Shown piece after piece: positions 1 through 64,000 of a stretch of DNA of 64,000 nt (positions are counted from its first letter, which is position 1; every line of letters begins with the position of its first letter). Under the pieces are notes generated by a model. That model did not search any database. It was not told the origin of the DNA and saw nothing but the letters and a program-made list of their open reading frames with translations. The stretch is from Methylacidimicrobium sp. AP8 (GTDB taxonomy: Bacteria; Verrucomicrobiota; Verrucomicrobiia; Methylacidiphilales; Methylacidiphilaceae): NCBI RefSeq assembly GCF_903064525.1, contig NZ_LR797830.1:620001-684000 (forward strand), written 5' to 3'. The translations under genes were made by a program, and so were the position numbers.

Positions 1-2826
1 GACTCCCCGATCCTCTGGCTCGCGGTTACCTGGGACCGGCCCTTGAAGGACATCATCCGGTACGTCGACACGCGGATCCGCGACAAGTTCTCCCTGGTGC
101 GGGGCGTCGGCGACATCCAGCTCGGCGGATGGACGGATCGGAACTTTCGCGTCTGGCTCGACCGGAACAAGCTGGCGCAATATCAAGTCGCTCCCAACGA
201 CGTGCTCAATCTTTTCCGGGCCGAATACCAGGAGACCGCTTCCGGCTACCTGGAAAGCGCCGATAACGAGATCAACGTTAGGGTGATGGGTGAAGTCGGG
301 TCTCCCGAGGAGATGGGCGGCTTGGCGCTCAACCATCGGGGGGGGGCGGGCGGCGCCAATCTTCCGCCGTTGACCGGCATCGCTTCCGCGCAAGGGGGGA
401 TGGCCGGAACCGCGGGGGCGACCAGCTTTGCGACAAACACGCTTAGCAACGTGCGGGGCCCGGCGGACTCCTTTACACCTCTGGCCCAGATCGCACGGCC
501 GGAGGACGGAATCATGGACCCGCGCCGCTTCGCCCGGAGCGACGGAGTTCCCTCGGTCGGCTTGGGCCTGCAAAAGCTGCGCGGATACAACGAGATCGAG
601 GTGGCCAAATCCGCGAAGCGGATCATGGCGGAGCTTGAGCCCGACTTGCCGCCCGGGATGCACATCGGCACTCGCTACGATTCTTCGGTATTCACGGAGG
701 AGGCGATTCGGGAGACCGCCTTTACACTCCTCTTCTCGATCGGGGTCACCACCCTGGTCTGCCTCGTATTCCTGGGCTCCTTCCGCACTACGGTGAACGT
801 CCTCTTCTCGATCCCGATCTCGATCCTGGGAAGCTTCATCTTCTGCAAGGCGATGGGCTTTACGCTCAACTTCTTCACACTTCTGGCCCTCTCCATGGCG
901 GTCGGCATCGTGATCGACGATTCGATCATGGTCCTGGAGAACATCACCCGCCACCACCGCATGGGGAAGAGCCCGGAGCGATCCGCGCTCGAGGGAACCC
1001 GCGAGATCTTTTTTGCGGCCGCCGCGGCCACACTGACCATCGTTTCGGTCTTCGCCCCGATCGCCTTCTTGGGGGGTGTCGTAGGGAAGTTCCTCTTCCA
1101 GTTCGGGGCGATGATCTCCTGCGCGGTCCTCATCTCTCTCTTGGAGGCGCTCACGCTCGCCCCGATGCGCTGCGCCGAGTTCGTGAGCGGCTCCCGCGGC
1201 CCGGGACCGGTGGAAGACCGGCTCGAGCTTCTCTACCAGGAAATGAGCGCGCGCTATCGGAGCTTCCTCGGCGTCGCTCTCCGCCACCGGTGGCTTGTCG
1301 TCCTTGCTTCCCTCGGCCTCTTCTTGCTCTCGCTCCGCGTTTTCCCCCAGCTCCACCGGGAGCTTTCCCCTTCCGAAGATCTCGGCATGGCCCTGCTCCG
1401 GATCGAGACGCCGGTGGGGAGCTCGCTCGAGTACACCAGCAATCGGGTCCAGGAGCTGGAGACTTTTCTCCAGAGCCAGCCGACGGTCGCCCACTTCTTC
1501 ACCACCGTGGGCGGGTATTCGGGAGGCGAGGTGAACCGCGGAGCGATCTTTGTGACCCTCAAGCCGCGGAAAGAGAGGAAGGAGCGGCTTCAGGAGATTA
1601 TCCGCGTGTGGCGGAAGGAGTTCCGGAAGCCTGTCTACAGCGACCTGCACATCAAGGTGATCGACATCAGCCAGAGCGCCTTCAGCAGCAAGCGCGGCAC
1701 CAACATCGAGCTTTCGCTGCGCGGTTCGGATTTCGGCGTGTTGCAAGCGAAGGCGGACGCCATCGTCCATCAGATGGAGGCGACGGGGTATTACACGGAC
1801 CTGGACACCGACTACCGGGCGGGGATGCCCGAGCTTGAGGTGGTGCCGGACCGGCAAAAAGCGGCCGATTCCAACGTCAGCATGCAGACGTTGGCCGATG
1901 TTATCGCCAGCTCGATCGGCGGAATGCGCCAGGGGCAGTATACCAACAGGGAGGACAACCGCCGCTACGATGTCCGGATCCGCCTCGAGCCCCACCAGTG
2001 GCGGGAGCCGGAGGACGTGGCCGACGTGCCCCTCTGGTCCGGCTACGGAGGGGAGATGATCCGGATCAAGGATATCGCGGAGTTGCGGGTCGTGCCGAAG
2101 CTGCTCGATATCACCCGGGAAAATCGGCGGCGGGCGATCACGCTCTTCGCCAACGTGAAGCCCGAGGTCTCCCAGGCGAAGGCGCTGGATGCCGCCCTGG
2201 CAATCTGCCGCAAGGAGCTCCCGCCCGGCTATGACGTGGAACCAACCGGCAGCAGCCAGACCGCCAAGGAGACCTTCGCTTCTTTCCCGGTCTCCTTCGC
2301 CCTGGGAATCCTGCTGGCCTACATGCTCCTGGGCGCCCAGTTCAACAGCTTCCTCTATCCCCTCGTGGTGCTGGTGGCGATCCCCTTTTCCCTGACGGGG
2401 GCCCTTCAGGGCCTCTACCTCACCGGGATGTCCCTGAATATCTACAGCGGGATCGGGATCATCCTCCTGATGGGCCTGGCGATGAAGAACTCGATCCTCC
2501 TGGTCGAGTTCTTCAACAAGAAGCGCTTTGAGGAGGCGCTGCCCCTCCCGGAGGCGCTTCTGGATGCGGCTGCGATCCGGCTCCGGCCCATCTTGATGAC
2601 CTCCTTAGCCACCATTGCGGCGGCACTACCCGCCGCCTTGGGCGTCGGCCCGGGAGCCGAGGTCCGAAAGCCGCTTGCGATCGCCGTGATCGGCGGGATT
2701 CTCGTTTCGACGCTTTTCACTCTCTTCGTCGTGCCCTGCGTCTATTCGCTCCTGGCTCCCTTAAGCCGGCGCAAGCGTCTCGAAGAAGTCGAGGCCGAGC
2801 TGGCGAAGTCGGGCGATCTAGCGTAG
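1..2826 (+). CDS. RND efflux transporter, inner-membrane pump subunit (5' truncated by window)
   Basis: C-terminal part of a proton-driven HAE1-type (AcrB/MexB-like) pump that, with an adaptor and outer-membrane channel, exports hydrophobic compounds. The reading frame is open from base 1 (DSPILWLAVTWDRP precedes the first in-frame start-like codon, TTG at 43), so the N-terminal part lies outside the window. Proton-relay motifs are intact: GIVIDDSIMVLENI (TM4, Asp-Asp) near nt 903-944 and GLAMKNSILLVEF (TM10, Lys) near nt 2473-2511. Hydrophobic blocks fit TM2-6 and TM8-12. Odd: about 45 Gly/Ala/Ser/Thr-rich residues (nt 334-471) interrupt the porter domain where relatives have a short loop. 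Substrate unknown. The family call is firm. Confidence 0.93.
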   Translation, partial: DSPILWLAVTWDRPLKDIIRYVDTRIRDKFSLVRGVGDIQLGGWTDRNFRVWLDRNKLAQYQVAPNDVLNLFRAEYQETASGYLESADNEINVRVMGEVGSPEEMGGLALNHRGGAGGANLPPLTGIASAQGGMAGTAGATSFATNTLSNVRGPADSFTPLAQIARPEDGIMDPRRFARSDGVPSVGLGLQKLRGYNEIEVAKSAKRIMAELEPDLPPGMHIGTRYDSSVFTEEAIRETAFTLLFSIGVTTLVCLVFLGSFRTTVNVLFSIPISILGSFIFCKAMGFTLNFFTLLALSMAVGIVIDDSIMVLENITRHHRMGKSPERSALEGTREIFFAAAAATLTIVSVFAPIAFLGGVVGKFLFQFGAMISCAVLISLLEALTLAPMRCAEFVSGSRGPGPVEDRLELLYQEMSARYRSFLGVALRHRWLVVLASLGLFLLSLRVFPQLHRELSPSEDLGMALLRIETPVGSSLEYTSNRVQELETFLQSQPTVAHFFTTVGGYSGGEVNRGAIFVTLKPRKERKERLQEIIRVWRKEFRKPVYSDLHIKVIDISQSAFSSKRGTNIELSLRGSDFGVLQAKADAIVHQMEATGYYTDLDTDYRAGMPELEVVPDRQKAADSNVSMQTLADVIASSIGGMRQGQYTNREDNRRYDVRIRLEPHQWREPEDVADVPLWSGYGGEMIRIKDIAELRVVPKLLDITRENRRRAITLFANVKPEVSQAKALDAALAICRKELPPGYDVEPTGSSQTAKETFASFPVSFALGILLAYMLLGAQFNSFLYPLVVLVAIPFSLTGALQGLYLTGMSLNIYSGIGIILLMGLAMKNSILLVEFFNKKRFEEALPLPEALLDAAAIRLRPILMTSLATIAAALPAALGVGPGAEVRKPLAIAVIGGILVSTLFTLFVVPCVYSLLAPLSRRKRLEEVEAELAKSGDLA

Positions 2827-3358
2827 GGACCGCCGCGGCCCATAGGAGCGATCCGCCGCCTGCAACGGGCGTGCGCGATTCCGCTTACACAAGAAGTCTA
2901 TTTATCACAGTGTTCGTAAACGACATGCACGATGTCGATACAAGCAGGAGTTAATAAAAGCATGCCTATTTGCTATAAAAATGTCACAAACTTGTCACAA
3001 TGTTTTTTCGCGTGACCGTGCTACAAATAGTCTGTTCCGAAATCTTCTCTTCCGGAGGGCAAAAGCGGGCGGTCCCGGCAGTCGCCGTCCTTTCGCAGCC
3101 AAGAGGAAGAGCGGAGGAAGGTCCGTGGAGCCGAGTCCGGAAAGGGATGGGAGGAATGGAATCCATGCTGGCACTTTCGTCGCTGACCGTGAGACAGGCA
3201 CTTGGATGGCGACCGGCAGGAACCCGTTTTTTCCCGGCACCGAAGTTTTTCTAAGAAATGGGTGACCGGATTCGTTCCTTTCATTGGGCCTTGGGCCACT
3301 TTTTTTCGAAGCGATCCTCGATCAAAAGAAAGGAAATCAGCAAAACACGGAGCATGCG
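2827..3358. other. 532-nt intergenic region with promoter and long leader
   Basis: No convincing gene. The first 90 nt after the pump are featureless. An inverted repeat (CGACAT, 5-nt loop, ATGTCG) lies at 2921-2937, followed by an AT-rich PHO-box-like promoter at 2971-3027. The remaining roughly 330 nt up to the next start would be an unusually long 5' leader. It contains a small GGCC-TTG-GGCC hairpin at 3287-3297 followed by ACTTTTTTTT (3298-3307), which could be a weak attenuator. Short open frames here have no family-like sequence and no good ribosome site. Confidence 0.5.
2971..3027 (+). promoter_or_regulatory. PHO-box-like promoter A
   Basis: Two perfect half-sites TGTCACA at 2982-2988 and 2993-2999 lie 11 bp apart, flanked in register by weaker TGCTATA (2971-2977) and TTTTTCG (3004-3010). 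A -10-like TACAAA occupies 3022-3027, 22 bp after the last good half-site, the same spacing as in promoters B and C. The 7+4 bp direct-repeat layout is that of PhoB-type (OmpR-family) sites. It would drive the secreted repeat protein and the membrane protein after it. The regulator itself is not in the window. Confidence 0.65.
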
Positions 3359-5269
3359 ATGAAACAGCGGAATCGATGGAACCGGAACCGGTGGCTGATC
3401 ACCGGGCTCTCTTGGCTCTGCGCAACTCCTCTTGCGGTTCTTCATGCGGAGGGAACAGCGGCGGACGCCGCCGCGGGCCAGGCGCAGAGCGCGTCCCGGC
3501 TGAGGGAACAAGCGCAGGTTTTGCAGGATCAAGCCAGCGGCAATCAAGGCCTCGCTCAAGGCTACGAAACGGCGGCCGCCCTGGAAAAGGCGGAGGGTCA
3601 TCCGCAACAGGCCGAAATCGATCGGATGCGGGCCGCCCACCTGGAAAACAAGGCGAAGGCCGAGGATGCCCAGGCGCTGAAGGATATGCGGGAGGCTAAC
3701 AACAAGCGGGAAACCAAGGAGTCCAAGGATCACCGGGCAACGGGTAGCCAAGGGAGCGCGCCGGGAGGAAAAGCAACGAGCGCGAGCGAAAGCGGCAGGG
3801 TCGGGAGCGGCGCCGGCGGCGGAAAGGGCTCCGTGGCGTCCGGAAGGGGTCAGACCGCAGCCCAGCTGAGGAGCCAGGCTGCGGCTTTGCAGCAACAGGC
3901 GGCAGGCCTCGAGAAGCGGGCGCAATACTGGCAACAAAGAGGATGGCTAGAGGGAGTATTTTATTATCATGGCGACGTCTCGGACAATCCCGCCGACAAG
4001 TGGGCTGCCCACCTGGAGAAGAAGGCGAAAGCCGATGAGGCTCAGGCGCAGAAGGACATGCGGGAAGCCGAGGCCTCCCAAGGTCGTTCGGCGGCTGGCG
4101 GCCGGGGCGGCGCCGGCGGCGGAAAGGGCTCCGTGGCGTCCGGAAGCGGGCAAGCCGGAAGCGGCACGGAACGTGGGAAGTCCGGAGGGAACACCGGACA
4201 CGCGGGCGGAGCGGGAAGCGGCGGCGGCCGGGGAGGTAGTGCGCCGAGCTGGGCGCTGCGGGACCGTGCCGAAGGGTTGCAGCAGGAGGCGCAGATTCGC
4301 GAGGCGCGGGCGCAGTGGGACAACGCGATGGCCCGGTACGAGGCGTCCCAGGGGCACATGAACCAGGCGGAGCTCTACCGGGATGAAGCCCGGCGGCAGG
4401 ATCAGCTGGCGCACCGGGAGGACCGGCAGGCGCTTCGGGACTGGAACCGGTCGGAAGGCGAGGGGAGCCGTGGTGGTATCACCGGGAGCGGAGCGGGAAG
4501 CGGCGGCGGCCGGGGAGGTAGTGCGCCGAGCTGGGCGCTGCGGGACCGTGCCGAAGGGTTGCAGCAGGAGGCGCAGATTCGCGAGGCGCGGGCGCAGTGG
4601 GACAACGCGATGGCCCGGTACGAGGCGTCCCAGGGGCACATGAACCAGGCGGAGCTCTACCGGGATGAAGCCCGGCGGCAGGATCAGCTGGCGCACCGGG
4701 AGGACCGGCAGGCGCTTCGGGACTGGAACCGGTCGGAAGGCGAGGGGAGCCGTGGTGGTATCACCGGGAGCGGAGCGGGAAGCGGCGGCGGCCGGGGAGG
4801 TAGTGCGCCGAGCTGGGCGCTGCGGGACCGTGCCGAAGGGTTGCAGCAGGAGGCGCAGATTCGCGAGGCGCGGGCGCAGTGGGACAACGCGATGGCCCGG
4901 TACGAGGCGTCCCAGGGGCACATGAACCAGGCGGAGCTCTACCGGGATGAAGCCCGGCGGCAGGATCAGCTGGCGCACCGGGAGGACCGGCAGGCGCTTC
5001 AGGACTGGAACCGGTCGGAGCATCCCCACTTGGGGAGCGAGAGCCGAGGCGGTGAGCTAGGGTCGGAGTCCGGTCACCCCCATCTTTCGCGGGTTGCGGC
5101 GGAGCATCCCCATTTGGGCTCGGCAGCCGGATCGAGCGGACATCCTCATCTTCATGCCGCCGGCGGCAGGGGGATGGAGCGGCATATGCATGCGTCTCGC
5201 GTGCATGCGGCGCATGTGCATGCTTCCCACGTCCATGCCGCGCACTTTCATGGCGGAGGCAGGAGATAA
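3359..5269 (+). CDS. secreted repeat protein with histidine-rich C-terminal tail (unknown function)
   Basis: Not a family I recognise. Start chosen at ATG 3359 because it gives a clean signal peptide (basic n-region, hydrophobic core, likely cut after Ala30) and CGGAG precedes it. The mature 606 residues are built of helical, Gln/Glu/Arg/Ala-rich modules joined by Gly/Ser linkers: two diverged modules (about residues 40-115 and 165-240), then three virtually identical 94-residue modules (about 284-554). The last 82 residues hold 18 histidines, mostly HPHL and HxH patterns, suggesting metal binding (Zn, Ni or Cu class) by composition only. First gene of a two-gene unit under a PHO-box-like promoter and closed by a strong terminator. 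Could be a periplasmic or surface metal chelator or an envelope spacer. Confidence 0.8.
   Translation: MKQRNRWNRNRWLITGLSWLCATPLAVLHAEGTAADAAAGQAQSASRLREQAQVLQDQASGNQGLAQGYETAAALEKAEGHPQQAEIDRMRAAHLENKAKAEDAQALKDMREANNKRETKESKDHRATGSQGSAPGGKATSASESGRVGSGAGGGKGSVASGRGQTAAQLRSQAAALQQQAAGLEKRAQYWQQRGWLEGVFYYHGDVSDNPADKWAAHLEKKAKADEAQAQKDMREAEASQGRSAAGGRGGAGGGKGSVASGSGQAGSGTERGKSGGNTGHAGGAGSGGGRGGSAPSWALRDRAEGLQQEAQIREARAQWDNAMARYEASQGHMNQAELYRDEARRQDQLAHREDRQALRDWNRSEGEGSRGGITGSGAGSGGGRGGSAPSWALRDRAEGLQQEAQIREARAQWDNAMARYEASQGHMNQAELYRDEARRQDQLAHREDRQALRDWNRSEGEGSRGGITGSGAGSGGGRGGSAPSWALRDRAEGLQQEAQIREARAQWDNAMARYEASQGHMNQAELYRDEARRQDQLAHREDRQALQDWNRSEHPHLGSESRGGELGSESGHPHLSRVAAEHPHLGSAAGSSGHPHLHAAGGRGMERHMHASRVHAAHVHASHVHAAHFHGGGRR
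4208..5020 (+). repeat. three tandem 282-bp in-frame repeats
   Basis: Copies at 4208-4489, 4490-4771 and 4772-5020 (the third is shorter, diverging where the His-rich tail begins). Sequence identity is nearly total; the visible difference is a G-to-A change in copy 3 (CGG to CAG). The unit is exactly 94 codons, so copy-number change keeps the frame. Identity at silent positions indicates recent duplication or ongoing homogenisation. Confidence 0.95.
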
Positions 5270-5326
5270 TCGGCGGAAGGAGAGGGCAAGGTTACGGCGA
5301 CAGCATGTGTAGGAAAGGAGGTAATC

Positions 5327-6895
5327 ATGAGCATGAGGAATCGCCTGGCGGGTGTTTCCAAAATTTGGAGTCCAAATCCCCGCAGGGTCGTTTTGCTGGA
5401 TCCGGAGAACTCATCGGCGACGGCTCCGCACGGGGAGGCGGCCGGAGCTGACGGCGGCCGGCAAGCCGCTAAAAACGGTGTTAGGGCGAATGGAGAGGGG
5501 GCATCCCCGTCCGAATCGTTGGTCCCGTACGGCTCGGGTTCGGTCGAGCCGGCATCGGCTCCGGAACCGCGAGCAAGAAGGGGTCGCGGGCTCCTGCTTC
5601 TCTCCCTCGGCGGGGGGATTCTTCTGGCTGGCGGCTTGGCGACCGTCGGCTTCACCAGCTGGGTGAACCATCTGCAGGTCCCGGGGTCGCTCGCGGACGA
5701 GGAGTATCATGCCTACGATCGAACGGTCGCCCAGTACGAGAAATGGAGAAAGGAAATTCTCGACCGGATCAACGGAGGCGGTGACGGCGCGGGGGCGGCG
5801 AAAAAGCTCGGCAGGATCGAGGCGAAAGTGCATTTCCCGCCGGAAGAAGCGGTCCATGCGTGCTTGCGGAGGCACCTTCCCGGTGATGTGTCGATTATCT
5901 CGATCGAGCCGGTCGCTTACCGATCCGTCGGGAACGCCGAAGAATTGGACTATCGGGTGACGGTCGAGTCGGCGGTCGATCTTTATGTCGTTCCGGCTCT
6001 GGCCGCGCCGGGACCGCCGGAAAATGCGCCCGGGCTAGTCAAGGAAGTCTGGCCCGATCTGCTGTGGGACGCGACGCTGCCTCCGGGGATGGAGTTTAAA
6101 GCCGGCGAGAAAGACCGCTACTTGCTCGCGAAGGCGGATCAGAAGGTATCGTTTCTTTGGAAGATCGAGAAGGCGCAGGTCGTCGACGGGAAATGGCGGA
6201 TTCAGCGCGTTGCGCCCCCTCTCCTGGAGTGGAGCAACGGCTTTTTTGCCGCCGGGTTGGACAATGCGCTGCGGGGAGGCGGAGCCATTCCCCCCTTATT
6301 CCTCTGCCGGAGCAAGGATCTTGAAGAGTATTCCGCTTCCTTCGAACGGTGCCTGGCGGACCTGCACAGCAGGTATGACGCCATGGAGGCGGACGTCGCC
6401 CAGGCAAGAAAGGAGCTCGGAGGGGAGGTGACCAAGGCTCCGAAAGGCATCCGGAAAGGAATCGACCTGGCGGCAGTGCGGCGAGCCCGTTCCGAAGGCT
6501 TTCAGCAGGGAATGGAGGAGGGCGGGTATGCGAGCGACGCCCTTTCCAATTTGGAAGGCACCACCCGCACAGGAGTCATCCCATGGCTCGAAACGGTGAC
6601 TCCCTTCGTTGGTGGTCTGGTTCATAGCAAGAAGGCGGAAAAAGAGGAGATCGCCAGGCAGCGCGCGGCGGCAAGAGCGGAATATCGAGCGCAGTGGGCG
6701 AGGCATATCCGGGAGCTCAAGGAAGCCGAGCAAAAGGGCAATCAATATCAAGCACAGCAGGAGTCCCGGTTCGTTCAGTACTATCGGGATCTTGCTGACC
6801 AGAGGGTGTCGGATATTCGCCGATTCATCCAGAAGACCGCCGTTGCCGAAGATGCAGCGGGCGGAGCGAGGAACCATCGTTCTCTGAGCAACTGA
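5327..6895 (+). CDS. single-pass membrane protein, unknown function
   Basis: 522 residues with no recognised family. ATG 5327 follows a strong AAAGGAGG site. Layout: a disordered, Ala/Gly/Ser/Pro-rich N-terminus of about 85 residues; one transmembrane segment around residues 88-110 after an arginine cluster; a mixed alpha/beta region (about 120-400) with a DYRVTVESAVDLYVVP strand segment; and a Lys/Glu/Gln/Arg-rich probable coiled coil near 435-500. This predicts a cytoplasmic N-terminus and a periplasmic body. It follows the His-rich repeat protein by 57 nt and shares its terminator, so the two are likely co-expressed and may interact. Confidence 0.8.
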   Translation: MSMRNRLAGVSKIWSPNPRRVVLLDPENSSATAPHGEAAGADGGRQAAKNGVRANGEGASPSESLVPYGSGSVEPASAPEPRARRGRGLLLLSLGGGILLAGGLATVGFTSWVNHLQVPGSLADEEYHAYDRTVAQYEKWRKEILDRINGGGDGAGAAKKLGRIEAKVHFPPEEAVHACLRRHLPGDVSIISIEPVAYRSVGNAEELDYRVTVESAVDLYVVPALAAPGPPENAPGLVKEVWPDLLWDATLPPGMEFKAGEKDRYLLAKADQKVSFLWKIEKAQVVDGKWRIQRVAPPLLEWSNGFFAAGLDNALRGGGAIPPLFLCRSKDLEEYSASFERCLADLHSRYDAMEADVAQARKELGGEVTKAPKGIRKGIDLAAVRRARSEGFQQGMEEGGYASDALSNLEGTTRTGVIPWLETVTPFVGGLVHSKKAEKEEIARQRAAARAEYRAQWARHIRELKEAEQKGNQYQAQQESRFVQYYRDLADQRVSDIRRFIQKTAVAEDAAGGARNHRSLSN

Positions 6896-6924
6896 GCCTT
6901 TTTCGGCACCGGGACTGTAGAGCA

Positions 6925-6959
6925 GAACGCCGCCTCATCCGAGGCGGCGTTCCTTTTTT
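6925..6959 (+). terminator. Rho-independent terminator
   Basis: Perfect 12-bp stem (6925-6936 with 6941-6952) with ATCC loop, followed by CTTTTTT. It ends the two-gene block 3359-6895 and insulates it from the TonB-receptor operon. Confidence 0.92.
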
Positions 6960-7072
6960 GGTGCGCTGCAGCCTACCGGCGGCCGGCGTCAAGGCATGAT
7001 TTCAAGCCGTGTCGCCGATGGGATTTCGAATCACGATGCCGGCCGCCCGCGAGGAGCCGCGGGCGTGTGGGA

Positions 7073-7184
7073 TGTCACACATCTGCCACGGGTTCGTAAT
7101 AAAGTCGTCACGGAAATGGCAATGAACCGTCACAGAAATGTAACGACATTGTAACAACCGGTTCCATTCCGGCCGTGCTATAGA
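7073..7184 (+). promoter_or_regulatory. extended PHO-box-like array and promoter B (eight 11-bp-phased half-sites)
   Basis: Half-sites in perfect 11-bp register: TGTCACA 7073, TGCCACG 7084, CGTAATA 7095, CGTCACG 7106, TGGCAAT 7117, CGTCACA 7128, TGTAACG 7139, TGTAACA 7150 (ends 7156). A -10-like TATAGA (7179-7184) follows after 22 bp, replacing any -35 element, as at activator-dependent PhoB promoters. Three or four units are strong and the rest weaker. Together with the terminator at 6925 this accounts for the 406-nt space before the receptor gene, leaving a leader of about 110 nt. Confidence 0.72.
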
Positions 7185-7301
7185 ATATCGGCCGCCTACG
7201 ACGGCAGCTGCGGTCCGGTTCCGGCTGCTTGGGACTCGGCGAGACGTGAAAACCGGCGGCCGGAGAAGTTTGGGCAAGAGCGAGTCCGGGAGGGTGGATC
7301 T

Positions 7302-10187
7302 GTGAGGAGGGATAGCGGCATCATAGGTTCGATTCGGAGTGTCTATATCCGACGGTTTCTGTGCTTTGTGCTGGGAATGCTCCTCGCGAGCCTTTCTATG
7401 CCGCTGCGGGCGGCCGACCCCTCGGTGGAGCCCGCTTCCCCCCTGGGCAGCGGGGATGCGGATACGGGGGGCAGCGGTCTCACCGGAGGCCCCGGATCCT
7501 GGGACCGGAATCCGGTGGAGGGGAACGGGTCGGGAAGCGGGGACGCACTCGGCGATGGCTCCTCGCACAAGCCGCTGGAGGATATCTTGCGCAATCAGCC
7601 TCTTTTGGCCGACGCTTCCAATGCCCTGAAGGAGGGGAGCGCCGCAGCCGATCCGGCACCCGATTCGTCCTCTTCCCCATCTTCTTCCTCTTCGCCGGCG
7701 CTGGTCAATCCCGGCACCGGAAAGGTCGTGATGCCGGAAACGCTCGTGACCGCCAACGAGCAGTCGGTTCTCCCCGGGGACTACGACATCAGCTCGGTTT
7801 ACGGCACACCGGTCAATATCGTCGACACGCCTAGGAGCGTCCAGGTCATCACCCAGCAGGAAATCCAGTCCTCCGCGTTCATTTCCCAAAACGTCATGTC
7901 AATGATGTACATGGCGCCCGGCCTCTACATGGGGACGACCTTCGGCGAGTTCTCGGTGCCGAACATCCGAGGCATGCCGGCCAACAAGTACATCAACGGG
8001 ATGCTCTCTTTCTTGCCTGGCACCGGCTACGAAGGGGGGCCGATGAACATGAACGACTTCGACCAGATCAACATCGTCCAGGGGCCGACGATGCCGAGCC
8101 TGCTCTCGATCCGCGCGGCGGGCGGGTATCTGGACATCCAGACCAAGCGCCCCTACTGGGACGGCTTCCACGGGACGGCGACGGTCATGGAAGGGATGTA
8201 CGACCAGAATCTCTGGCAGGCCGACGTGGGCGGCCCGATCAACGACAAGCTCGCGTTCCGGTTCAGCTACCTGGGGAACTACTCGGGGAACTATTACGAC
8301 AACGACTACCTGCATAACCAATCCTTCTACACAGCCCTCTCCTTCAAGCCGTACGACAACTACGAGCTCTTCTTCAACAATTCGTTCTACACCGAAGGCT
8401 ACAACGAGATCGGCGGGATCAACCGGCCGACCCAGGAGCTGGTTTCGGATCATGAGTATCTTTCCGGCTATATACCGAATATTTATTTAGGTCCGCCGCG
8501 CTACGTCGATCACCATAAAGTCAACTACAATATCGGTCCGGAATTGTACAATTACGGGGTGTCGGTGCTGCCGCAATATTATGATACGCTGCGCTATGTC
8601 CCGCTCTCGGCGATCGGCGGATATCGGGCCAATTTGCTCAACCCGGGTTCGGGGGGCTACGTCGAAAGCGAGCGGGCCCAGGTCATCCAGCGGGTGAACG
8701 TAGACGACGGCTTCCAGATCGTCAACAATACCAACTTCGAGTATTTTTCCTACAACTACCAGAATTTTACGCCCTATAATATCTACACTCCGGGCTCCTG
8801 GGTAGCCCAGAACAACACCTCGTTCATCCTGAACTTCGACACCCCGATCGGCGGGGCTGCCGAAGGCGGACAACAGGAGAACCCGAGCCTGGCCGACCGG
8901 AAGAATCCTCCCTTGAAGGACGAGGCTTTTCCTATCCATCACACGGTCAATGTCGGGTTCGAGACCGACTATGCCAACATGATCGTCTACGAGGGCGACT
9001 TCGAGCAGGTGTTCAACGTCTGGAACATGGGGCCGCTGGCCAATGCGGTCTATCCCTCGTATTTTCAATACAACCTGCCGGGCATGCCGTGGTTCAGCAA
9101 GTATCTGTATCAAGACGTGCCGATTCCGGGCCGACCCGGGCAGGTGTTCAACCCGGGCAACTTCAGCTCGACCGATTCCGAGACCTGGTACTTGCGGCCC
9201 TACTGGCAGCACCAGATTGACTTCGGCAAGCACTTCTCGATTTTCATGGGCGCCAGCGCGCTGGCCTTGATGGCGACCGCGCAGAATCCCGTAGGCACGC
9301 CCGGCACCTACTTCGACTTCGGCGAGGCACTCCATCCGGGGGGACAGTACTTTTCCACCGTCATCCCGAACTTCGACTTCAGTCCGCGCTGGAAGCCGAA
9401 CGAGTGGACGACGGTCTATTTCGATTTTCAGCAGGCGTGGCTAGCCGAAACGGGAGCTTTTTACGGCGTCTCCCCCTTGACGAGCAACTACAACCTTCAC
9501 CTCCATCAGCGACTCTACAGCGGGGGGATCAACTTCAGCTTGCTCAATGGCAAGCTCAATATCTTGACCGCCGCCTTTGACCAGGAGTTCCAGGAATTGG
9601 AAAGCTACAAAAAAGTGCTTCTGGTCCCGGTTCCGATCGACGTGGTGGGGGGCACCCTACAGGTGAGCTATCAGCCGGATCGGCATCTCTGGCTCGTCGC
9701 CAACGCTTCCTACATCTTGGGCACGTTCGACTATGCTTCTCCGCTCACCACAGGCCCCAGCATGGACCAGCCATACCCGAGCAACTACGTTTTGAACAAT
9801 CCGGGAAAGTACGCCTTCGACAACTTCGGCTACTTCCCCCAGGGTACATACAACTACGTGGGCTGGCCCAACTTCCAGACCTCCTTCATGGCGACCTACA
9901 CGCTCGATTGGGGATTGGGCTTCTTCGCCTCCTTCAACGCGACGAGCCCGCAATATCTTGCCTACGATTACCTCGTCCGGATTCCCTGGCAGTACACCCT
10001 CAATTTGGGCATAAGCTACACGAGCCCGGATAAGCATTGGGTAGGGAGGCTCTGGGTCTGGAACGTGACCGACCAGCACAACTGGATGACGAGCGGCAGC
10101 GGATACGCGACATCGTTCAACAATTACGACGAGCTCATGGTCTCCTGGCCTTTCTGGATACAGGGACAGATCAGCTATCAATTTTAG
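7302..10187 (+). CDS. TonB-dependent outer-membrane receptor 1
   Basis: 961-residue outer-membrane gated channel for energised uptake of a ligand too large for porins. Start GTG 7302 after GGGAGGG gives a signal peptide with core FLCFVLGMLLASLSM, cut near residue 37. A low-complexity Gly/Ser/Pro linker follows, then a TonB-box-like PETLVTA (about 145-151), the plug (YGTPVNIVDTPRSVQVI onward, with NIRGM and the IVQGP segment) and a long Tyr/Asn-rich beta barrel ending in the C-terminal Phe that directs barrel assembly. It resembles the receptor at 14045-16777 in plug and barrel landmarks, including similar WPFWI C-termini, so they are probably paralogues. Substrate not readable. The PHO-box promoter and downstream phosphoesterase favour a phosphorus source; a metal chelate is the alternative. 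Confidence 0.92.
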   Translation: MRRDSGIIGSIRSVYIRRFLCFVLGMLLASLSMPLRAADPSVEPASPLGSGDADTGGSGLTGGPGSWDRNPVEGNGSGSGDALGDGSSHKPLEDILRNQPLLADASNALKEGSAAADPAPDSSSSPSSSSSPALVNPGTGKVVMPETLVTANEQSVLPGDYDISSVYGTPVNIVDTPRSVQVITQQEIQSSAFISQNVMSMMYMAPGLYMGTTFGEFSVPNIRGMPANKYINGMLSFLPGTGYEGGPMNMNDFDQINIVQGPTMPSLLSIRAAGGYLDIQTKRPYWDGFHGTATVMEGMYDQNLWQADVGGPINDKLAFRFSYLGNYSGNYYDNDYLHNQSFYTALSFKPYDNYELFFNNSFYTEGYNEIGGINRPTQELVSDHEYLSGYIPNIYLGPPRYVDHHKVNYNIGPELYNYGVSVLPQYYDTLRYVPLSAIGGYRANLLNPGSGGYVESERAQVIQRVNVDDGFQIVNNTNFEYFSYNYQNFTPYNIYTPGSWVAQNNTSFILNFDTPIGGAAEGGQQENPSLADRKNPPLKDEAFPIHHTVNVGFETDYANMIVYEGDFEQVFNVWNMGPLANAVYPSYFQYNLPGMPWFSKYLYQDVPIPGRPGQVFNPGNFSSTDSETWYLRPYWQHQIDFGKHFSIFMGASALALMATAQNPVGTPGTYFDFGEALHPGGQYFSTVIPNFDFSPRWKPNEWTTVYFDFQQAWLAETGAFYGVSPLTSNYNLHLHQRLYSGGINFSLLNGKLNILTAAFDQEFQELESYKKVLLVPVPIDVVGGTLQVSYQPDRHLWLVANASYILGTFDYASPLTTGPSMDQPYPSNYVLNNPGKYAFDNFGYFPQGTYNYVGWPNFQTSFMATYTLDWGLGFFASFNATSPQYLAYDYLVRIPWQYTLNLGISYTSPDKHWVGRLWVWNVTDQHNWMTSGSGYATSFNNYDELMVSWPFWIQGQISYQF

Positions 10188-10210
10188 TCGATTTTAGGAA
10201 AGGAGATTCT

Positions 10211-10810
10211 ATGATCCGAGCCATGCGGACGGCGTCAGGCTCTATCCGGCTCTTCCTGGCGGTGGGCTCGGTCATTATGGGTGGAAGCGTCCCGGAGGGC
10301 TCGGCGGCTGCCCAAGCCGCCGGGGCGGGCCAAGTGGCCGTGGCCCCGCAGATGATTCTGGGTGCCAACGGCGAGGGCAGGAAGGCGCAAGAGCTTTTGC
10401 AGGCGGGCCGCCCGGCCGAGGCGCGGGCCGCAGCGGAAAAGGATCTCCAAACCTCGATCGCGCGATCCGGCTTCAGCGCCTTCGGCAACATGGTGCCCTA
10501 CAACAACCTCGGCGTCGTCTACACGGCCGAGGGCAGGTATGCGGAGGCGCACAAGATGTTTTCCCGGGCGATCGGGCTGGGGAAGGCGGCGCTCAGCCAA
10601 GCACAGATGGCCGCCGGCTACAGCGGAGGATCGACCTACACGCAGGCGGGGGCGGGTGCCGGCACAGGGGTGGCGGTGCAGAAGAAGATCCTGGCCCTCT
10701 GTCTCTTCAACAATAGCATCGCCTACCGGAAGGAAGGCGACCTCGCGAAGGCCGCACGTTTTCAGGCGGATGCGCGGAAGCTCGATCCCGCCTTGCCCGA
10801 GTGGAAATGA
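10211..10810 (+). CDS. small exported TPR-repeat protein
   Basis: 199 residues. ATG 10211 is chosen because AGGAAAGGAG lies just upstream and the receptor ends at 10187; the frame is open further 5' only by chance overlap. A probable signal peptide (about residues 1-35) precedes two or three TPR-like helix pairs (NNLGVVYTAEGRYAEAHKMF; NNSIAYRKEGDLAKAARF). Probably a periplasmic scaffold for the receptor or the phosphoesterase. Its stop overlaps the next start as ATGA, implying translational coupling in the order receptor, TPR, phosphoesterase. Confidence 0.82.
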   Translation: MIRAMRTASGSIRLFLAVGSVIMGGSVPEGSAAAQAAGAGQVAVAPQMILGANGEGRKAQELLQAGRPAEARAAAEKDLQTSIARSGFSAFGNMVPYNNLGVVYTAEGRYAEAHKMFSRAIGLGKAALSQAQMAAGYSGGSTYTQAGAGAGTGVAVQKKILALCLFNNSIAYRKEGDLAKAARFQADARKLDPALPEWK

Positions 10811-13689
10811 TCCGCTCCCATGGGATGCCGGTGTCCGGGAAATGTTTTCCCTCGCGGGGAAAAGGGTTGCGGAGGCTGCGGCTCGCGGTCGTCGCGGGGG
10901 CTGCCTGTCTGGCCGCTGCGGTTTCCGCAAGAGCCCGTCCGCCGGAGGGCGCTCCCGAGGGCGCCTTCCTTCCGACCGGGGTGCGGATCGATCTTTCGCC
11001 GATTCCTGGCCTGCGCCTAGATCCGCTCTACCTGGCGAAGGGAAAGACGAAGGTCCCGGTTTCCGGGTCGTTTGCCATGGCGGCGAGCCCGGCGGGCGGT
11101 GCGCTGGCGGTGGTGAGCTCGGGCTACAACCTCTGGTTCGGCTTCGACGGAAAGCCGGTTCCGGAGCTCTCCCACGAGTCCGTCTTTGTCTTCGACATTT
11201 CCCAGGGGGCGCCCAAGCCGGTGGCTGTTCTCCCGCTCCCGAACTCCTTTTGCGGGATCGACTGGAATCCGGACGGGAAGGAGTTCTACGTCTCGGGCGG
11301 GGGAGAGGATCGGATCTATGCCTTCGCAAGAAAAGGAGATACGTGGGCGCCCTCCCGTCCGCCGATCGCGCTGGGGCACGAAAAAGGCAACGGGATCGAG
11401 ACGAAGCCCGTGGCTGCCGGACTTCGCGTCGATCCGGAGGGGAAGCTCCTGCTCGTCGCTAACTACGCCAACGACTCGGTCAGCCTCGTCCGGTTGACCG
11501 ATGGAAAGAAGGTAGCCGAGCTCGACCTGCGTCCCGGGAAGATCGATCCCAAGGACAGGGGACTCCCCGGGGGCGAGTATCCAATGGATGTCGCTTGGGT
11601 GGGAAAGGGGAAGGCCTATGTCGCCAGCCTCCGGGATCGGGAGATCGTGGTCGTCGGCATGGAAGCCGAAACATTACGTTGCTTGGGCCGGATTCCGCTC
11701 CAGGGGCAGCCGAACCGGATCGCCGTCGATCGGGATCGACGCCGAGCCTATGTGACCGAGGATAACTCGGACCGGATCGCGGTGATCGAGACGGAGGCCG
11801 ACCGGCTTCTGGAGGCGATTCCTTCTGTTTCCGAGCCGGGTTCGGGCCGGCCGGGGAAGTCCCGCAAGGGGGCCTCTCCGAACAACCTCTGGCTCGATCC
11901 CTCGGGGCGGCTCCTCTATGTCACCAACGGCGGAATGAACTGCGTCTCGGTGATCGAGCTGGGCCCTAAGGCGCGGGGGGTCGCAGGGGAGGTGCCGGAA
12001 GATGGAGCGGAGGCGAGCAGCAGGGTCGTGGCCCTGATCCCGACCGGATGGTATCCGACGGCCGTGGCCTGCGATGGACGCGGAAGCCGGCTCTATGTGG
12101 CGACCGGGAAGAGTGTGACGGGACCGAACGACCGGGGATTCGGCCGGCCGCTCCCGCCTCCGGAGGAGCTCGTCAAGGTCTGGAGGTCGAAGAACGAATA
12201 TATCCTCCAAAAAACGGCCGGAACTCTGCAGAGCTTCCCGCGGCCCGATCCGGCGGACTACGCGCGCTTGACCGAGACCGTATGGAGGAACAACCGGCGA
12301 ATCGGCGCCGCAGCGGGGGATAAGGCCATTCTGCAGATGCTGCGCCGCCGGATTCATCACATCCTGTACGTGATCAAGGAGAACCGTGGATACGACCAGC
12401 TCTTCGGCGATTTGCGGCGCGGGGACGGCGATCCCGACCTGGCGATCCTGGCTCCTTACTGCCCCAACGAGCGGCGGCTGGCCGAGCGGTTCGTCCTGTT
12501 GGATCATTTCTTCTGCAGCGGGGAGGTGAGCGGGGACGGCTGGAACTGGAGCACGGAGGCCCGGGCGACCGATATCATCGAAAAGACCGTTCCCCTCCAT
12601 TATGCCCATCGTGGGCCTACCTACGATTTCGAGGGCGACAACCGGAACATCGCGGTGGGAATCGGGACCATGGCCCAGAGGAAGGAAGCGGACCCCGGGC
12701 TTCCCGACGATCCCGACCTCTTGCCGGGAACCCGGAGCGTGGCCGCACCCGACGGCTCCGAGGGAGAGGTCGGCCTCGGCTATCTCTGGGATGCGGCGCT
12801 GCGGAAGGGCATCACCGTGCGGAATTACGGGTTTTTCGGCGATCTCACCCGCTACCATCTGCCCAAGGAGGATCCTGCCTTCCTCCCCTTATCGCGGCAT
12901 CCTTTTGCGGAGAGGATGATCCAGTTCTTTCCCGCCAACCCCACGCTGGCCAAGGTGAGCGACCTCTACTACCGCGGCTTCGACATGAAGTACGCCGACT
13001 ACTGGCGGTACAAGGAGTGGGAACGCGAGTTCGACGACTATGCGCGGAAGGGGAATCTTCCCGCCTTGGAGCTGATCCGCCTTCCCCATGACCACTTCGG
13101 CTCCTTCCGGGAGGCTGCCGACAAGGTCGACACGGTCGAAGCGCAGATGGCCGACAACGACTATGCGGTGGGGCTGCTGGTGGAAAAGGTTGCGCGCAGC
13201 CGGTACAAGGATGACACCCTGATCTTCGTGATCGAGGACGACGCGCAGGCCGCGGCGGACCATGTCGACGCCCACCGGAGCATCGCCCTTGTGGCGGGCC
13301 CCTTCGTCAAGCAGGGAGCCGTCATCCGCCGGAGGTTCACCACGGTGAGCGTGCTGAAGACGATCGAGGAGATCCTCGGCTTCGGGCCTCTCTGCTTCTA
13401 CGACGAGGGAGCCGAGCCGATGACCGACCTCTTCGATCCGGCAGCGTCGAGCTGGAGCTACCGGGCGGTCGTTCCCGCCGCCCTGCTTCAGACCGACCTT
13501 CCGGTCGGCGGGAAGAAAGGCGCGGGGGCCGGCGCCCGCCACGATTCCGCGTTTTGGGAGAAGCTCTTGGGCGGCCAGGACTTTTCGGACGCGGACCGGC
13601 TCGATTCGGAGCAGTTCAATCGCGCCTTGCGGTTCGGCTTGTCCGGACGGCGGAGCTCCCGGCCGACCTTCCGCGAAGCGGGGGAGTAA
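10807..13689 (+). CDS. YVTN beta-propeller / alkaline-phosphatase-superfamily phosphoesterase
   Basis: 960 residues, exported (hydrophobic signal segment about residues 20-45). The N-terminal half (about 60-480) is a YncE/YVTN-type beta-propeller with repeated segments such as GKLLLVANYANDSVSLVRL and GRLLYVTNGGMNCVSVIEL. The C-terminal half is a PF04185-type phosphoesterase: the IHHILYVIKENRGYDQLFGD entry motif near 514-533, and IEDDAQAAADHVDAH near 805-820 carrying Asp/His metal ligands. Such proteins hydrolyse phosphate esters or phospholipids. ATG 10807 overlaps the TPR stop (ATGA); GTG 10801 is a less likely start. In this operon it probably releases phosphate from organic esters outside the inner membrane, possibly on ligand delivered by the receptor. 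The exact substrate is not readable. Confidence 0.88.
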   Translation: MIRSHGMPVSGKCFPSRGKGLRRLRLAVVAGAACLAAAVSARARPPEGAPEGAFLPTGVRIDLSPIPGLRLDPLYLAKGKTKVPVSGSFAMAASPAGGALAVVSSGYNLWFGFDGKPVPELSHESVFVFDISQGAPKPVAVLPLPNSFCGIDWNPDGKEFYVSGGGEDRIYAFARKGDTWAPSRPPIALGHEKGNGIETKPVAAGLRVDPEGKLLLVANYANDSVSLVRLTDGKKVAELDLRPGKIDPKDRGLPGGEYPMDVAWVGKGKAYVASLRDREIVVVGMEAETLRCLGRIPLQGQPNRIAVDRDRRRAYVTEDNSDRIAVIETEADRLLEAIPSVSEPGSGRPGKSRKGASPNNLWLDPSGRLLYVTNGGMNCVSVIELGPKARGVAGEVPEDGAEASSRVVALIPTGWYPTAVACDGRGSRLYVATGKSVTGPNDRGFGRPLPPPEELVKVWRSKNEYILQKTAGTLQSFPRPDPADYARLTETVWRNNRRIGAAAGDKAILQMLRRRIHHILYVIKENRGYDQLFGDLRRGDGDPDLAILAPYCPNERRLAERFVLLDHFFCSGEVSGDGWNWSTEARATDIIEKTVPLHYAHRGPTYDFEGDNRNIAVGIGTMAQRKEADPGLPDDPDLLPGTRSVAAPDGSEGEVGLGYLWDAALRKGITVRNYGFFGDLTRYHLPKEDPAFLPLSRHPFAERMIQFFPANPTLAKVSDLYYRGFDMKYADYWRYKEWEREFDDYARKGNLPALELIRLPHDHFGSFREAADKVDTVEAQMADNDYAVGLLVEKVARSRYKDDTLIFVIEDDAQAAADHVDAHRSIALVAGPFVKQGAVIRRRFTTVSVLKTIEEILGFGPLCFYDEGAEPMTDLFDPAASSWSYRAVVPAALLQTDLPVGGKKGAGAGARHDSAFWEKLLGGQDFSDADRLDSEQFNRALRFGLSGRRSSRPTFREAGE

Positions 13690-13877
13690 GGCCCGGCGGC
13701 CGCTTCGGCGGCGCCTCGGCAACGAGCTTTGCGGCAAGCCGTGGCCGGGAAGGACGAGGTTCCGAGCCGCCCGCCTCTGTATCCGGATTCACGATCTCCG
13801 TCCGGCAAGATCGGCTGCAGAGAGAGAAGCGCAATGAGCTGCGGATTGTAGATCAATGGGTTGCGACTTTCGGAAAA

Positions 13878-13945
13878 TGGCACCGTTTTGTCACAGAAAT
13901 GTCACATGTTTTTCACAACCGTTTCGTTGGCGCTTACGGTATAGA
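13878..13945 (+). promoter_or_regulatory. PHO-box-like promoter C
   Basis: Half-sites in 11-bp register: TGGCACC 13878, TGTCACA 13889, TGTCACA 13900, TTTCACA 13911 (ends 13917). TATAGA lies at 13940-13945 after 22 bp, identical in spacing to promoter B. It sits in the 355-nt space 13690-14044 between the phosphoesterase and the second TonB receptor. The rest of that space shows no gene; an in-frame 5' extension of the receptor runs through it without a credible start. Confidence 0.7.
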
Positions 13946-14044
13946 ACTACGGGCGATCTTCGGATCGCTCGCCGGGCAAAGGGGGTTGATGAACCCGCAC
14001 CGGCGTCGGACCGCGGCGAAGTTTTTTATCGAGGAGGAAGAGGA

Positions 14045-16777
14045 ATGAAACGCGAGGTGTCAGTGACCAAACGACGAGGTTTTCGGCCGGCCGGGCTGTG
14101 GATTATCGCTTCGGCACTCGTGATCGGAACGGTCCGCGCGGACGAGGCAAATCCCGCCGCAGCCCCGACGGGCAGCAGCTCGGGGACGGGCGAAACGGCG
14201 GAGAGCGGCCAGGCACCCGTCAGCGGGAGCGGAAAGGCGAAGCAGTCGGGATGGGAGGGGATCGTCCAGCAGACCGAACCGGAAAAGAAGCAGAAAAAAT
14301 CGCCGACCGGCGACGTGCAGATGCAGGAGGTGACCGTATCGGGGGAAGCCGAGTGGACTTCCCCTGACCTGACCTCGGGCGAGCCCAACGCCCCGATCCT
14401 GCCGACGACGGCCCCGGTGGTCTCGACCTTCGGGACGCCGATCAACGTGATGGATGCGCCGCGGCAGATCACCCCGGTCAATCAGACGCTGCTGCGGACG
14501 TCGGGAGCACTCTACCAGGGGTATATGGATCCGCTCTCGATCTCCTCCATCCTGCCCACGGCCTATACGGAGCTCAACTGGGGCATGGGCAACTCGGTGA
14601 CGATCCGCGGCCGCCAGGCGCTCCCCTACATCAACGGCATCGAGATGACCCTCCAGAATGACGCCATGCAAGGCGTGCCCTTTAGCTGGAACATGGTCGA
14701 AAACATGGACATCCAGGAAGGCCCGGCGAACGCGGTCTTCGGGGCCACTCAGGCGTCGACCGGCAGCGTCAACTACATCACCAAGCAGCCCTACTTCGAC
14801 AAGTTCCGAGGACGGGTCTGGGACACGACCGGCATGTACCAGCAGTACCTCTGGGGGGCGGACATCGGCGGCCCGGTCGACAAGGAGGGCAAGCTGGCAT
14901 GGCGCTTCTCGTACATGGGCCAGGAGCAGGGGAGCTACTACCAGTACATGTACAACGATCAGCAGAACTTCTACTTCACCGTCGGGTGGAAGCCTACCGA
15001 TAACTATTCGGCCAACTTCTACGGCGACTATGGGATGTACGATTTCTATCCCGAGCTGGCCGACTTGATGAACCGGCCGACCAACCAGCTCATCCAAAAC
15101 GGGTTGTATCTCCCCGGCACAGTGCCCGGATTTCCTTTCACGGTGGCCCAGGGTGGACCGGCGACCGGCTCGGCGATCAATCCCCCGTTCAACACCTACG
15201 CGCAGTCGCCCGTCGGGATCAATCGGCGGGCTACCATCTGGAGCCCGTACGGAGGCGGGAACGCCAACAACGGTTTTGCCCAGCTCGTGCAGACGGTGCA
15301 AGTCAACGACGACCTCCAGATCGTGAACAATTCTTTCCTCTGGTACACCAAGACGGAATGGCTCGAGCCGCAGCTCTATGCCATGCAGTATACTCCGGGA
15401 GACTATGAGTTCGATAACCGGACCGAGGTTCGGTGGACCTTCGATCCGCTCGCCAGCGAGCCCGAGAAGCCCAAGACGAAGGAGGAACAGGGGCTGGAGA
15501 ACGTCTTCGGCAAGCTTCTGCTCAAGAGTTCGGTCGACACAGGTGTCGAATGGCACTACGAGTACCATGACGACTATTTCTCGGAGAGTGCTTGGGCCTA
15601 CGGCAACTCTTGGAGCCTCGTCGATCCTTTGAATCCCGCGTTTGCCAACCCGGCGCTCTTCTATTTACCCGGCACCAAGCAGTTCAACAGCTTCATCAAT
15701 AACCCGAAGGCCGCCTTCGGAGGCCTTTGGCATGTGCCCGGCGCTCCGGCGAACTACTTTTACGAGCCGCTGAACGGAGCCTCGGGAAGCACCTTCGGTC
15801 ACTACTGGTCGGTCGCGCCCTTCTGGCAGCACAACCTCCAGATCACCGACAAGTTCGCGCTCTACTTCGGCGTCCGGGCAACCGCGTACTTCTGGGACTT
15901 CACGACTCCGGAAGGACCGGCCGGCATGCCGCAGATTCCCGGAGTGACGACCGCGAGCCTGCAGCAAGCTTCGCTGGCCCCGCTTATCAACATCAGCCCT
16001 ACCTATAAGCCGTTCGATTGGATGACCGCCTACTTCAACTACAACTGGTCCTACGTGAACAACGTGGCGGTGATCGGCGGGGCGGCACCAACGTTCGATG
16101 CCGCCTCGTTCCGGCTGCTGAACCAGTTGATCGAGGGAGGCCTCAAGTTTAACCTGCTCAACGACAAGCTCTTTATTACCGCTGCGGGCTTCACTCAGGA
16201 TCAGCAGCTGAACAACCTGGGATTGCCGCCGACTCCCGCCACCATCACCGGATACGAGGTCAACCTCGCATACCAGCCGGATAAGCACTGGTGGGTGCGC
16301 GCCGGCTACATCGACATGCACGGTGTCGAAAACTGGACGGCGCTCACGCACGGCCCCAGCATGCGCCAGGACTACTCCACCGCATTCGCGCTGCAGCAGG
16401 CGTTGGCGCTCAACACCAACTTAGGCCTTCCTCCGGGGATCTACAATATGATCGGCTTCCCGGAGCAGTATGCGAGTGCGACGATCACCTACACCTCGGA
16501 TATCGGTTTAGGCGGGACGATCCAAGGGATCGTGATGAGCGATCAGTATCTGGACTACTTGGGCAGCGCCAAGATCCCGACACAGTACATCTTGAACGCC
16601 CAGATCTTCTACGTGCAGCCGAAGTGGGAGGCGCGGCTCTACCTCTATAACTTCACGAACAATAACTACTGGCTGCCCTTCGGCTTGGGTTCGGCCGGAA
16701 GCCGCGCGTTTAACGAAAGCTCGATCGTCGCGGGATGGCCCTTTTGGATCGAAGGGAACGTAGTCTTCAAGTTCTAG
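14045..16777 (+). CDS. TonB-dependent outer-membrane receptor 2
   Basis: 910 residues. ATG 14045 is preceded by GAGGAGGAAGAGG and gives a signal peptide cut near VRA-DE; the open frame upstream crosses the promoter and is not coding. After a Ser/Gly/Lys-rich linker come a TonB-box-like MQEVTVSG, a plug (FGTPINVMDAPRQITPVN, SVTIRGRQALPYINGIEM, IQEGPANAVFGATQAS) and a Tyr/Asn/Trp-rich barrel ending in Phe. Shared motifs with receptor 1 (NRPTNQL against NRPTQEL, GGPV/GGPI strand, WPFWIEGN end) indicate a diverged paralogue. Control by PHO-box-like promoter C groups it with the phosphate-starvation genes. Ligand unknown. Confidence 0.92.
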   Translation: MKREVSVTKRRGFRPAGLWIIASALVIGTVRADEANPAAAPTGSSSGTGETAESGQAPVSGSGKAKQSGWEGIVQQTEPEKKQKKSPTGDVQMQEVTVSGEAEWTSPDLTSGEPNAPILPTTAPVVSTFGTPINVMDAPRQITPVNQTLLRTSGALYQGYMDPLSISSILPTAYTELNWGMGNSVTIRGRQALPYINGIEMTLQNDAMQGVPFSWNMVENMDIQEGPANAVFGATQASTGSVNYITKQPYFDKFRGRVWDTTGMYQQYLWGADIGGPVDKEGKLAWRFSYMGQEQGSYYQYMYNDQQNFYFTVGWKPTDNYSANFYGDYGMYDFYPELADLMNRPTNQLIQNGLYLPGTVPGFPFTVAQGGPATGSAINPPFNTYAQSPVGINRRATIWSPYGGGNANNGFAQLVQTVQVNDDLQIVNNSFLWYTKTEWLEPQLYAMQYTPGDYEFDNRTEVRWTFDPLASEPEKPKTKEEQGLENVFGKLLLKSSVDTGVEWHYEYHDDYFSESAWAYGNSWSLVDPLNPAFANPALFYLPGTKQFNSFINNPKAAFGGLWHVPGAPANYFYEPLNGASGSTFGHYWSVAPFWQHNLQITDKFALYFGVRATAYFWDFTTPEGPAGMPQIPGVTTASLQQASLAPLINISPTYKPFDWMTAYFNYNWSYVNNVAVIGGAAPTFDAASFRLLNQLIEGGLKFNLLNDKLFITAAGFTQDQQLNNLGLPPTPATITGYEVNLAYQPDKHWWVRAGYIDMHGVENWTALTHGPSMRQDYSTAFALQQALALNTNLGLPPGIYNMIGFPEQYASATITYTSDIGLGGTIQGIVMSDQYLDYLGSAKIPTQYILNAQIFYVQPKWEARLYLYNFTNNNYWLPFGLGSAGSRAFNESSIVAGWPFWIEGNVVFKF

Positions 16778-16810
16778 CGCGCTTCGGTCGGTTTTCGTTC
16801 GTCGCTCATC

Positions 16811-16847
16811 GCAGGAAGGCGGAAGCCACAGGCCTCCGCCTTCCTGC
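16811..16847. terminator. strong hairpin after TonB receptor 2
   Basis: A perfect 13-bp stem (16811-16823 with 16835-16847) and 11-nt loop begin 33 nt after the receptor stop. There is no immediate U-tract (only CTTTTCC about 15 nt on), so it may be a weak terminator, an mRNA 3'-end stabiliser or a folded element separating receptor 2 from the TPR gene. Confidence 0.5.
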
Positions 16848-16938
16848 CGGCACGGAGGCTGCTTTTCCGTTTGCGGCGAAGCCGCTCTTGCCGGGAGCGC
16901 GGGATCGGCATAGTCAGCTTGTTTCGAGGGGAGCAGGG

Positions 16939-18744
16939 GTGAAGGATCGGAAAAGGGAAGGGCGCGGCGGGAAAATCCGCCGGGTCGCGCTCGCCTTGGT
17001 CGCCGCCGGGGCCGTGGCGTGGGGCGGGTGCTTCCGAGTTCATGCGGGCTCCGAAGTGTGGGAGGGGAGCCTCGTCGATTTGCGGGTGACGGCGAAGGCG
17101 GGAGGAGAGCGGATGCTGCGCGGGATCGTCGTTTCGGTCGACGGCCGGCTGCTCACGGTGATGTCGGGCCTCGAGGACGCCTCCCGGATCGCGGCCAAGC
17201 GCTGGAATTTCCGCCCGGTGCGTTGCACGGGATGGCTGGCCGCCGATCCCGGCACGGGCCTGGTTCTCTTGCAGTTGGAAGGTTCGGACCTCTCGGCGGC
17301 CCGGATCGTGGCCCCCGACAACCTGCCGCCCGAAGGCGGGGAGACCTTCACCGTTCCCCGGCCCGGCCCGGAGGATCCCAAGAAGGAGGCGGCCTTTCTC
17401 CGGGTGTCGGGGCCGGCTCCTCCGGCCGGGGAGGACGGCCTACTCTGGTTGGGGGGCAGGGTGGAGGAGATCCTGCCGGGGAGCCCCGTCTTCAACGAAC
17501 GCGATCAGTTCGTCGGCCTTGTGCGGGTGGTCGACGCGGACAACCATCGGCTGGGAGTGGTGCGCGTTTGCGCGCCGCTGGAGCTGCTCGACCGGGCGGA
17601 CTTGGCGGCGGAAGCCGCCGCCCTGCGGCAGAGCATGGAAAAGCTGGCGGTGCGGAGCCAGGACCCGGCCGTGATGAACAATCCGGCATGGCGGGATTTG
17701 CAGGCCGCGGTCGGGCCGAAAGAAGCGGAAGCGGCGGCCGATCGACTGGTGGCGGCGGCTCCCCGGTCTCCTTCGGCCTGGACGGCGGCGGCGTTCGCCT
17801 ACTTGCGGGCGCGGGCACTGGAAAAGGCCGAGTTCGCCGCCAAGAAGGTGGTCACATTCTTTCCTCAGGAGCCGTCGGCGCTGGTGCTCCTCGGCCAGGC
17901 CGAAGCGGCTCAAGGCCGATACGGCCCCGCGATCGACGCATTCTTGGAGGCCAAGGAACGGGGAGCCTCGGCGGCCGAAGCTTCCCTGCTCTTGGGAAGA
18001 TGCTTCCTGGCCGAGCGGCAGTGGGAGAAGGCATCCGACGAATTCCGCGCCTATCTCCGGTTCCGGCCCAGGCACACCTCCGTTTGGCTGCTCTTGGGAG
18101 AGGCGCTGCTCAAGGCTCATGACTATGAAGAAGCCGCCAAGGCCTACACGCGGGCGGCGCGCCTGAACCCCCAGTCGGTTCGGGCTTGGGCGGGCATGGC
18201 GGAGAGCTTCCGAGAGGCCAAGCGGTGGGAGGATGCGGCGTCGGCGTACACCGAGCTGACGCTGCTCGAGCCCAAGAACGGCGGCGCCTGGTTCAACCTC
18301 GGGCTTGCCCTCCTGCACACCGAGCAGCTCGCCTTCGCGCGCGCATCTTTCCTGCGCGTGGTTCAGCTCAATCCGAAGGATCGGGACGGCTGGTTCAACC
18401 TGGCCGTGCTGAGCCAAAAAGCCCGGGACGCCCGCACCGCGGTCGAGGCCTACCGAAAGGCGCTGGAGATCGACCCGTCGTTCGGCGCCGCATGGTTCAA
18501 TCTCGGCGCCGTCTTCCTGGAGATCCGCCGCTACGAGGCCGCATCGTTGGCGTGGAAGAAGGCCGAGGCGCTCCTCCCCGGCGACGTGCGTCCCGTCGCG
18601 AATCTCGCGCTGCTCGAGGAAGCTCTCCACCGGCCTTCCGAACGCGATCGGGAGCTGCAAAAGCTCGACGCGATGGACGCCCGGATCGCCCAGCAGATCC
18701 GTTCCCAGATCGCTCTGGGCGCGCGGCAAGTTCGGCAGCCGTAA
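16939..18744 (+). CDS. exported TPR protein with degenerate HtrA/trypsin-like N-terminal domain
   Basis: 601 residues. GTG 16939 with GAGGGGAGCAGG upstream gives a basic n-region and hydrophobic segment ending VHA-G. Residues about 45-205 follow an HtrA-like protease layout, but all three catalytic positions look lost: LLTVMSGLED replaces the ILTNAHV type His motif, DPGTGLVLLQL replaces the catalytic-Asp motif, and LPGSPVFNERDQFVGLV replaces GNSGGPLxN. Residues about 250-600 contain eight or more TPR units (for example FNLGLALLHTEQLAFARASF). Probably a periplasmic scaffold or peptide-binding protein without protease activity. It is followed by a periplasmic FKBP, suggesting envelope protein quality control linked to the receptors. 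Confidence 0.82.
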   Translation: MKDRKREGRGGKIRRVALALVAAGAVAWGGCFRVHAGSEVWEGSLVDLRVTAKAGGERMLRGIVVSVDGRLLTVMSGLEDASRIAAKRWNFRPVRCTGWLAADPGTGLVLLQLEGSDLSAARIVAPDNLPPEGGETFTVPRPGPEDPKKEAAFLRVSGPAPPAGEDGLLWLGGRVEEILPGSPVFNERDQFVGLVRVVDADNHRLGVVRVCAPLELLDRADLAAEAAALRQSMEKLAVRSQDPAVMNNPAWRDLQAAVGPKEAEAAADRLVAAAPRSPSAWTAAAFAYLRARALEKAEFAAKKVVTFFPQEPSALVLLGQAEAAQGRYGPAIDAFLEAKERGASAAEASLLLGRCFLAERQWEKASDEFRAYLRFRPRHTSVWLLLGEALLKAHDYEEAAKAYTRAARLNPQSVRAWAGMAESFREAKRWEDAASAYTELTLLEPKNGGAWFNLGLALLHTEQLAFARASFLRVVQLNPKDRDGWFNLAVLSQKARDARTAVEAYRKALEIDPSFGAAWFNLGAVFLEIRRYEAASLAWKKAEALLPGDVRPVANLALLEEALHRPSERDRELQKLDAMDARIAQQIRSQIALGARQVRQP

Positions 18745-18815
18745 AGGGGGCCGTGGCGGAGGAGGCCGCGTTTTCGCTTGTCGGGCGGCCGGGGAAAAGA
18801 GCAGGATGCGGCCTC

Positions 18816-19274
18816 ATGAGGCGTCTGGTTTTTCTGCTGGCTCTTCTTGTCGTTTTCCTGGCAGCCGGGAGCGTTCGTGCCCAGGATCAGCCGATGTCCG
18901 CGTCCGAAGACGGGGAAAGCGGGACGGAGGAGAAGGTCGTGACGACCCCCTCGGGCCTCAAGTATGTGGATATTGTGGTAGGCCGCGGCAATCCGGTCGC
19001 GCCCGGAAAGCGGGTCACGGTGGACTACGTGGGAAAGCTCGAGGACGGCAAGGTCTTCGACAGCTCGCAGTCTCATGGGAAGCCCTTTACCTTCGTGATG
19101 GGCCAGCGGGGGGTCATCGCCGGATGGACCGAAGGAATCGCCACGATGCGCGAGGGCGGGAAGCGCAAGCTCATCATCCCTCCGCAGCTCGGCTATGGGG
19201 TCGACGGAGCGGGCGATGTGATTCCTCCCAACGCGGTCCTTCTCTTCGATATCGAAGTGCTCAAGGTGGAGTAG
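18816..19274 (+). CDS. periplasmic FKBP-type peptidyl-prolyl cis-trans isomerase
   Basis: 152 residues; accelerates proline isomerisation during folding of exported proteins. ATG 18816 gives the signal peptide MRRLVFLLALLVVFLAAGSV, cut after VRA. One FKBP domain (about 45-152) has VTVDYVGKLEDGKVFDSS, GQRGVIAGWTEGIATMREGG and PPQLGYG, with ligand-pocket residues (Tyr, Phe-Asp, Val-Ile, Trp, Tyr) all present, so it should be active. It follows the TPR gene by 71 nt on the same strand and plausibly works with it on outer-membrane proteins. Confidence 0.95.
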   Translation: MRRLVFLLALLVVFLAAGSVRAQDQPMSASEDGESGTEEKVVTTPSGLKYVDIVVGRGNPVAPGKRVTVDYVGKLEDGKVFDSSQSHGKPFTFVMGQRGVIAGWTEGIATMREGGKRKLIIPPQLGYGVDGAGDVIPPNAVLLFDIEVLKVE

Positions 19275-19362
19275 GGGCGATGAGCGTGCGGGCGCGCCAC
19301 CGAAGAATCGCACCTTTTGTCTTGCGCAAGGGCCTTGCTGCCCGCAGCCTAAGGATGGAGAG

Positions 19363-19896
19363 ATGAAGACCACGCTTATCAGCGCCAAGATCATCCCGGA
19401 GTTTCACCGGCAGATCGGCAGCGAGCTCGAGGCGTTCCTGCAATACTTGGCCATCGCCGCCTACTTCGAAAAGGCGGCCCTGCCGCGGCTGGCGGCTCAC
19501 TTCGCCCGCCAAGCCGAGGAGGAGCGGGGGCATGCCATGCGCTTCCTGCAGCTGCTGATCGACAACGATGCCGACGTGGTGATTCCGGCGATTCCGGCCC
19601 CCGAAGGGCAATTCCGCGATGCCGAGCATGCGGTGACGCTTTCTCTGGAACGGGAGCTGAGGGTTACCGAGGAGATCCATTCTCTGTTGCGGCTGGCGCG
19701 GCAGGAGAACGACTTCACTTCCGAGACCTTTCTCCATTGGTTTGTGAAGGAGCAGCTCGAAGAAGTATCGACAGCCGATCAGCTCTTGAAAATGATTCAA
19801 CGGGCGGGCAGCCAGCGGCTGCTCCTGGTCGAAGAGTTTTTGGCTCGATCCGGACCGATGCGCTTGGGTAAGCCCGCGGAGGAGGAAGGCGGGTAA
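19363..19896 (+). CDS. non-haem ferritin
   Basis: 177 residues; four-helix-bundle ferroxidase cage that oxidises Fe(II) and stores iron in the cytoplasm. Ferroxidase ligands appear conserved: Glu21 (GSELEAF), Glu54 and His57 (EEERGHA), a Glu in LERELRVTEEI, and the Gln/Glu pair in FVKEQLEEV. Closer to FtnA than to bacterioferritin, since no haem-ligand Met stands out. ATG 19363 follows AAGGATGGAGAG. It lies 88 nt after the FKBP gene with no evident terminator. It may relate functionally to the feoAB genes at the end of the window. Confidence 0.92.
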   Translation: MKTTLISAKIIPEFHRQIGSELEAFLQYLAIAAYFEKAALPRLAAHFARQAEEERGHAMRFLQLLIDNDADVVIPAIPAPEGQFRDAEHAVTLSLERELRVTEEIHSLLRLARQENDFTSETFLHWFVKEQLEEVSTADQLLKMIQRAGSQRLLLVEEFLARSGPMRLGKPAEEEGG

Positions 19897-19996
19897 AAGG
19901 AATCGGTCGACGTATCCCTTCGGCCTGTTTGCTTGCGTCCGCAAAGCGAATAGGGTTATCCGTTCCGTACGGCTCTTTCCGCAGGAGCGTCCTCAA

Positions 19997-20070
19997 GCAC
20001 CCGTAGCTCAATTGGATAGAGCGTTGGCCTCCGGAGCCAGAGGTTGCAGGTTCGACCCCTGCCGGGTGCA
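19997..20070 (+). tRNA. tRNA-Arg (anticodon CCG)
   Basis: Full cloverleaf by eye: acceptor GCACCCG/CGGGTGC with discriminator A, D-arm GCTC/GAGC, anticodon stem TTGGC/GCCAG around loop CTCCGGA (CCG at 34-36, decoding CGG), and T-arm GCAGG/CCTGC with TTCGACC loop. The 3' CCA is not encoded (CGC follows) and must be added post-transcriptionally. Confidence 0.97.
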
Positions 20071-20248
20071 CGCGGAGCGGCAAAGGCGGCGTCGCTCGCC
20101 TGGTTGGTCGGGCAGGTCCCCTTCCCTGTCGCCGGCCGATCTCCTTTCTTGACAGGCAGAGGAGCATTCCTTTCGCTCACGGGAGATTCACGCAGGATCC
20201 GGGCATCGGCTTTGCCCGGCAAAAGTCGGATAGGAAAGGAGGAAAGGA

Positions 20249-20746
20249 ATGAGCTGGGAACAGGTAGGCGCCTTGATCGGGGCGGTGGTAGCGACCGTTT
20301 TGATCGGTATCGGCTGGATCGCCCTTCGGTTGAAGCGTCTCTATCGCCGCCTCGAGGATATGGCGCACGATCTCTCCGAAACGCGGTCGGACCTCGGGAA
20401 TTGGGAAAAGGAGCTCCGCACCGTCCGCACGGAAGCGCAGGTCATGCGCGGGGAGCTGCAGAGCACCCGCGGGGAGCTGCAGAGCACTCGCGGGGAGCTG
20501 CAAAACCTCCGGTCGGAGATGCACGACCATTGGTCGACGATGGCCAATGTCAAGCAGGTGCTCCACCGGGAGCTTCTGGATCGCTCGAACTCCGGCGGGG
20601 CTCCGACCGCCGTCGCTCCCGCTCCGGATACGTCGTCCGCAGCCGAGCCGTCGCGGATACCGGCTGCGGATTTGCCGACGGGCCAGGGGAAGCCGACGGC
20701 GAGCGATTGGCTCTGGCAGGAGACGCTCCGGAGGCTAAGCGGATAG
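20249..20746 (+). CDS. membrane-anchored coiled-coil protein, unknown function
   Basis: 165 residues. ATG 20249 follows a strong AGGAAAGGAGGAAAGG site. One N-terminal transmembrane segment (GALIGAVVATVLIGIGWIAL, about residues 7-26), a basic stretch, then a heptad-rich coiled coil (about 30-110) with a seven-residue repeat GELQSTR, and a Pro/Ala/Ser-rich C-terminus. Topology resembles small YtxH/DUF948-like spacer proteins, but I cannot place it in a family. It converges on, and overlaps by 12 nt, a ParA gene on the other strand. Confidence 0.72.
   Translation: MSWEQVGALIGAVVATVLIGIGWIALRLKRLYRRLEDMAHDLSETRSDLGNWEKELRTVRTEAQVMRGELQSTRGELQSTRGELQNLRSEMHDHWSTMANVKQVLHRELLDRSNSGGAPTAVAPAPDTSSAAEPSRIPAADLPTGQGKPTASDWLWQETLRRLSG
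20447..20509 (+). repeat. 21-bp tandem repeat (three units) inside coiled-coil gene
   Basis: Units at 20447-20467, 20468-20488 and 20489-20509. Units 1 and 2 differ at one base; unit 3 diverges in its last six bases. Each encodes one coiled-coil heptad (RGELQST), so copy-number change would lengthen the coil by whole heptads. Confidence 0.85.
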
Positions 20747-21505
20747 CCGAGCGAGAAATTCCGAGCAAAAATGGCGGTAGCTCGCGGCCCCCACGCTCGA
20801 GGGGTCGTAGGCGGTGATCGGCTTTCCGTGGCTAGGCGCTTCGGCAAGCCGGACGGAACGGGGGATGATCGTCCGGAAGAGGAGGTCCGGAACGTGGCGG
20901 CGGACATCCTCGAGAACCTGCTGGCTCAAGTTGGTGCGAACGTCGAACATGGTCATGAGAATGCCGAGAATGCGCCTTCCGTTCTTCCCGCCCATGGCGT
21001 CCAACTTTCCGAGGAGCTCGAGTATCTTCGAGAGCCCTTCCAAGGCGTAGTATTCGCACTGAAGCGGGATGAGGACGAGATCGGCGGCGGCGAGGGCGTT
21101 GGCCATGAGCAAGCCGAGGGAGGGAGGGGTGTCGAGCAAGACGATCTCGTAGCCCTCTCCGGCTCGAAGCGGCTCCAGGGCGTCCCGCAAGTGAAAGAGG
21201 GGGGAGTCCGATCCCGCAAAGGCGGTTTCGATCGTGGCCAGCTCTAATTCGGAGGGAATTAAGTCCAGATGCGGGAAGGGCGTCGGCGCGATCTGCTCCC
21301 GGATCGACTTCTCCCCTAAGAGAACCGGGAGCAGGCTTCCGCCGGGGGCGACCGCGACCCCCAGCCCGCTCGTAGCGTTCGCCTGCGGATCGGTGTCGAT
21401 CAAGAGGACCCTTTTGCCTATCTCCGCCAGGCACGCGGCGAGGTTGATGGCGGTCGTCGTCTTGCCGACGCCCCCTTTTTGGTTAGCGACCGCAATGACT
21501 TTCAT
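20735..21505 (-). CDS. parA: ParA-family (Soj-like) partition ATPase
   Basis: 256 residues. A deviant Walker-A ATPase that dimerises on ATP and binds DNA non-specifically to move chromosome or plasmid partition complexes. Start taken at ATG 21505 so that the protein begins MKVIAVANQKGGVGKTTT, as the family does; the frame is open to 21565 but adds an untypical leader. KGGVGKTT (with signature Lys), DTDPQANAT and LLDTPPSLG are intact. No parB or parS-like 16-mer is visible beside it. Divergent from the ABC operon (72 nt between starts) and convergent with the coiled-coil membrane protein. Could be the chromosomal ParA or an orphan that positions another cargo. Confidence 0.88.
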   Translation of the reverse strand: MKVIAVANQKGGVGKTTTAINLAACLAEIGKRVLLIDTDPQANATSGLGVAVAPGGSLLPVLLGEKSIREQIAPTPFPHLDLIPSELELATIETAFAGSDSPLFHLRDALEPLRAGEGYEIVLLDTPPSLGLLMANALAAADLVLIPLQCEYYALEGLSKILELLGKLDAMGGKNGRRILGILMTMFDVRTNLSQQVLEDVRRHVPDLLFRTIIPRSVRLAEAPSHGKPITAYDPSSVGAASYRHFCSEFLARLSA

Positions 21506-21576
21506 CCGGGGGGGACAGTGCGACAAACTTGACAAGTCGGCAAAATGTTTCTTATGTGCCTGCACTCTTTCTCACG

Positions 21577-22512
21577 ATGATCTCGGTCGAAAACCTGACC
21601 AAAGAATATGCGGGATCCCGTGCGGTGCAAGGGATCTCCTTCGCCGTGCAAAAAGGAGAGATCGTTGGGTTCCTGGGACCTAACGGCGCCGGCAAGACGA
21701 CGACGATGCGCATCCTGGCCGGATACCTGCCCCCGACGAGCGGCAAGGTCGTTGTCGCCGGCCATGACGTCGTGGCGGAGTCCCTGGAAGCGCGCCGGCA
21801 CATCGGCTACATGCCGGAAAACGTCCCCCTCTACACCGATCTCCGGGTCAACGAATACCTCGCCTACCGCGCCCGCCTCAAAGGAGTCAAAGGAAAAAAA
21901 GTGAGAGAGAGGCTGGAGGCGGTCAACCGTCTTTGCCATCTAGAGGACGTAAAGAATAAAATCATCGGCAAGCTGTCGAAGGGCTACCGGCAACGTGTCG
22001 GGCTGGCCGACGCCCTGGTCCACGAGCCCGATCTCTTGATCTTGGACGAACCGACGATCGGCTTGGACCCGCACCAGATCCGGGCCGTCCGTGACTTGAT
22101 TCGATCCTTAGGCGATCGTCACACCATTTTGCTTTCCAGCCATATTCTGAGCGAGGTGGAGGCGGTTTGCACCCGGGTGCTCATCCTCCATCGCGGGAGG
22201 ATCGAAGCCTCGGACACGGCCGAAAATCTCGCTCGGATGGTGCGCGGAGGCGGACTGGGAGCAATTCGGGTCGAGGTTCTTTGTCCTTCGGAGGCGGGCC
22301 GGCGGGAGTTTTCGCGGCTGCCCAACGTCGAGGCGGTCCACTGCCGGGAAGAGCGGGAGGGGTGGTCGGTCCTGGAGATCGCTCCGAAGGCCGGCAAGGA
22401 CATTCGGGACGAGGTGTTTTCGGTCGTTCAGAAGCAAGGCTGGCGTCTTCGGGAAATGTCTCGTTTACGGGCTTCCCTGGAGGATATCTTCGTGGAGTTG
22501 ACGCAGGATTGA
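21577..22512 (+). CDS. GldA-like ABC transporter ATP-binding protein
   Basis: 311 residues; ATPase of an ABC-2 type exporter. ATG 21577 (MISVENLTKEYAGS) matches the family start better than the open frame from 21529. Walker A GPNGAGKTTT, signature LSKGYRQRVGLADAL (LSKGY variant typical of GldA/CcmA-like ATPases), Walker B LLILDEPTIGLDP and switch His in LLSSHILSEVE are all present. A C-terminal extension of about 90 residues resembles other gliding-type ATPases. First gene of a four-gene operon. Confidence 0.9.
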   Translation: MISVENLTKEYAGSRAVQGISFAVQKGEIVGFLGPNGAGKTTTMRILAGYLPPTSGKVVVAGHDVVAESLEARRHIGYMPENVPLYTDLRVNEYLAYRARLKGVKGKKVRERLEAVNRLCHLEDVKNKIIGKLSKGYRQRVGLADALVHEPDLLILDEPTIGLDPHQIRAVRDLIRSLGDRHTILLSSHILSEVEAVCTRVLILHRGRIEASDTAENLARMVRGGGLGAIRVEVLCPSEAGRREFSRLPNVEAVHCREEREGWSVLEIAPKAGKDIRDEVFSVVQKQGWRLREMSRLRASLEDIFVELTQD

Positions 22513-22636
22513 TCCCGCGGCGTCGCGCCACGAAGGAGGGGCGCAGCCGCCCGTCCTTCCGGAAAAAGCGGAATACGATGGATATCATTGGCGCGGCGGA
22601 GCCGTCGCGAGAACAGGAGCAAAAGGAAAGCTGATC

Positions 22637-23386
22637 ATGGCACTTTGGGTTCTCACCCGGCACGAGATCCGGAGCTTTTTCATCTCCCCGACCGCGTACA
22701 TCGTCCTATTCGCGTGCGCGGTGATTCACGGGCTCAACTTCGCCTTCTGGCTCGAGTACATAACAAGCAATAACATCAAGGACTTCACCCTGCTGCAGGC
22801 GACGGTGAACTCTTTTTTCTTCTGGTTCCTCCTCCTTATTCAGGCGCCGGTGCTCACCATGCGGAGCTTCGCGGAGGAGAACCGGTCCGGCACCATCGAG
22901 ATGGTCTTGACCGCACCCGTGCGGGAGTGGGAGCTGGTTCTGGCCAAATTCATCGGCGCCATGAGCTTCTTTTGCGTGCTCTGGCTTCCGCTGGCCCTCG
23001 ACTTCCTCGGGTTGCGTATCCTTTGGGGGCATCCGTTGGGAAGCAGCGGCAGCATGGAGCTGCTCTCCGTGCTCATGCTGCTCCTTCTGGGCAGCCTCTT
23101 CCTGGCCATCGGAATTTTCGCCTCCTGCTTGACGCGGAGCCAGATGGTCGCAGCGATCCTGGCCTTCGGCTTCATCTTCGCGGTCTTCTCTCTCTCTTTC
23201 GTCGTCTACCTGGGATTGATCGGCCAAACACGGGATCTGGTCACCTATTTTTCCTTCTTGGATCAGATGGATACGTTTTCCCGCGGCATCTTCGATTCTC
23301 GGCCTCTGGTCTTGACCATTTCGAGCACGATCTTCTTTCTCTTTCTCACCGAACGCGTCCTCCAGTGGCGACGGCTTCGTTCTTGA
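22637..23386 (+). CDS. GldF-like ABC-2 transporter permease
   Basis: 249 residues, six predicted transmembrane helices, with the conserved RSFAEENRSGTIEMVLTAPV segment after TM2 typical of ABC-2/GldF permeases. AAAGGAAAG lies just upstream of ATG 22637. It pairs with the preceding ATPase (124-nt gap) to form the membrane channel. In Bacteroidota the equivalent is needed for gliding; in other phyla the same set occurs without gliding and its cargo is unknown. Confidence 0.9.
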   Translation: MALWVLTRHEIRSFFISPTAYIVLFACAVIHGLNFAFWLEYITSNNIKDFTLLQATVNSFFFWFLLLIQAPVLTMRSFAEENRSGTIEMVLTAPVREWELVLAKFIGAMSFFCVLWLPLALDFLGLRILWGHPLGSSGSMELLSVLMLLLLGSLFLAIGIFASCLTRSQMVAAILAFGFIFAVFSLSFVVYLGLIGQTRDLVTYFSFLDQMDTFSRGIFDSRPLVLTISSTIFFLFLTERVLQWRRLRS

Positions 23387-23396
23387 GCGCCCGTTC

Positions 23397-24872
23397 ATGA
23401 AGACTCCTTCCGCTCCTCATCCGCTGCGCCTGCAGCTCCGGCTCAACAATGCTCTGACGATCGTCTTGTCCATCGCCATCCTCGTGATGGTGAATTACTT
23501 AGGGTATAAGTACTACTACCGGCAGGACTTTTCGAAGAGCGGCTACTACCAGCTTTCCGAGAAGACGGTGCATATTCTCCGCTCGCTGCCCGAGCCCGTG
23601 CGGGTGACCGTTTGCCTTGTCAACAACTCCCCGCTCCGGACGGAGATCGATAATCTTCTCCGACAGTACAAGTACGTGGCCGGCGATAAGCTCCAGCTGG
23701 AATACGTCGATCCGGCCCTTCACCTGGATCGAGCGGAAGCTCTGGCGAAGCGGCTCAAGTTCGACCTGCGGGAAAATGTGGTGATCTTCGAATATCGCGA
23801 TCGGCATAAGTTCATCAACGATAAGGATATAGTGGACTATGACATGAGCGGGGCCATGTTCGGGCAAGCCCCCCGGATCAAGGCCTTCAAGGGAGAGCAG
23901 CAATTCACGGCCGCCATCCTATCCTTAATCGAAGGAAAGCTTCTCAAAGTCTACGTGACCACGGGCCACGGCGAACGGGAATTCGGCAACATGAGCGCCC
24001 CCGGCGGATACGGCGAGATCGACCTGCGCATCCGCCGGGAGAACGTGGAAACGATCCCGCTTGACCTCGGAGAATTTCCGTCGGTTCCGGCCGATGCGGA
24101 CGCGGTGATCGTCGCCGGTCCAAAGGTTCCTTTCCGGCCTGCGGAAGCCGAAGCGATTGCGAAATATGTCGAAGGGAAGGGGAAGCTCATTCTCCTGCAA
24201 GGTGCGGAGAGCGTTTCCGGACTCGAGCCGCTGCTGGCCAAATACGGAATGCGCCTGGATAATGATCGGGTGATCGCGCTCGGGAAGCTCGGAGGGATGA
24301 CGGGGGAAGTGCTCATTACCACCGCGCTCGGCACCCGCTATGCGGATCATCCGTCGGTCCGCGGGCTCCAGGGGTTGAGCCTGCAGATGCCGGATGCCCG
24401 CTCTCTGAGCCTCGTCCCGGGAAATGCCAACGCCTCGAAGGTGGTTTCCTTGGTGCAAACGCCCGAAGCTTTTTGGGGAGAGACCGATCCGAAGGAAATC
24501 GCCGAGCAGAATCCGAAGCGGGATGCCGGCGCCGACGTTCCCGGGCCGCTCACTCTCGCGATGCTCTATGACGGAGGGGAGGTCCCGGGCCAGGGGATTC
24601 ACGTCATCGGAACCCGGATCGTTGCGATCGGATCTTCGGCGTTCCTGGTCAATCAATATATCGACGGGGTGGGTGTCGACTTCTTCTTGAACGTCCTCAA
24701 CTGGATGCTGAAGAGAGAGATGGCCTTGGGAATCTCCCCCAAGGCGCCTCAGGAGTTCTCGCTTGCGATTCCTCAATTTCAGAGGCAGGCGGCGAACAGC
24801 TTTGCCTTAGGGCTCATTCCCTTGGCTTGCGCCCTGATCGGGGTCGGCGTCTTCTTCGCGCGAAGGAAATAG
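23397..24872 (+). CDS. GldG-like ABC-associated membrane protein
   Basis: 491 residues. N-terminal helix (about 20-40), a large extracytoplasmic region of the ABC_transp_aux type (VRVTVCLVNNSPLRTEIDNLL; KVYVTTGHGEREF; DADAVIVAGPKVPF; GKLILLQGAE), and one C-terminal helix ending in ARRK. This matches GldG, the soluble-domain partner of GldF. It starts 10 nt after the permease and ends 9 nt before the DUF4340 gene, so all are one transcript. Confidence 0.88.
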   Translation: MKTPSAPHPLRLQLRLNNALTIVLSIAILVMVNYLGYKYYYRQDFSKSGYYQLSEKTVHILRSLPEPVRVTVCLVNNSPLRTEIDNLLRQYKYVAGDKLQLEYVDPALHLDRAEALAKRLKFDLRENVVIFEYRDRHKFINDKDIVDYDMSGAMFGQAPRIKAFKGEQQFTAAILSLIEGKLLKVYVTTGHGEREFGNMSAPGGYGEIDLRIRRENVETIPLDLGEFPSVPADADAVIVAGPKVPFRPAEAEAIAKYVEGKGKLILLQGAESVSGLEPLLAKYGMRLDNDRVIALGKLGGMTGEVLITTALGTRYADHPSVRGLQGLSLQMPDARSLSLVPGNANASKVVSLVQTPEAFWGETDPKEIAEQNPKRDAGADVPGPLTLAMLYDGGEVPGQGIHVIGTRIVAIGSSAFLVNQYIDGVGVDFFLNVLNWMLKREMALGISPKAPQEFSLAIPQFQRQAANSFALGLIPLACALIGVGVFFARRK

Positions 24873-24881
24873 GCACGGCTC

Positions 24882-26690
24882 GTGAAAGCGTTTCGTTCCG
24901 GTCTCTTCCTGTTGCTGATCGCGCTAGGCTTGTTCGGCTACATCGCGCTCTTCGACCGAGGCAAGCAGTCCACCGAAGAGCGCCTCCGCACCGAGAAGCA
25001 GATTTTTCGCTTCAAGAGCCAAGACGTGAGCTGGCTCCGCATCGCAGGCCCCGATCATTCCGTCACTCTCGAGAAGAAGGATAACCACTGGAAGATCATC
25101 GCTCCGATCCAGGCGGAGGCTGACGATGCCGCCGTGGACCGGGTCCTGACCGAGCTGGAGTTTCTGGAATCGGAGCGGACCATCCCCGCGAAGGAAGCAG
25201 GGGGCTCCGATGCCCGCAAGCAGTGGGGCCTGGCTTCCCCGAGCCTGACCGTCGAGTTTCGAGCCGGCAAGGAGTCGCAGGGAATTTGTGTCGGGCGCCC
25301 GACCGCCGTCCACGATCTGCTCTACGCCCGCTCCGAGCAGGATCCGAACGGACCGGTCTATCTCGTCAACGCTGCCGTCGTGGATCGGTTGCGCAAGACG
25401 GTCGACGACCTGCGCAACCGGGTGGTCTTCGGCTTCGACAGCCTTTTTGTGGAAAGATGCGGGGTCGTGCAGCAGGCCGGAAACGCTCCGCTCAGCGTCG
25501 AGGTGGTGCGGCACGGGACCAAGTGGCAGCTGGTAAAGCCGTTGACGGCGCGGGCCGATCCCACCAAGGTCGACGAATGGCTCTCCTCGCTTACGACCCT
25601 TCGGGTGCGGAAGTTTATTTCCGACGATGGCGCGGCATTGAATGCCTATGGACTCGCGAGCCCGAGCGATCAGATATGGATCGAGGAAAAGAGGGAGACG
25701 CCCAAGGAAGAAAGATTGCTCATCGGCTCGCCCGTCCCCGGCGACCCCGGAGAAGTCTACGCCAAGAAGGTATCCCGGAGCACGGTCTTCACGCTGCCGG
25801 CCGAGACGGTCAAGCAGCTCTCCCGCGGCTTTCTCGGGAGCGTGCGGGACCGCCACGTCTTGCCTTCCTTTTCCGTGGCCGAAGTGAGTCGTTTCCAGGT
25901 TGAGCAGAATGGGAAGAACCTGAATTTCACCAAGCGGGGCCAGGACTGGACTGTCGACGGAGCAGGCTACAAAGGAATCGTGGACCGGGAACGGGTCGAG
26001 GCGTTCCTGCGGTCGCTACGCTCTCTGGAGACCAAGAGCTTCGTCCAGGATGTGCCTTCGGATCTCCATTCTCTCGGGTTAGATCATCCGCAGGGAGAGG
26101 TGGACCTGGAAACGGTCGAAGCCGGAGGCAATGCCGCCGGACCCGTCCGGCTCTTCCTGGGAAGAAGCGAGAAGGACGGCACGTATGTAAAGAACTCTCT
26201 TGAGCCCTTCGTCTATCAGGTCGACTCCGCATGGCTGCAGGATCTGCCCCGGGATGCATGGCAGTGGAAGGGCTTGGAAGTCGTCCAGATCGAGCCCAAA
26301 GACGTGCGGGAAGTGAAGCTCTCGTTCTCTACCGGGTCCGTCACGATCCGAACCGGTCCCGATGGAAGGGTCTTGCTCAACGGAGCGGAGCCGGAAGGTG
26401 CCGCCGCCCCGCAGGTCAAAGCTGCGATTGACCGGGTATGCCGGCTTCGGGCGGTCCGCTGGCTCGGCCCGGTCCGCCCGGAGTTCGGCTTGAGCAAGCC
26501 CGAGGCGATCTTCACGATCCAAGCCGCACGACCGGCGGTCATCCGTGTCGGTGCGGTGCTGCCCGATGGAAGCCGGGCAGCGCAGGTCGAGGGGGAGACG
26601 CTCGCCTTCGCGTTGGGCGCCGCCGAATTCCAGGGACTCAGCGAGCTCTTGCCCGCAGCGACGAAGCCGGCGGCTCCGGGTCACAATTGA
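24882..26690 (+). CDS. DUF4340 domain-containing membrane-anchored protein
   Basis: 602 residues. GTG 24882; one N-terminal helix (FLLLIALGLFGYIAL), then repeated DUF4340-type beta-rich modules recognisable by recurring segments such as ITLEK-like VTLEKKDNHWKI, EVVRHGTKWQLVKPL and FTKRGQDWTVDGAGY. DUF4340 proteins regularly follow GldG-like genes and are thought to be periplasmic parts of the exporter; the exact role is unknown. Its 3' end overlaps by 53 nt the convergent DUF2062 gene. Confidence 0.85.
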   Translation: MKAFRSGLFLLLIALGLFGYIALFDRGKQSTEERLRTEKQIFRFKSQDVSWLRIAGPDHSVTLEKKDNHWKIIAPIQAEADDAAVDRVLTELEFLESERTIPAKEAGGSDARKQWGLASPSLTVEFRAGKESQGICVGRPTAVHDLLYARSEQDPNGPVYLVNAAVVDRLRKTVDDLRNRVVFGFDSLFVERCGVVQQAGNAPLSVEVVRHGTKWQLVKPLTARADPTKVDEWLSSLTTLRVRKFISDDGAALNAYGLASPSDQIWIEEKRETPKEERLLIGSPVPGDPGEVYAKKVSRSTVFTLPAETVKQLSRGFLGSVRDRHVLPSFSVAEVSRFQVEQNGKNLNFTKRGQDWTVDGAGYKGIVDRERVEAFLRSLRSLETKSFVQDVPSDLHSLGLDHPQGEVDLETVEAGGNAAGPVRLFLGRSEKDGTYVKNSLEPFVYQVDSAWLQDLPRDAWQWKGLEVVQIEPKDVREVKLSFSTGSVTIRTGPDGRVLLNGAEPEGAAAPQVKAAIDRVCRLRAVRWLGPVRPEFGLSKPEAIFTIQAARPAVIRVGAVLPDGSRAAQVEGETLAFALGAAEFQGLSELLPAATKPAAPGHN

Positions 26691-27243
26691 CCGGAGGCGC
26701 CTCGCCCTTTTCGGCGGGGAGCATCGGCGTTGCGCCTCCGGTTCCGCCACCGAGCGGCGCGCTGTTTTGCCGATACCGCCGCAATGCCCGGTGAACGAGG
26801 AAGAAGGCGGCTCCGGCCGCCGGCAGTCCGATGACAAGCGAGCCGACCGTCATCGGCCATCCCCATTGCTGTAATCCTTGCCAGCTGATCACCGCGCGGA
26901 AGTCCATCTGCTGGAGGCGCAGGCCGGAAGCATGGCCGCCGTGGCCGAGCAGGAAGGCTCCGATCTCATACTCGATCCAGAGAAGACCCGGCACGAAAGG
27001 CAGCGCGATGTCGTGGGCGGCTACCCCCAGCGCGGCCGCGATCAGATTCGCCCGCAGCGGCCAGGCGGTGGCCAGGGCGAGGACGGTCTTGAATCCGAAA
27101 AAAGGGGTGAATCCGTAGAAGACGCCGATGGCGAAGCCCAGCGCGATCGGAAGCGGATCGGCGCGGAGCTGAAAAAGCTTTTTGTGGGAATGGTGGGCAT
27201 GCTCCCGCAGGAAGGTCCGAAACTGTTGAAAGCGCCGTTTCAT
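26638..27243 (-). CDS. DUF2062 membrane protein
   Basis: 201 residues. Start taken at ATG 27243 (MKRRFQQFRTFLREHAHHSH) because the open frame further 5' is Arg/Ser-rich and unlike the family. It has the DUF2062 core (DPLPIALGFAIGVFYGFTPF, then helices to LLGHG), two or three more helices, and a Pro/Gly-rich C-terminus. Family members are small inner-membrane proteins of unknown function, sometimes fused to glycosyltransferases. It lies 97 nt downstream of the TetR gene and may share its transcript. Confidence 0.85.
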   Translation of the reverse strand: MKRRFQQFRTFLREHAHHSHKKLFQLRADPLPIALGFAIGVFYGFTPFFGFKTVLALATAWPLRANLIAAALGVAAHDIALPFVPGLLWIEYEIGAFLLGHGGHASGLRLQQMDFRAVISWQGLQQWGWPMTVGSLVIGLPAAGAAFFLVHRALRRYRQNSAPLGGGTGGATPMLPAEKGEAPPVNCDPEPPASSLRARAR

Positions 27244-27340
27244 GATGCTCGGGCCGCGACCGGAGATGGGCAGCTTCCGCCCGACTCCCCTCCTTCTCCC
27301 CGAAACCAAGCATGGAGACGGTCGTCTGTAAATTCTTCGC

Positions 27341-28009
27341 TTATTCGGCAAAAGGCAAGCGCGCGGGCCCGGACTCAGTCCGGTCGCCGTCGGGGTGACG
27401 GAGGATTCCCTGCACGAAGATGTCGACGAAGGTGTCGATCGCCTGCTCCCGATCCGCGAAACGCCCGGCCTCGGGAAAGATCGTCTGCACGACCAAGTGG
27501 TGGAGGACGATGCCGGCAAAGGCCCGGGCCGCGAGGTTTGGATCGATAGGACGGAAGACTCCTTCCCGAATCCGGGAAAGGATGTAGCCGCTTAGGTTCC
27601 GGTAAAAAGTTTCGGAATACGCCTCGAAAAACATGCGGGATAGGCTGTGGCCCTCTAAGCCGCTGAAATAGAAGAGCCGCAGGAATTGGGGGTCCTCGTC
27701 CACCGAGGCGAACATCTGGCGGGCGATCTCCCGGAGAACCACCTGCGGTCTCTCTCCGGTTTCTGCGGCGCAGCGGAGCCGGTCGAGGAGAGGCGCCAGC
27801 TTCGCGATCTTCTTTTCAATGATGGCGGCGTACAGCGCTTCCTTGCTCGGGAAGTGGCGGTAGATGAGCGCTTCGTTGACCCGGGCCAGGACGGCGATCC
27901 TCCGCGTCGTGGTCCCTTTAAAGCCGCGTGCCGCAAAGAGAGCGGTTGCGGCGGCGATGATCTTGTCCCGGGTGCTCGAGGCACGAGCCGGCTGAAGAGA
28001 GGTTGACAT
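27341..28009 (-). CDS. TetR/AcrR-family transcriptional regulator
   Basis: 222 residues. The N-terminal helix-turn-helix (about 12-60; IIAAATALFAARGFKGTTTR, then VNEALIYRHFPSKEALYAAI) is canonical. The C-terminal ligand domain is divergent, and the ligand cannot be read. Divergently transcribed from the EmrA-like adaptor (76 nt apart), with a perfect palindrome between them, so it probably represses itself and the adaptor and is relieved by a toxic compound. Confidence 0.93.
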   Translation of the reverse strand: MSTSLQPARASSTRDKIIAAATALFAARGFKGTTTRRIAVLARVNEALIYRHFPSKEALYAAIIEKKIAKLAPLLDRLRCAAETGERPQVVLREIARQMFASVDEDPQFLRLFYFSGLEGHSLSRMFFEAYSETFYRNLSGYILSRIREGVFRPIDPNLAARAFAGIVLHHLVVQTIFPEAGRFADREQAIDTFVDIFVQGILRHPDGDRTESGPARLPFAE

Positions 28010-28027
28010 TGAGGACCGAAGCTAGAT

Positions 28028-28043
28028 AAGTAACCATTTACTT
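28028..28043. promoter_or_regulatory. putative TetR operator (16-bp palindrome)
   Basis: AAGTAA-CCAT-TTACTT, perfect 6-bp arms around 4 bp, centred between the divergent TetR and adaptor starts (18 nt from the TetR start). Position and symmetry fit a TetR dimer site controlling both genes. Confidence 0.7.
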
Positions 28044-28085
28044 TTTCGTCGCGTCAAGATCCTTCCGCGCCGTCTCTTGTCAGGT

Positions 28086-29114
28086 ATGCCACCCGCTCGC
28101 AATGAAACCGAACCGGCCGCGCCGCCGACGAAGACCGATGTGCGTCCGGGGCGCGAAGATTCGGCGGGCCGGCACCTGGCCCGCGGTCCCGGAGCCGGCA
28201 GGCTGGCGGCCTTCCTCCTGTGGGCGGTAGCCGGCGGAATCGGGGGTGTGATGACGCTCCGGTTTCTTGTCGCCTTTTTCGCAACGGAGACGACCGATGA
28301 CGCCTTCATCGCCGGTCATATCATCCGGATTGCCCCCAAGGTGGCGGGGCATGTGGTGGGCTACCATATCGACGATAATATGGACGTGAAAAAGGGGCAG
28401 CTGCTCATCGAGCTCGACCCGCGGGATTACCAGGCGCGGGTCGCTTTAGCCCAGGCAAACCGGGATTGGGCCGACACGGAGTGGAAGCGGATGGCGCAGC
28501 TCGTGCGCAGCGCCGCGGTCTCGCAGCTGCAGCTCGACGGGGCCTGGGCGGCGAAACTTTCGACCGAGGCCTATCTCCGCCTGACCGAGCTCCAGTTGGG
28601 CTACACGCGCATCTTTGCGCCCGAGGACGGCCGGATTACGCAGAGGACCGTCGAAAAAGGGCAGTATGTGCAGGCGGGCCAGACCCTCTTCTCGATCGTG
28701 CCCGCCGACGTCTGGGTGGTGGCCAACTATAAGGAGACGCAGTTGACGCACATGCGCCCGGGGCAGCCGGTCCGCTTCCGGATCGATGCCTATCCCGATC
28801 ATGAGTACAAAGGCCATGTGGATAGCCTGCAGCGGGGCAGCGGAGCGCAGTTCAGCCTGCTGCCTCCCGAGAACGCCACGGGAAACTACGTCAAGGTAGT
28901 GCAGCGGGTCCCGGTCAAGATCCTCTTCGACGAGCCGATCCGGCCGGGGGAGACCGTAGGTCCCGGAATGTCGGTCGTCCCGTCGGTGCAGATTCATCCG
29001 ATTGCGGTGACTCCGCTATGGGAGGTGTCGGCGGCGATCGCGGGGACTTTCATGGGCATAGGCATCGCCTTCCTGCTGTCCCGCCGGAAGGGAAAGAGTT
29101 CGCAGGGCGCCTGA
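28086..29114 (+). CDS. EmrA/HlyD-family membrane-fusion (adaptor) protein
   Basis: 342 residues; periplasmic adaptor normally linking an inner-membrane pump to an outer-membrane channel. ATG 28086 is preferred over in-frame TTG 28077. A disordered N-terminus of about 40 residues precedes a TM (LAAFLLWAVAGGIGGVMTLRFL). Next come the lipoyl half-motifs (TDDAFIAGHIIRIAPKVAGH; FAPEDGRITQRTVEKGQYV), a short helical hairpin, a beta-barrel (VVANYKETQLTHMRPGQPV) and an unusual second hydrophobic segment near the C-terminus (VSAAIAGTFMGIGIAFLLSR). No EmrB-type pump follows; the next gene is a glycosyltransferase. Either the pump lies elsewhere or the adaptor serves another transporter. Confidence 0.87.
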   Translation: MPPARNETEPAAPPTKTDVRPGREDSAGRHLARGPGAGRLAAFLLWAVAGGIGGVMTLRFLVAFFATETTDDAFIAGHIIRIAPKVAGHVVGYHIDDNMDVKKGQLLIELDPRDYQARVALAQANRDWADTEWKRMAQLVRSAAVSQLQLDGAWAAKLSTEAYLRLTELQLGYTRIFAPEDGRITQRTVEKGQYVQAGQTLFSIVPADVWVVANYKETQLTHMRPGQPVRFRIDAYPDHEYKGHVDSLQRGSGAQFSLLPPENATGNYVKVVQRVPVKILFDEPIRPGETVGPGMSVVPSVQIHPIAVTPLWEVSAAIAGTFMGIGIAFLLSRRKGKSSQGA

Positions 29115-29206
29115 AAGCGGTTACACTCTTCGACGCATAAAAGGCCGGCGGGAAGCGGCGTGCGGAGACCGCAGCGAGCACCGAGGCTGAGCAGGAAAAG
29201 AGGGGT

Positions 29207-31006
29207 TTGCACCGGTTTCGTCCGTTCTCGCATGGTCTTGGGCTGCGGCGTGCCGCTTTGCCGGGCGCATGGACCGAGCTACTTGGGCCGGTCGTCCTAC
29301 TTGCCCTGGGAGTTCTCTATATCGTCGAGAGCGCGGGGCCGGTCATCTTCGACGACAACGAAGGGCTCTATGCGGGGGCGGCCCGCGAAATGCGGACCCG
29401 GCGGGACTGGATCGTTCCCACGCTCGAAGGGATTCCCCGGTGCCAGAAGCCGCCGCTTGTCTACTGGTCGATCCTGCTTAGCACGGGCCTGTTCGGGGAG
29501 AACGAGTTCGGTGTGCGGCTGCCCCAGGCGCTGGCCGTCCTGGCCTGGATGGCGGCTACCTATCGGCTCGGCGCCACCCTCGGGGATCGGCGGCTGGGAT
29601 GGTCGGCCGCTCTGATCCTGGGCACGGCGTTCGGCTCCTTCATTTTCGGCCACGTCATCATGCCGGAGGTCTTTCTCTCGGCCTCGGTCGCGTGGAGCTT
29701 CTGGTTTCTCTGGAAGGCGCTCACGGAGCCCGAGAAAGAGCGATATAGGCTCGGCCTCTGGGTTTCGATGGCCTTCGGGGCGCTGGCCAAGGGTCTTCAT
29801 GCGCTCTTCTACCCGTTGGCCGTCGCCGGGCTGCTGGCGCTTTTTTCCCGGACGATCCGGAAGCGGGTTCCGGCTCTTTTCCGCTGGGAGGGAATCGGTC
29901 TCTTTCTTCTTCTTGTGGTCCCATGGTATCTGGCTATGGAAATCCGGCTGCCCGGATTTGCTTGGGAACATTTCGGAAACGAGCAGCTCGGCCATGCGGT
30001 CAACCATCGGATCCCTCCGGACGCGGGAACGGTCCGCCTACCGATCTTCTTGGCCGAGCAGTGGATCTTTCTCCTTCCCTGGAGCCTCTTCGGGGCGGCT
30101 CTTCTCTTGCCCGCGCGAAAGCCGGCTCTCCCGGGCCCGGAAACGCAGCCGAAAGGGCTTTTCCTCGGACTTTGGATTCTTGTCACGTTTTTCTCGGTGC
30201 TGCCCTCCTCGCTGCAGGACTACTACGCCTTGAGCTGCTTTCCCGCGTTCGCCCTTCTGCTGGCCCGTCCGTTTTGCGAGGCCGGCGAGGGCCGGCCTCA
30301 TTGGACGTTCTGGGTTCCGTTCGCCGTGATCTCGGGGCTGGCGGTTGCGGCCGCGGCGGCGGGTATCGCCTTCGGGTCGAGCTTGGGTGCGACCGCTTTC
30401 CCGATCGCGGCGGCGCCGGTCGATCAGCGGGATACTTTTCTTGCAGCGATCTACGGATTTCCCTTCAGCACTTGGCGGGCGTTCCTTCCGCTCTTGCTGC
30501 CGTCGAGCGCCAGCCTCTTTCTGGGCGGGGCGGTCGGGCTCCGGCTCGCCTGGCGCGGAAAGCGGCTGGCCGCCGGGATCTGCCTCGCCCTCGCCATGTT
30601 TGCGCCGCTGGCGGAAGCCGGCAAGGGCCTACGGCTGATCGCCGACTACTTTTCCTCGGAAAAAATCGGCCGCTACCTCAACGGCCTGCCGGCGGGGGAG
30701 GGGTGGATCGTGGCGGACGGAGAACCCCATTTCTACTCGAGCCTCTTTTTCTATCTCCGGAGAGATCGGATATACTGGGTCCACTCCTCGTCTACCTCCG
30801 CATTTTCGTTGCGGAGCGCTCCGGAAGCCAAGAGGCTCTTCCTCTCCGAGGCCGGATTTCTCGCGCTTTGGAAGGAAAAGCAACCTGTCTATTGGATCGG
30901 CGAGGAGTCCGCGTTGCAGCATTGGAAGCCGATCTTCGACCAAGCAACCCCCGGGTGGCGAGTCGTTCTTCGTTGCGGAACGAGGGTCTTGGCCGTAAAT
31001 CATTAG
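29207..31006 (+). CDS. ArnT-like GT-C glycosyltransferase (PMT_2 / GT39-GT83 family)
   Basis: 599 residues, about 11-12 transmembrane helices. The large first extracytoplasmic loop has FDDNEGLYAGAAREM, the acidic catalytic motif of polyprenyl-phosphate-sugar-dependent transferases, and KPPLVYWS, characteristic of ArnT/PMT_2 enzymes. Such enzymes move a sugar from undecaprenyl phosphate to lipid A, protein or another envelope acceptor on the periplasmic face. Start TTG 29207 after GGAAAAGAGGGG is the only suitable codon before the first helix but is not certain. If the acceptor is lipid A it would alter outer-membrane charge, fitting the efflux context next door. Confidence 0.87.
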   Translation: MHRFRPFSHGLGLRRAALPGAWTELLGPVVLLALGVLYIVESAGPVIFDDNEGLYAGAAREMRTRRDWIVPTLEGIPRCQKPPLVYWSILLSTGLFGENEFGVRLPQALAVLAWMAATYRLGATLGDRRLGWSAALILGTAFGSFIFGHVIMPEVFLSASVAWSFWFLWKALTEPEKERYRLGLWVSMAFGALAKGLHALFYPLAVAGLLALFSRTIRKRVPALFRWEGIGLFLLLVVPWYLAMEIRLPGFAWEHFGNEQLGHAVNHRIPPDAGTVRLPIFLAEQWIFLLPWSLFGAALLLPARKPALPGPETQPKGLFLGLWILVTFFSVLPSSLQDYYALSCFPAFALLLARPFCEAGEGRPHWTFWVPFAVISGLAVAAAAAGIAFGSSLGATAFPIAAAPVDQRDTFLAAIYGFPFSTWRAFLPLLLPSSASLFLGGAVGLRLAWRGKRLAAGICLALAMFAPLAEAGKGLRLIADYFSSEKIGRYLNGLPAGEGWIVADGEPHFYSSLFFYLRRDRIYWVHSSSTSAFSLRSAPEAKRLFLSEAGFLALWKEKQPVYWIGEESALQHWKPIFDQATPGWRVVLRCGTRVLAVNH

Positions 31007-31025
31007 CAGGAAGGGGTGCCAAGCC

Positions 31026-31208
31026 ATGATCAGACGTGAGGAGATGGAGGAGGCGATTCGCCTTTTCCAGGAAGAGGATGAGCGGTGGAAAGGCATCGTC
31101 GAGCGGATGTCCAAGGAAGAGCAGACCCAATTCTACGTGGCCGTCGAAGGGGCTTCCGGCCGTTGGATCGGATCGGATTCCTTGCTCGAGGACGAGCCGG
31201 AAGACTGA
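31026..31208 (+). CDS. small acidic protein, unknown
   Basis: 60 residues, strongly charged and Glu-rich (MIRREEMEEAIRLFQEEDER onward), predicted mostly helical. ATG 31026 has AGGAAGGGG upstream, and the gene begins 19 nt after the glycosyltransferase stop, which supports it being real. No family recognised. Confidence 0.6.
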   Translation: MIRREEMEEAIRLFQEEDERWKGIVERMSKEEQTQFYVAVEGASGRWIGSDSLLEDEPED

Positions 31209-31239
31209 AGCTCTCTCCGAAACTTTTTTCCGCAAGCCG

Positions 31240-31671
31240 CTAGGCGGCCGTTCCGGTGATCCGGTCCTGCGCCCATTCGAGGATCGGCCGAAGCCGCGGC
31301 GGCAGGAGGCGGCGCGCCTCTTCGGCGCTCACCCAGCGAAACTCCTGGTGCTCCGGTTTGCCGATCTCCGGGTTGATGCCGAGAACCACCTTGTCGCCGC
31401 GGGCTTCGGCCAGATAGTAACGGGCGATCTTCCCCCGGCCGTATGGCGCTGTCTGCCGGAACTCTTCCTTCCAAGGGAAAGAGAGGTTTCGGATTCCCGT
31501 CTCCTCCAAGATCTCACGGCGGGCGGCTGCAAACGGGTCCTCGCCCGGCTCCACGAGTCCCTTGGGGAAGTCCCAGTTGCGAAAGGCGCGCAGGAGCAGG
31601 TAGCGGGGTTCTTGCCCTTCCCGGCGGAAAACGACCGCTCCGGCGGAGAGACGGGGCGAGGAGGAGCTCAC
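31240..31671 (-). CDS. Nudix hydrolase
   Basis: 143 residues; hydrolyses a nucleoside diphosphate linked to another moiety. The Nudix box is perfect (GLVEPGEDPF then REILEETGI, fitting Gx5Ex7REUxEExGU), preceded by NWDFPK as in Ap4A-hydrolase/MutT-like members, so diadenosine polyphosphates are a reasonable guess. Start GTG 31671 gives MSSSSPRLSAGAVVF; the longer open frame upstream overlaps the phosphoesterase gene and is not coding. Eight nt after the phosphoesterase stop, so probably co-transcribed with it. Confidence 0.88.
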   Translation of the reverse strand: MSSSSPRLSAGAVVFRREGQEPRYLLLRAFRNWDFPKGLVEPGEDPFAAARREILEETGIRNLSFPWKEEFRQTAPYGRGKIARYYLAEARGDKVVLGINPEIGKPEHQEFRWVSAEEARRLLPPRLRPILEWAQDRITGTAA

Positions 31672-31679
31672 GGCTGTCG

Positions 31680-33038
31680 CTAGGGAAGGCGGAGGGCTTC
31701 GACCAGATTGGCGGCCGCTGCGTCGCGTTCCGCGAGCGGAGGCAGCCCGAAGCGCCATTCCAGGAACCGGAGAAAGGAGGTGGTGTCGTAAGTACGGTGG
31801 TCGACACCGCCTTTCTTCGCATACGGGGAGATCAGAACCGCAGGAATTCGGGTCCCCGGACCCCAGCGGTCGCCCCGCGGAGGCGGCACATGATCCCAGA
31901 AGCCTCCGTATTCGTCGTAGGTGAGCAAGACGACACAGTGGGGCCAGTAGCGGGAGGCCTGGATGGCGCGGATGAGGGCGACGGCATGCTTCTGCCCTTC
32001 TTCCAAATCGGCATAACCGGGGTGCTCGCTCCAGGCGCCGAGCGGCTTCACGAAGCAGACGGAGGGAAGGCGACCGCTTTGCAGATCCGCGAGAAAGTCG
32101 GTTTCGTCCTTGAGATGGAGCGCCCGCTCCGGGCTGCCGGGACCGTAGCGGGCAAAGTAGGCGAAGGGCTGGTGGTGAAACTGGAAGGTAGGCGGCGCTC
32201 GTCCCGCAAGCGCCTCGTTCCATCCGCCGGAATACCAAGCCCAGCTGACCCCCGCCTCGGTCAAACGGTCGCCGATCGTAGGCATGGCAAGAGGCGGAAG
32301 AAGCCGATCGGGCGGAGTGGACGGGCGATGGGGGGCGCTCGCCCCTTCGACGGTGCCCACAACATAGCCGTCCGGAGTGACCGCCCCGTCGCGTCTCAAG
32401 CCGATCAGGCGGCCCTCCTCGTCGAACACGGGTTCGGCGACCCAATCCGCCGGCGGATGGGCCCAGGAAGGCGTTCGAGCGGCGACGAGCCAGATGTGGT
32501 TGAGGAACGAGCCCCCGAAGGCGGCCTGGAAGAAATGATCGAGGACGGTGTACTGCCGGGCGATCGGATAGAGCGGCAGCCGATCGGTCGCGTAATAGCC
32601 CATGGGCAGGGCGCCGGTGGTCCCCCAGGCGACGTATCCGCTGTTTACGCCGCCAGCGATTTGCAGCTGGTTCCGGTAGAAGGAATGGACCGGATCGGGA
32701 ATCGCGTCGTGCAGCGAAACATAGGAAAGCAAGGGGAAGGGACGATTGGGGAGGTGCGCCGGAAATCTCGGGTCGGGAACCTGGTGGTCCTGGACCGGCG
32801 GGAGAGTTTTGTACGGAAGTCCGGCGCGATCGACTTGCACCCCCGCCTCCCCTCCTTTGGGAATCCCTTCCGCACCCGGATACTCGCCGAAAAGATTATC
32901 GAAGCTGTGGTTTTCTTGGTAGAGGAGGATGATATGATCGATCGGCGGCGCGGGAAAGGGCGCTGGACCCGCTGCCGGGGCCCTTTGCGCGAGCGCGCCG
33001 AAGGCGACGGCGGCGAGGAGCGGGATGCGCCCAAGCAT
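31680..33038 (-). CDS. AcpA/phospholipase C-like phosphoesterase, exported
   Basis: 452 residues. Signal peptide of about 22 residues (MLGRIPLLAAVAFGALAQRA). PF04185 motifs: DHIILLYQENHSFDNLFGEY at the N-terminus, SEHPGYADLEEGQKHA in the middle, and LTYDEYGGFWDHVPPP with Asp/His metal ligands near the C-terminus. These match acid phosphatase AcpA and phospholipase C relatives acting on phosphomonoesters or phospholipids in the periplasm or medium. It is a second member of the superfamily in this window (with 10807-13689) but has no propeller and no visible PHO box. ATG 33038 lies only 5 nt from the divergent start at 33044. Confidence 0.9.
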   Translation of the reverse strand: MLGRIPLLAAVAFGALAQRAPAAGPAPFPAPPIDHIILLYQENHSFDNLFGEYPGAEGIPKGGEAGVQVDRAGLPYKTLPPVQDHQVPDPRFPAHLPNRPFPLLSYVSLHDAIPDPVHSFYRNQLQIAGGVNSGYVAWGTTGALPMGYYATDRLPLYPIARQYTVLDHFFQAAFGGSFLNHIWLVAARTPSWAHPPADWVAEPVFDEEGRLIGLRRDGAVTPDGYVVGTVEGASAPHRPSTPPDRLLPPLAMPTIGDRLTEAGVSWAWYSGGWNEALAGRAPPTFQFHHQPFAYFARYGPGSPERALHLKDETDFLADLQSGRLPSVCFVKPLGAWSEHPGYADLEEGQKHAVALIRAIQASRYWPHCVVLLTYDEYGGFWDHVPPPRGDRWGPGTRIPAVLISPYAKKGGVDHRTYDTTSFLRFLEWRFGLPPLAERDAAAANLVEALRLP

Positions 33039-33043
33039 GCGGG

Positions 33044-33595
33044 ATGAGAATGGAGAAGCGGCTCCGGAAAAGCAAGCGTGCAGGCCGACGTGCTTGGTTC
33101 CGGCGGCTGTCCTGGGGGGCCGCCGCAGGGATCGCCTTCGCGGCGCCCGGATCGATCTCTGCCTGGGGGCAAGCGGCGCCGTCTCCGCAGGTGCGGGATC
33201 TCCCTCCCCTCCGCATGCACGGGGAGCCGAATAGGCAGGCGCCGCTTCCCGAGATTCGGGCGCTCGTCGAGCGTTTCTTCAAGGATCTGATCGCCGGAGA
33301 GATTCAAAAAGCATTCCAGGACCTGCTGGTGACCAGCCGGCTGAGCAGCCGGCACGAGAACCTGTCCGTGCTCATGGACAAGACCGCGCAAGCCTTCACC
33401 TACTACGGGAAAGCGACGGGTTTCGAACCGTACGACACCCGGGCGGTCGGCTCCCGCCTCCTGGTCGTCACTTATCTCTTGGACTTGGATCTTCAACCGC
33501 TGCGCTGGCGGTTCGTCTACTATCGTCCCGAAGAGGCTTGGAAGCTCATCGACATTCGGGTCGACGACGCCTTGGAAGACCTGATCAGCCGCTGA
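33044..33595 (+). CDS. exported protein of unknown function
   Basis: 183 residues. A strongly basic n-region (MRMEKRLRKSKRAGRRAWFR) precedes a hydrophobic segment and a likely cut after WGQA. The mature domain (about 70-183) alternates helix and strand (EIRALVERFFKDLIAGEIQK; RLLVVTYLLDLDLQPLRWRF; YRPEEAWKLIDIRVDD), looking like an NTF2/SnoaL-fold or DUF4864-like single domain, not confirmed. ATG 33044; ATG 33050 is also possible. It converges on coaD with an 11-nt overlap. Confidence 0.75.
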   Translation: MRMEKRLRKSKRAGRRAWFRRLSWGAAAGIAFAAPGSISAWGQAAPSPQVRDLPPLRMHGEPNRQAPLPEIRALVERFFKDLIAGEIQKAFQDLLVTSRLSSRHENLSVLMDKTAQAFTYYGKATGFEPYDTRAVGSRLLVVTYLLDLDLQPLRWRFVYYRPEEAWKLIDIRVDDALEDLISR

Positions 33596-34085
33596 CCCGC
33601 ATCGCATGCGCCCGGCGAAGAGCTTCCTCGACCGGTTTCGGAACGAAGCAGGAGACCGGTCCGCCGAGCCGGGAGATCTCCTTGACGAGCGAGGAGCTCA
33701 GGTAGATGAACGAATCTCTGGGCACCAGGAAAACGGTTTCGATTCCTGGCGCGATCTTTCGGTTCATGAGCGCGAGCTGGAATTCGAATTCGAAATCGGA
33801 GACCGCCCGGAGCCCGCGGATGATGGCCTGAATCCCTAGTTCCTTGGCGAAGTCGACCGTTAGGGCGTGGAACGGAAGGACACGCACCGGTCGGGGGAGT
33901 CCGGCGACCACCTCTTCGGCCAGCCGCACCCGCTCCGCCAGCGGGAAAACGGGCGTTTTGGTGGATTGCGCCGCCACGCCGACGATGACTTCATCAAAGA
34001 GACCCTGTGCCCGCTCGATGATGTCGAGGTGGCCGAAGGTGATCGGATCGAAGGTTCCTGGATAGAGCGCCTTGCGGGATGGCAT
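33585..34085 (-). CDS. coaD: phosphopantetheine adenylyltransferase
   Basis: 166 residues; makes dephospho-CoA from 4'-phosphopantetheine and ATP, the penultimate CoA step. YPGTFDPITFGHLDII holds the nucleotidyl-transferase (T/H)xGH motif, IIRGLRAVSDFEFEFQLAL the substrate loop, and SSSLVKEISRLGG the C-terminal ATP motif. Usual length. Twelve nt after murA, last gene of the long minus-strand run. Confidence 0.97.
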   Translation of the reverse strand: MPSRKALYPGTFDPITFGHLDIIERAQGLFDEVIVGVAAQSTKTPVFPLAERVRLAEEVVAGLPRPVRVLPFHALTVDFAKELGIQAIIRGLRAVSDFEFEFQLALMNRKIAPGIETVFLVPRDSFIYLSSSLVKEISRLGGPVSCFVPKPVEEALRRAHAMRVSG

Positions 34086-34097
34086 GGAGGGTTCGGG

Positions 34098-35354
34098 TTA
34101 CGGCCGCCGTTCGATATTGGCGCCGACGGCGCGCAGCTTGGCGTCGATCCGTTCGTATCCGCGGTCGATATGATAGACGCGGCTGACAGTCGTGGTGTTT
34201 TCGGCTTGCAGTCCGGCGAGAACGAGAGCGGCCGAAGCGCGGAGATCCGAGGCCATGACGGGAGCCCCGCTCAGGCGGGGGATTCCGTCGATGACCGCGA
34301 CGTTGCCGCGGAGATCGATATGGGCACCCATCCGCTTGAGCTCGCTGATATGCATGAAGCGATTCGGAAAGACCTCATCGGCGATCTCGCTCCGCCCGGG
34401 AACCGTCACGGCCAGAGCGCAAAACTGGGCTTGCATGTCGGTCGGAAAGCCGGGATAGGTGCCCGTCCGCAACCGGAACGGCCGCAACGGATCGCCGGCT
34501 TGCACGCGTAGCCCGTTTTTTTCCTCCTCAACCGAGGCGCCCGCCTGCCGCAACGCCTCGATGATGCTTCCCATGTGCTCGGATGGGGCGTTTTCAAGGA
34601 GGATCTCGCCTCGGACGATCGCCGCCGCCACCGCGAAAGTTCCCGCCTCGATCCGATCGGAGATGACCGTGTGCTCCGCCCCATGAAGTTCTTCGACTCC
34701 TTCGATTTCCAGACAGCCCGTGCCCTCCCCGTGTATCCTGGCTCCCATCGCGCGGAGGAAGCGCGCAAGGTCGGCTACCTCGGGCTCTAAAGCGGCATCC
34801 TCGATGATCGTCGTTCCCCGGGCGAGGCAAGCGGCCATCATGACGTTGTCCGTTCCCAGCACCGTCGATCCGTGAGGGCCCCGGAGGGAGAGCCGGGTGC
34901 CGGTGAGGGCGGAGGTTTCGGCGACGACATATCCCTTGGATAGGGTGATCCGGGTTCCCAGCGCTTCGAGGCCGCGAAGATGGAGGTCGATCGGCCGGTC
35001 CCCGATCACGCAGCCTCCGGGGAGAGAAACCTTGGAGCGGCCGCACCGAGCGAGAATGGGCCCGAGGACGCAGACCGAGGCCCGCATCCGGCGGACGAGG
35101 TCGTACGGCGCTTCCCACCCGACTTTCCTCGCCTCCACCGTCACCGTGCCGGCGGAAAACGACACATCCGCGCCCAAGTAGCGCAGAATCTCGAGCATGT
35201 AGCGGATGTCGCTCAGATCGGGCACCCGATGAATGACGCACCGCTCCCGCGTAAGCAGAGTCGCGGCGAGAATGGGGAGGGAGGAGTTCTTCGAGCCGCT
35301 GATCGAAACGGTGCCCCGAAGGTGGGCGCCTCCGTGAATGAAGAATTTATCCAC
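34098..35354 (-). CDS. murA: UDP-N-acetylglucosamine 1-carboxyvinyltransferase
   Basis: 418 residues; first committed peptidoglycan step, transferring enolpyruvate from PEP to UDP-GlcNAc. Lys22/Asn23 motif [12 protein letters not shown] and the catalytic Cys115 in [14 protein letters not shown] are present, so it is the fosfomycin-sensitive Cys type. Full length. Overlaps prmC by 8 nt. Confidence 0.98.
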
Positions 35355-36174
35355 GTGCCTCCCCGATCACGACGCGCGCCATTCCCGTGAGGTCTTTTAG
35401 CGATCTCGAAGCGAAAAGGCCAGCGCGCTCCAGGAGCTCGACGACTTTTTCCGCCTGCCCGTCCCCCACTTCCAGCGCGATCGCACGGGTGCGCCCGGCT
35501 GCCTGGTCGATCAGGGAACGAATGAGCTGCAATCCGTCCGGGCCTCCGTCCAGCGCTTTCCGGGGCTCGAATTGGACGGTTCTCGGCAGTCGGGGCAGGC
35601 AGCCTGTCGGAATATAGGGAAGGTTGGCGACGATCAAGGCGAAGGCCGGCTCCGGAGCCCCCTCGAGCAGGTCGGCTTGATAGAACCGCAGATTCGGCAC
35701 TCCCCGCGCATTTTCCTCGGCCACGGCGAGAGCGGAGGGATCCACGTCGCAGGCGTAGACGCGGCGGTCCGCCGCGCGGCATGCCAGCGAGATGGCTAGG
35801 ACCCCCGAGCCCGTGCCGACATCGAGGACGGGTCCCGGGGGAAGGATTTCCAAGAGGTCGGCGGCGGCTTCGAACAAGAGCTCGGTCTCCGGCCGGGGGA
35901 TCAGCGTCGCCGGTGTGACCCGGAAGCGCCGTCCGGCGAACTCGGCGCTCTCCAGGACGTAGGCCAGGGGCTCTCCCTGCGCGCAGCGATCGGTCCAAGC
36001 TTCCACGCGGTGGAGGCAATGGGGAGGGACAGGCAGCTGCGGCTCGACATAGAGCGAGAGCGGGGGAATGCCCAGCGCCTCGGCCACAAGCCATTGCGCC
36101 GTGCTCCGAGAAGATTCGACGGACGCCCGGGCCAGCCGGTCGATCGTCCGCCGCAGCAGGCCGATCCGCGTCAC
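35347..36174 (-). CDS. prmC: peptide chain release factor N5-glutamine methyltransferase
   Basis: 275 residues; methylates the GGQ glutamine of release factors using SAM. N-terminal helical domain, then SAM motif I VLDVGTGSGVLAISLA. The substrate motif reads NLPY (VANLPYIPTG) rather than NPPY; the Asn and Tyr contacting Gln are retained. Its start overlaps the prfA stop by 4 nt (ATGA), coupling the enzyme to its substrate, as in many bacteria. Confidence 0.95.
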   Translation of the reverse strand: MTRIGLLRRTIDRLARASVESSRSTAQWLVAEALGIPPLSLYVEPQLPVPPHCLHRVEAWTDRCAQGEPLAYVLESAEFAGRRFRVTPATLIPRPETELLFEAAADLLEILPPGPVLDVGTGSGVLAISLACRAADRRVYACDVDPSALAVAEENARGVPNLRFYQADLLEGAPEPAFALIVANLPYIPTGCLPRLPRTVQFEPRKALDGGPDGLQLIRSLIDQAAGRTRAIALEVGDGQAEKVVELLERAGLFASRSLKDLTGMARVVIGEARG

Positions 36175-37274
36175 GGCGTAAAACGTGGGGATGAGCCCGC
36201 CGCCTCCGCCGCGGACAGCCGCTCTTCCATCTCCTTTTCGGCCAAGGCTTCGAGCAGGGGCTCGATGTTCCCTTCCAAAACGGAAGCAAGCCCGTGAAGG
36301 GTGACCGGAACCCGGTGGTCGGTGACGCGGTCTTGCGGAAAGTTGTACGTGCGAATCTTCTCGTGCCGATCCCCGCTGCCGATGAGGCTCCGCCGCTCGG
36401 AAGAGAGCCTGGCCCTCTCTTCCTGCTGTTTTTGGGCGAGAAGCCGGGTGCGGAGAATCGTGATCGCCTTTTCGCGATTCTTGATTTGGGATCGCCCCTC
36501 CTGGCAGCGCACGATCAGCCCGGTAGGAATATGGAGCACCTGGACGGCCGAGTCAGTCGTGTTGACACCCTGGCCTCCGGGGCCTCCCGCGCGGCAGACC
36601 TCGATGCGCAGGTCTTCGGGCTTGAGGACGACGTCGACTTCCTCTGCTTCGGGCAACACGGCCACCGTGGCGGTCGAGGTGTGGACGCGCCCTTGCGACT
36701 CGGTCGCGGGCACCCGCTGCACCCGGTGCACTCCGCTCTCGAAACGGAGCTGGCGGTAGACACCTTCGCCCGAGATTTCGACGATGATCTCTTTCAGTCC
36801 GCCGAGATCGCTCGGGACCAGAGCCATCGGGCTGATCCGCCAACCGCGCTTTTCCGCATAGCGGCTGTACATGCGGTAGAGGTCGGCCGCGAAAAGAGCG
36901 GCTTCCTCTCCGCCGGTACCCGCCCGAATTTCGAGCATGGTGTTTCGCGGTTCGTTTTCCTCTCCCGGGAGGAGCGCCACCATGAGCCGGCGATGCGCCG
37001 CCGTCTCCTCTCCGCGTGCCTCGGCCAGCTCCTCCTCGGCCAAGGCCCGTAGATCGGGGTCTTCCTCCTTTTGAAGCAGAGTCTCCAGAGAGCGGACCTT
37101 TTCCTGCGCGGAGAGCCAAAGCCTATGCCGCTCGAAGATTTCCTTCAGGTGAGCATGCTCCCGGGTCAGCTCGGCCGCCCGCGAAGGCTGGGCATACACC
37201 TCTGCGCGGGAGAGGATCTCCTCGAGCTCTTCGTACCGTTGACGAAGACGGGAGACATAGGCGGTCAGTTCCAT
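36171..37274 (-). CDS. prfA: peptide chain release factor 1
   Basis: 367 residues; terminates translation at UAA/UAG. RF1 is distinguished by PAT (PxT-type anticodon tripeptide, in RVPATESQGRVH) rather than SPF. The GGPGGQGVNTTDSAV segment holds the catalytic GGQ, and the RF1 helical N-terminus is complete. ATG 37274. Confidence 0.98.
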   Translation of the reverse strand: MELTAYVSRLRQRYEELEEILSRAEVYAQPSRAAELTREHAHLKEIFERHRLWLSAQEKVRSLETLLQKEEDPDLRALAEEELAEARGEETAAHRRLMVALLPGEENEPRNTMLEIRAGTGGEEAALFAADLYRMYSRYAEKRGWRISPMALVPSDLGGLKEIIVEISGEGVYRQLRFESGVHRVQRVPATESQGRVHTSTATVAVLPEAEEVDVVLKPEDLRIEVCRAGGPGGQGVNTTDSAVQVLHIPTGLIVRCQEGRSQIKNREKAITILRTRLLAQKQQEERARLSSERRSLIGSGDRHEKIRTYNFPQDRVTDHRVPVTLHGLASVLEGNIEPLLEALAEKEMEERLSAAEAAGSSPRFTP

Positions 37275-37358
37275 AGAGCCACCTGGAGTAGGAAAAGGGC
37301 GTGCGTCGGCCCCGGCCCAAGGCTCGGCGGGCCGCGGGCCCGCGGGAGCCGCCGGACG

Positions 37359-37610
37359 CTAGGTTTTGGACTTCCGGGGGGATTTGGCGGCCGTCCCGGT
37401 CATCTCGGGCATCTTCGTGCCGAAGCGGCGCAGGAACTTTTCCACCCGTCCGGCCGTGTCCACGAGCTTCTGCTGTCCTGTGAAGAGGGGATGGCAAGAG
37501 GAACAGATTCCTAACCGCAGCCGATTCTTGGTCGAGCGGGTGTGGTAGACGGCCCCGCAGGCGCAGGTGATCGTGGTCTCCCCATACTCGGGGTGAATGT
37601 TTGCCTTCAT
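37359..37610 (-). CDS. rpmE: 50S ribosomal protein L31
   Basis: 83 residues. Zinc-binding (C+) form with Cys16, Cys18, Cys36 and Cys39 (CAC and CSSCHPLFTGQQK). The C-terminal Lys-rich tail is typical. It sits between prfA and fabF, 18 nt from fabF. Confidence 0.97.
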   Translation of the reverse strand: MKANIHPEYGETTITCACGAVYHTRSTKNRLRLGICSSCHPLFTGQQKLVDTAGRVEKFLRRFGTKMPEMTGTAAKSPRKSKT

Positions 37611-37628
37611 CGTGACGATTTCTTCCTT

Positions 37629-38870
37629 CTATTCGAACTTGGCCACAATCAGGGATGCGTTGTGTCCCCCGAACCCGAAGGAGTTGCTCATCACCGTCCG
37701 CAGCTTGCTCTCTCTGGCCTGATGAGGGACGTGGAGAAGATCGCACGCGGGGTCGGGATTGTCGAGGTTGATTGTGGGAGGAATGAGCTGGGCCTCCAAG
37801 GCCTGCAAACAGAGGATGAGCTCCACCGCTCCGGCCGCCCCCAGGCAGTGGCCGGTCATCGACTTGGTGGCGCTGACCGGGACCTTCTTCGTATGCGCGC
37901 CGAATACGCGATGGATCGCGAGGGCTTCGCAGATGTCGCCTTGCTGGGTCGAGGTGGCATGGGCGTTGATGTAGTCGATCTGCTCGGGGCTCTTTCCTGC
38001 CCGCTGGAGGGCCGAGAGCATGGCCCGGGCGGCGCAGCGGCCTTGGGGATCCGGGGCCGTGATGTGAGAGGCGTCGGCGGAAAGCCCGTATCCGATGATC
38101 TCGCCCAGAATGGGAGCGCCTCGCTTCTTGGCGTGCTCGAGCTCTTCGAGCACCACGATGCCGGCTCCCTCGCTCAAGACAAAGCCGTCGCGATCCCGAT
38201 CGAAGGGCCGGGATGCCTTTTGGGGCTCGTCGTTGCGCAGGCTCAGCGCCTTCATGTTGGCGAAGCCCGACAGCCCTAGAGGCACGACAGCGGCCTCGCT
38301 CCCCCCGGCCAAGATGACTTCCGCTTCGTGATCGCGGATCAGGCGCCAAGCTTCCCCGATGCAATGCGCAGCCGTCGCACAGGCGGTCACTACGCAGAAA
38401 TTCGGGCCCTCGAAGCCGAGCTCGATCGCAATCAGCCCGGAGGCGATGTTGGTGATCATCATCGGGATCATGAGCGGAGAAGTCCGCCTCGGCCCCTTTT
38501 GCAGGAGGACGCTGTGCTGGTCCTCGAGGGTTTTCAACCCGCCGATGCCCGAGCCGACGATCACTCCCACGCGGGTGGGATCCACCGCCGCGGAGAGCAA
38601 GCCGGAGTGGCGTACGGCCTCCTTGGCGGCCGTCATCGCCAGCTGGGAGAACCGATCGGCGCGCCGAGCTTCTTTCGGATTGCGGAAGGATTCGCTCAGG
38701 TCGATGCCGCGCACCTCTCCGGCGATCAGACAATCATACCCGGTGGTATCGAACGCGGTGACGCGGCCGATCCCGCTTCGGCCGTTCCGCACGCTCTCCC
38801 AGAGAGCGCCGGCGTCGTTTCCGTTCGGGGTCACCGCCCCGAAGCCGGTTACCACGACACGCCGTGTCAT
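37629..38870 (-). CDS. fabF: beta-ketoacyl-ACP synthase II
   Basis: 413 residues; condenses malonyl-ACP with acyl-ACP in fatty-acid elongation. Catalytic triad visible: Cys164 (VTACATAAHC), His in NAHATSTQQGD and His in KSMTGHCLGAAG; GFGGHN near the C-terminus. Full length. Located 63 nt after acpP, the usual acpP-fabF order. Confidence 0.97.
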   Translation of the reverse strand: MTRRVVVTGFGAVTPNGNDAGALWESVRNGRSGIGRVTAFDTTGYDCLIAGEVRGIDLSESFRNPKEARRADRFSQLAMTAAKEAVRHSGLLSAAVDPTRVGVIVGSGIGGLKTLEDQHSVLLQKGPRRTSPLMIPMMITNIASGLIAIELGFEGPNFCVVTACATAAHCIGEAWRLIRDHEAEVILAGGSEAAVVPLGLSGFANMKALSLRNDEPQKASRPFDRDRDGFVLSEGAGIVVLEELEHAKKRGAPILGEIIGYGLSADASHITAPDPQGRCAARAMLSALQRAGKSPEQIDYINAHATSTQQGDICEALAIHRVFGAHTKKVPVSATKSMTGHCLGAAGAVELILCLQALEAQLIPPTINLDNPDPACDLLHVPHQARESKLRTVMSNSFGFGGHNASLIVAKFE

Positions 38871-38933
38871 GAGGAAAAGGGGGAGTCGCCGTCCCCCGGG
38901 AGGAGAAGAATCGGACGAGGAAGAATCACGGCG

Positions 38934-39188
38934 TCAGCTTTCTTCCTCTACGTGCTCTTCGATGTATCGGATGACGTCACCGACCGTTTGCAGCTTTTCC
39001 GCCTCTTCGTCCGGAACTTCCACGTTGAACTCTTCCTCAAACGCCATGACCAGCTCGACCGTATCGAGGGAGTCCGCTCCGAGATCCTCGATAAACTTGG
39101 CCTTGGGTGTCACCTGCTCGGGATTCACGCCGAGCTGTTCGACTATCATTTCTTTTACGCGTTCTTCGATCGATTTCTTCTCTGCCAT
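38934..39188 (-). CDS. acpP: acyl carrier protein
   Basis: 84 residues, acidic, with Ser40 of [18 protein letters not shown] as the phosphopantetheine site. Carries acyl chains for the fab enzymes around it. A 198-nt gap separates it from fabG; I see no clear promoter or terminator in it. Confidence 0.98.
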
Positions 39189-39386
39189 AAAGTCCAGTCT
39201 CCTTCGAGTTCGAGGCTAGTTAGAATCGGAGCCCGGATTTGGCAACCAAAAAGTCGCCGAATCCTGGTACAGCCCCCTGTGTCTCTCCACACCCCACCCG
39301 CCGGGGGACAGCGAGAGGATCGTCGATCGTCGCCGATTCGGTTATCATTGCGTGCCCTTCTCTCGTCGCTATTTCCGGAGACCGGG

Positions 39387-40136
39387 TCAAGCCAGAAGGC
39401 CGCCGTCGACGACAAAAACCTGACCGGTAATGTAATCGGAATCAGGCCCGCAAAGAAAAGCGACCATTCCCGCCACCTCCTCTGCGCGGCCGAAGCGCCG
39501 CAGCGGGATCTCTTCGAGAAGCCGGACGCGGACCTTCTCGGAGAGGTCCTTAGTCATGTCGGTCTCGATGAACCCCGGACAGACGGCGTTCGCGGTGATG
39601 CCGCGGGACGCGAGCTCGCGCGCGATCGACTTGGTCAACCCGATCAAGCCGGCCTTCGACGAGGAATAATTCGCTTGTCCAGGATTGCCCATAAGGCCCG
39701 ATACCGATGATATATTTACGATTTTTCCGGACCGCCGTTCGAGAAAGTGGCGGCCCAACGCGCGGATCCACAGAAAGGCGCCCTTGAGGTTGGTATCGAG
39801 CACCAGATCCCAGTCCTCTTCGGTCATGCGGGCCGCCAGGCCGTCCCGGGTGACCCCCGCGTTGTTCACCAGGAAATCGACCCGGCCGAAATCGCGAAGG
39901 ATGCTCCGGCTCGTGTCGTCCACCTCCTGCTTGATGCGGACGTCGGTAGCGTAGCCTTTGGCCTTCCCTCCGAAGCTGAGGATCTCCGCCGCGGTGGCCT
40001 CGGCATCCGGCGCCTTTCGGCTGACGCAGGCGACGGCCGCGCCCATGCGGGCCAGACGAAGGGCAATCGCCCTGCCGATGCCGCGGCTGGCGCCGGTCAC
40101 CACGGCGACCTTATCGCTCAGCGAGTCGGTCTTCAT
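39387..40136 (-). CDS. fabG: 3-oxoacyl-ACP reductase
   Basis: 249 residues, short-chain dehydrogenase using [13 protein letters not shown] cofactor loop, NNAG, and catalytic Ser144, Tyr157 and Lys161 (YSSSK) with Asn in [15 protein letters not shown] near the C-terminus is typical. Its start lies 26 nt inside the fabD end. Confidence 0.97.
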
Positions 40137-41046
40137 GCAATTTGAGATCTTCTAGCGTCGCCAGGGAGACTCCTTCGGCACCGGGTTCGATGCGCCGCAG
40201 CAGGCCCACGAGGATCGGGCGGGGGCCGATCTCGACAAACCGCCGGATCCCGCCGGCGAGCATCCCCCGGATGCAATCTTCCCATTTCACGGAGCCCTCA
40301 ATTTGTTCGGCCAGGCTTCGGCGGATCTCGCCGGGTTGGTGAACGGGCCGGCCCAGGAAGTTCGAATAGACCGGAACACGCGGGATTTCCAGGGGAAAGT
40401 CTTCGAGAAAGGCCTCCAGCTCCTCGGCGGCTGTGCGCATGAGGCGCGAGTGGAAGGCGCCGGAGACCTCCAAGGGGATAGCCTTCCGTACGTTCCGAGC
40501 CCTGGCCAGCGCGGGAACCAGGGCCAGCCCCCGAGGCGAACCGGAAAGAACGATCTGATCGGGCGCGTTGTAGTTCGCGACGTCCACACCGGCCTCGCGG
40601 GCGATCTCCTCCGCGGCTTTCCGGTCGATGCCGACCAGCGCCATCATGGATCCGGGGGATTCCTCGGCCGCTCTCTGAATGGCCGATGCCCTTTTTTTCA
40701 CCAGGCGGAGGCCGTCGGAATACGAAAAGGTGCCGGCGGCGGCGTGAGCCGTCAGCTCCCCCAGGGAGAGGCCGGCAACCGCCGAGAAGCGGAAAGCCGG
40801 GAGGCGCTTTTGCAGCAGCGTGAAGAGGGCGTAACCATGAACGAAGAGAGCGGGCTGGGCGGCGATGGTTTCCGTTAGAGCTTCCGCCGGCCCAAAAAAG
40901 CAGAGAGAGCGGAGCGGCATCTCGAGCACCCGCTCCGCCTCTTCGTAGAGGCGGCGCACATCGGGATCGGCCTCGTAAAGGTCTTGCCCCATGCCTACCT
41001 CCTGAGCGCCCTGACCGCCGAAGAGAAGTGCGCGATTCGCTTCCAC
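40111..41046 (-). CDS. fabD: malonyl-CoA:ACP transacylase
   Basis: 311 residues; loads malonate onto ACP. GTG 41046 is chosen since it gives [20 protein letters not shown], the family N-terminus; the open frame continues far upstream through the Hyf genes but is not coding. Nucleophile Ser94 in GLSLGEL (GLSLG instead of the commoner GHSLG) and His199 in [11 protein letters not shown]. First of the fab genes, 113 nt after the Hyf-like operon. Confidence 0.95.
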
Positions 41047-41159
41047 CGAGGGTTCGCCTGCTTCTGGCGAGAGCGGCCAACATGGCCTTCCCGGTTCCTC
41101 ACGCCAAGCTTTTTTTTTTGCATCCTCTATCCCGCACGGTTCGTAGCCCGCGCCCGTGG

Positions 41160-41666
41160 TCAACCGCCGTGGGCCGTCTCCATGCTGTCTAAAAGGGCGA
41201 GGAGTCCCGCCAGGAGTTCCCGCGGCCGGGGAGGGCATCCGGGAATCGCCAAGTCGACCGGGACCACGGCTGCCGCTGCCCCCACGCAGGCGTATCCCGG
41301 GGAAAAGAGGCCGCCCGTGGCTGCGCAATCTCCCACCGCCACGACCCATTTGGGATCGGGAATGGCTCGGTAGGTCCTTTCGAGCGCCTCCCGCATGTTC
41401 CGGGTCACCACACCGGTCACGAGCAGCACGTCCGCATGCCGGGGGGAAGCGACGAAGCGCAGGCCGAAGCGCTCGAGATCGTAAAAAGGATTCTGGAGGG
41501 CGTGAAGCTCGAGCTCGCACCCGTTGCACGAGCCCGCGTCGACCAAGCGGAGGGCTAAGCTGCGCCCCAGCCGTCTTCTCGCTCCCTCCTCCACCCGGCG
41601 GCCGAGCTGCCGAAGCAGAGCTTCGTCCACCGGCGGAGGAGGCTCGGGAAGGCCGCAGGAGACCAT
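41160..41666 (-). CDS. HyfI/HycG/NuoB-like iron-sulfur small subunit
   Basis: 168 residues, soluble subunit holding the N2-type [4Fe-4S] cluster next to the large subunit. Ligand cysteines: Cys47 and Cys50 (GSCNGCELE, hydrogenase-type spacing), Cys114 (GDCAATGG) and Cys144 (PGCPPRP). Shorter than E. coli HyfI, with no extra ferredoxin-like part. Last gene of the Hyf-like operon, 44 nt after the large subunit. With no HyfA/HyfH-type ferredoxins in the cluster it carries the only predicted FeS centre. Confidence 0.9.
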   Translation of the reverse strand: MVSCGLPEPPPPVDEALLRQLGRRVEEGARRRLGRSLALRLVDAGSCNGCELELHALQNPFYDLERFGLRFVASPRHADVLLVTGVVTRNMREALERTYRAIPDPKWVVAVGDCAATGGLFSPGYACVGAAAAVVPVDLAIPGCPPRPRELLAGLLALLDSMETAHGG

Positions 41667-41710
41667 CCCGAAAGAGAGGGACGGCGGGGGCGGGGTGCGC
41701 GGGGAGGGGG

Positions 41711-43291
41711 TCAGAGGTCATGGCCGGCGTACGAGCAGTTGAAGGACTTATTGCAGAGGGGAAAGTCGGCGATGATGTTCCCGGAAATCGCCGCTTCCAG
41801 CAGCGGCCATTGGAACCAGGACGGGTCCCGAAGGTGGCAGCGGGCGACCCGGCCGCGCTCGTCGATCCGGACCCAGGCGAAGATGTCTCCGCGGAATCCT
41901 TCCACGAGGGCTGTTCCTTCGGCGGGCGCCGTCGGCTCCGAGGGCGGGGGCGTGAAGCAGGGGCCGGGCGGCAGTCCGTCGAGGATCTGCCGGATGAGGC
42001 CGAGGCTCTGCTCGATTTCGCGGATCCGGACGCCCACGCGGGCATCGACATCTCCCTCCTCCCGTACCGGAACCGAGAAGCGGAGTTCCGGGTAGGGAGG
42101 ATAGGCGAGATGGCGGCGGGCGTCGAAGAGTCGGCCGGAGGCTCGGCCGATGACGCCCCCGCAACCGTACCGGACGGCCAGAGTGCGGGAAAGCATTCCG
42201 GTTCCGACCGTCCGATCCTGGAGGGAGGGAGTGGTCTCGTAGACCTCCTGGATTCCGGGAAGAGCGGCCGCGATCTCTTCGCAAACTTCCCGGAGCCTCC
42301 GGAGCGCCTCTCCCGACGGCATGGCGCGCATTCCGCCGGGAACAATCCGGTCCATCATGAGCCGATGGCCGAAGCAGAGGTCCGCAGCGCGCACAATCTT
42401 CTCCCGGAGCACGGTGCAGAAGGCGTGCATGCGCGCGAAAGCCGCATCGTTGCAGATCGCTCCGATGTCTCCAAGGTGGTTGGCCACCCGTTCGACTTCG
42501 ACGCAGAGAGCCCGAAGCCAATGAGCCGCGGCCGGGGCTTCGAACTCGAGGGCTGCTTCGACGGCTCGGGCGAAAGCCGCAGAGTAGGCGGCCGTCGTGT
42601 CGCCGGAGACGCGCGCCGCCCACCGAGCCGCCTGTTCCAGCTCCGCTCCGGTCAGCAAAGCATCGAGACCTCGGTGGACGTACCCTAGGCGCTCCTCCAG
42701 GCGCACCACGGTTTCCCCTGCCGCCGTGAAGCGGAAGTGGCCCGGTTCGATGATGCCGGCATGGACCGGACCGACCGGAACTTGGTGGAGCTCCTCTCCT
42801 TCCGCGGGAAGAAAAGGATAGTCGGCCCGTCCGTCTGCGGGAGATGCCTTCCCCAGGGGGAAGCGGACTCCCCAGGCCCCGTGATCGAGCCAGGGTCTCG
42901 GATCGGGGCTCTCTTCGGGCAGAAGCCCGAAGAGATCGTAGATGGTCCTCTCCGGGCGCAGAGCGGGAGGATGGAGCCGGCCCAGCGAAGGGAACCGCCC
43001 TTCCGGGCAAGGTAGGCTCAACACGCCCGCCTCCCCGGAATCCGCGTCCCAAAAAGAGAGATGAACGCAGCCGGGCTCGCCCCAAAGCCCGAGGAGGGAA
43101 GCGTTTCCGGCGGCCAGCGTTTCTCCGGCGATGCGCCAGAGGGAGGTGTCGATAATCGATCGAGGCCAAGGTCGATGGCGTTCGACGAGGTCGCCCCGCC
43201 GGAGGAGCTCCGGAAGCGAGGGATGGCGGCCCGCGGGCGGAGAAGAACCCGGGGCGGAACCGGAAGGACCGGATGGAGAAGAATTAGGCAT
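41711..43291 (-). CDS. HyfG/HycE-like large subunit lacking NiFe ligands
   Basis: 526 residues. ATG 43291 lies 14 nt after the HyfF-like stop; the longer open frame is antisense shadow. The N-terminal part (about 30-150) is a NuoC-like domain (ERTIYDLFGLLPEESPDPR); the rest is HycE/NuoD-like (GPVHAGIIEPGHFRF, GYVHRGLDALL, LRALCVEVERVANHLGDIG). Where hydrogenases have the CGIC NiFe motif this protein reads VSGDTTAAYS (228-237). The C-terminus SFNCSYAGHDL has no CxxC and no cleavable extension. So no NiFe centre and no hydrogenase maturation is expected. Reaction unknown; it is probably a structural/coupling subunit or a redox site of another kind, as in other Hyf-like complexes without NiFe. 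Confidence 0.9.
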   Translation of the reverse strand: MPNSSPSGPSGSAPGSSPPAGRHPSLPELLRRGDLVERHRPWPRSIIDTSLWRIAGETLAAGNASLLGLWGEPGCVHLSFWDADSGEAGVLSLPCPEGRFPSLGRLHPPALRPERTIYDLFGLLPEESPDPRPWLDHGAWGVRFPLGKASPADGRADYPFLPAEGEELHQVPVGPVHAGIIEPGHFRFTAAGETVVRLEERLGYVHRGLDALLTGAELEQAARWAARVSGDTTAAYSAAFARAVEAALEFEAPAAAHWLRALCVEVERVANHLGDIGAICNDAAFARMHAFCTVLREKIVRAADLCFGHRLMMDRIVPGGMRAMPSGEALRRLREVCEEIAAALPGIQEVYETTPSLQDRTVGTGMLSRTLAVRYGCGGVIGRASGRLFDARRHLAYPPYPELRFSVPVREEGDVDARVGVRIREIEQSLGLIRQILDGLPPGPCFTPPPSEPTAPAEGTALVEGFRGDIFAWVRIDERGRVARCHLRDPSWFQWPLLEAAISGNIIADFPLCNKSFNCSYAGHDL

Positions 43292-43305
43292 GAGCGCGAG
43301 GGGAA

Positions 43306-44757
43306 CTACCGGAGAAGCTGCGCCGTCTGGCGGAACCAGCCGACGACGGCGTGCGGGAGAAATATTCCCGCGGTCAACACGGCGAGCATATGGATCAGAA
43401 ACGGCAGCGGCATCACGCGGATCGGCTCTCGGCGCCCGCTCGGCCTGCCGAAAGCCATGCCGGAGATGCGGAGCGTGAGCGCCCAAAAGGCGATAAGAAG
43501 GCCGAGAAGAAGCAGCAGGATCACCCACGGATGGCTGGAAAAGCCGCTGCTGACGATCAGGAATTCGCTCAGGAAGATGCCGAAGGGAGGCAGGCCGATG
43601 ATCGCCATCGTTCCGGCCAGCAGTCCCCATCCGAGAAACGGGTGGCTCTCGGTAAGCCCCCGGATGTCCGCGATCTTCTGTGAGCCCTTGGCTTGGGAAA
43701 TGTGACCGACCATGAAGAAGATCCCGGACTTGGTGAGGCTATGGAGCGCCATATGGAGAAGTCCGGCGAAGTTGGCCAGAGGATTCCCCAGCCCGAAGGC
43801 GAAGGTGATGATGCCCATATGCTCGATCGACGAATAGCCGAAGAGCCTCTTGATGTCGCGGCGCCGGTAGAGCATGAACGCCGCAAAGAGAACCGTGGCC
43901 AAGCCCATGGTGATCAGGATCGGACCCGGGGAGAGGACATGAGGGTTGCCCGCGAGGAGCATTTTGAATCGGATCACAGAGTAGAGGGCGACGTTGAGCA
44001 GCAGTCCCGAAAGCACCGCGGAAATCGGGGTCGGTCCTTCCGCGTGCGCGTCGGGCAGCCACGCATGGAGCGGAAAGAGTCCTACCTTGGTTCCGTATCC
44101 TAAGAGCACGAAGAGAAAGGCGAGATTGAGCAGCGACGGGTCGAGTGTCGCGGCATGCGCAAGAAGCGAGCTCCAGCGCATCGCCTCCGCTCCTTCTCCG
44201 ACCGCCTGCCGGGCCGCCACGTAGGTCAGTGTGGTCCCGAAAAGCGCCAGGGCGATGGCGACGCTGCTCAACATCATGTACTTCCAAGACGCCTCGATCG
44301 CTTCGTGCGTGCGGTAGATCCCCACCATCAGAACCGTGGTAAGGGTAGCCAGCTCCACCGAAGCCCAAAGAACCCCGATGTTGTTGGCAAGGAGGGCCAG
44401 CGTCATCCCGAAGAGGAGAAGCTGGTACATGGCGTGGTAAAAGCGGAGGAGTCGCGGCGTGAGGCGGCCGATCTCGATTTCGTGCTGGATGTATCCCGCG
44501 CTGAAGAGGCTCGTGGTAAAGCCCACGAAGGCGTTGAGGATCAGAAAGACGATGTTGAGATCGTCGACCAGGAGGTAGCGGCCCGGCGCCTCTCTCGGAA
44601 CCGCGAGAAGGGAAAGGGCGACGCAGAACGAGAGAAAGGATGCGAGGATGTTGATCCGCGCTGCGAGCCGCCAGTCCCGGAGGAACGCCAGCAAGAGAGC
44701 GGACGCTGCGGGAATCACGAGCGCCCAGGCCGTCGGGTTCCAGGAAGAATAGTTCAT
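43306..44757 (-). CDS. HyfF-like (NuoM/N/Mrp antiporter-type) proton-pumping subunit
   Basis: 483 residues, about 14 transmembrane helices. Key ion-channel residues are kept: Glu135 (WASVELATL), Lys224 with the HAWLPDAHAEGPTP loop, and a Lys in HSLTKSGIFF. Closest in shape to HyfF/HycQ. Its start overlaps the HyfE-like stop (ATGA). Embedded in the membrane arm, it should translocate H+ or Na+ driven by the attached redox module. Confidence 0.92.
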   Translation of the reverse strand: MNYSSWNPTAWALVIPAASALLLAFLRDWRLAARINILASFLSFCVALSLLAVPREAPGRYLLVDDLNIVFLILNAFVGFTTSLFSAGYIQHEIEIGRLTPRLLRFYHAMYQLLLFGMTLALLANNIGVLWASVELATLTTVLMVGIYRTHEAIEASWKYMMLSSVAIALALFGTTLTYVAARQAVGEGAEAMRWSSLLAHAATLDPSLLNLAFLFVLLGYGTKVGLFPLHAWLPDAHAEGPTPISAVLSGLLLNVALYSVIRFKMLLAGNPHVLSPGPILITMGLATVLFAAFMLYRRRDIKRLFGYSSIEHMGIITFAFGLGNPLANFAGLLHMALHSLTKSGIFFMVGHISQAKGSQKIADIRGLTESHPFLGWGLLAGTMAIIGLPPFGIFLSEFLIVSSGFSSHPWVILLLLLGLLIAFWALTLRISGMAFGRPSGRREPIRVMPLPFLIHMLAVLTAGIFLPHAVVGWFRQTAQLLR

Positions 44758-45416
44758 CGTCTTTCTCCGCGGAAGCGGTCGACGACCAAGATATCGACCG
44801 TGTCAAAACGCTCCCGGATGCGGAAAAGGAAGATGCCGATGACGATGAAGGCGATCAGCACCGCGAACGCCACGCTGATTTCCACGACCAGCGGCATCCC
44901 TTTGGCTCCGGCAGCGGCCAAGATGAGCCCGTTCTCCAGAGACATAAAACCGATGACCTGGCTGATGGCATTGCGTCGGGTGACGATCATGAGCATGCCG
45001 AGGAGGATCACCGCCAGGGCGAAGGCGAGATCTTCGCGGGAAAGCCGGTCGCCCGGAGGAGTGGTGCGCAGGGTGACGACCAGCGAAAGTGCCACCAGAG
45101 AGATGCCTACCAGCATCGTGGGACCGATGCCGCCCACCGTCTCCAAAACCTGGTGGATCCGCAGCTGGGCGACGATTCGACGGAGCGCGACCGGGATAAG
45201 GACGGCCTTGAACACCAAGGCGACGGCTGCGGTGATGTAGAGATGGGGGGCGTTTTGCGCGAATGCCTGCCAGGCGACGGAAAGGGTCAAGAGCAGGGCG
45301 TGGAACGTGAACACGTGCAGGAGGGCATAGACCCGGTCCTGGTAGAGGAGCATGAAGCTGGCCAGCACAAGGCTCCCGGAAAGCAAATGGGCGACGTCGA
45401 AGTCGAATGTGCTCAT
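44754..45416 (-). CDS. HyfE-like membrane subunit
   Basis: 220 residues, about seven helices. It combines a NuoK-like part with N-terminal helices as in HyfE/HycP (FMSLENGLILAAAG matches the NuoK ExxL type motif, Glu in a helix). ATG 45416 follows HyfC-like by 16 nt. Likely part of the proton path between the antiporter-like subunits. Confidence 0.88.
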   Translation of the reverse strand: MSTFDFDVAHLLSGSLVLASFMLLYQDRVYALLHVFTFHALLLTLSVAWQAFAQNAPHLYITAAVALVFKAVLIPVALRRIVAQLRIHQVLETVGGIGPTMLVGISLVALSLVVTLRTTPPGDRLSREDLAFALAVILLGMLMIVTRRNAISQVIGFMSLENGLILAAAGAKGMPLVVEISVAFAVLIAFIVIGIFLFRIRERFDTVDILVVDRFRGERR

Positions 45417-45432
45417 GCCGATGGGGATGGGT

Positions 45433-46389
45433 TTATAGGCTGCTGGAAACGAAACGGAGGAGGGAGGCGAGGAGGCCGAGCATGAGCGCAGCCCCGAGAA
45501 AGTCCGGGACGCGGAAGAGGCGCATTTTGGCCAACGTGGTCTCGAAAATGCCCAGCGCGACGCCTGCCGTCGCCAGCTTCAGCACGTAGAAGAGCCCTCC
45601 GGCGAGGTAGGAAGCGAGGGAAGCACCCGGCGCCGCTACGCCCCAGGGGAGGAAGATCGTGCCGATCAGAGAGAAGTAGAGCAGCAGCTTGAGGAAGGCG
45701 CTCAATTCGAGGAGGGCCAGGTGCCGGCCCGAGTACTCGAGGATCATCGCCTCGTGGACCATGGTCAGTTCGAGGTGCGTGGCGGGGTTGTCGACCGGCA
45801 GGCGGCAGTTTTCGGCCAGCGCGATCAGGAGGAGAGCGGCGAAGGCCAGGACCATCGAGACCCGAAGGCCTACGGCGGGCGAGAGCACGTAAGCGGTGAT
45901 CGCGGAGAGCTCGGTGGAGCCCGCGATCAGGGCCAACGTGAAAACCACCAGGAGCATGGCGGGCTCCGCCAGCGAAGCGATCATCATCTCCCGGCTCGCG
46001 CCTATGCCTCCGAAGCTCGTGCCGACGTCCAGAGCGGAGAGAGCCAGGAAGAATCGAGCGCTGCCGATCAGGGCGGTGACGGCGATGAGATCGGCCCAAG
46101 GACCGAAGGGAAGACCCAGGCAGAAGGTGGGAACGAGGGCGGTCGCCAGCCAGGTGAAGGCGAAAATGAGATAGGGGGAGGCGCGGAAGAGCCAGGAAGC
46201 GTTCGGCGCCAGCGCGGGGCTCTTGCGGAAAAGGCGGAGGAGATCCCGGTAGGGCTGGAGAATCGAAGGGCCTTGGCGGCCGAGCATGCGCGCCTTCACC
46301 TTGCGCACCAAGCCGGTGAGGCCCGGCGCCAAGAGGAGCACCAAGAGCATCTGAAAGGCTTGGACCAGAAACGATCGGACTAGACCCAT
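45433..46389 (-). CDS. HyfC/HycD/NuoH-like membrane anchor subunit
   Basis: 318 residues, about eight helices; links the soluble module to the membrane arm. Diagnostic NuoH/HycD features: GRQGPSILQPYRDLLRLF, the acidic AENCRLPVDNPATHLELTMV loop and EMMIASLAEPAM. ATG 46389 lies inside the HyfB-like end (10-nt overlap); the long upstream open frame is not coding. Confidence 0.93.
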   Translation of the reverse strand: MGLVRSFLVQAFQMLLVLLLAPGLTGLVRKVKARMLGRQGPSILQPYRDLLRLFRKSPALAPNASWLFRASPYLIFAFTWLATALVPTFCLGLPFGPWADLIAVTALIGSARFFLALSALDVGTSFGGIGASREMMIASLAEPAMLLVVFTLALIAGSTELSAITAYVLSPAVGLRVSMVLAFAALLLIALAENCRLPVDNPATHLELTMVHEAMILEYSGRHLALLELSAFLKLLLYFSLIGTIFLPWGVAAPGASLASYLAGGLFYVLKLATAGVALGIFETTLAKMRLFRVPDFLGAALMLGLLASLLRFVSSSL

Positions 46390-48392
46390 ACGCTCAGCAG
46401 AAGCAGCAGGAGGACCAGAAGGAGAAAGACGAGAAGGAGATAACGCCGGATCGTGAGAAACTGCATCGGATTGAGCTTGTCGGCGAGCAACCAGACGAGC
46501 CGGATGATCGGCGCGTAGATCCCCCGCCAGGCCGGATCGTGAATCTTGACCGTGATCCGGGCGGGGCGGATTTCTCCGGGCAGGGGCATGTCGACCGCCT
46601 CGCGGGCTCCGAAGATGCTGGAGGCGTAGACGCGGCGGATCGGCTGAGCAAAGCTCGCGGCGGTATACTGCGTCGACGGGCTCGGATCCGGAAAGCCGCA
46701 ATCCCAAGCGGGTGAGCGGCGGATCGGGCGAAACCCGAACCATCGCACAAGCCCGGTAACGGCCAGACCGGTGAGGACGATGAGGACGAAAAGGAGGAAA
46801 GCGTCGTAGGAGCTCCGGTGCTGAGCGATCGGGACCATCGGAGCCCAGAAGGGCCGGCTCTGTTGCGGCATCGCCTGTCCCACCAGCTCCATGACCGCCG
46901 GACCCAGGGCATTGACGACGGGCCCCGGGAAGATCCCGGCCAGGAGGCAGAGGAGGGCGTTGAGGAAGAGGACGGAGAGAGACCATCGATCGGTTTCCCG
47001 GGCCTCGGCAGCGCTCGGCGATCGAGGCCGTCCGAGAAAGCTCATGCCGAAGGCCTTGACAAAACAGGCCGCCGCCAGCGCCGCCGACAAGGCCAGGAGA
47101 GCTCCCACGACGACGATCAGGAACTTGAGCGCCCACTGGGGAAGATCGGGGCTCACCAGAATAGCCTGGAAGGTGAGCCATTCCGAGGCGAAGCCGTTGA
47201 GGGGTGGAAGCGCCGAGATCGCGACCGAACCGAGCAGGAAGGCAAACGACGTTCCCGGCATCCGGTGGATAAGCCCCCCCATCTTCCCCATATCGCGCTC
47301 GCCCGTCGCGGCCAGCACCGCCCCGGAGCCGAGAAAGAGAAGGCTCTTGAACAAGGAGTGGTTGATCGTGTGGAAGAGGGAAGCGGTCAGGGAAAGCGCG
47401 GCGGCCCACGGAATCCGATTCGTCGCGAAGGCCAGTGCGAGTCCGAGGCCGATGAAGATGATCCCGATGTTTTCCACCGTGTGGTAAGCAAGCAGCCGCT
47501 TGAGATCATGCTGCATCAGGGCGTAGAGGACGCCCAGAACGGCGGTTACCCCTCCCAGGAAGAGCAGCGGTAGGCTGCTTTCCCAAGACTGGGGGCGAAG
47601 GAGATCGAAGACGACCCGGATGAAGCCGTAGACGGCCACCTTGGTCATCACTCCGCTCATCAACGCCGAGACATGGCTCGGAGCGGCCGGATGGGCCTGC
47701 GGAAGCCAGACGTGGAGGGGAAAAAGGCCGGCCTTGGAGCCGGCGCCGATCGTCGTCAACAGGAGTACGAGCCCCGCAGTCCAGGACGGGAACGCGGCGG
47801 CGCGCATCCCGGAAAATGCATAGCCCCCGGCGGAGTTCGCCAGCAATCCGAAAGCCAGAAGGAGCGTCAAGCCCCCGAAAACCGCCATGATAAGGTAGAG
47901 CTGGCCGGCCCGGGCGTTCTCTTCCTCACGGTGGTGGGAGACGACGAGCGCCCAGGAAGCCAGCGACATGAACTCCCAAGCGAACAGAAAGACATACGCG
48001 TCATCGGCCAGGACGACCCAAATCATTCCTGCAAGGAAGAGCGGAAAGAAGGGAAGGACGCGCTCGGGCGCCGATTCATGGCGGCCGTAGCCGATGCCGA
48101 AGAGAGAGGTCGAGGCGCCGCCCCAGCCGATGATCGCCAGGAACAGGGAGGAGAGGGCGTCCATTCGGAAATGGGCTCCGAGCCAGGGCAGGCCGATGGG
48201 AAGGGTCAACGCAGGCGTGTCGCCGGAAAGGAAGAGAAGCTGCGATAGGCCGACAGCCAAGGAAACTAAGCTGACGGCAATGGTCCCGGCATAGACAAGC
48301 GGGCTCCGACGGGACGCAGGGCGCGTCCCCAAGCCAGCGATGCTCAGCAGGAGGAGAGCGGCCGAGCAGCCGAGCGCGATAACCAAGGTCAT
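46380..48392 (-). CDS. HyfB-like (NuoL-type) proton-pumping subunit
   Basis: 670 residues, about 16 helices, first gene of the six-gene operon. Channel residues are kept: Glu140 (LFAWEFMSL), Lys220 (GAGSKAGLFPLHVWLPQAHP) and Lys251 (SGVMTKVAVYGF). Length and C-terminal helices match HyfB/HycC. Upstream, 196 nt separate it from gatB; I see no clear sigma-70 promoter there. Together with the HyfF-like subunit the complex has two antiporter-like modules, so it should conserve energy. Confidence 0.93.
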   Translation of the reverse strand: MTLVIALGCSAALLLLSIAGLGTRPASRRSPLVYAGTIAVSLVSLAVGLSQLLFLSGDTPALTLPIGLPWLGAHFRMDALSSLFLAIIGWGGASTSLFGIGYGRHESAPERVLPFFPLFLAGMIWVVLADDAYVFLFAWEFMSLASWALVVSHHREEENARAGQLYLIMAVFGGLTLLLAFGLLANSAGGYAFSGMRAAAFPSWTAGLVLLLTTIGAGSKAGLFPLHVWLPQAHPAAPSHVSALMSGVMTKVAVYGFIRVVFDLLRPQSWESSLPLLFLGGVTAVLGVLYALMQHDLKRLLAYHTVENIGIIFIGLGLALAFATNRIPWAAALSLTASLFHTINHSLFKSLLFLGSGAVLAATGERDMGKMGGLIHRMPGTSFAFLLGSVAISALPPLNGFASEWLTFQAILVSPDLPQWALKFLIVVVGALLALSAALAAACFVKAFGMSFLGRPRSPSAAEARETDRWSLSVLFLNALLCLLAGIFPGPVVNALGPAVMELVGQAMPQQSRPFWAPMVPIAQHRSSYDAFLLFVLIVLTGLAVTGLVRWFGFRPIRRSPAWDCGFPDPSPSTQYTAASFAQPIRRVYASSIFGAREAVDMPLPGEIRPARITVKIHDPAWRGIYAPIIRLVWLLADKLNPMQFLTIRRYLLLVFLLLVLLLLLLSVWV

Positions 48393-48588
48393 TCGGTTCT
48401 ACGGCTTGCCCGAGGAGGAAAGCCTCTTTTGCGCACCGAGAGCCGGAGCACGGGTCGCGAATCGCGTACTCTCCAGCACGGCCATCGCCTCGGAGGACAA
48501 ACAAACGTTCAAGCTCCTGCTTGTACGCAGGCCGCCGGCAGCGCACAAGGCAAATTTGGCCCGTCCTCCGGACGCCGGCGACACGGCG

Positions 48589-50043
48589 TCAAGGCTCCCG
48601 GAGGAGAGATTCCAACAGCTCGTGGATTTTCTGGGGGTTGGCCTGCCCCCGGGTCCTTTTCATGACGAATCCCTTGAGCGCATTGATCGCCGCCGTCTTT
48701 CCCGCTTTGTAGTCGGCTACGCTCTTCGGATTGGCGGAGATCGCCTCTCGGCAGAACCCCTCCAAGGCCTGGGTATCCGAAATCTGGGCCAGACCGCGTT
48801 CGGCGACGATCTCCTTGGGCGGCCGGGGTCTTTCGATCAGGATCGCCAACACTTCCTTTCCTTGCCGGGAATTGAGCCGTCCTTCGGAGATAAGATCCGC
48901 CAGCTCCCCGAAATATTCGGGGGGGATCGATAGGGGGGCTGGCGAATCCTCGCGGAGCGCTAGGTAGTCGTTGATGGTAAGATTGGCTAATGTAACCGGG
49001 TTCCGGGTCGAGCGGGCCGCCTTCTCGAAGTAGTCGGCAAGAGGAGGATCGGACGCGAGGACGCTCGCCTGATATTCCGAGAGGCCGTAGGTCTGGCGCA
49101 GGCGGCTCTTTTTTCTTTCGGGAAGCTCGGGCATGCGCCGCTTGGCCTCCTCGCGCAGGCGGCCTTCGGTATGGATCGGCAACAGGTCGGGATCGGGAAA
49201 GTAGCGGTAGTCATGGGCCTGCTCCTTCGTGCGCATGGGAATTGTCTCCCCGCGCGCGTCATCCCAACGCAGGGTCTGCTGGATCACCGTGCCTCCCGAG
49301 GCGATGAGCGCGATCTGAGACTGGATCTCATGCTTGAGGGCCCTCCGGACGGCGCTGATGCTGTTCAGGTTTTTGATTTCCCGCTTGGTGCCGAATCCTT
49401 CGGTGCCGGCAGGCCGGACGCTGATGTTCACGTCGCAGCGGAGCTGCCCCTTTTCCATATCGACGTCGCTCACCTTCCCGTAGCGGAGGATTTCGCGGAG
49501 CGTGGTGAGCAGGGCGAAGGCTTCCTCGGGCGTGCTCAGGTCGGCGGCCGTGACGATCTCCATGAGCGGGGTCCCCGCCCGGTTGAAGTCGATCCCGCTG
49601 CAGTTCTCCAGGTGGAAGGACTTCCCCACGTCCTCTTCCAAATGGATCCGGACGAGCCGGACTTTCTTGCCCGCCAAAGCCTGCGGCTCCTTCTGCGCGT
49701 CCTTGGGGAAGGCGAGCATGGGGAGGGTCACCTCTCCTCCCAGGCAAAGAGGCTGGTCGTACTGGGAGATCTGATAGTTTTTCGGGATGTCCGGATAAAA
49801 GTAGTTCTTCCGGTCGAACTTGGCCCGCGGAGGAATCGATGATCCCAGCATGAGTCCGGTGAGGATCGTCTGGATGACGGCTTCCTCGTTGGGGACCGGG
49901 AGTGCGCCGGGAAGACCTAGGCAAACCGGGCAGACGTGGCTGTTCGGCTCGGCGCCGAATTCGTTCCGGCATCCGCAAAAGAGCTTGGTCTCCGTCTTCA
50001 GTTGGACGTGGACCTCAAGGCCGATGACCGCTTCGTACGTCAT
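48589..50043 (-). CDS. gatB: Asp-tRNA(Asn)/Glu-tRNA(Gln) amidotransferase subunit B
   Basis: 484 residues; binds mischarged tRNA and kinases its side chain. GLEVHVQLKTETKLFCGC start, zinc cysteines Cys23, Cys25, Cys38 and Cys41, KNYFYPDIPKNYQISQYD and DVNISVRPAG motifs, and a YqeY-like tail. ATG 50043 lies 15 nt after gatA in a gatC-gatA-gatB operon. Confidence 0.98.
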   Translation of the reverse strand: MTYEAVIGLEVHVQLKTETKLFCGCRNEFGAEPNSHVCPVCLGLPGALPVPNEEAVIQTILTGLMLGSSIPPRAKFDRKNYFYPDIPKNYQISQYDQPLCLGGEVTLPMLAFPKDAQKEPQALAGKKVRLVRIHLEEDVGKSFHLENCSGIDFNRAGTPLMEIVTAADLSTPEEAFALLTTLREILRYGKVSDVDMEKGQLRCDVNISVRPAGTEGFGTKREIKNLNSISAVRRALKHEIQSQIALIASGGTVIQQTLRWDDARGETIPMRTKEQAHDYRYFPDPDLLPIHTEGRLREEAKRRMPELPERKKSRLRQTYGLSEYQASVLASDPPLADYFEKAARSTRNPVTLANLTINDYLALREDSPAPLSIPPEYFGELADLISEGRLNSRQGKEVLAILIERPRPPKEIVAERGLAQISDTQALEGFCREAISANPKSVADYKAGKTAAINALKGFVMKRTRGQANPQKIHELLESLLREP

Positions 50044-50058
50044 GAGCGCTTCCTTGCT

Positions 50059-51501
50059 CTACTCCAGCGGGGGCCGCCGGGCATGCCAGCCGGTGCTCTG
50101 CTCGTAGGCATAGCCCACCTGAAGAACCGTTTTTTCCTTCCACATCGGGCCGATGATTTGCAGCCCGATGGGCAGGCCCGCCGCGGTGAAGCCGCACGGG
50201 ATGGAAACGGCGCAAAGCCCGGCGAGGTTTACCGCGATCGTGAAGATGTCTGCGAGGTACATCTTGAGAGGATCATCCGTCCGCTCGCCGAGGCGGAAGG
50301 CCGGCGTGGGCGAGGTCGGGGTTACGATCGCCTGGCACTCCCGGAACGCCGCCAGAAAATCCTCCCGGATCCGCATCCGCACCTTTTGCGCCCGCAGGTA
50401 GTAGGCGTCGTAATAGCCGGAGCTGAGCGCATAGGTGCCTAGGAGGATTCGGCGCTTGACCTCGCGGCCGAAGCCTTCCCCGCGCGTGCGGCTATAGGTT
50501 TCGAAGAGATCGTCGCATCCTTTGGCCCGCCTTCCGTAGCGCATCCCGTCGAATCGGGCCAGGTTGGCCGATGCTTCCGCCGTGGCGACGAGGTAGTAGG
50601 CGGCGATCGAATAGGGGGTGTGGGGAAGGGAGATTTCCCGAAGGGTCGCCCCGAGTCCTTCCAGATGGGCGATCGCCCGTTTCGTTGCCGCCTCGACTTC
50701 CGGATCGATGCCGCTCACAAAATATTCCTTGGGAATCCCGAGGATCATTCCGCGGATGTCCTTGCCGAGCTCGGCGGAAATCGAAGGCGGCGGTTCGGGG
50801 CTGCAGGTGTTGTCCCGGGGATCCGCCCCCGCGATGACTTCCAGCAGCAGCGCCGCATCCGCGACCGTTTTTGTCATCGGCCCGATCTGATCGAGGCTGG
50901 AAGCAAAGGCGGTTAGTCCGTAGCGGGAGACGCGTCCGTAGGTCGGCTTCAGGCCGACGCAGCCGCAGAAGGCGGCGGGCTGGCGGATCGATCCACCCGT
51001 GTCGCTGCCCAGGGCTGCGATCGCCTCGTGGGCTGCAACGGCGGCCGCCGAGCCTCCGCTGCTGCCTCCCGGCACGCGCGAAAGATCCCAAGGATTGCGA
51101 GTAACGCCCCATGCGGAATTCTCGGTGGAGGAGCCCATGGCGAACTCGTCCATGTTCGTTCTCCCTAAGAGGATGGCCCCGGCCGCGCGCAGCCGCTCGA
51201 TCACGGTCGCGTCGTAGGGCGCGATATACCCTTCGAGGAGGCGGGAGCCGCAGGTGCAGGGTTCGCCGCGGACATGGATCAAATCCTTGACGGCGATCGG
51301 GATCCCGCCCAAGGGGAGGGATATGTCCGCCTTCTGCGCCGCTTCGAGGGCGCGCTCGGGATGGAGATAATTGTATGCCCTGAGCTTGGGATCGACCATG
51401 GAGATGCGATCGAGGAGCGACTCGACCAGCTCCTTTGGATGAATCTCCTTGGCAAGGAGCTTGCGTCGAAGCTCCTGAATCGTAGCGAAAGCTAGGCTCA
51501 C
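50059..51501 (-). CDS. gatA: Asp-tRNA(Asn)/Glu-tRNA(Gln) amidotransferase subunit A
   Basis: 480 residues; amidase releasing ammonia from Gln/Asn. Catalytic Lys72 (IAVKDLIHVRG), cis-Ser147 (VPGGSSGGSAAAVA) and nucleophile Ser171 (GSDTGGSIRQPA). Start GTG 51501 overlaps the gatC stop as GTGA. The presence of GatCAB implies indirect Gln- and/or Asn-tRNA synthesis in this organism. Confidence 0.98.
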   Translation of the reverse strand: MSLAFATIQELRRKLLAKEIHPKELVESLLDRISMVDPKLRAYNYLHPERALEAAQKADISLPLGGIPIAVKDLIHVRGEPCTCGSRLLEGYIAPYDATVIERLRAAGAILLGRTNMDEFAMGSSTENSAWGVTRNPWDLSRVPGGSSGGSAAAVAAHEAIAALGSDTGGSIRQPAAFCGCVGLKPTYGRVSRYGLTAFASSLDQIGPMTKTVADAALLLEVIAGADPRDNTCSPEPPPSISAELGKDIRGMILGIPKEYFVSGIDPEVEAATKRAIAHLEGLGATLREISLPHTPYSIAAYYLVATAEASANLARFDGMRYGRRAKGCDDLFETYSRTRGEGFGREVKRRILLGTYALSSGYYDAYYLRAQKVRMRIREDFLAAFRECQAIVTPTSPTPAFRLGERTDDPLKMYLADIFTIAVNLAGLCAVSIPCGFTAAGLPIGLQIIGPMWKEKTVLQVGYAYEQSTGWHARRPPLE

Positions 51502-51785
51502 TCGAGGATCCGTGGGACGAGGAAGAGGCCGCCCCCTTGCTGCGGGGCGTTCGACAGCGCCTCGCTCGGCGCGAGCCCCGGCGAGGGGCGATCCGGGCGG
51601 AGGCGGTTCCGGGCTCCCTCTTCGTCACCGGCGAGGACGACTTCCCGTACATCGACCTCCTCGAGCTTCTTCACATAGGCGAGGACCTGCTCCAGCTGCT
51701 TTCCGAAGGTCTCGATCTCTTCCGGAGAGAGTCGAAGACGCGCCAGATCCGCTACGTAGGCAACATCGATCGCAACGCCGGCCAC
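51498..51785 (-). CDS. gatC: Asp-tRNA(Asn)/Glu-tRNA(Gln) amidotransferase subunit C
   Basis: 95 residues; stabilises the GatA-GatB interface. VAYVADLARLRLSPEEIETF and the LAYVKKLEEVDV helices match the family. GTG 51785. Divergent from proS, 120 nt between starts. Confidence 0.95.
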   Translation of the reverse strand: MAGVAIDVAYVADLARLRLSPEEIETFGKQLEQVLAYVKKLEEVDVREVVLAGDEEGARNRLRPDRPSPGLAPSEALSNAPQQGGGLFLVPRILE

Positions 51786-51905
51786 GTCCTATCCATACCG
51801 AAACCCGCGGGTGTCTGGCAAGATGCGGAAAGCTCGGTCCTCCATTGCGCTTGTCCCCAAAGAAGCGAGTGCGCTAGGAAGAGGAGGAAGCGGAGGATAC
51901 TATAC

Positions 51906-53423
51906 ATGACGGAACGGCCGGCTATCTCCCCTACACGCCAGGAAGATTTCGCCGAGTGGTACCAGCAGGTCATCGCCGCGGCGGAGCTGGCCGAAAATTC
52001 GGAGGTCCGGGGCTGCATGATCATCAAGCCCTGGGGATACGCGATCTGGGAAAGGATGCAGGGGGAGCTCGATCGGCGAATCAAGGCCGCCGGACACCGG
52101 AACGCCTACTTCCCGCTCTTCATTCCTTTGAGCTTCCTCGAAAAGGAGGCGGAGCACGTCGAAGGCTTTGCCAAGGAGTGCGCGGTGGTGACGCACCACC
52201 GGCTCGAGGCGAAGGAGGGGCGTCTGGTTCCCGGAGCGCCGCTGACCGAGCCCCTTGTCGTTCGCCCTACCTCCGAGACCATCATCGGGGCGGCTTTCGC
52301 CCGCTGGATTCAATCCTATCGCGATCTGCCCCTGCGCATCAACCAATGGGCCAACGTCGTGCGCTGGGAGATGCGGCCCAGGCTCTTCCTGCGGACGAGC
52401 GAATTCCTCTGGCAAGAGGGGCATACGGCGCATCAGACGGCCGAGGAGGCCGAGGCCGAAGCGCGCACCATGCTCCGGCTTTACGAAGGATTCCTCAAGG
52501 AGATGCTCGCTCTGCCCGCGGTGGCGGGGGAGAAGACGCCTCGCGAGCGGTTTCCGGGAGCCGTGAGGACCTTGACCCTCGAGGTGCTGGTCCAGGACCG
52601 GAAGGCGATCCAAGCAGGCACATCGCACTTCTTGGGACAGAATTTCGCCCGGGCCAACGGAATCGTCTTTCTTTCGCCGGAGGGCAGCCGGCAGCATGCC
52701 TGGACGACGAGCTGGGGGGTGAGCACCCGGCTCGTGGGCACGCTGATCATGGCGCATGCCGACGACAACGGCTTGGTCCTTCCCCCGCGCGTCGCTCCCA
52801 CGCAGATCGTCCTCCTCCCGCTTATTCGGAAGGAGGAGGAACGGGCGCAGGTGGAGGAAGCGTGCGCGCGCCTGGCGGCCGAGCTCGCCGACAAGAGCTA
52901 TGCTGGGGAACCGATCCGCGTCGAGGTCGATACCCGACCTCTTGCCGGAGGCGGCAGGAATTGGGAATGGATCAAGAAAGGGGTGCCGCTTCGCGTCGAG
53001 CTCGGCCCGCGGGAGATGGCTGCGGGAACCGTCTCGGTCGGCCGGCGGGATCGTCCTCCCCGGGAAAGGTTCTCCCTCCCCGTGCGGGAGTTCGTCGCGC
53101 AGGCGGAGCGAATCTTGGCGGAGATGCAGAATGGCTTCTGGGAACGGGCGCTGGCCTTTCGGAAGAGCCATACCCGGCAGATCGAATCCCGGCGGGAGTT
53201 CTTCGAGTTCTTTACGCCGAAGAATCCGCAAAAGCCGGAGATTCACGGGGGATTCGCCGATGTCTCTTGGTCCGAGGATACGGCACTCGAAGAGCGCCTC
53301 CAGGAAGAGCTGAAGGTGACGATCCGCTGCGTGCCGCTCGACCAGGAGGAGTCGGCGGCGGGGATCTGTCCCTTTTCCGGCAAGCCCGGGAATCGCCGGG
53401 TGCTCTTCGGGAAGGCATATTGA
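51906..53423 (+). CDS. proS: prolyl-tRNA synthetase, archaeal/eukaryotic-like (type 3)
   Basis: 505 residues. ATG 51906 (MTERPAISPTRQEDFAEWYQ) fits the family; the open frame upstream lies antisense to gatC. Class II motifs: motif 2 VVRWEMRPRLFLRTSEFLWQ and motif 3 GVSTRLVGTLIMAHADDNGL. There is no editing insertion between motifs 2 and 3, and a zinc-domain-like C-terminus ends in Tyr (GKAY), all marks of the shorter ProS type rather than the E. coli type. Confidence 0.96.
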   Translation: MTERPAISPTRQEDFAEWYQQVIAAAELAENSEVRGCMIIKPWGYAIWERMQGELDRRIKAAGHRNAYFPLFIPLSFLEKEAEHVEGFAKECAVVTHHRLEAKEGRLVPGAPLTEPLVVRPTSETIIGAAFARWIQSYRDLPLRINQWANVVRWEMRPRLFLRTSEFLWQEGHTAHQTAEEAEAEARTMLRLYEGFLKEMLALPAVAGEKTPRERFPGAVRTLTLEVLVQDRKAIQAGTSHFLGQNFARANGIVFLSPEGSRQHAWTTSWGVSTRLVGTLIMAHADDNGLVLPPRVAPTQIVLLPLIRKEEERAQVEEACARLAAELADKSYAGEPIRVEVDTRPLAGGGRNWEWIKKGVPLRVELGPREMAAGTVSVGRRDRPPRERFSLPVREFVAQAERILAEMQNGFWERALAFRKSHTRQIESRREFFEFFTPKNPQKPEIHGGFADVSWSEDTALEERLQEELKVTIRCVPLDQEESAAGICPFSGKPGNRRVLFGKAY

Positions 53424-53505
53424 CACGATCGCTGCCGCCCGCAGGCCGGCTTGGGAGGGGGACCTACGCAAGCCCGCTTGCGGCGTGCTCTTTGTCCGCG
53501 ACCGA

Positions 53506-54375
53506 ATGAAGACATTCCCCATCGGGGTTCTCCTCCTATCGGCCATGGTCGGCCGGAGCCTCTTCGGCGCCTCTCCCGCTCCGTCCCCCGCGCAAGAGCC
53601 GGCCGAGCGTGCCGCCCGGTACGAGGCGGTCAGCACGCCGCAATTCGTCCAAGGGAAGAGGCTCGTCTCCCTGCTGGGAATCCGGCGCGGGGATTCGGTC
53701 CTCGATCTCGGTTGCGGGACGGGGAGGCTCGCCGAGTACGTGGCTCGGACGGTCGGCCCCGCGGGAAAGGTGGTCGGGATCGACCCTTCTCCCCAGCGCA
53801 TCGCTATTGCGCAGAGGAGGCGGCGGGAGGGGCTGTCGTTCGCGGTGGGCGGCTCGGACGATCTCTCATCCTTCCCGGACGCCTCCTTTGATCGGGTCTA
53901 TCTCAACTACGTCTTCCACTGGATCGAAAATAAGGCCGAAACCCTCCGGCAGATCCATCGGATCTTGAAGCCCGGCGGCAGGCTGGGGATCAGCACCGGG
54001 TACAGGGATCGGCCTTCCCGGATCCGGAGCCTAATCCGGGAATCGGTGCGGGAAGCGCTGGGGGAGGTGCCTCCCGACCTCTTTCTCTCGCCGTTTCGCT
54101 TGAGCGCGCGGGATCTCCGGTCTCTAGCCGAGCGGGCGGGCTTCCGGGTCGTCCGCTTGCAGATCCTCTCCTTCCGGGCTTACGCGAAGGACCCGGAAGC
54201 CGTCATCGCCTTCCTCGACGCGAGCAGCTCCGGGCGCTTCCTTTCCGGGGTCGGAGAGCAGGAGCGTTCCCGGATCCTCGCGGTCCTCCGGAGGAAGCTG
54301 GCCAAAATCCGGACGGCCCGAGGCATCGAGATGGAGCACCCAGCGATCTTTCTGGTTGCCGAGAAGCCGCGGTGA
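53506..54375 (+). CDS. SAM-dependent methyltransferase with apparent signal peptide
   Basis: 289 residues. A class I methyltransferase (VLDLGCGTGRLAEYVA motif I, VGIDPS acidic loop, DRVYLNYVFHWIENK, LKPGGRLGIST) of the UbiE/arsenite-methyltransferase type without the Cys set of ArsM. ATG 53506 yields a hydrophobic N-terminus (MKTFPIGVLLLSAMVGRSLF, GASPAPSPAQ) resembling a signal peptide, odd for a SAM enzyme. GTG 53485 would add seven residues. Possibly membrane-anchored facing the cytoplasm. Substrate unknown. Confidence 0.82.
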   Translation: MKTFPIGVLLLSAMVGRSLFGASPAPSPAQEPAERAARYEAVSTPQFVQGKRLVSLLGIRRGDSVLDLGCGTGRLAEYVARTVGPAGKVVGIDPSPQRIAIAQRRRREGLSFAVGGSDDLSSFPDASFDRVYLNYVFHWIENKAETLRQIHRILKPGGRLGISTGYRDRPSRIRSLIRESVREALGEVPPDLFLSPFRLSARDLRSLAERAGFRVVRLQILSFRAYAKDPEAVIAFLDASSSGRFLSGVGEQERSRILAVLRRKLAKIRTARGIEMEHPAIFLVAEKPR

Positions 54376-54408
54376 ACGATGCGGGCTGCGAGCGGGCCCT
54401 CGCCGGAC

Positions 54409-55491
54409 TCAGCCCAGCTCCGCCAGGCACTCGTCGAGCCATCCGAGAAGTTGCCGCATCGATTCGGGCGTCTCGTCTCCCATGTGGGAGATGCGGAAGG
54501 TCTGCCCCTTGAGCTTTCCGTATCCGCCGTCGATCACGCACTGAAAGCGGTCCCGTAGCCGTCCGATCCATTTCGCCACATCGATTTTCCGCGTGTTGGA
54601 GGCGCAGGTGAGCGACAGAGAGGCGAACTCCTCCTTGGGGAAGAGGGAGAAGCCCCTCTCCTTCACCCAGGAGCGGACGATCCGCGCGTTTTCGCGGTGG
54701 CGGGCGTATCGGTTTTCGATCCCCTCCGCCTCGATTTCCGCCAGTTTCTGCCGGAGGGCGTACAGGTGGCCGATCGAAGGGGTGCTCGGCGTCATGTTCT
54801 TCTCGTGGTTCTTTTGAAACTCGATGAAGTCGAAGTAGTAGCCACGTCCGGGCACGGTCGCCGCCTTTGCCAGCGCCCGCTCGGAAACCGCGAAAAGGGA
54901 TGCTCCCGGGGGAAGTGCCAGCGCCTTCTGGGTGCCGGTCAACATCACGTCGATCCCCAACTCCCGGAAGGGGATCTTGAGCACGCTGAAGGAGGAGACG
55001 GTGTCGACGATGAAGGAGACATCCGGAAACTCCCGCATCACTGCGGCGATGTCCCAAAGCGGATTCATGAGGCCGGTGGAAGTTTCGTTGTGGATGAGGG
55101 TGAGGGCATCGAACCGGCCGGTCGCCAGCTTCTGCCGGACCGCCTCCGGGTCGATTGCCGTGCCCCAGGGGACAGCGAGCATCTCCGCGTCTTTCCCGCT
55201 GCGGAGGGCGACGTCATACCATTTATCGGAGAAGGCTCCGTTGGCGCAGCAAAGCACCTTCTTCTTCACGAGGTTGCGGATGGCTCCCTCCATGACGCCC
55301 CAGGCGGAGCTCGTGCTGAAATAGACGGGCCCCTCCGTGTAGAAGAGCGCTTGCAGCCTGGGTTGGAGATCCGCGTAGAGCTCTTGGAAGGTCTTGCTTC
55401 GGTGCCCGATCATCGGCGAGGCGAACGCCTGGAGCGTGGCGCGGGAAACTTCGGTCGGGCCCGGGATAAAAAGTTTTACGTGCGATATCAT
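54409..55491 (-). CDS. class V aminotransferase (serine/alanine-glyoxylate type)
   Basis: 360 residues, PLP enzyme. ATG 55491 (MISHVKLFIPGPTEV) matches the family N-terminus. PLP-Lys in MLTGTQKALALPPG, Asp in FIVDTVSSFSV, and the glycine-rich STSSAWGVMEGAIRNL region. Relatives transfer amino groups between serine, alanine and glyoxylate/pyruvate; the precise donor cannot be told from sequence alone. Its start is only 21 nt from the divergent gene at 55513. Confidence 0.88.
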   Translation of the reverse strand: MISHVKLFIPGPTEVSRATLQAFASPMIGHRSKTFQELYADLQPRLQALFYTEGPVYFSTSSAWGVMEGAIRNLVKKKVLCCANGAFSDKWYDVALRSGKDAEMLAVPWGTAIDPEAVRQKLATGRFDALTLIHNETSTGLMNPLWDIAAVMREFPDVSFIVDTVSSFSVLKIPFRELGIDVMLTGTQKALALPPGASLFAVSERALAKAATVPGRGYYFDFIEFQKNHEKNMTPSTPSIGHLYALRQKLAEIEAEGIENRYARHRENARIVRSWVKERGFSLFPKEEFASLSLTCASNTRKIDVAKWIGRLRDRFQCVIDGGYGKLKGQTFRISHMGDETPESMRQLLGWLDECLAELG

Positions 55492-55512
55492 TCTGAGGAG
55501 GATAGGGGCCTC

Positions 55513-56277
55513 ATGCGCAAAAGGCAATGGCTTCTCCTTGGCACGCTTTGCCTGGCCGCCGTTCGCGCCTTCGCCGATCCTGGAATCGAGGAGATTCTGC
55601 GCGAGATGGTCGCCCGGGACGACGAGGCGAAGCAGCTCCTGCTCCGGCTGGAGTATTGGCAGGAGATCCGCACCGATCAGCTCGACGCCCGGGGAAATTT
55701 AAAGAAAACGGATCTGATTCGGATGGTGGTCAAGCCCGGAGAAGGGCTGCTGCTCGTGCCGAATTCGTCCTCGGGAACGATCTCGGTCCAAAAATTGAGC
55801 AGCCAGCAGCTCCGGGAAGCCCGCGCTGCGCACCAGGTGAGCGATTTGCTGGCCATGCGGAATCTCGTTCCCCGTTACACCATCACCCTCGAGGGCGAAG
55901 GCGTCTGGAACGGACAGCGGGCCTATCTGCTCCGTTTCGAGCCCAAGCCGGATGCGCCCTGCCGCTCTCGTGCCGACCGGGTAATCAACGCTCTCCAAGG
56001 AATGCTCTGGGTACGAAAGAAAGATTGCTCGATCCTTCATGTCGAGGCCAACCTGACGCATCCGGTTCCGATCGCCTGGATTTTTGCTTCGGTCGACCAA
56101 TTGGATGTCTGGTATGAGGCGACGACGGTCACGCCCGAGCTGGGCGTTCTTCCGGCGAGCGGGACGGTGGAGTATCGGGTCAGCACCTGGTTCGGCACCA
56201 ACCACGCAAAGCAGCAGGTCGTCATGCGGAACTATCGTCGCGGAGACCTGACGGCGGGAGTGGGATCCGGGCCGTGA
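55513..56277 (+). CDS. exported outer-membrane lipoprotein-sorting-like protein (LolA/VioE-fold)
   Basis: 254 residues. ATG 55513 with GAGGAGG upstream; signal peptide MRKRQWLLLGTLCLAAVRAF cut before DPG. Mature part shows the helix (ILREMVARDDEAKQLLLRLE) and repeated long strands of COG2834-type outer-membrane lipoprotein-sorting relatives (VVKPGEGLLLVPNSSS; YLLRFEPKP; MLWVRKKDCSILHVEANLT). Members bind lipids or lipoproteins in the periplasm. Assignment by fold pattern, not by a clear motif. Confidence 0.72.
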   Translation: MRKRQWLLLGTLCLAAVRAFADPGIEEILREMVARDDEAKQLLLRLEYWQEIRTDQLDARGNLKKTDLIRMVVKPGEGLLLVPNSSSGTISVQKLSSQQLREARAAHQVSDLLAMRNLVPRYTITLEGEGVWNGQRAYLLRFEPKPDAPCRSRADRVINALQGMLWVRKKDCSILHVEANLTHPVPIAWIFASVDQLDVWYEATTVTPELGVLPASGTVEYRVSTWFGTNHAKQQVVMRNYRRGDLTAGVGSGP

Positions 56278-56444
56278 TCGGCGATGGTGCTCTCGGGCCA
56301 AGCCCCGGAGAAAAAAATCCTCGACAAAAGCTTGCCGGCGCCGTGCGGTCCGGATACAGAAAAGCAAGAGGTTCCGCGCCCTGAGAAGCCAGAGGAAACG
56401 CTTATCCTCGGAAAATCGGCCTCCAGATGGGAACCCATTTTGCG

Positions 56445-56471
56445 CCCCTCGGCGGGAAGACCGCCGAGGGG
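56445..56471. terminator. symmetrical hairpin between convergent genes
   Basis: Perfect 11-bp GC-rich stem (56445-56455 with 56461-56471), 5-nt loop, no U-tract on either strand. It lies between the lipoprotein-sorting-like gene and rpe, which converge, so a bidirectional (weak) terminator is likely. The remaining 273-nt space shows no gene. Confidence 0.45.
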
Positions 56472-56550
56472 GTGCCTGAGTCGAGGAGGCGGGAAAGCCG
56501 AACTCTCGGCGGGGCGGTCCCCTCCGATCGCCGAGGAGAAAAGAGCGAAC

Positions 56551-57285
56551 CTAAAAGGCCCGGCCTGACGTCGCGCGCGCTGCGGCCACGGCGTTCAACA
56601 GGCGCTCGACGTTGGCGGCGGTCTTGCCTTTGAACACGGCCGATCCGGCGACCAGGACGGTTGCGCCCGCACGAACGATTTCCGCCGCGTTCTCGGCTTT
56701 CACCCCTCCATCGACCTCAAGCCACGCTTCGGAGCCGATCTCATCGAGCATTCCGCGCAGCCGGCGGATCTTGTCGGTGCTGGCGGGGATGTATTCCTGG
56801 CCGCCGAAGCCCGGGTTGACCGACATGACGAGCACTAAGTCGACGTAACGGAGGATCTCCTCGAGAGCGACCAACGGGGTGGCCGGGTTGAGCGTCACCC
56901 CGGCCCTGACTCCCGACTCTTTGATCGCCTGCACGGTGCGATGGAGATGGGGGCAAGTTTCTACATGCACCGTGAGGATGTCGGCCCCTGCGCGAGCGAA
57001 GTCGGCTAGGTACCGTTCCGGCTTCTCGATCATCAGATGGACGTCCAAAAGCACTCCGGTCTCGGAGCGGAGGGGGCGGAGGGCCTCGACGATCAGCGGG
57101 CCGATCGTGATGTTCGGAACGAAGTGCCCATCCATGACATCGATGTGAAGCCAATCGGCACCCGCTTCGATCGCCTCCCGGGCATGAGCTTCCAAGCGGG
57201 CAAAATCGGCGGATAAGATCGACGGAGCCAGCTTCACGGGATGGTCTCCATCGCCCCGCCGTCCCGCTTCCCCTGATGGTATCAT
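56551..57285 (-). CDS. rpe: ribulose-phosphate 3-epimerase
   Basis: 244 residues; interconverts ribulose-5-phosphate and xylulose-5-phosphate in the pentose-phosphate and Calvin cycles. Start ATG 57285 is set by an AAGGAG site 8 nt upstream; the frame is open earlier but unlike the family. Metal and catalytic motifs: LAPSILSADF, HIDVMDGHFVPNITIGP, DVHLMIEKPE, VMSVNPGFGGQ and EVDGGV. Divergent from the HIBCH-like gene (271 nt, no other gene seen). Confidence 0.96.
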   Translation of the reverse strand: MIPSGEAGRRGDGDHPVKLAPSILSADFARLEAHAREAIEAGADWLHIDVMDGHFVPNITIGPLIVEALRPLRSETGVLLDVHLMIEKPERYLADFARAGADILTVHVETCPHLHRTVQAIKESGVRAGVTLNPATPLVALEEILRYVDLVLVMSVNPGFGGQEYIPASTDKIRRLRGMLDEIGSEAWLEVDGGVKAENAAEIVRAGATVLVAGSAVFKGKTAANVERLLNAVAAARATSGRAF

Positions 57286-57556
57286 CTCGTTTCTCCTTGG
57301 TCCTACGGTCGAATGCGTGAAATACGATAGACTAGCCCATATCCGATGCCGGAGAACATCTCTTTCTTCTTCTTCCGCCGGAGGGTGAGAAATAGGAAGA
57401 AAAAAGCTACGGCTCGAAAGGCATCGCACAGCTTTCCGCTCCCCGTTACCCATGGAATGACCCCATGCGGAAAAAAGGCTGGTGACCCGCCGCGCGAACG
57501 GGAAGATTGGAAGCAAAAGACCAGTGAAGCCCGTGGGATGGATGGAAGAAGCTCGG

Positions 57557-58678
57557 ATGAGCAGCGATCCGCCGGTGCGGGTCGAGGAACGGCGCGTCTC
57601 CGGAGGAGTCCGTCTCGGCTACCTTGCCCTGAATCAGCCCGCATCGCTCAACGCCCTATCCCTGGAAGGCGCTGAGCTTCTCGATGCGGCGCTTTCCCGG
57701 TGGGCTGAAGATACGGGGGTGGCGTGCGTCGTCCTCTCCGGGGTCGGAGGTCGTGCGTTCTGCGCCGGAGCGGATCTTCGGAGAATCTACCGGGCGATCC
57801 GTTCGGGGGACGGCGGTTATGCCGGCCGGTTCTTCTCCAGCGAGTACCGGGTTGTTGCGAAGATCCATCGATACCCCAAGCCCATTTTCTGTTGGGGCGA
57901 TGGGATCGCGTACGGCGCCGGCCTTGGCCTGCTCGCGGGGGCGAGCCACCGCGTGGTCACCGAGAGGAGCCGGCTGGCGATGCCGGAAATTTCGATCGGG
58001 TTCTTCCCCGACGTGGGCGGAAGCTGGTTCCTGGGGCGGATGCCCGGACGGATCGGCCTCTTCCTGGGGCTCACGGGGCTCCCCTTTGGGGCCGGGGACG
58101 CGCTCTTCCTCAAGCTGGCCGACGCCTTTCTGCCGTCCGAGGAGCGAGCGGCGATCCTGGAGGAAAGGCTCCCGAGTCTTCCCTGGACCGGCCGGGCGGA
58201 AGAGGATCGCCTGCTTCTCTCCCGATCGCTCCGGGAATGGGCGCGCCCGTGGCGGAGTCGGCTCGCTCCCGCTCGAACCCGGCTCGACTTCGATCGGATT
58301 CAATCGCTTACCGATGCCGACACTCTGCCGGAGATCGTGCGGAAGGTTGCCTGCGGACCGGTTTCGACCGACCCCTGGTATGCCCAAGGGGCGGAAAATC
58401 TAGCGGAAGGCTGTCCGGTTTCGTCTTGGCTCGTCTGGGAGCTGTCCCGGAGGACGACCCGGATGTCGCTCACGGAGGTGATCCGTCTGGAGACGATCGT
58501 CGCATGGCACTGTGTCCGGCGTTCCGACTTTCCGGAAGGGATTCGCGCCCGGTTGATCGATAAGGACCGGAAGCCTCGCTGGAGCGATGGAAGTATCGAA
58601 GAGGTTTCGCCTCGAAAGATAGGCGAGCACTTCCAGGCCCCTTGGGCACCCGAGGACGATCCCATGCGGGATCTGTGA
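57557..58678 (+). CDS. enoyl-CoA hydratase/isomerase-family protein, 3-hydroxyisobutyryl-CoA hydrolase-like
   Basis: 373 residues. The crotonase core has the oxyanion-hole segments GRAFCAGADLRRIY and GDGIAYGAGLGLL, followed by MPEISIGFFPDVGGSWFLGR, the signature of HIBCH-type hydrolases (Glu and Asp), and a long C-terminal ECH_2 domain. It would cleave 3-hydroxyisobutyryl-CoA in valine breakdown, or a similar acyl-CoA. Start ATG 57557 with GGAAGAA upstream; ATG 57542 is possible. No other valine-degradation gene is near. Confidence 0.88.
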   Translation: MSSDPPVRVEERRVSGGVRLGYLALNQPASLNALSLEGAELLDAALSRWAEDTGVACVVLSGVGGRAFCAGADLRRIYRAIRSGDGGYAGRFFSSEYRVVAKIHRYPKPIFCWGDGIAYGAGLGLLAGASHRVVTERSRLAMPEISIGFFPDVGGSWFLGRMPGRIGLFLGLTGLPFGAGDALFLKLADAFLPSEERAAILEERLPSLPWTGRAEEDRLLLSRSLREWARPWRSRLAPARTRLDFDRIQSLTDADTLPEIVRKVACGPVSTDPWYAQGAENLAEGCPVSSWLVWELSRRTTRMSLTEVIRLETIVAWHCVRRSDFPEGIRARLIDKDRKPRWSDGSIEEVSPRKIGEHFQAPWAPEDDPMRDL

Positions 58679-58697
58679 GGCTCGGCCGAGGAGTAAT

Positions 58698-59045
58698 CTA
58701 CAATTTGGGTTGCCGCCCGCCCGGATCGATCGCATCTAGGAAACCAAGCAAGGCTCCGCAACCTAAAAGCATGACCGGGATGAGGCTGAGGGCGTTGAAG
58801 CCCAACAGACAGACGAAGACTCCGGCAGCAGCGCCCATGAGCAGTCCGCCGAGCAGGGGCTTCGCCAGAACCATCCCGGCTCCCGCCAAGGCCGCCAGAG
58901 GCACGGCGACGCTCAGGATTTTTACCCCTGCGGCGGAGGCGGGATAGCCCGATTCGGCAAGGGAAGCCAAGCCGTAGCCGAGCAGGCCATAGGCGAGAGA
59001 GACGAGGCCCCCGAGGAGGCCGACGACCAGGGCTCCGATTCTCAT
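58698..59045 (-). CDS. small four-helix membrane protein, unknown
   Basis: 115 residues, nearly all hydrophobic, Gly/Ala/Leu-rich, with four predicted helices and a short polar tail (DAIDPGGRQPKL). ATG 59045. It converges with the HIBCH-like gene, 19 nt apart. Resembles TMEM14/DUF-type small membrane proteins in outline only. Confidence 0.68.
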   Translation of the reverse strand: MRIGALVVGLLGGLVSLAYGLLGYGLASLAESGYPASAAGVKILSVAVPLAALAGAGMVLAKPLLGGLLMGAAAGVFVCLLGFNALSLIPVMLLGCGALLGFLDAIDPGGRQPKL

Positions 59046-59389
59046 GGCTTCTGCTGGATCCTAAGATGGCGCGGGACAGAGAGGGGATGGCAAGGGAAAA
59101 GAAGGCGCGGCGAGGCAGGGGGGTGCCGGGCGGGAGGCGTGCGGGTGTCGGCCTTCCGGAAGCGGCGATCCCGGTTGCCGACTTTCCGGGCGAACGGCTA
59201 TTTTGTTCCCGGCGTCGGCCGGGCTCCCTTGTCGGTGGTGGAGGAAATGGAAATGCATCGTCGGCCGAAGAGACGCTTGAGGCGGAGCGGCGCCCTTTCT
59301 CGTTGCTTTGCCGCCGCGGGGCCATACCTTCGGAGACCGGGACCGGCCGGGTCGGCGGATTGTGTGATTGAAGGGAAAAAAAGGAAGCG
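59046..59389. other. 344-nt gap before aroA-cmk
   Basis: No firm gene. An 84-codon, very basic frame at 59139-59393 (GTG start after GGGCGGGAGG) ends in TGA overlapping the aroA start as ATGA, so a small translated leader cannot be excluded, but its Arg-rich sequence looks like GC-rich background. The promoters for aroA and for the divergent small membrane protein must lie here; none stands out. Confidence 0.4.
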
Positions 59390-61426
59390 ATGAAGAGCCT
59401 ATGGGTCGACCCGGCTTTGCGCTTGGTCGGCGAAATCACGGTCCCCGGGGACAAGAGCATTTCTCACCGGGCGATCATGTTGGCCTCGCTGGCTCACGGC
59501 CAGACGACGGTGACCGGTTTCCTGCCTTCGGAGGATTGCCTCTGCACCCTGCGCGCCTTTCAGGCCCTGGGCGTCGATATCGAGGTTGCGAGCCCGAGCT
59601 CTCTTTCGATCGAGAACCGCAGCCGCCGTCTCTTTCCGGCCCGGGAGGCGATCGACTGCGGGAACTCCGGGACGATGATGCGGCTGATCGCCGGGATCCT
59701 TGCCGGGCAGCCCTTCCGTTCGCGCCTCGTGGGGGACGCCTCCCTTTCCAGACGCCCTATGGGAAGGATCATCGAACCGTTGCAGCGGATGGGCGCGCGC
59801 ATCCTTGCGGAGGGGGAGAAGGGAACCGCGCCCTTGGCACTGGAGCCCGCCAGGCTGCACGGGATCGAGTACGAGCTGCCGGTCGCCAGCGCCCAGGTAA
59901 AGTCCTGCCTTCTTCTGGCCGGGTTGATCGCCGAAGGGATGACGCGAATTGTAGAGCCGAGCCCGACGCGGGACCATACCGAGCGGATGCTCGCGCATTT
60001 CGGCCTTCGCCTGCTGCGGGAGGGGCGTGCGCTTCTCATACCGGGGGGGCTCTCTTTGGAAGCGCGCGATCTGGTCATCCCCGGAGATTTCTCATCCGCA
60101 GCCTTTTGGATCGCCGGAGCCGCCGCCTTTCCCGGGTCCGAGGTCCGGATCCGCGGCGTGGGCTTGAATCCCACGCGCACCGGATTGCTCAATGTGCTTT
60201 TGCGCATGGGAGCGCACATCGAGGAAAGCCTCGAGGAAGCGGAGAGCGGCGGCGAGCCGATTGGTTCGCTTTTTATTCGCGGAGGAAAGCTGCGGGGAAC
60301 AAAGATCGAAAAAGAGGAGATTCCGAACCTGATCGACGAGCTGCCGGTCTTGGCGGCGATCGCCGCGCTGGCCGAAGGGGAGACGCATATCCGTGGGGCC
60401 GCGGAGCTGCGGGTCAAGGAATGCGACCGGATCCGGTGCATGGTGGAGAATCTCCGAAAGTTCGGAGTTCCGGTTGAGGAGCTGCCGGACGGAATGATCA
60501 TAGAGGGCGGGCATCCCATCCGCGCGGCGCGGGTGTCCTCTTTCGGCGATCATCGGGTGGCGATGGCGTGCTCGATCTTGGCGCTCGGGGCCAAGGGACG
60601 GAGCCGCATCGATCAAGTGGGGTGCGTGGATACCTCGTATCCCGGCTTTGCTCGCGATTTGGTCAAGCTCAGCCAAGCGGCTCCGGCGGCCGCACCGGGG
60701 TGGACGAGCTACCTGCCGTGGATGCCGTCTCGGTGTGAACAGCCCGGCCTCGAGGAAGCGGCGCAGTCGCTTGCGGTTGCGATCGACGGCCCGTCCGCTT
60801 CCGGGAAGAGCACGGTAGCGAAGGCTCTCGCGCAGGCCCTGGGCATCCCGTATTGCAACAGCGGGCTGGTGTACCGGGCGATCACTTGGAGCCTGATCGA
60901 CAAAGGGGTTCCGCTCGATAGCCAGTCGGCCTTCAAAACGGCGGTGAGGCAGATGAACCTCGAGTGCCGGATCGAGGGAAACGAGCTCCGTGTTCGGGTG
61001 GACGGCCGGGAACCCGGCGAGGAGGCGCGGAGCCCCGCGGTCAACGCGGCGGTCTCCCGGGTCGCCGCCTGCTCGTGGCTGCGGAGAAGGCTGCTTCCGA
61101 TCTTCCGCCGCTTGGCCGAGGGTGGGCCGATCGTGATGGAGGGCCGGGACATCGGTACGGCCGTCTTCCCGAACTCCCGCTTCAAGTTTTATCTCGACGC
61201 GGATCCGCGGGTGCGCGAGCAGCGGAGGCAGAAGCAGGGAGAGGCGGATTCCATCGGGGAGCGGGACTGGGAAGACCGCTCCCGGGCCGCGGCTCCGTTG
61301 CAGCGGGCGCCGGACGCGGTGCTCATCGATTCCACCGAGATGACGGTGGACGAAGTGGTCGGCCGGATGCTCGACGAGCTGCGCAAGCGGGGATTCCCCC
61401 TGCCGAAAGACTCGTCGATCCGATGA
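59390..61426 (+). CDS. bifunctional EPSP synthase / cytidylate kinase (AroA-Cmk fusion)
   Basis: 678 residues. Residues about 1-440 are 3-phosphoshikimate 1-carboxyvinyltransferase (VPGDKSISHRAIMLASLAHG; GNSGTMMRLIAG; RPMGRIIEPL; DELPVLAAIA; RVKECDRIRCM; FGDHRVAMA), complete for the shikimate pathway. Residues about 460-678 are cytidylate kinase (P-loop DGPSASGKSTVAKALAQ; YCNSGLVYRAITW; EGRDIGTAVFPN; DRSRAAAPL). A linker of about 20 residues joins them. In many bacteria aroA and cmk are neighbours; here they are one chain. AAAAGGAAG precedes ATG 59390. Confidence 0.96.
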   Translation: MKSLWVDPALRLVGEITVPGDKSISHRAIMLASLAHGQTTVTGFLPSEDCLCTLRAFQALGVDIEVASPSSLSIENRSRRLFPAREAIDCGNSGTMMRLIAGILAGQPFRSRLVGDASLSRRPMGRIIEPLQRMGARILAEGEKGTAPLALEPARLHGIEYELPVASAQVKSCLLLAGLIAEGMTRIVEPSPTRDHTERMLAHFGLRLLREGRALLIPGGLSLEARDLVIPGDFSSAAFWIAGAAAFPGSEVRIRGVGLNPTRTGLLNVLLRMGAHIEESLEEAESGGEPIGSLFIRGGKLRGTKIEKEEIPNLIDELPVLAAIAALAEGETHIRGAAELRVKECDRIRCMVENLRKFGVPVEELPDGMIIEGGHPIRAARVSSFGDHRVAMACSILALGAKGRSRIDQVGCVDTSYPGFARDLVKLSQAAPAAAPGWTSYLPWMPSRCEQPGLEEAAQSLAVAIDGPSASGKSTVAKALAQALGIPYCNSGLVYRAITWSLIDKGVPLDSQSAFKTAVRQMNLECRIEGNELRVRVDGREPGEEARSPAVNAAVSRVAACSWLRRRLLPIFRRLAEGGPIVMEGRDIGTAVFPNSRFKFYLDADPRVREQRRQKQGEADSIGERDWEDRSRAAAPLQRAPDAVLIDSTEMTVDEVVGRMLDELRKRGFPLPKDSSIR

Positions 61427-61445
61427 GCGGTGGATCCTCTCGCTC

Positions 61446-62048
61446 ATGAGGCCTTGGTATGCCGCCGCGCGGGCTCTGGTGCGAGCCTGTCTGCGCGCCT
61501 GCTTCCGGTTGCGGGGGGAAGGAGCGGATCGGGTGCCTTCCGGCGGATTTCTTATCGTCTCCAACCACGCCAGCTACCTCGATCCTCTGGCTGTGGGGTC
61601 CGTGGTGCCTCGGGAGATCCACTATCTAGCGCGCCGCTCGCTCTTCCGCGGTCCGATGGCCGTGTTGCTCGCCAGCGTGAACACGATACCCACCGCCCGA
61701 GATCAGCCGGAGCCGTCGGCATTGCGCAAGATTCTCGGTCTTCTGGCCGCCGGCCACGGCGTGCTGATCTTTCCGGAGGGAACCAGGAGCGCCGACGGAA
61801 AATTGCAGCGGGCGCAGCCGGGGGCCGGCTTCCTGGCGGCCCAAGCCCGGGTCCCGATTTTGCCCGTGCGCGTCTTCGGTTCCTTCGAGGCCTTGCCCCG
61901 CTCCGCCCGATTTCCTCGGTGTGTCCCGATTCGTGTCGTGATCGGATCCCCTTATCTACCCCGGCCGATCCGGGAGGGAGAGAGCAAAAAGGACTACTAT
62001 CGCTCGCTGGCCGATGAGATGATCCGGCGAATCGGAGAGCTTCGCTAG
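61446..62048 (+). CDS. plsC: 1-acyl-sn-glycerol-3-phosphate acyltransferase
   Basis: 200 residues; acylates lysophosphatidate to phosphatidate. Block I NHASYLDPL (HX4D) and block III FPEGTRSADGK are present, with an N-terminal hydrophobic stretch. ATG 61446 lies 19 nt after aroA-cmk, the same order (cmk, plsC) seen in other bacteria. Confidence 0.95.
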   Translation: MRPWYAAARALVRACLRACFRLRGEGADRVPSGGFLIVSNHASYLDPLAVGSVVPREIHYLARRSLFRGPMAVLLASVNTIPTARDQPEPSALRKILGLLAAGHGVLIFPEGTRSADGKLQRAQPGAGFLAAQARVPILPVRVFGSFEALPRSARFPRCVPIRVVIGSPYLPRPIREGESKKDYYRSLADEMIRRIGELR

Positions 62049-62055
62049 AAGCCGG

Positions 62056-62075
62056 CGAAGGAGGTCTCCTTCGCG
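62056..62075. terminator. hairpin after plsC
   Basis: GCGAAGGA-GGTC-TCCTTCGC, 8-bp stem 7 nt after the plsC stop, no U-tract. It probably marks the end of the aroA-cmk/plsC transcript or slows read-through into feoAB. Confidence 0.4.
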
Positions 62076-62115
62076 GCCGGAGGATCGGAACCGGACGCGG
62101 GAGCGGGAGTGGAAT

Positions 62116-62133
62116 TTGACTTTGAGAAGTCAA
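62116..62133. promoter_or_regulatory. 18-bp palindrome upstream of feoAB
   Basis: TTGACTT-TGAG-AAGTCAA, perfect 7-bp arms, 24 nt before the feoA start. Its left arm contains TTGACT, a good -35 hexamer, so a bound dimer would occlude the promoter. It is not a classic Fur box; a DtxR/MntR- or Rrf2-type iron sensor are alternatives. The regulator is not in the window. Confidence 0.5.
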
Positions 62134-62157
62134 GAGCCAGAGCATAGATTGGCAACA

Positions 62158-62544
62158 ATGCACGTGCGCCCGGAACAGCCCATCGGCACCGCTCCGCGAG
62201 CCTTTCCTTTATCGGAAGCCTCGGTCGGGGCGCAGCTCCGGATTCATTCGGTTGCGGGCAACCCGTGCGAGTCCCATCGGCTCCACGAAATGGGCTTTTG
62301 CCGGCGGGCCGAGCTCGTGAAGCTATGCCACGGAGCGATGACCGTCTGCTTGGTTTGCGGAGCGCGCGTCGGCTTAAGCGCTTCGGTCGCGCAGCGGATC
62401 CTCGTCACCGCGTCTCCGGATGAATCGGGGAAGGAGGAAGGCCCCTCCGAGGTTGGTTCCCTTCGCTCTTTTTCCGGCGAAGGGACTTTCTTTTGCCGCA
62501 TCCTGGACCGCTTTCGCCGAAACAAAGGCGGCCGAGCCGGATAG
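62158..62544 (+). CDS. feoA: FeoA-domain protein
   Basis: 128 residues. An SH3-like FeoA domain (about 15-80: FPLSEASVGAQLRIHSVAG, ESHRLHEMGFCRRAELVKL, RVGLSASVAQRILV) plus a C-terminal extension of about 45 polar residues not usual for FeoA. It works with FeoB in ferrous-iron uptake. ATG 62158 was chosen over TTG 62116, which lies within the palindrome. Four nt before feoB. Confidence 0.9.
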   Translation: MHVRPEQPIGTAPRAFPLSEASVGAQLRIHSVAGNPCESHRLHEMGFCRRAELVKLCHGAMTVCLVCGARVGLSASVAQRILVTASPDESGKEEGPSEVGSLRSFSGEGTFFCRILDRFRRNKGGRAG

Positions 62545-62547
62545 GAG

Positions 62548-64000
62548 ATGAAGCCTGCGCCCGGGGCCCGAGAGCCTCCTCGACTCGCAGTGCCGAAGAA
62601 CATCGCCCTGGTCGGCAATCCGAACAGCGGCAAGACCACGATCTTCAACGCGCTGACCGGGTTGAGGCAGAAGGTCGCCAATTATCCCGGCGTCACGATC
62701 GAGAAGAAGATCGGATTTTTCTTCGACCTGCACGGCCGGAAGTGCCAGCTGATCGACCTTCCGGGCACCTACTCCCTGCTGCCGAGCGCTCCGGACGAAG
62801 AAATCACCTGCGAAGTCCTCTTCGGAGCGCGGCCCGACACCCCGGCGCCCGACGCGGTGATCTGCGTGATCGACGCGACCCATCTGGAGAGGAGCCTTTA
62901 TCTTGTCGCTCAGGTTCTCGACTTGGGCCTTCCCGCGATCGTCGCGCTCAACATGATGGACCTTCTCGAGGAGGGCGGGAGCCATGTGGACGTTGCTGCT
63001 CTCTCGGCGAGGCTGGGCTGCCCCGTGATTCCTTGCCAGGCATCCAAGCGCAAGGGATTGACCGAGCTTCGCGCCGCCCTCTCGCTCCAGACTTCCTGGG
63101 CGGGCCCGATCTGCCGGCGGTTGCCGGAGGCGGTCGAGGAAGCCCTCTCCCGCATCACGGCCGACTTTCCCGAAGCGAAGGTAGAGAGAAGGGCGCTTTG
63201 CTCGCTTGTCCTGGGGGCTCCGGATCCGCGGCGGCTGGCGGAGCTGCTGGCCGTCACGCACCTGCTGCCTTCTCTGGAAAGAGAGCAGCAAAGGCTCGAA
63301 AAAGAGCTTCCGGATTGGCGCCAGCAGACCATCGCCATGCGGCAGGGGCAGATCCGGGCGCTCCTAGCGGGCGTGTTTCGAGAGCCTCGGGTCATGACCG
63401 GGAGCGCAACAGACTGGCTCGACCGGTGGGTGACCCATCCTTTCTGGGGCTGGGTGATCTTTCTCGGGATCATGGGGGCGATGTTCCTCGCCGTCTTTCA
63501 AATGGGCGCGGGTCCGAAGGATGCGATCAACGGCCTATTCTCGGCGCTGGCGGCGAAGATCGACAAGCTGCTTCCCGCCGGCGATCTTCGGGACTTGCTG
63601 ACCCATGGAGTGATCGGCGGAGCCGGGAACGTCATCGTCTTTTTGCCGCAAATTCTCGTTCTCTTCTTTTTCTTGGGGTTGTTGGAAGAAAGCGGCTACA
63701 TGGCGCGGGCCGCCTTTCTCATGGACAAGCTGATGAGCCGGGTCGGGCTGCAAGGCAGGGCGTTTATCCCCCTGCTGGCCAGCCATGCGTGCGCTATCCC
63801 CGGCATCCTCTCCGCACGAACGCTTTCCGATCCGCGGGATCGGATGGTCACGATCCTGGTGGCTCCCTTCGCCAGCTGCTCCGCGCGGCTGCCCGTCTAC
63901 GTGCTCATGATCGCCGCCTTCTTCGGCGGCGGCCGGAGTGCCGGAATCGCCGAGGCGGGGATCGTAATGGCCCTCTATCTGCTGGGTTTGGCGGCCGCAT
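62548..64000 (+). CDS. feoB: ferrous iron transporter FeoB (3' truncated by window)
   Basis: 484 codons visible; the frame runs off the window. N-terminal G domain: G1 GNPNSGKTT, G3 DLPGTYSLLP, G4 NMMD, followed by the helical GDI region and the start of the membrane part. The first gate motif reads SHACAIPGILSART (SFACAVPGIMATRT-like), with the core Cys retained, and a second conserved Cys lies in APFASCSARLPVY. ATG 62548 has its AGGAG directly adjoining it, so GTG 62590 (VPKNIALVGNPN) may be the true start. It imports Fe(II), the dominant form in acidic or anoxic settings. Confidence 0.95.
   Translation, partial: MKPAPGAREPPRLAVPKNIALVGNPNSGKTTIFNALTGLRQKVANYPGVTIEKKIGFFFDLHGRKCQLIDLPGTYSLLPSAPDEEITCEVLFGARPDTPAPDAVICVIDATHLERSLYLVAQVLDLGLPAIVALNMMDLLEEGGSHVDVAALSARLGCPVIPCQASKRKGLTELRAALSLQTSWAGPICRRLPEAVEEALSRITADFPEAKVERRALCSLVLGAPDPRRLAELLAVTHLLPSLEREQQRLEKELPDWRQQTIAMRQGQIRALLAGVFREPRVMTGSATDWLDRWVTHPFWGWVIFLGIMGAMFLAVFQMGAGPKDAINGLFSALAAKIDKLLPAGDLRDLLTHGVIGGAGNVIVFLPQILVLFFFLGLLEESGYMARAAFLMDKLMSRVGLQGRAFIPLLASHACAIPGILSARTLSDPRDRMVTILVAPFASCSARLPVYVLMIAAFFGGGRSAGIAEAGIVMALYLLGLAAA

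Follow-up and report, generated by a model that had tools for sequence, protein, structure and literature searches.

Upstream of a TonB-dependent receptor gene of Methylacidimicrobium sp. AP8, eight heptamers resembling TGTCACA follow one another every 11 bp (array 1, Table 1), and related arrays precede further genes of TonB-dependent uptake in this genome and its relatives. We consider it probable, at roughly 60%, that such arrays carry a cooperative PhoB-type chain, most likely of the genome's own PhoB homologue, which activates TonB-dependent uptake. What we infer from the sequence is which regulator binds, that it does so cooperatively as a chain, that it activates and does not repress, and that phosphate starvation is the signal. 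All positions refer to the window, that is, the whole stretch of 64,000 nucleotides that was analysed, unless a genome position is given.

Direct reading and a score far above chance bore out the description in the initial annotation of TGTCACA-like heptamers in unbroken register from 7073 to 7150, and the 22 bp it counted from the last heptamer to TATAGA proved exact. The units are degenerate, with four to seven of seven positions matching TGTCACA, but their register is nonetheless perfect. The geometry is that of OmpR/PhoB-type operators, with 7-bp direct repeats in a single orientation, 4-bp linkers and a fixed distance of 22 bp to the predicted promoter. No TTGACA-like -35 element was seen 17 bp upstream of the hexamer at 7179. 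The eight units scored 38.6 with a matrix whose only source was pstS sites in other bacteria, as against a highest eight-unit score of -0.9 on both strands of six simulated 2.3-Mb genomes, and among periods of 8 to 14 the score was positive at 11 alone. A candidate ninth unit, GTTCCAT at 7161, scored negatively and was dropped.

Table 1. Features of the window discussed in the text
Feature	Position	Strand	Remarks
Array 3	2971..2999	+	TGCTATA, TGTCACA, TGTCACA at 2971/2982/2993; before ORF 3284
Array 3 -10-like hexamer	3022..3027	+	TACAAA; gap 22 bp
ORF 3284	3284..5269	+	282-bp tandem repeats, His-rich C-terminus
ORF 5327	5327..6895	+	next gene after ORF 3284; no Pfam match
Array 1	7073..7156	+	eight heptamers in one register, period 11; upstream of TonB receptor 1
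Array 1 unit 1	7073	+	TGTCACA; 7/7 matches to TGTCACA
Array 1 unit 2	7084	+	TGCCACG; 5/7
Array 1 unit 3	7095	+	CGTAATA; 4/7
Array 1 unit 4	7106	+	CGTCACG; 5/7
Array 1 unit 5	7117	+	TGGCAAT; 4/7
Array 1 unit 6	7128	+	CGTCACA; 6/7
Array 1 unit 7	7139	+	TGTAACG; 5/7
Array 1 unit 8	7150	+	TGTAACA; 6/7
Array 1 spacer	7157..7178	+	last heptamer to -10-like hexamer, 22 bp
Array 1 -10-like hexamer	7179..7184	+	TATAGA; TGC ahead, extended -10 by inspection
TonB-dependent receptor 1	7302..10187	+	plug domain PF07715
TPR protein	10208..10810	+	start uncertain; same frame as the ORF listed at 10037-10810
Phosphoesterase-domain protein	10801..13689	+	YVTN beta-propeller and PF04185
Array 2	13878..13917	+	TGGCACC, TGTCACA, TGTCACA, TTTCACA at 13878/13889/13900/13911; before TonB receptor 2
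Array 2 -10-like hexamer	13940..13945	+	TATAGA; gap 22 bp
TonB-dependent receptor 2	14045..16777	+	weak similarity to ferrioxamine/ferrichrome receptors

The operon proposed earlier for 7302-13689 stands, its genes for the TonB receptor, the TPR protein and the beta-propeller/phosphoesterase protein being contiguous and codirectional. When the phosphoesterase-domain protein was compared with the PDB by sequence, the beta-propeller was the sole part matched. The window contains two further arrays that the initial annotation did not mention, at 2971-2999 and 13878-13917. The true start of ORF 3284 probably lies further in, near 3360. Within this ORF, positions 4206-5019 hold 2.9 copies of the 282-bp tandem repeat with a 99% match, which encode protein repeats of 94 residues. 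Elsewhere in the window, at 21529-26687, genes for an ATPase, an ABC-2 membrane protein, ABC_transp_aux and DUF4340 proteins stand in a row as an ABC transporter cluster.

The complete genome, a single contig of 2.30 Mb designated G000, was searched with a three-unit pattern allowing up to three mismatches. Only the three arrays of the window and a site at 689436 were returned, all on the same strand, and control matches were zero. Searching with a model built of three to four units together with the gap added a TonB receptor site at 1569513 and, scoring lower, exbB-exbD-tonB at 2062190, an operon that has a two-unit site and whose tonB gene was recognised by eye from the sequence. By run analysis the site at 1569513 is a 12-unit array, longer than array 1. 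Genome-wide, such sites target TonB receptors, the exbB-exbD-tonB operon and proteins that are secreted or sit in the outer membrane. No comparable array turned up when the pst, phoU and phoBR loci and those of other regulators in the same genome were scanned. A two-unit site also lies on the minus strand at G000:1893060 (locus L181), followed by a promoter-like TTGCCT...TAAGCT, and a script found no ORF of at least 110 amino acids downstream of it.

Related promoters with 2 to 15 in-register units occur across the Methylacidiphilaceae, whose named members here include Methylacidiphilum sp. Yel and a Methylacidiphilaceae MAG. A five-unit pattern matched 7 of the 13 family genomes and its control pattern none. 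In these 13 genomes the sites precede several groups of TonB receptors, exbB, likely orthologues of ORF 3284 (in G002, G003 and G006, with the same promoter box), an outer-membrane protein gene and genes similar by eye to ORF 5327, which in G002 and G003 have boxes of their own. Likely orthologues of the 12-unit array comprise 15 units in G002, 14 in G003, G004 and G006, and 11 in G005 and G001, some of them weak. In the sister genus, g2, the region of receptor 1 carries runs of nine units in G007 and G009 (one unit weak) and of six in G011; the G007 run is separated from the receptor match downstream of it by about 1.4 kb, which makes its target less certain.

Some arrays of the family stand in other surroundings. 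Genus g2 has a three-unit array (loci L112, L114, L084 and L185) before a sigma-70-like gene, in which regions 2-4 are weakly matched; it is possibly a second tier of control. A four-unit array near G008:C70:11354 (L108, 2344-2383) has no clear target gene and a ParB-like gene nearby, and may belong to a plasmid or mobile element. Before TonB genes of G005, two and three copies of a roughly 200-bp block with a four-unit array are present (L065, 7317/7517 and 10804/11004/11204), and only the proximal copy has a -10 element at 22 bp.

The 22-bp gap to a (T/C)ANA -10 element is common to 26 predicted promoters, a set that omits the G002 site at a short contig end and is partly selected, since the last unit was picked by eye in a few cases (e.g. 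2993 and genus g2). In the hexamer 22 bp after the last unit, A occupies position 2 in all 26 and position 4 in 25, and the A of column 24 is invariant. Inspection revealed a second class of promoter with a TTG-type -35 element about 9-10 bp after the last unit, comprising the 12-unit array, the outer-membrane protein gene and pstS in family f4; the first two of these show no -10 element at 22 bp.

The reading of the motif as a PhoB site, put forward in the initial annotation, held in part. It is favoured by the 11-bp array of OmpR/PhoB type, by the same motif before pstS in related families and by a PhoB-like recognition helix; against it, pstS and phoB lack the motif in this genome, in the genus and, where testable, in g2. 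The enrichment near phosphate genes that had been expected within the genome itself is absent, because the upstream regions of its pstS and phoB are without the motif. In the genus and in g2, where the test was feasible (G003 yielded no phoB, and in G002 the gene is close to the end of a contig), these regions scored no better than shuffled sequence; the one exception was a marginal score for two units far upstream of the G011 phoB.

Elsewhere in the order, of 22 regions upstream of pstS, 7 held a two-unit site, compared with 4 of 616 control windows; five of the seven positives belong to one genus and two to family f9. G008, from the same family as the window, was tested apart from the 22 and makes an eighth case, which likewise shows the 22-bp gap. 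Counting G008, the pstS motif is present in three lineages of the order and absent from others. With the matrix built from pstS sites only, the three window arrays rank first. These sequence comparisons support identifying the motif as the order's PhoB site. They further suggest that the lineage of the window retained or acquired such sites at TonB genes and lost them at pst, an evolutionary order that we infer.

The genome encodes six OmpR-type DNA-binding domains and possesses pst and phoU genes. The candidate PhoB gene (G000:157.4-158.1 kb) adjoins that of a PhoR/PnpS-like kinase, and the top NCBIfam model of its product is PhoB, TIGR02154, at 239.7 bits, under the curated cut-off of 296.2. 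Its recognition helix reads RTVDTHIRRLR, compared with RTVDVHIRRLR in E. coli PhoB (1gxp), and the five other OmpR-type regulators differ from the PhoB helix.

Among the closest known systems is the E. coli pho box (TGTCAYA, 7+4), which has a near-identical heptamer and the same 11-bp head-to-tail period and is likewise near a promoter lacking a clear -35, with the recognition helix kept in the regulator here. It differs in having usually two to four units, compared with 8 here and up to 15 in relatives, and in its spacing, the last heptamer of phoA lying about 9 bp from the -10 rather than 22 bp; moreover, the motif here was not found before pstS or phoB of the genus. A Fur-type box, by contrast, is an inverted repeat, whereas the motif here is a direct repeat. 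Like array 1, the PhoP operators of Streptomyces coelicolor combine several core and degenerate 11-nt units per promoter, six at pitH2, and are filled as PhoP rises (PMC7866108), but with another heptamer, GTTCACC (PMC4415409), fewer units and other targets. Mycobacterium tuberculosis PhoP recognises a 7-bp motif, TCACAGC, with a strict 4-bp spacer, and its serial binding to three and four motifs was measured; the available part of that report describes no natural arrays of 8-15 units (PMC4832192). The PhoB regulon of Caulobacter crescentus contains various TonB receptors and phosphate-releasing enzymes or phosphatases and, unlike here, Pst, with no mention of long arrays in the portion of the account at hand (PMC11208175). 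Cyanobacterial Pho boxes are reported to have at least three tandem repeats (PMC1906773). The description of array 1 as unusually long in the initial annotation is supported: by a non-exhaustive survey of open-access literature, 8-15 units exceed the documented range of 2-6. No transcriptome of phosphate-limited Methylacidiphilum was found in the literature searched.

We propose that the array would act as a binding platform for a response regulator of the OmpR/PhoB family. One phosphorylated protomer would occupy each heptamer, and neighbouring protomers would join head-to-tail every 11 bp to form a chain. Since the end of that chain is fixed 22 bp from an extended -10 element without a -35, the last protomers would recruit RNA polymerase to the TonB receptor/TPR/phosphoesterase operon. 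Compared with two sites, eight may reduce the amount of regulator required, make the response sharper or longer in range, or do both; given the serial binding to three and four motifs and the gradual filling of Streptomyces PhoP operators, eight or more units should extend cooperative filling, with an output that may be sharper, more sensitive or higher. The operon would belong to a wider predicted regulon made up of TonB receptors, the motor encoded by exbB-exbD-tonB, and proteins that are secreted or located in the outer membrane. Judging from sequence, phosphate is the most likely signal, because relatives carry the motif at pstS and the operon includes a phosphoesterase gene.

With exbB-exbD-tonB in the predicted regulon, a metal signal is nevertheless a rival to be taken seriously. 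Another member of the OmpR family, or the PhoB homologue re-assigned to a new signal, might sense iron, copper, lanthanide or envelope state and thereby switch on TonB-dependent uptake. Such an arrangement would fit the targets (TonB receptors, exbB-exbD-tonB, an outer-membrane protein and a His-rich protein), the siteless pstS and phoB of this genus, the weak resemblance of receptor 2 to siderophore receptors and the choice of six OmpR-type regulators, and the 7+4 geometry is common to several members of the OmpR family (PMC4832192). We nonetheless judge it rather unlikely, as no regulator but the PhoB homologue has the PhoB recognition helix, related lineages have the same motif before pstS and a phosphoesterase-domain protein is encoded within the operon.

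It is less likely still that function rests solely with the two to four heptamers nearest the promoter, the units further upstream being for the most part inert relics of tandem duplication. The duplicated blocks of G005, whose distal copies lack a -10 at 22 bp, would agree with this, as would the degeneracy of some units and the existence of related promoters with two to four recognisable units. In five long arrays, however, the heptamer positions are conserved, notably G2 and A5, and the 4-bp linkers are variable (identity between adjacent units 0.49-0.78 for heptamers versus 0.29-0.45 for linkers), which argues against mere recent duplication, and the register is held over 8-15 units in several species. 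Some heptamers match the consensus at only four of seven positions, as a chance or compositional repeat with no regulatory role might; this we regard as extremely improbable, since the simulated genomes came nowhere near the observed score, a level that argues strongly against it, the control pattern had no match in 13 genomes, and spacing and targets are conserved.

Returning to the PhoB-type chain, a bolder version of it is possible, and we hold it tentatively: the Pho system of the Methylacidiphilaceae may have been rewired, its boxes having left pst and phoB and multiplied into natural in-register arrays of 8-15 sites, which would seed a filament of the response regulator that controls TonB-dependent uptake, with array length as an evolved gain control. 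The natural arrays of 2-15 units form a ready series for relating the number of sites to the threshold, steepness and ceiling of a two-component response, and the same series suits the question of whether OmpR-family regulators build filaments on DNA. In the host methanotrophs, whose nutrient uptake, lanthanides included, is poorly understood, the arrays suggest a lineage in which a box of the phosphate type was transferred from the pump for inorganic phosphate to TonB-dependent uptake.
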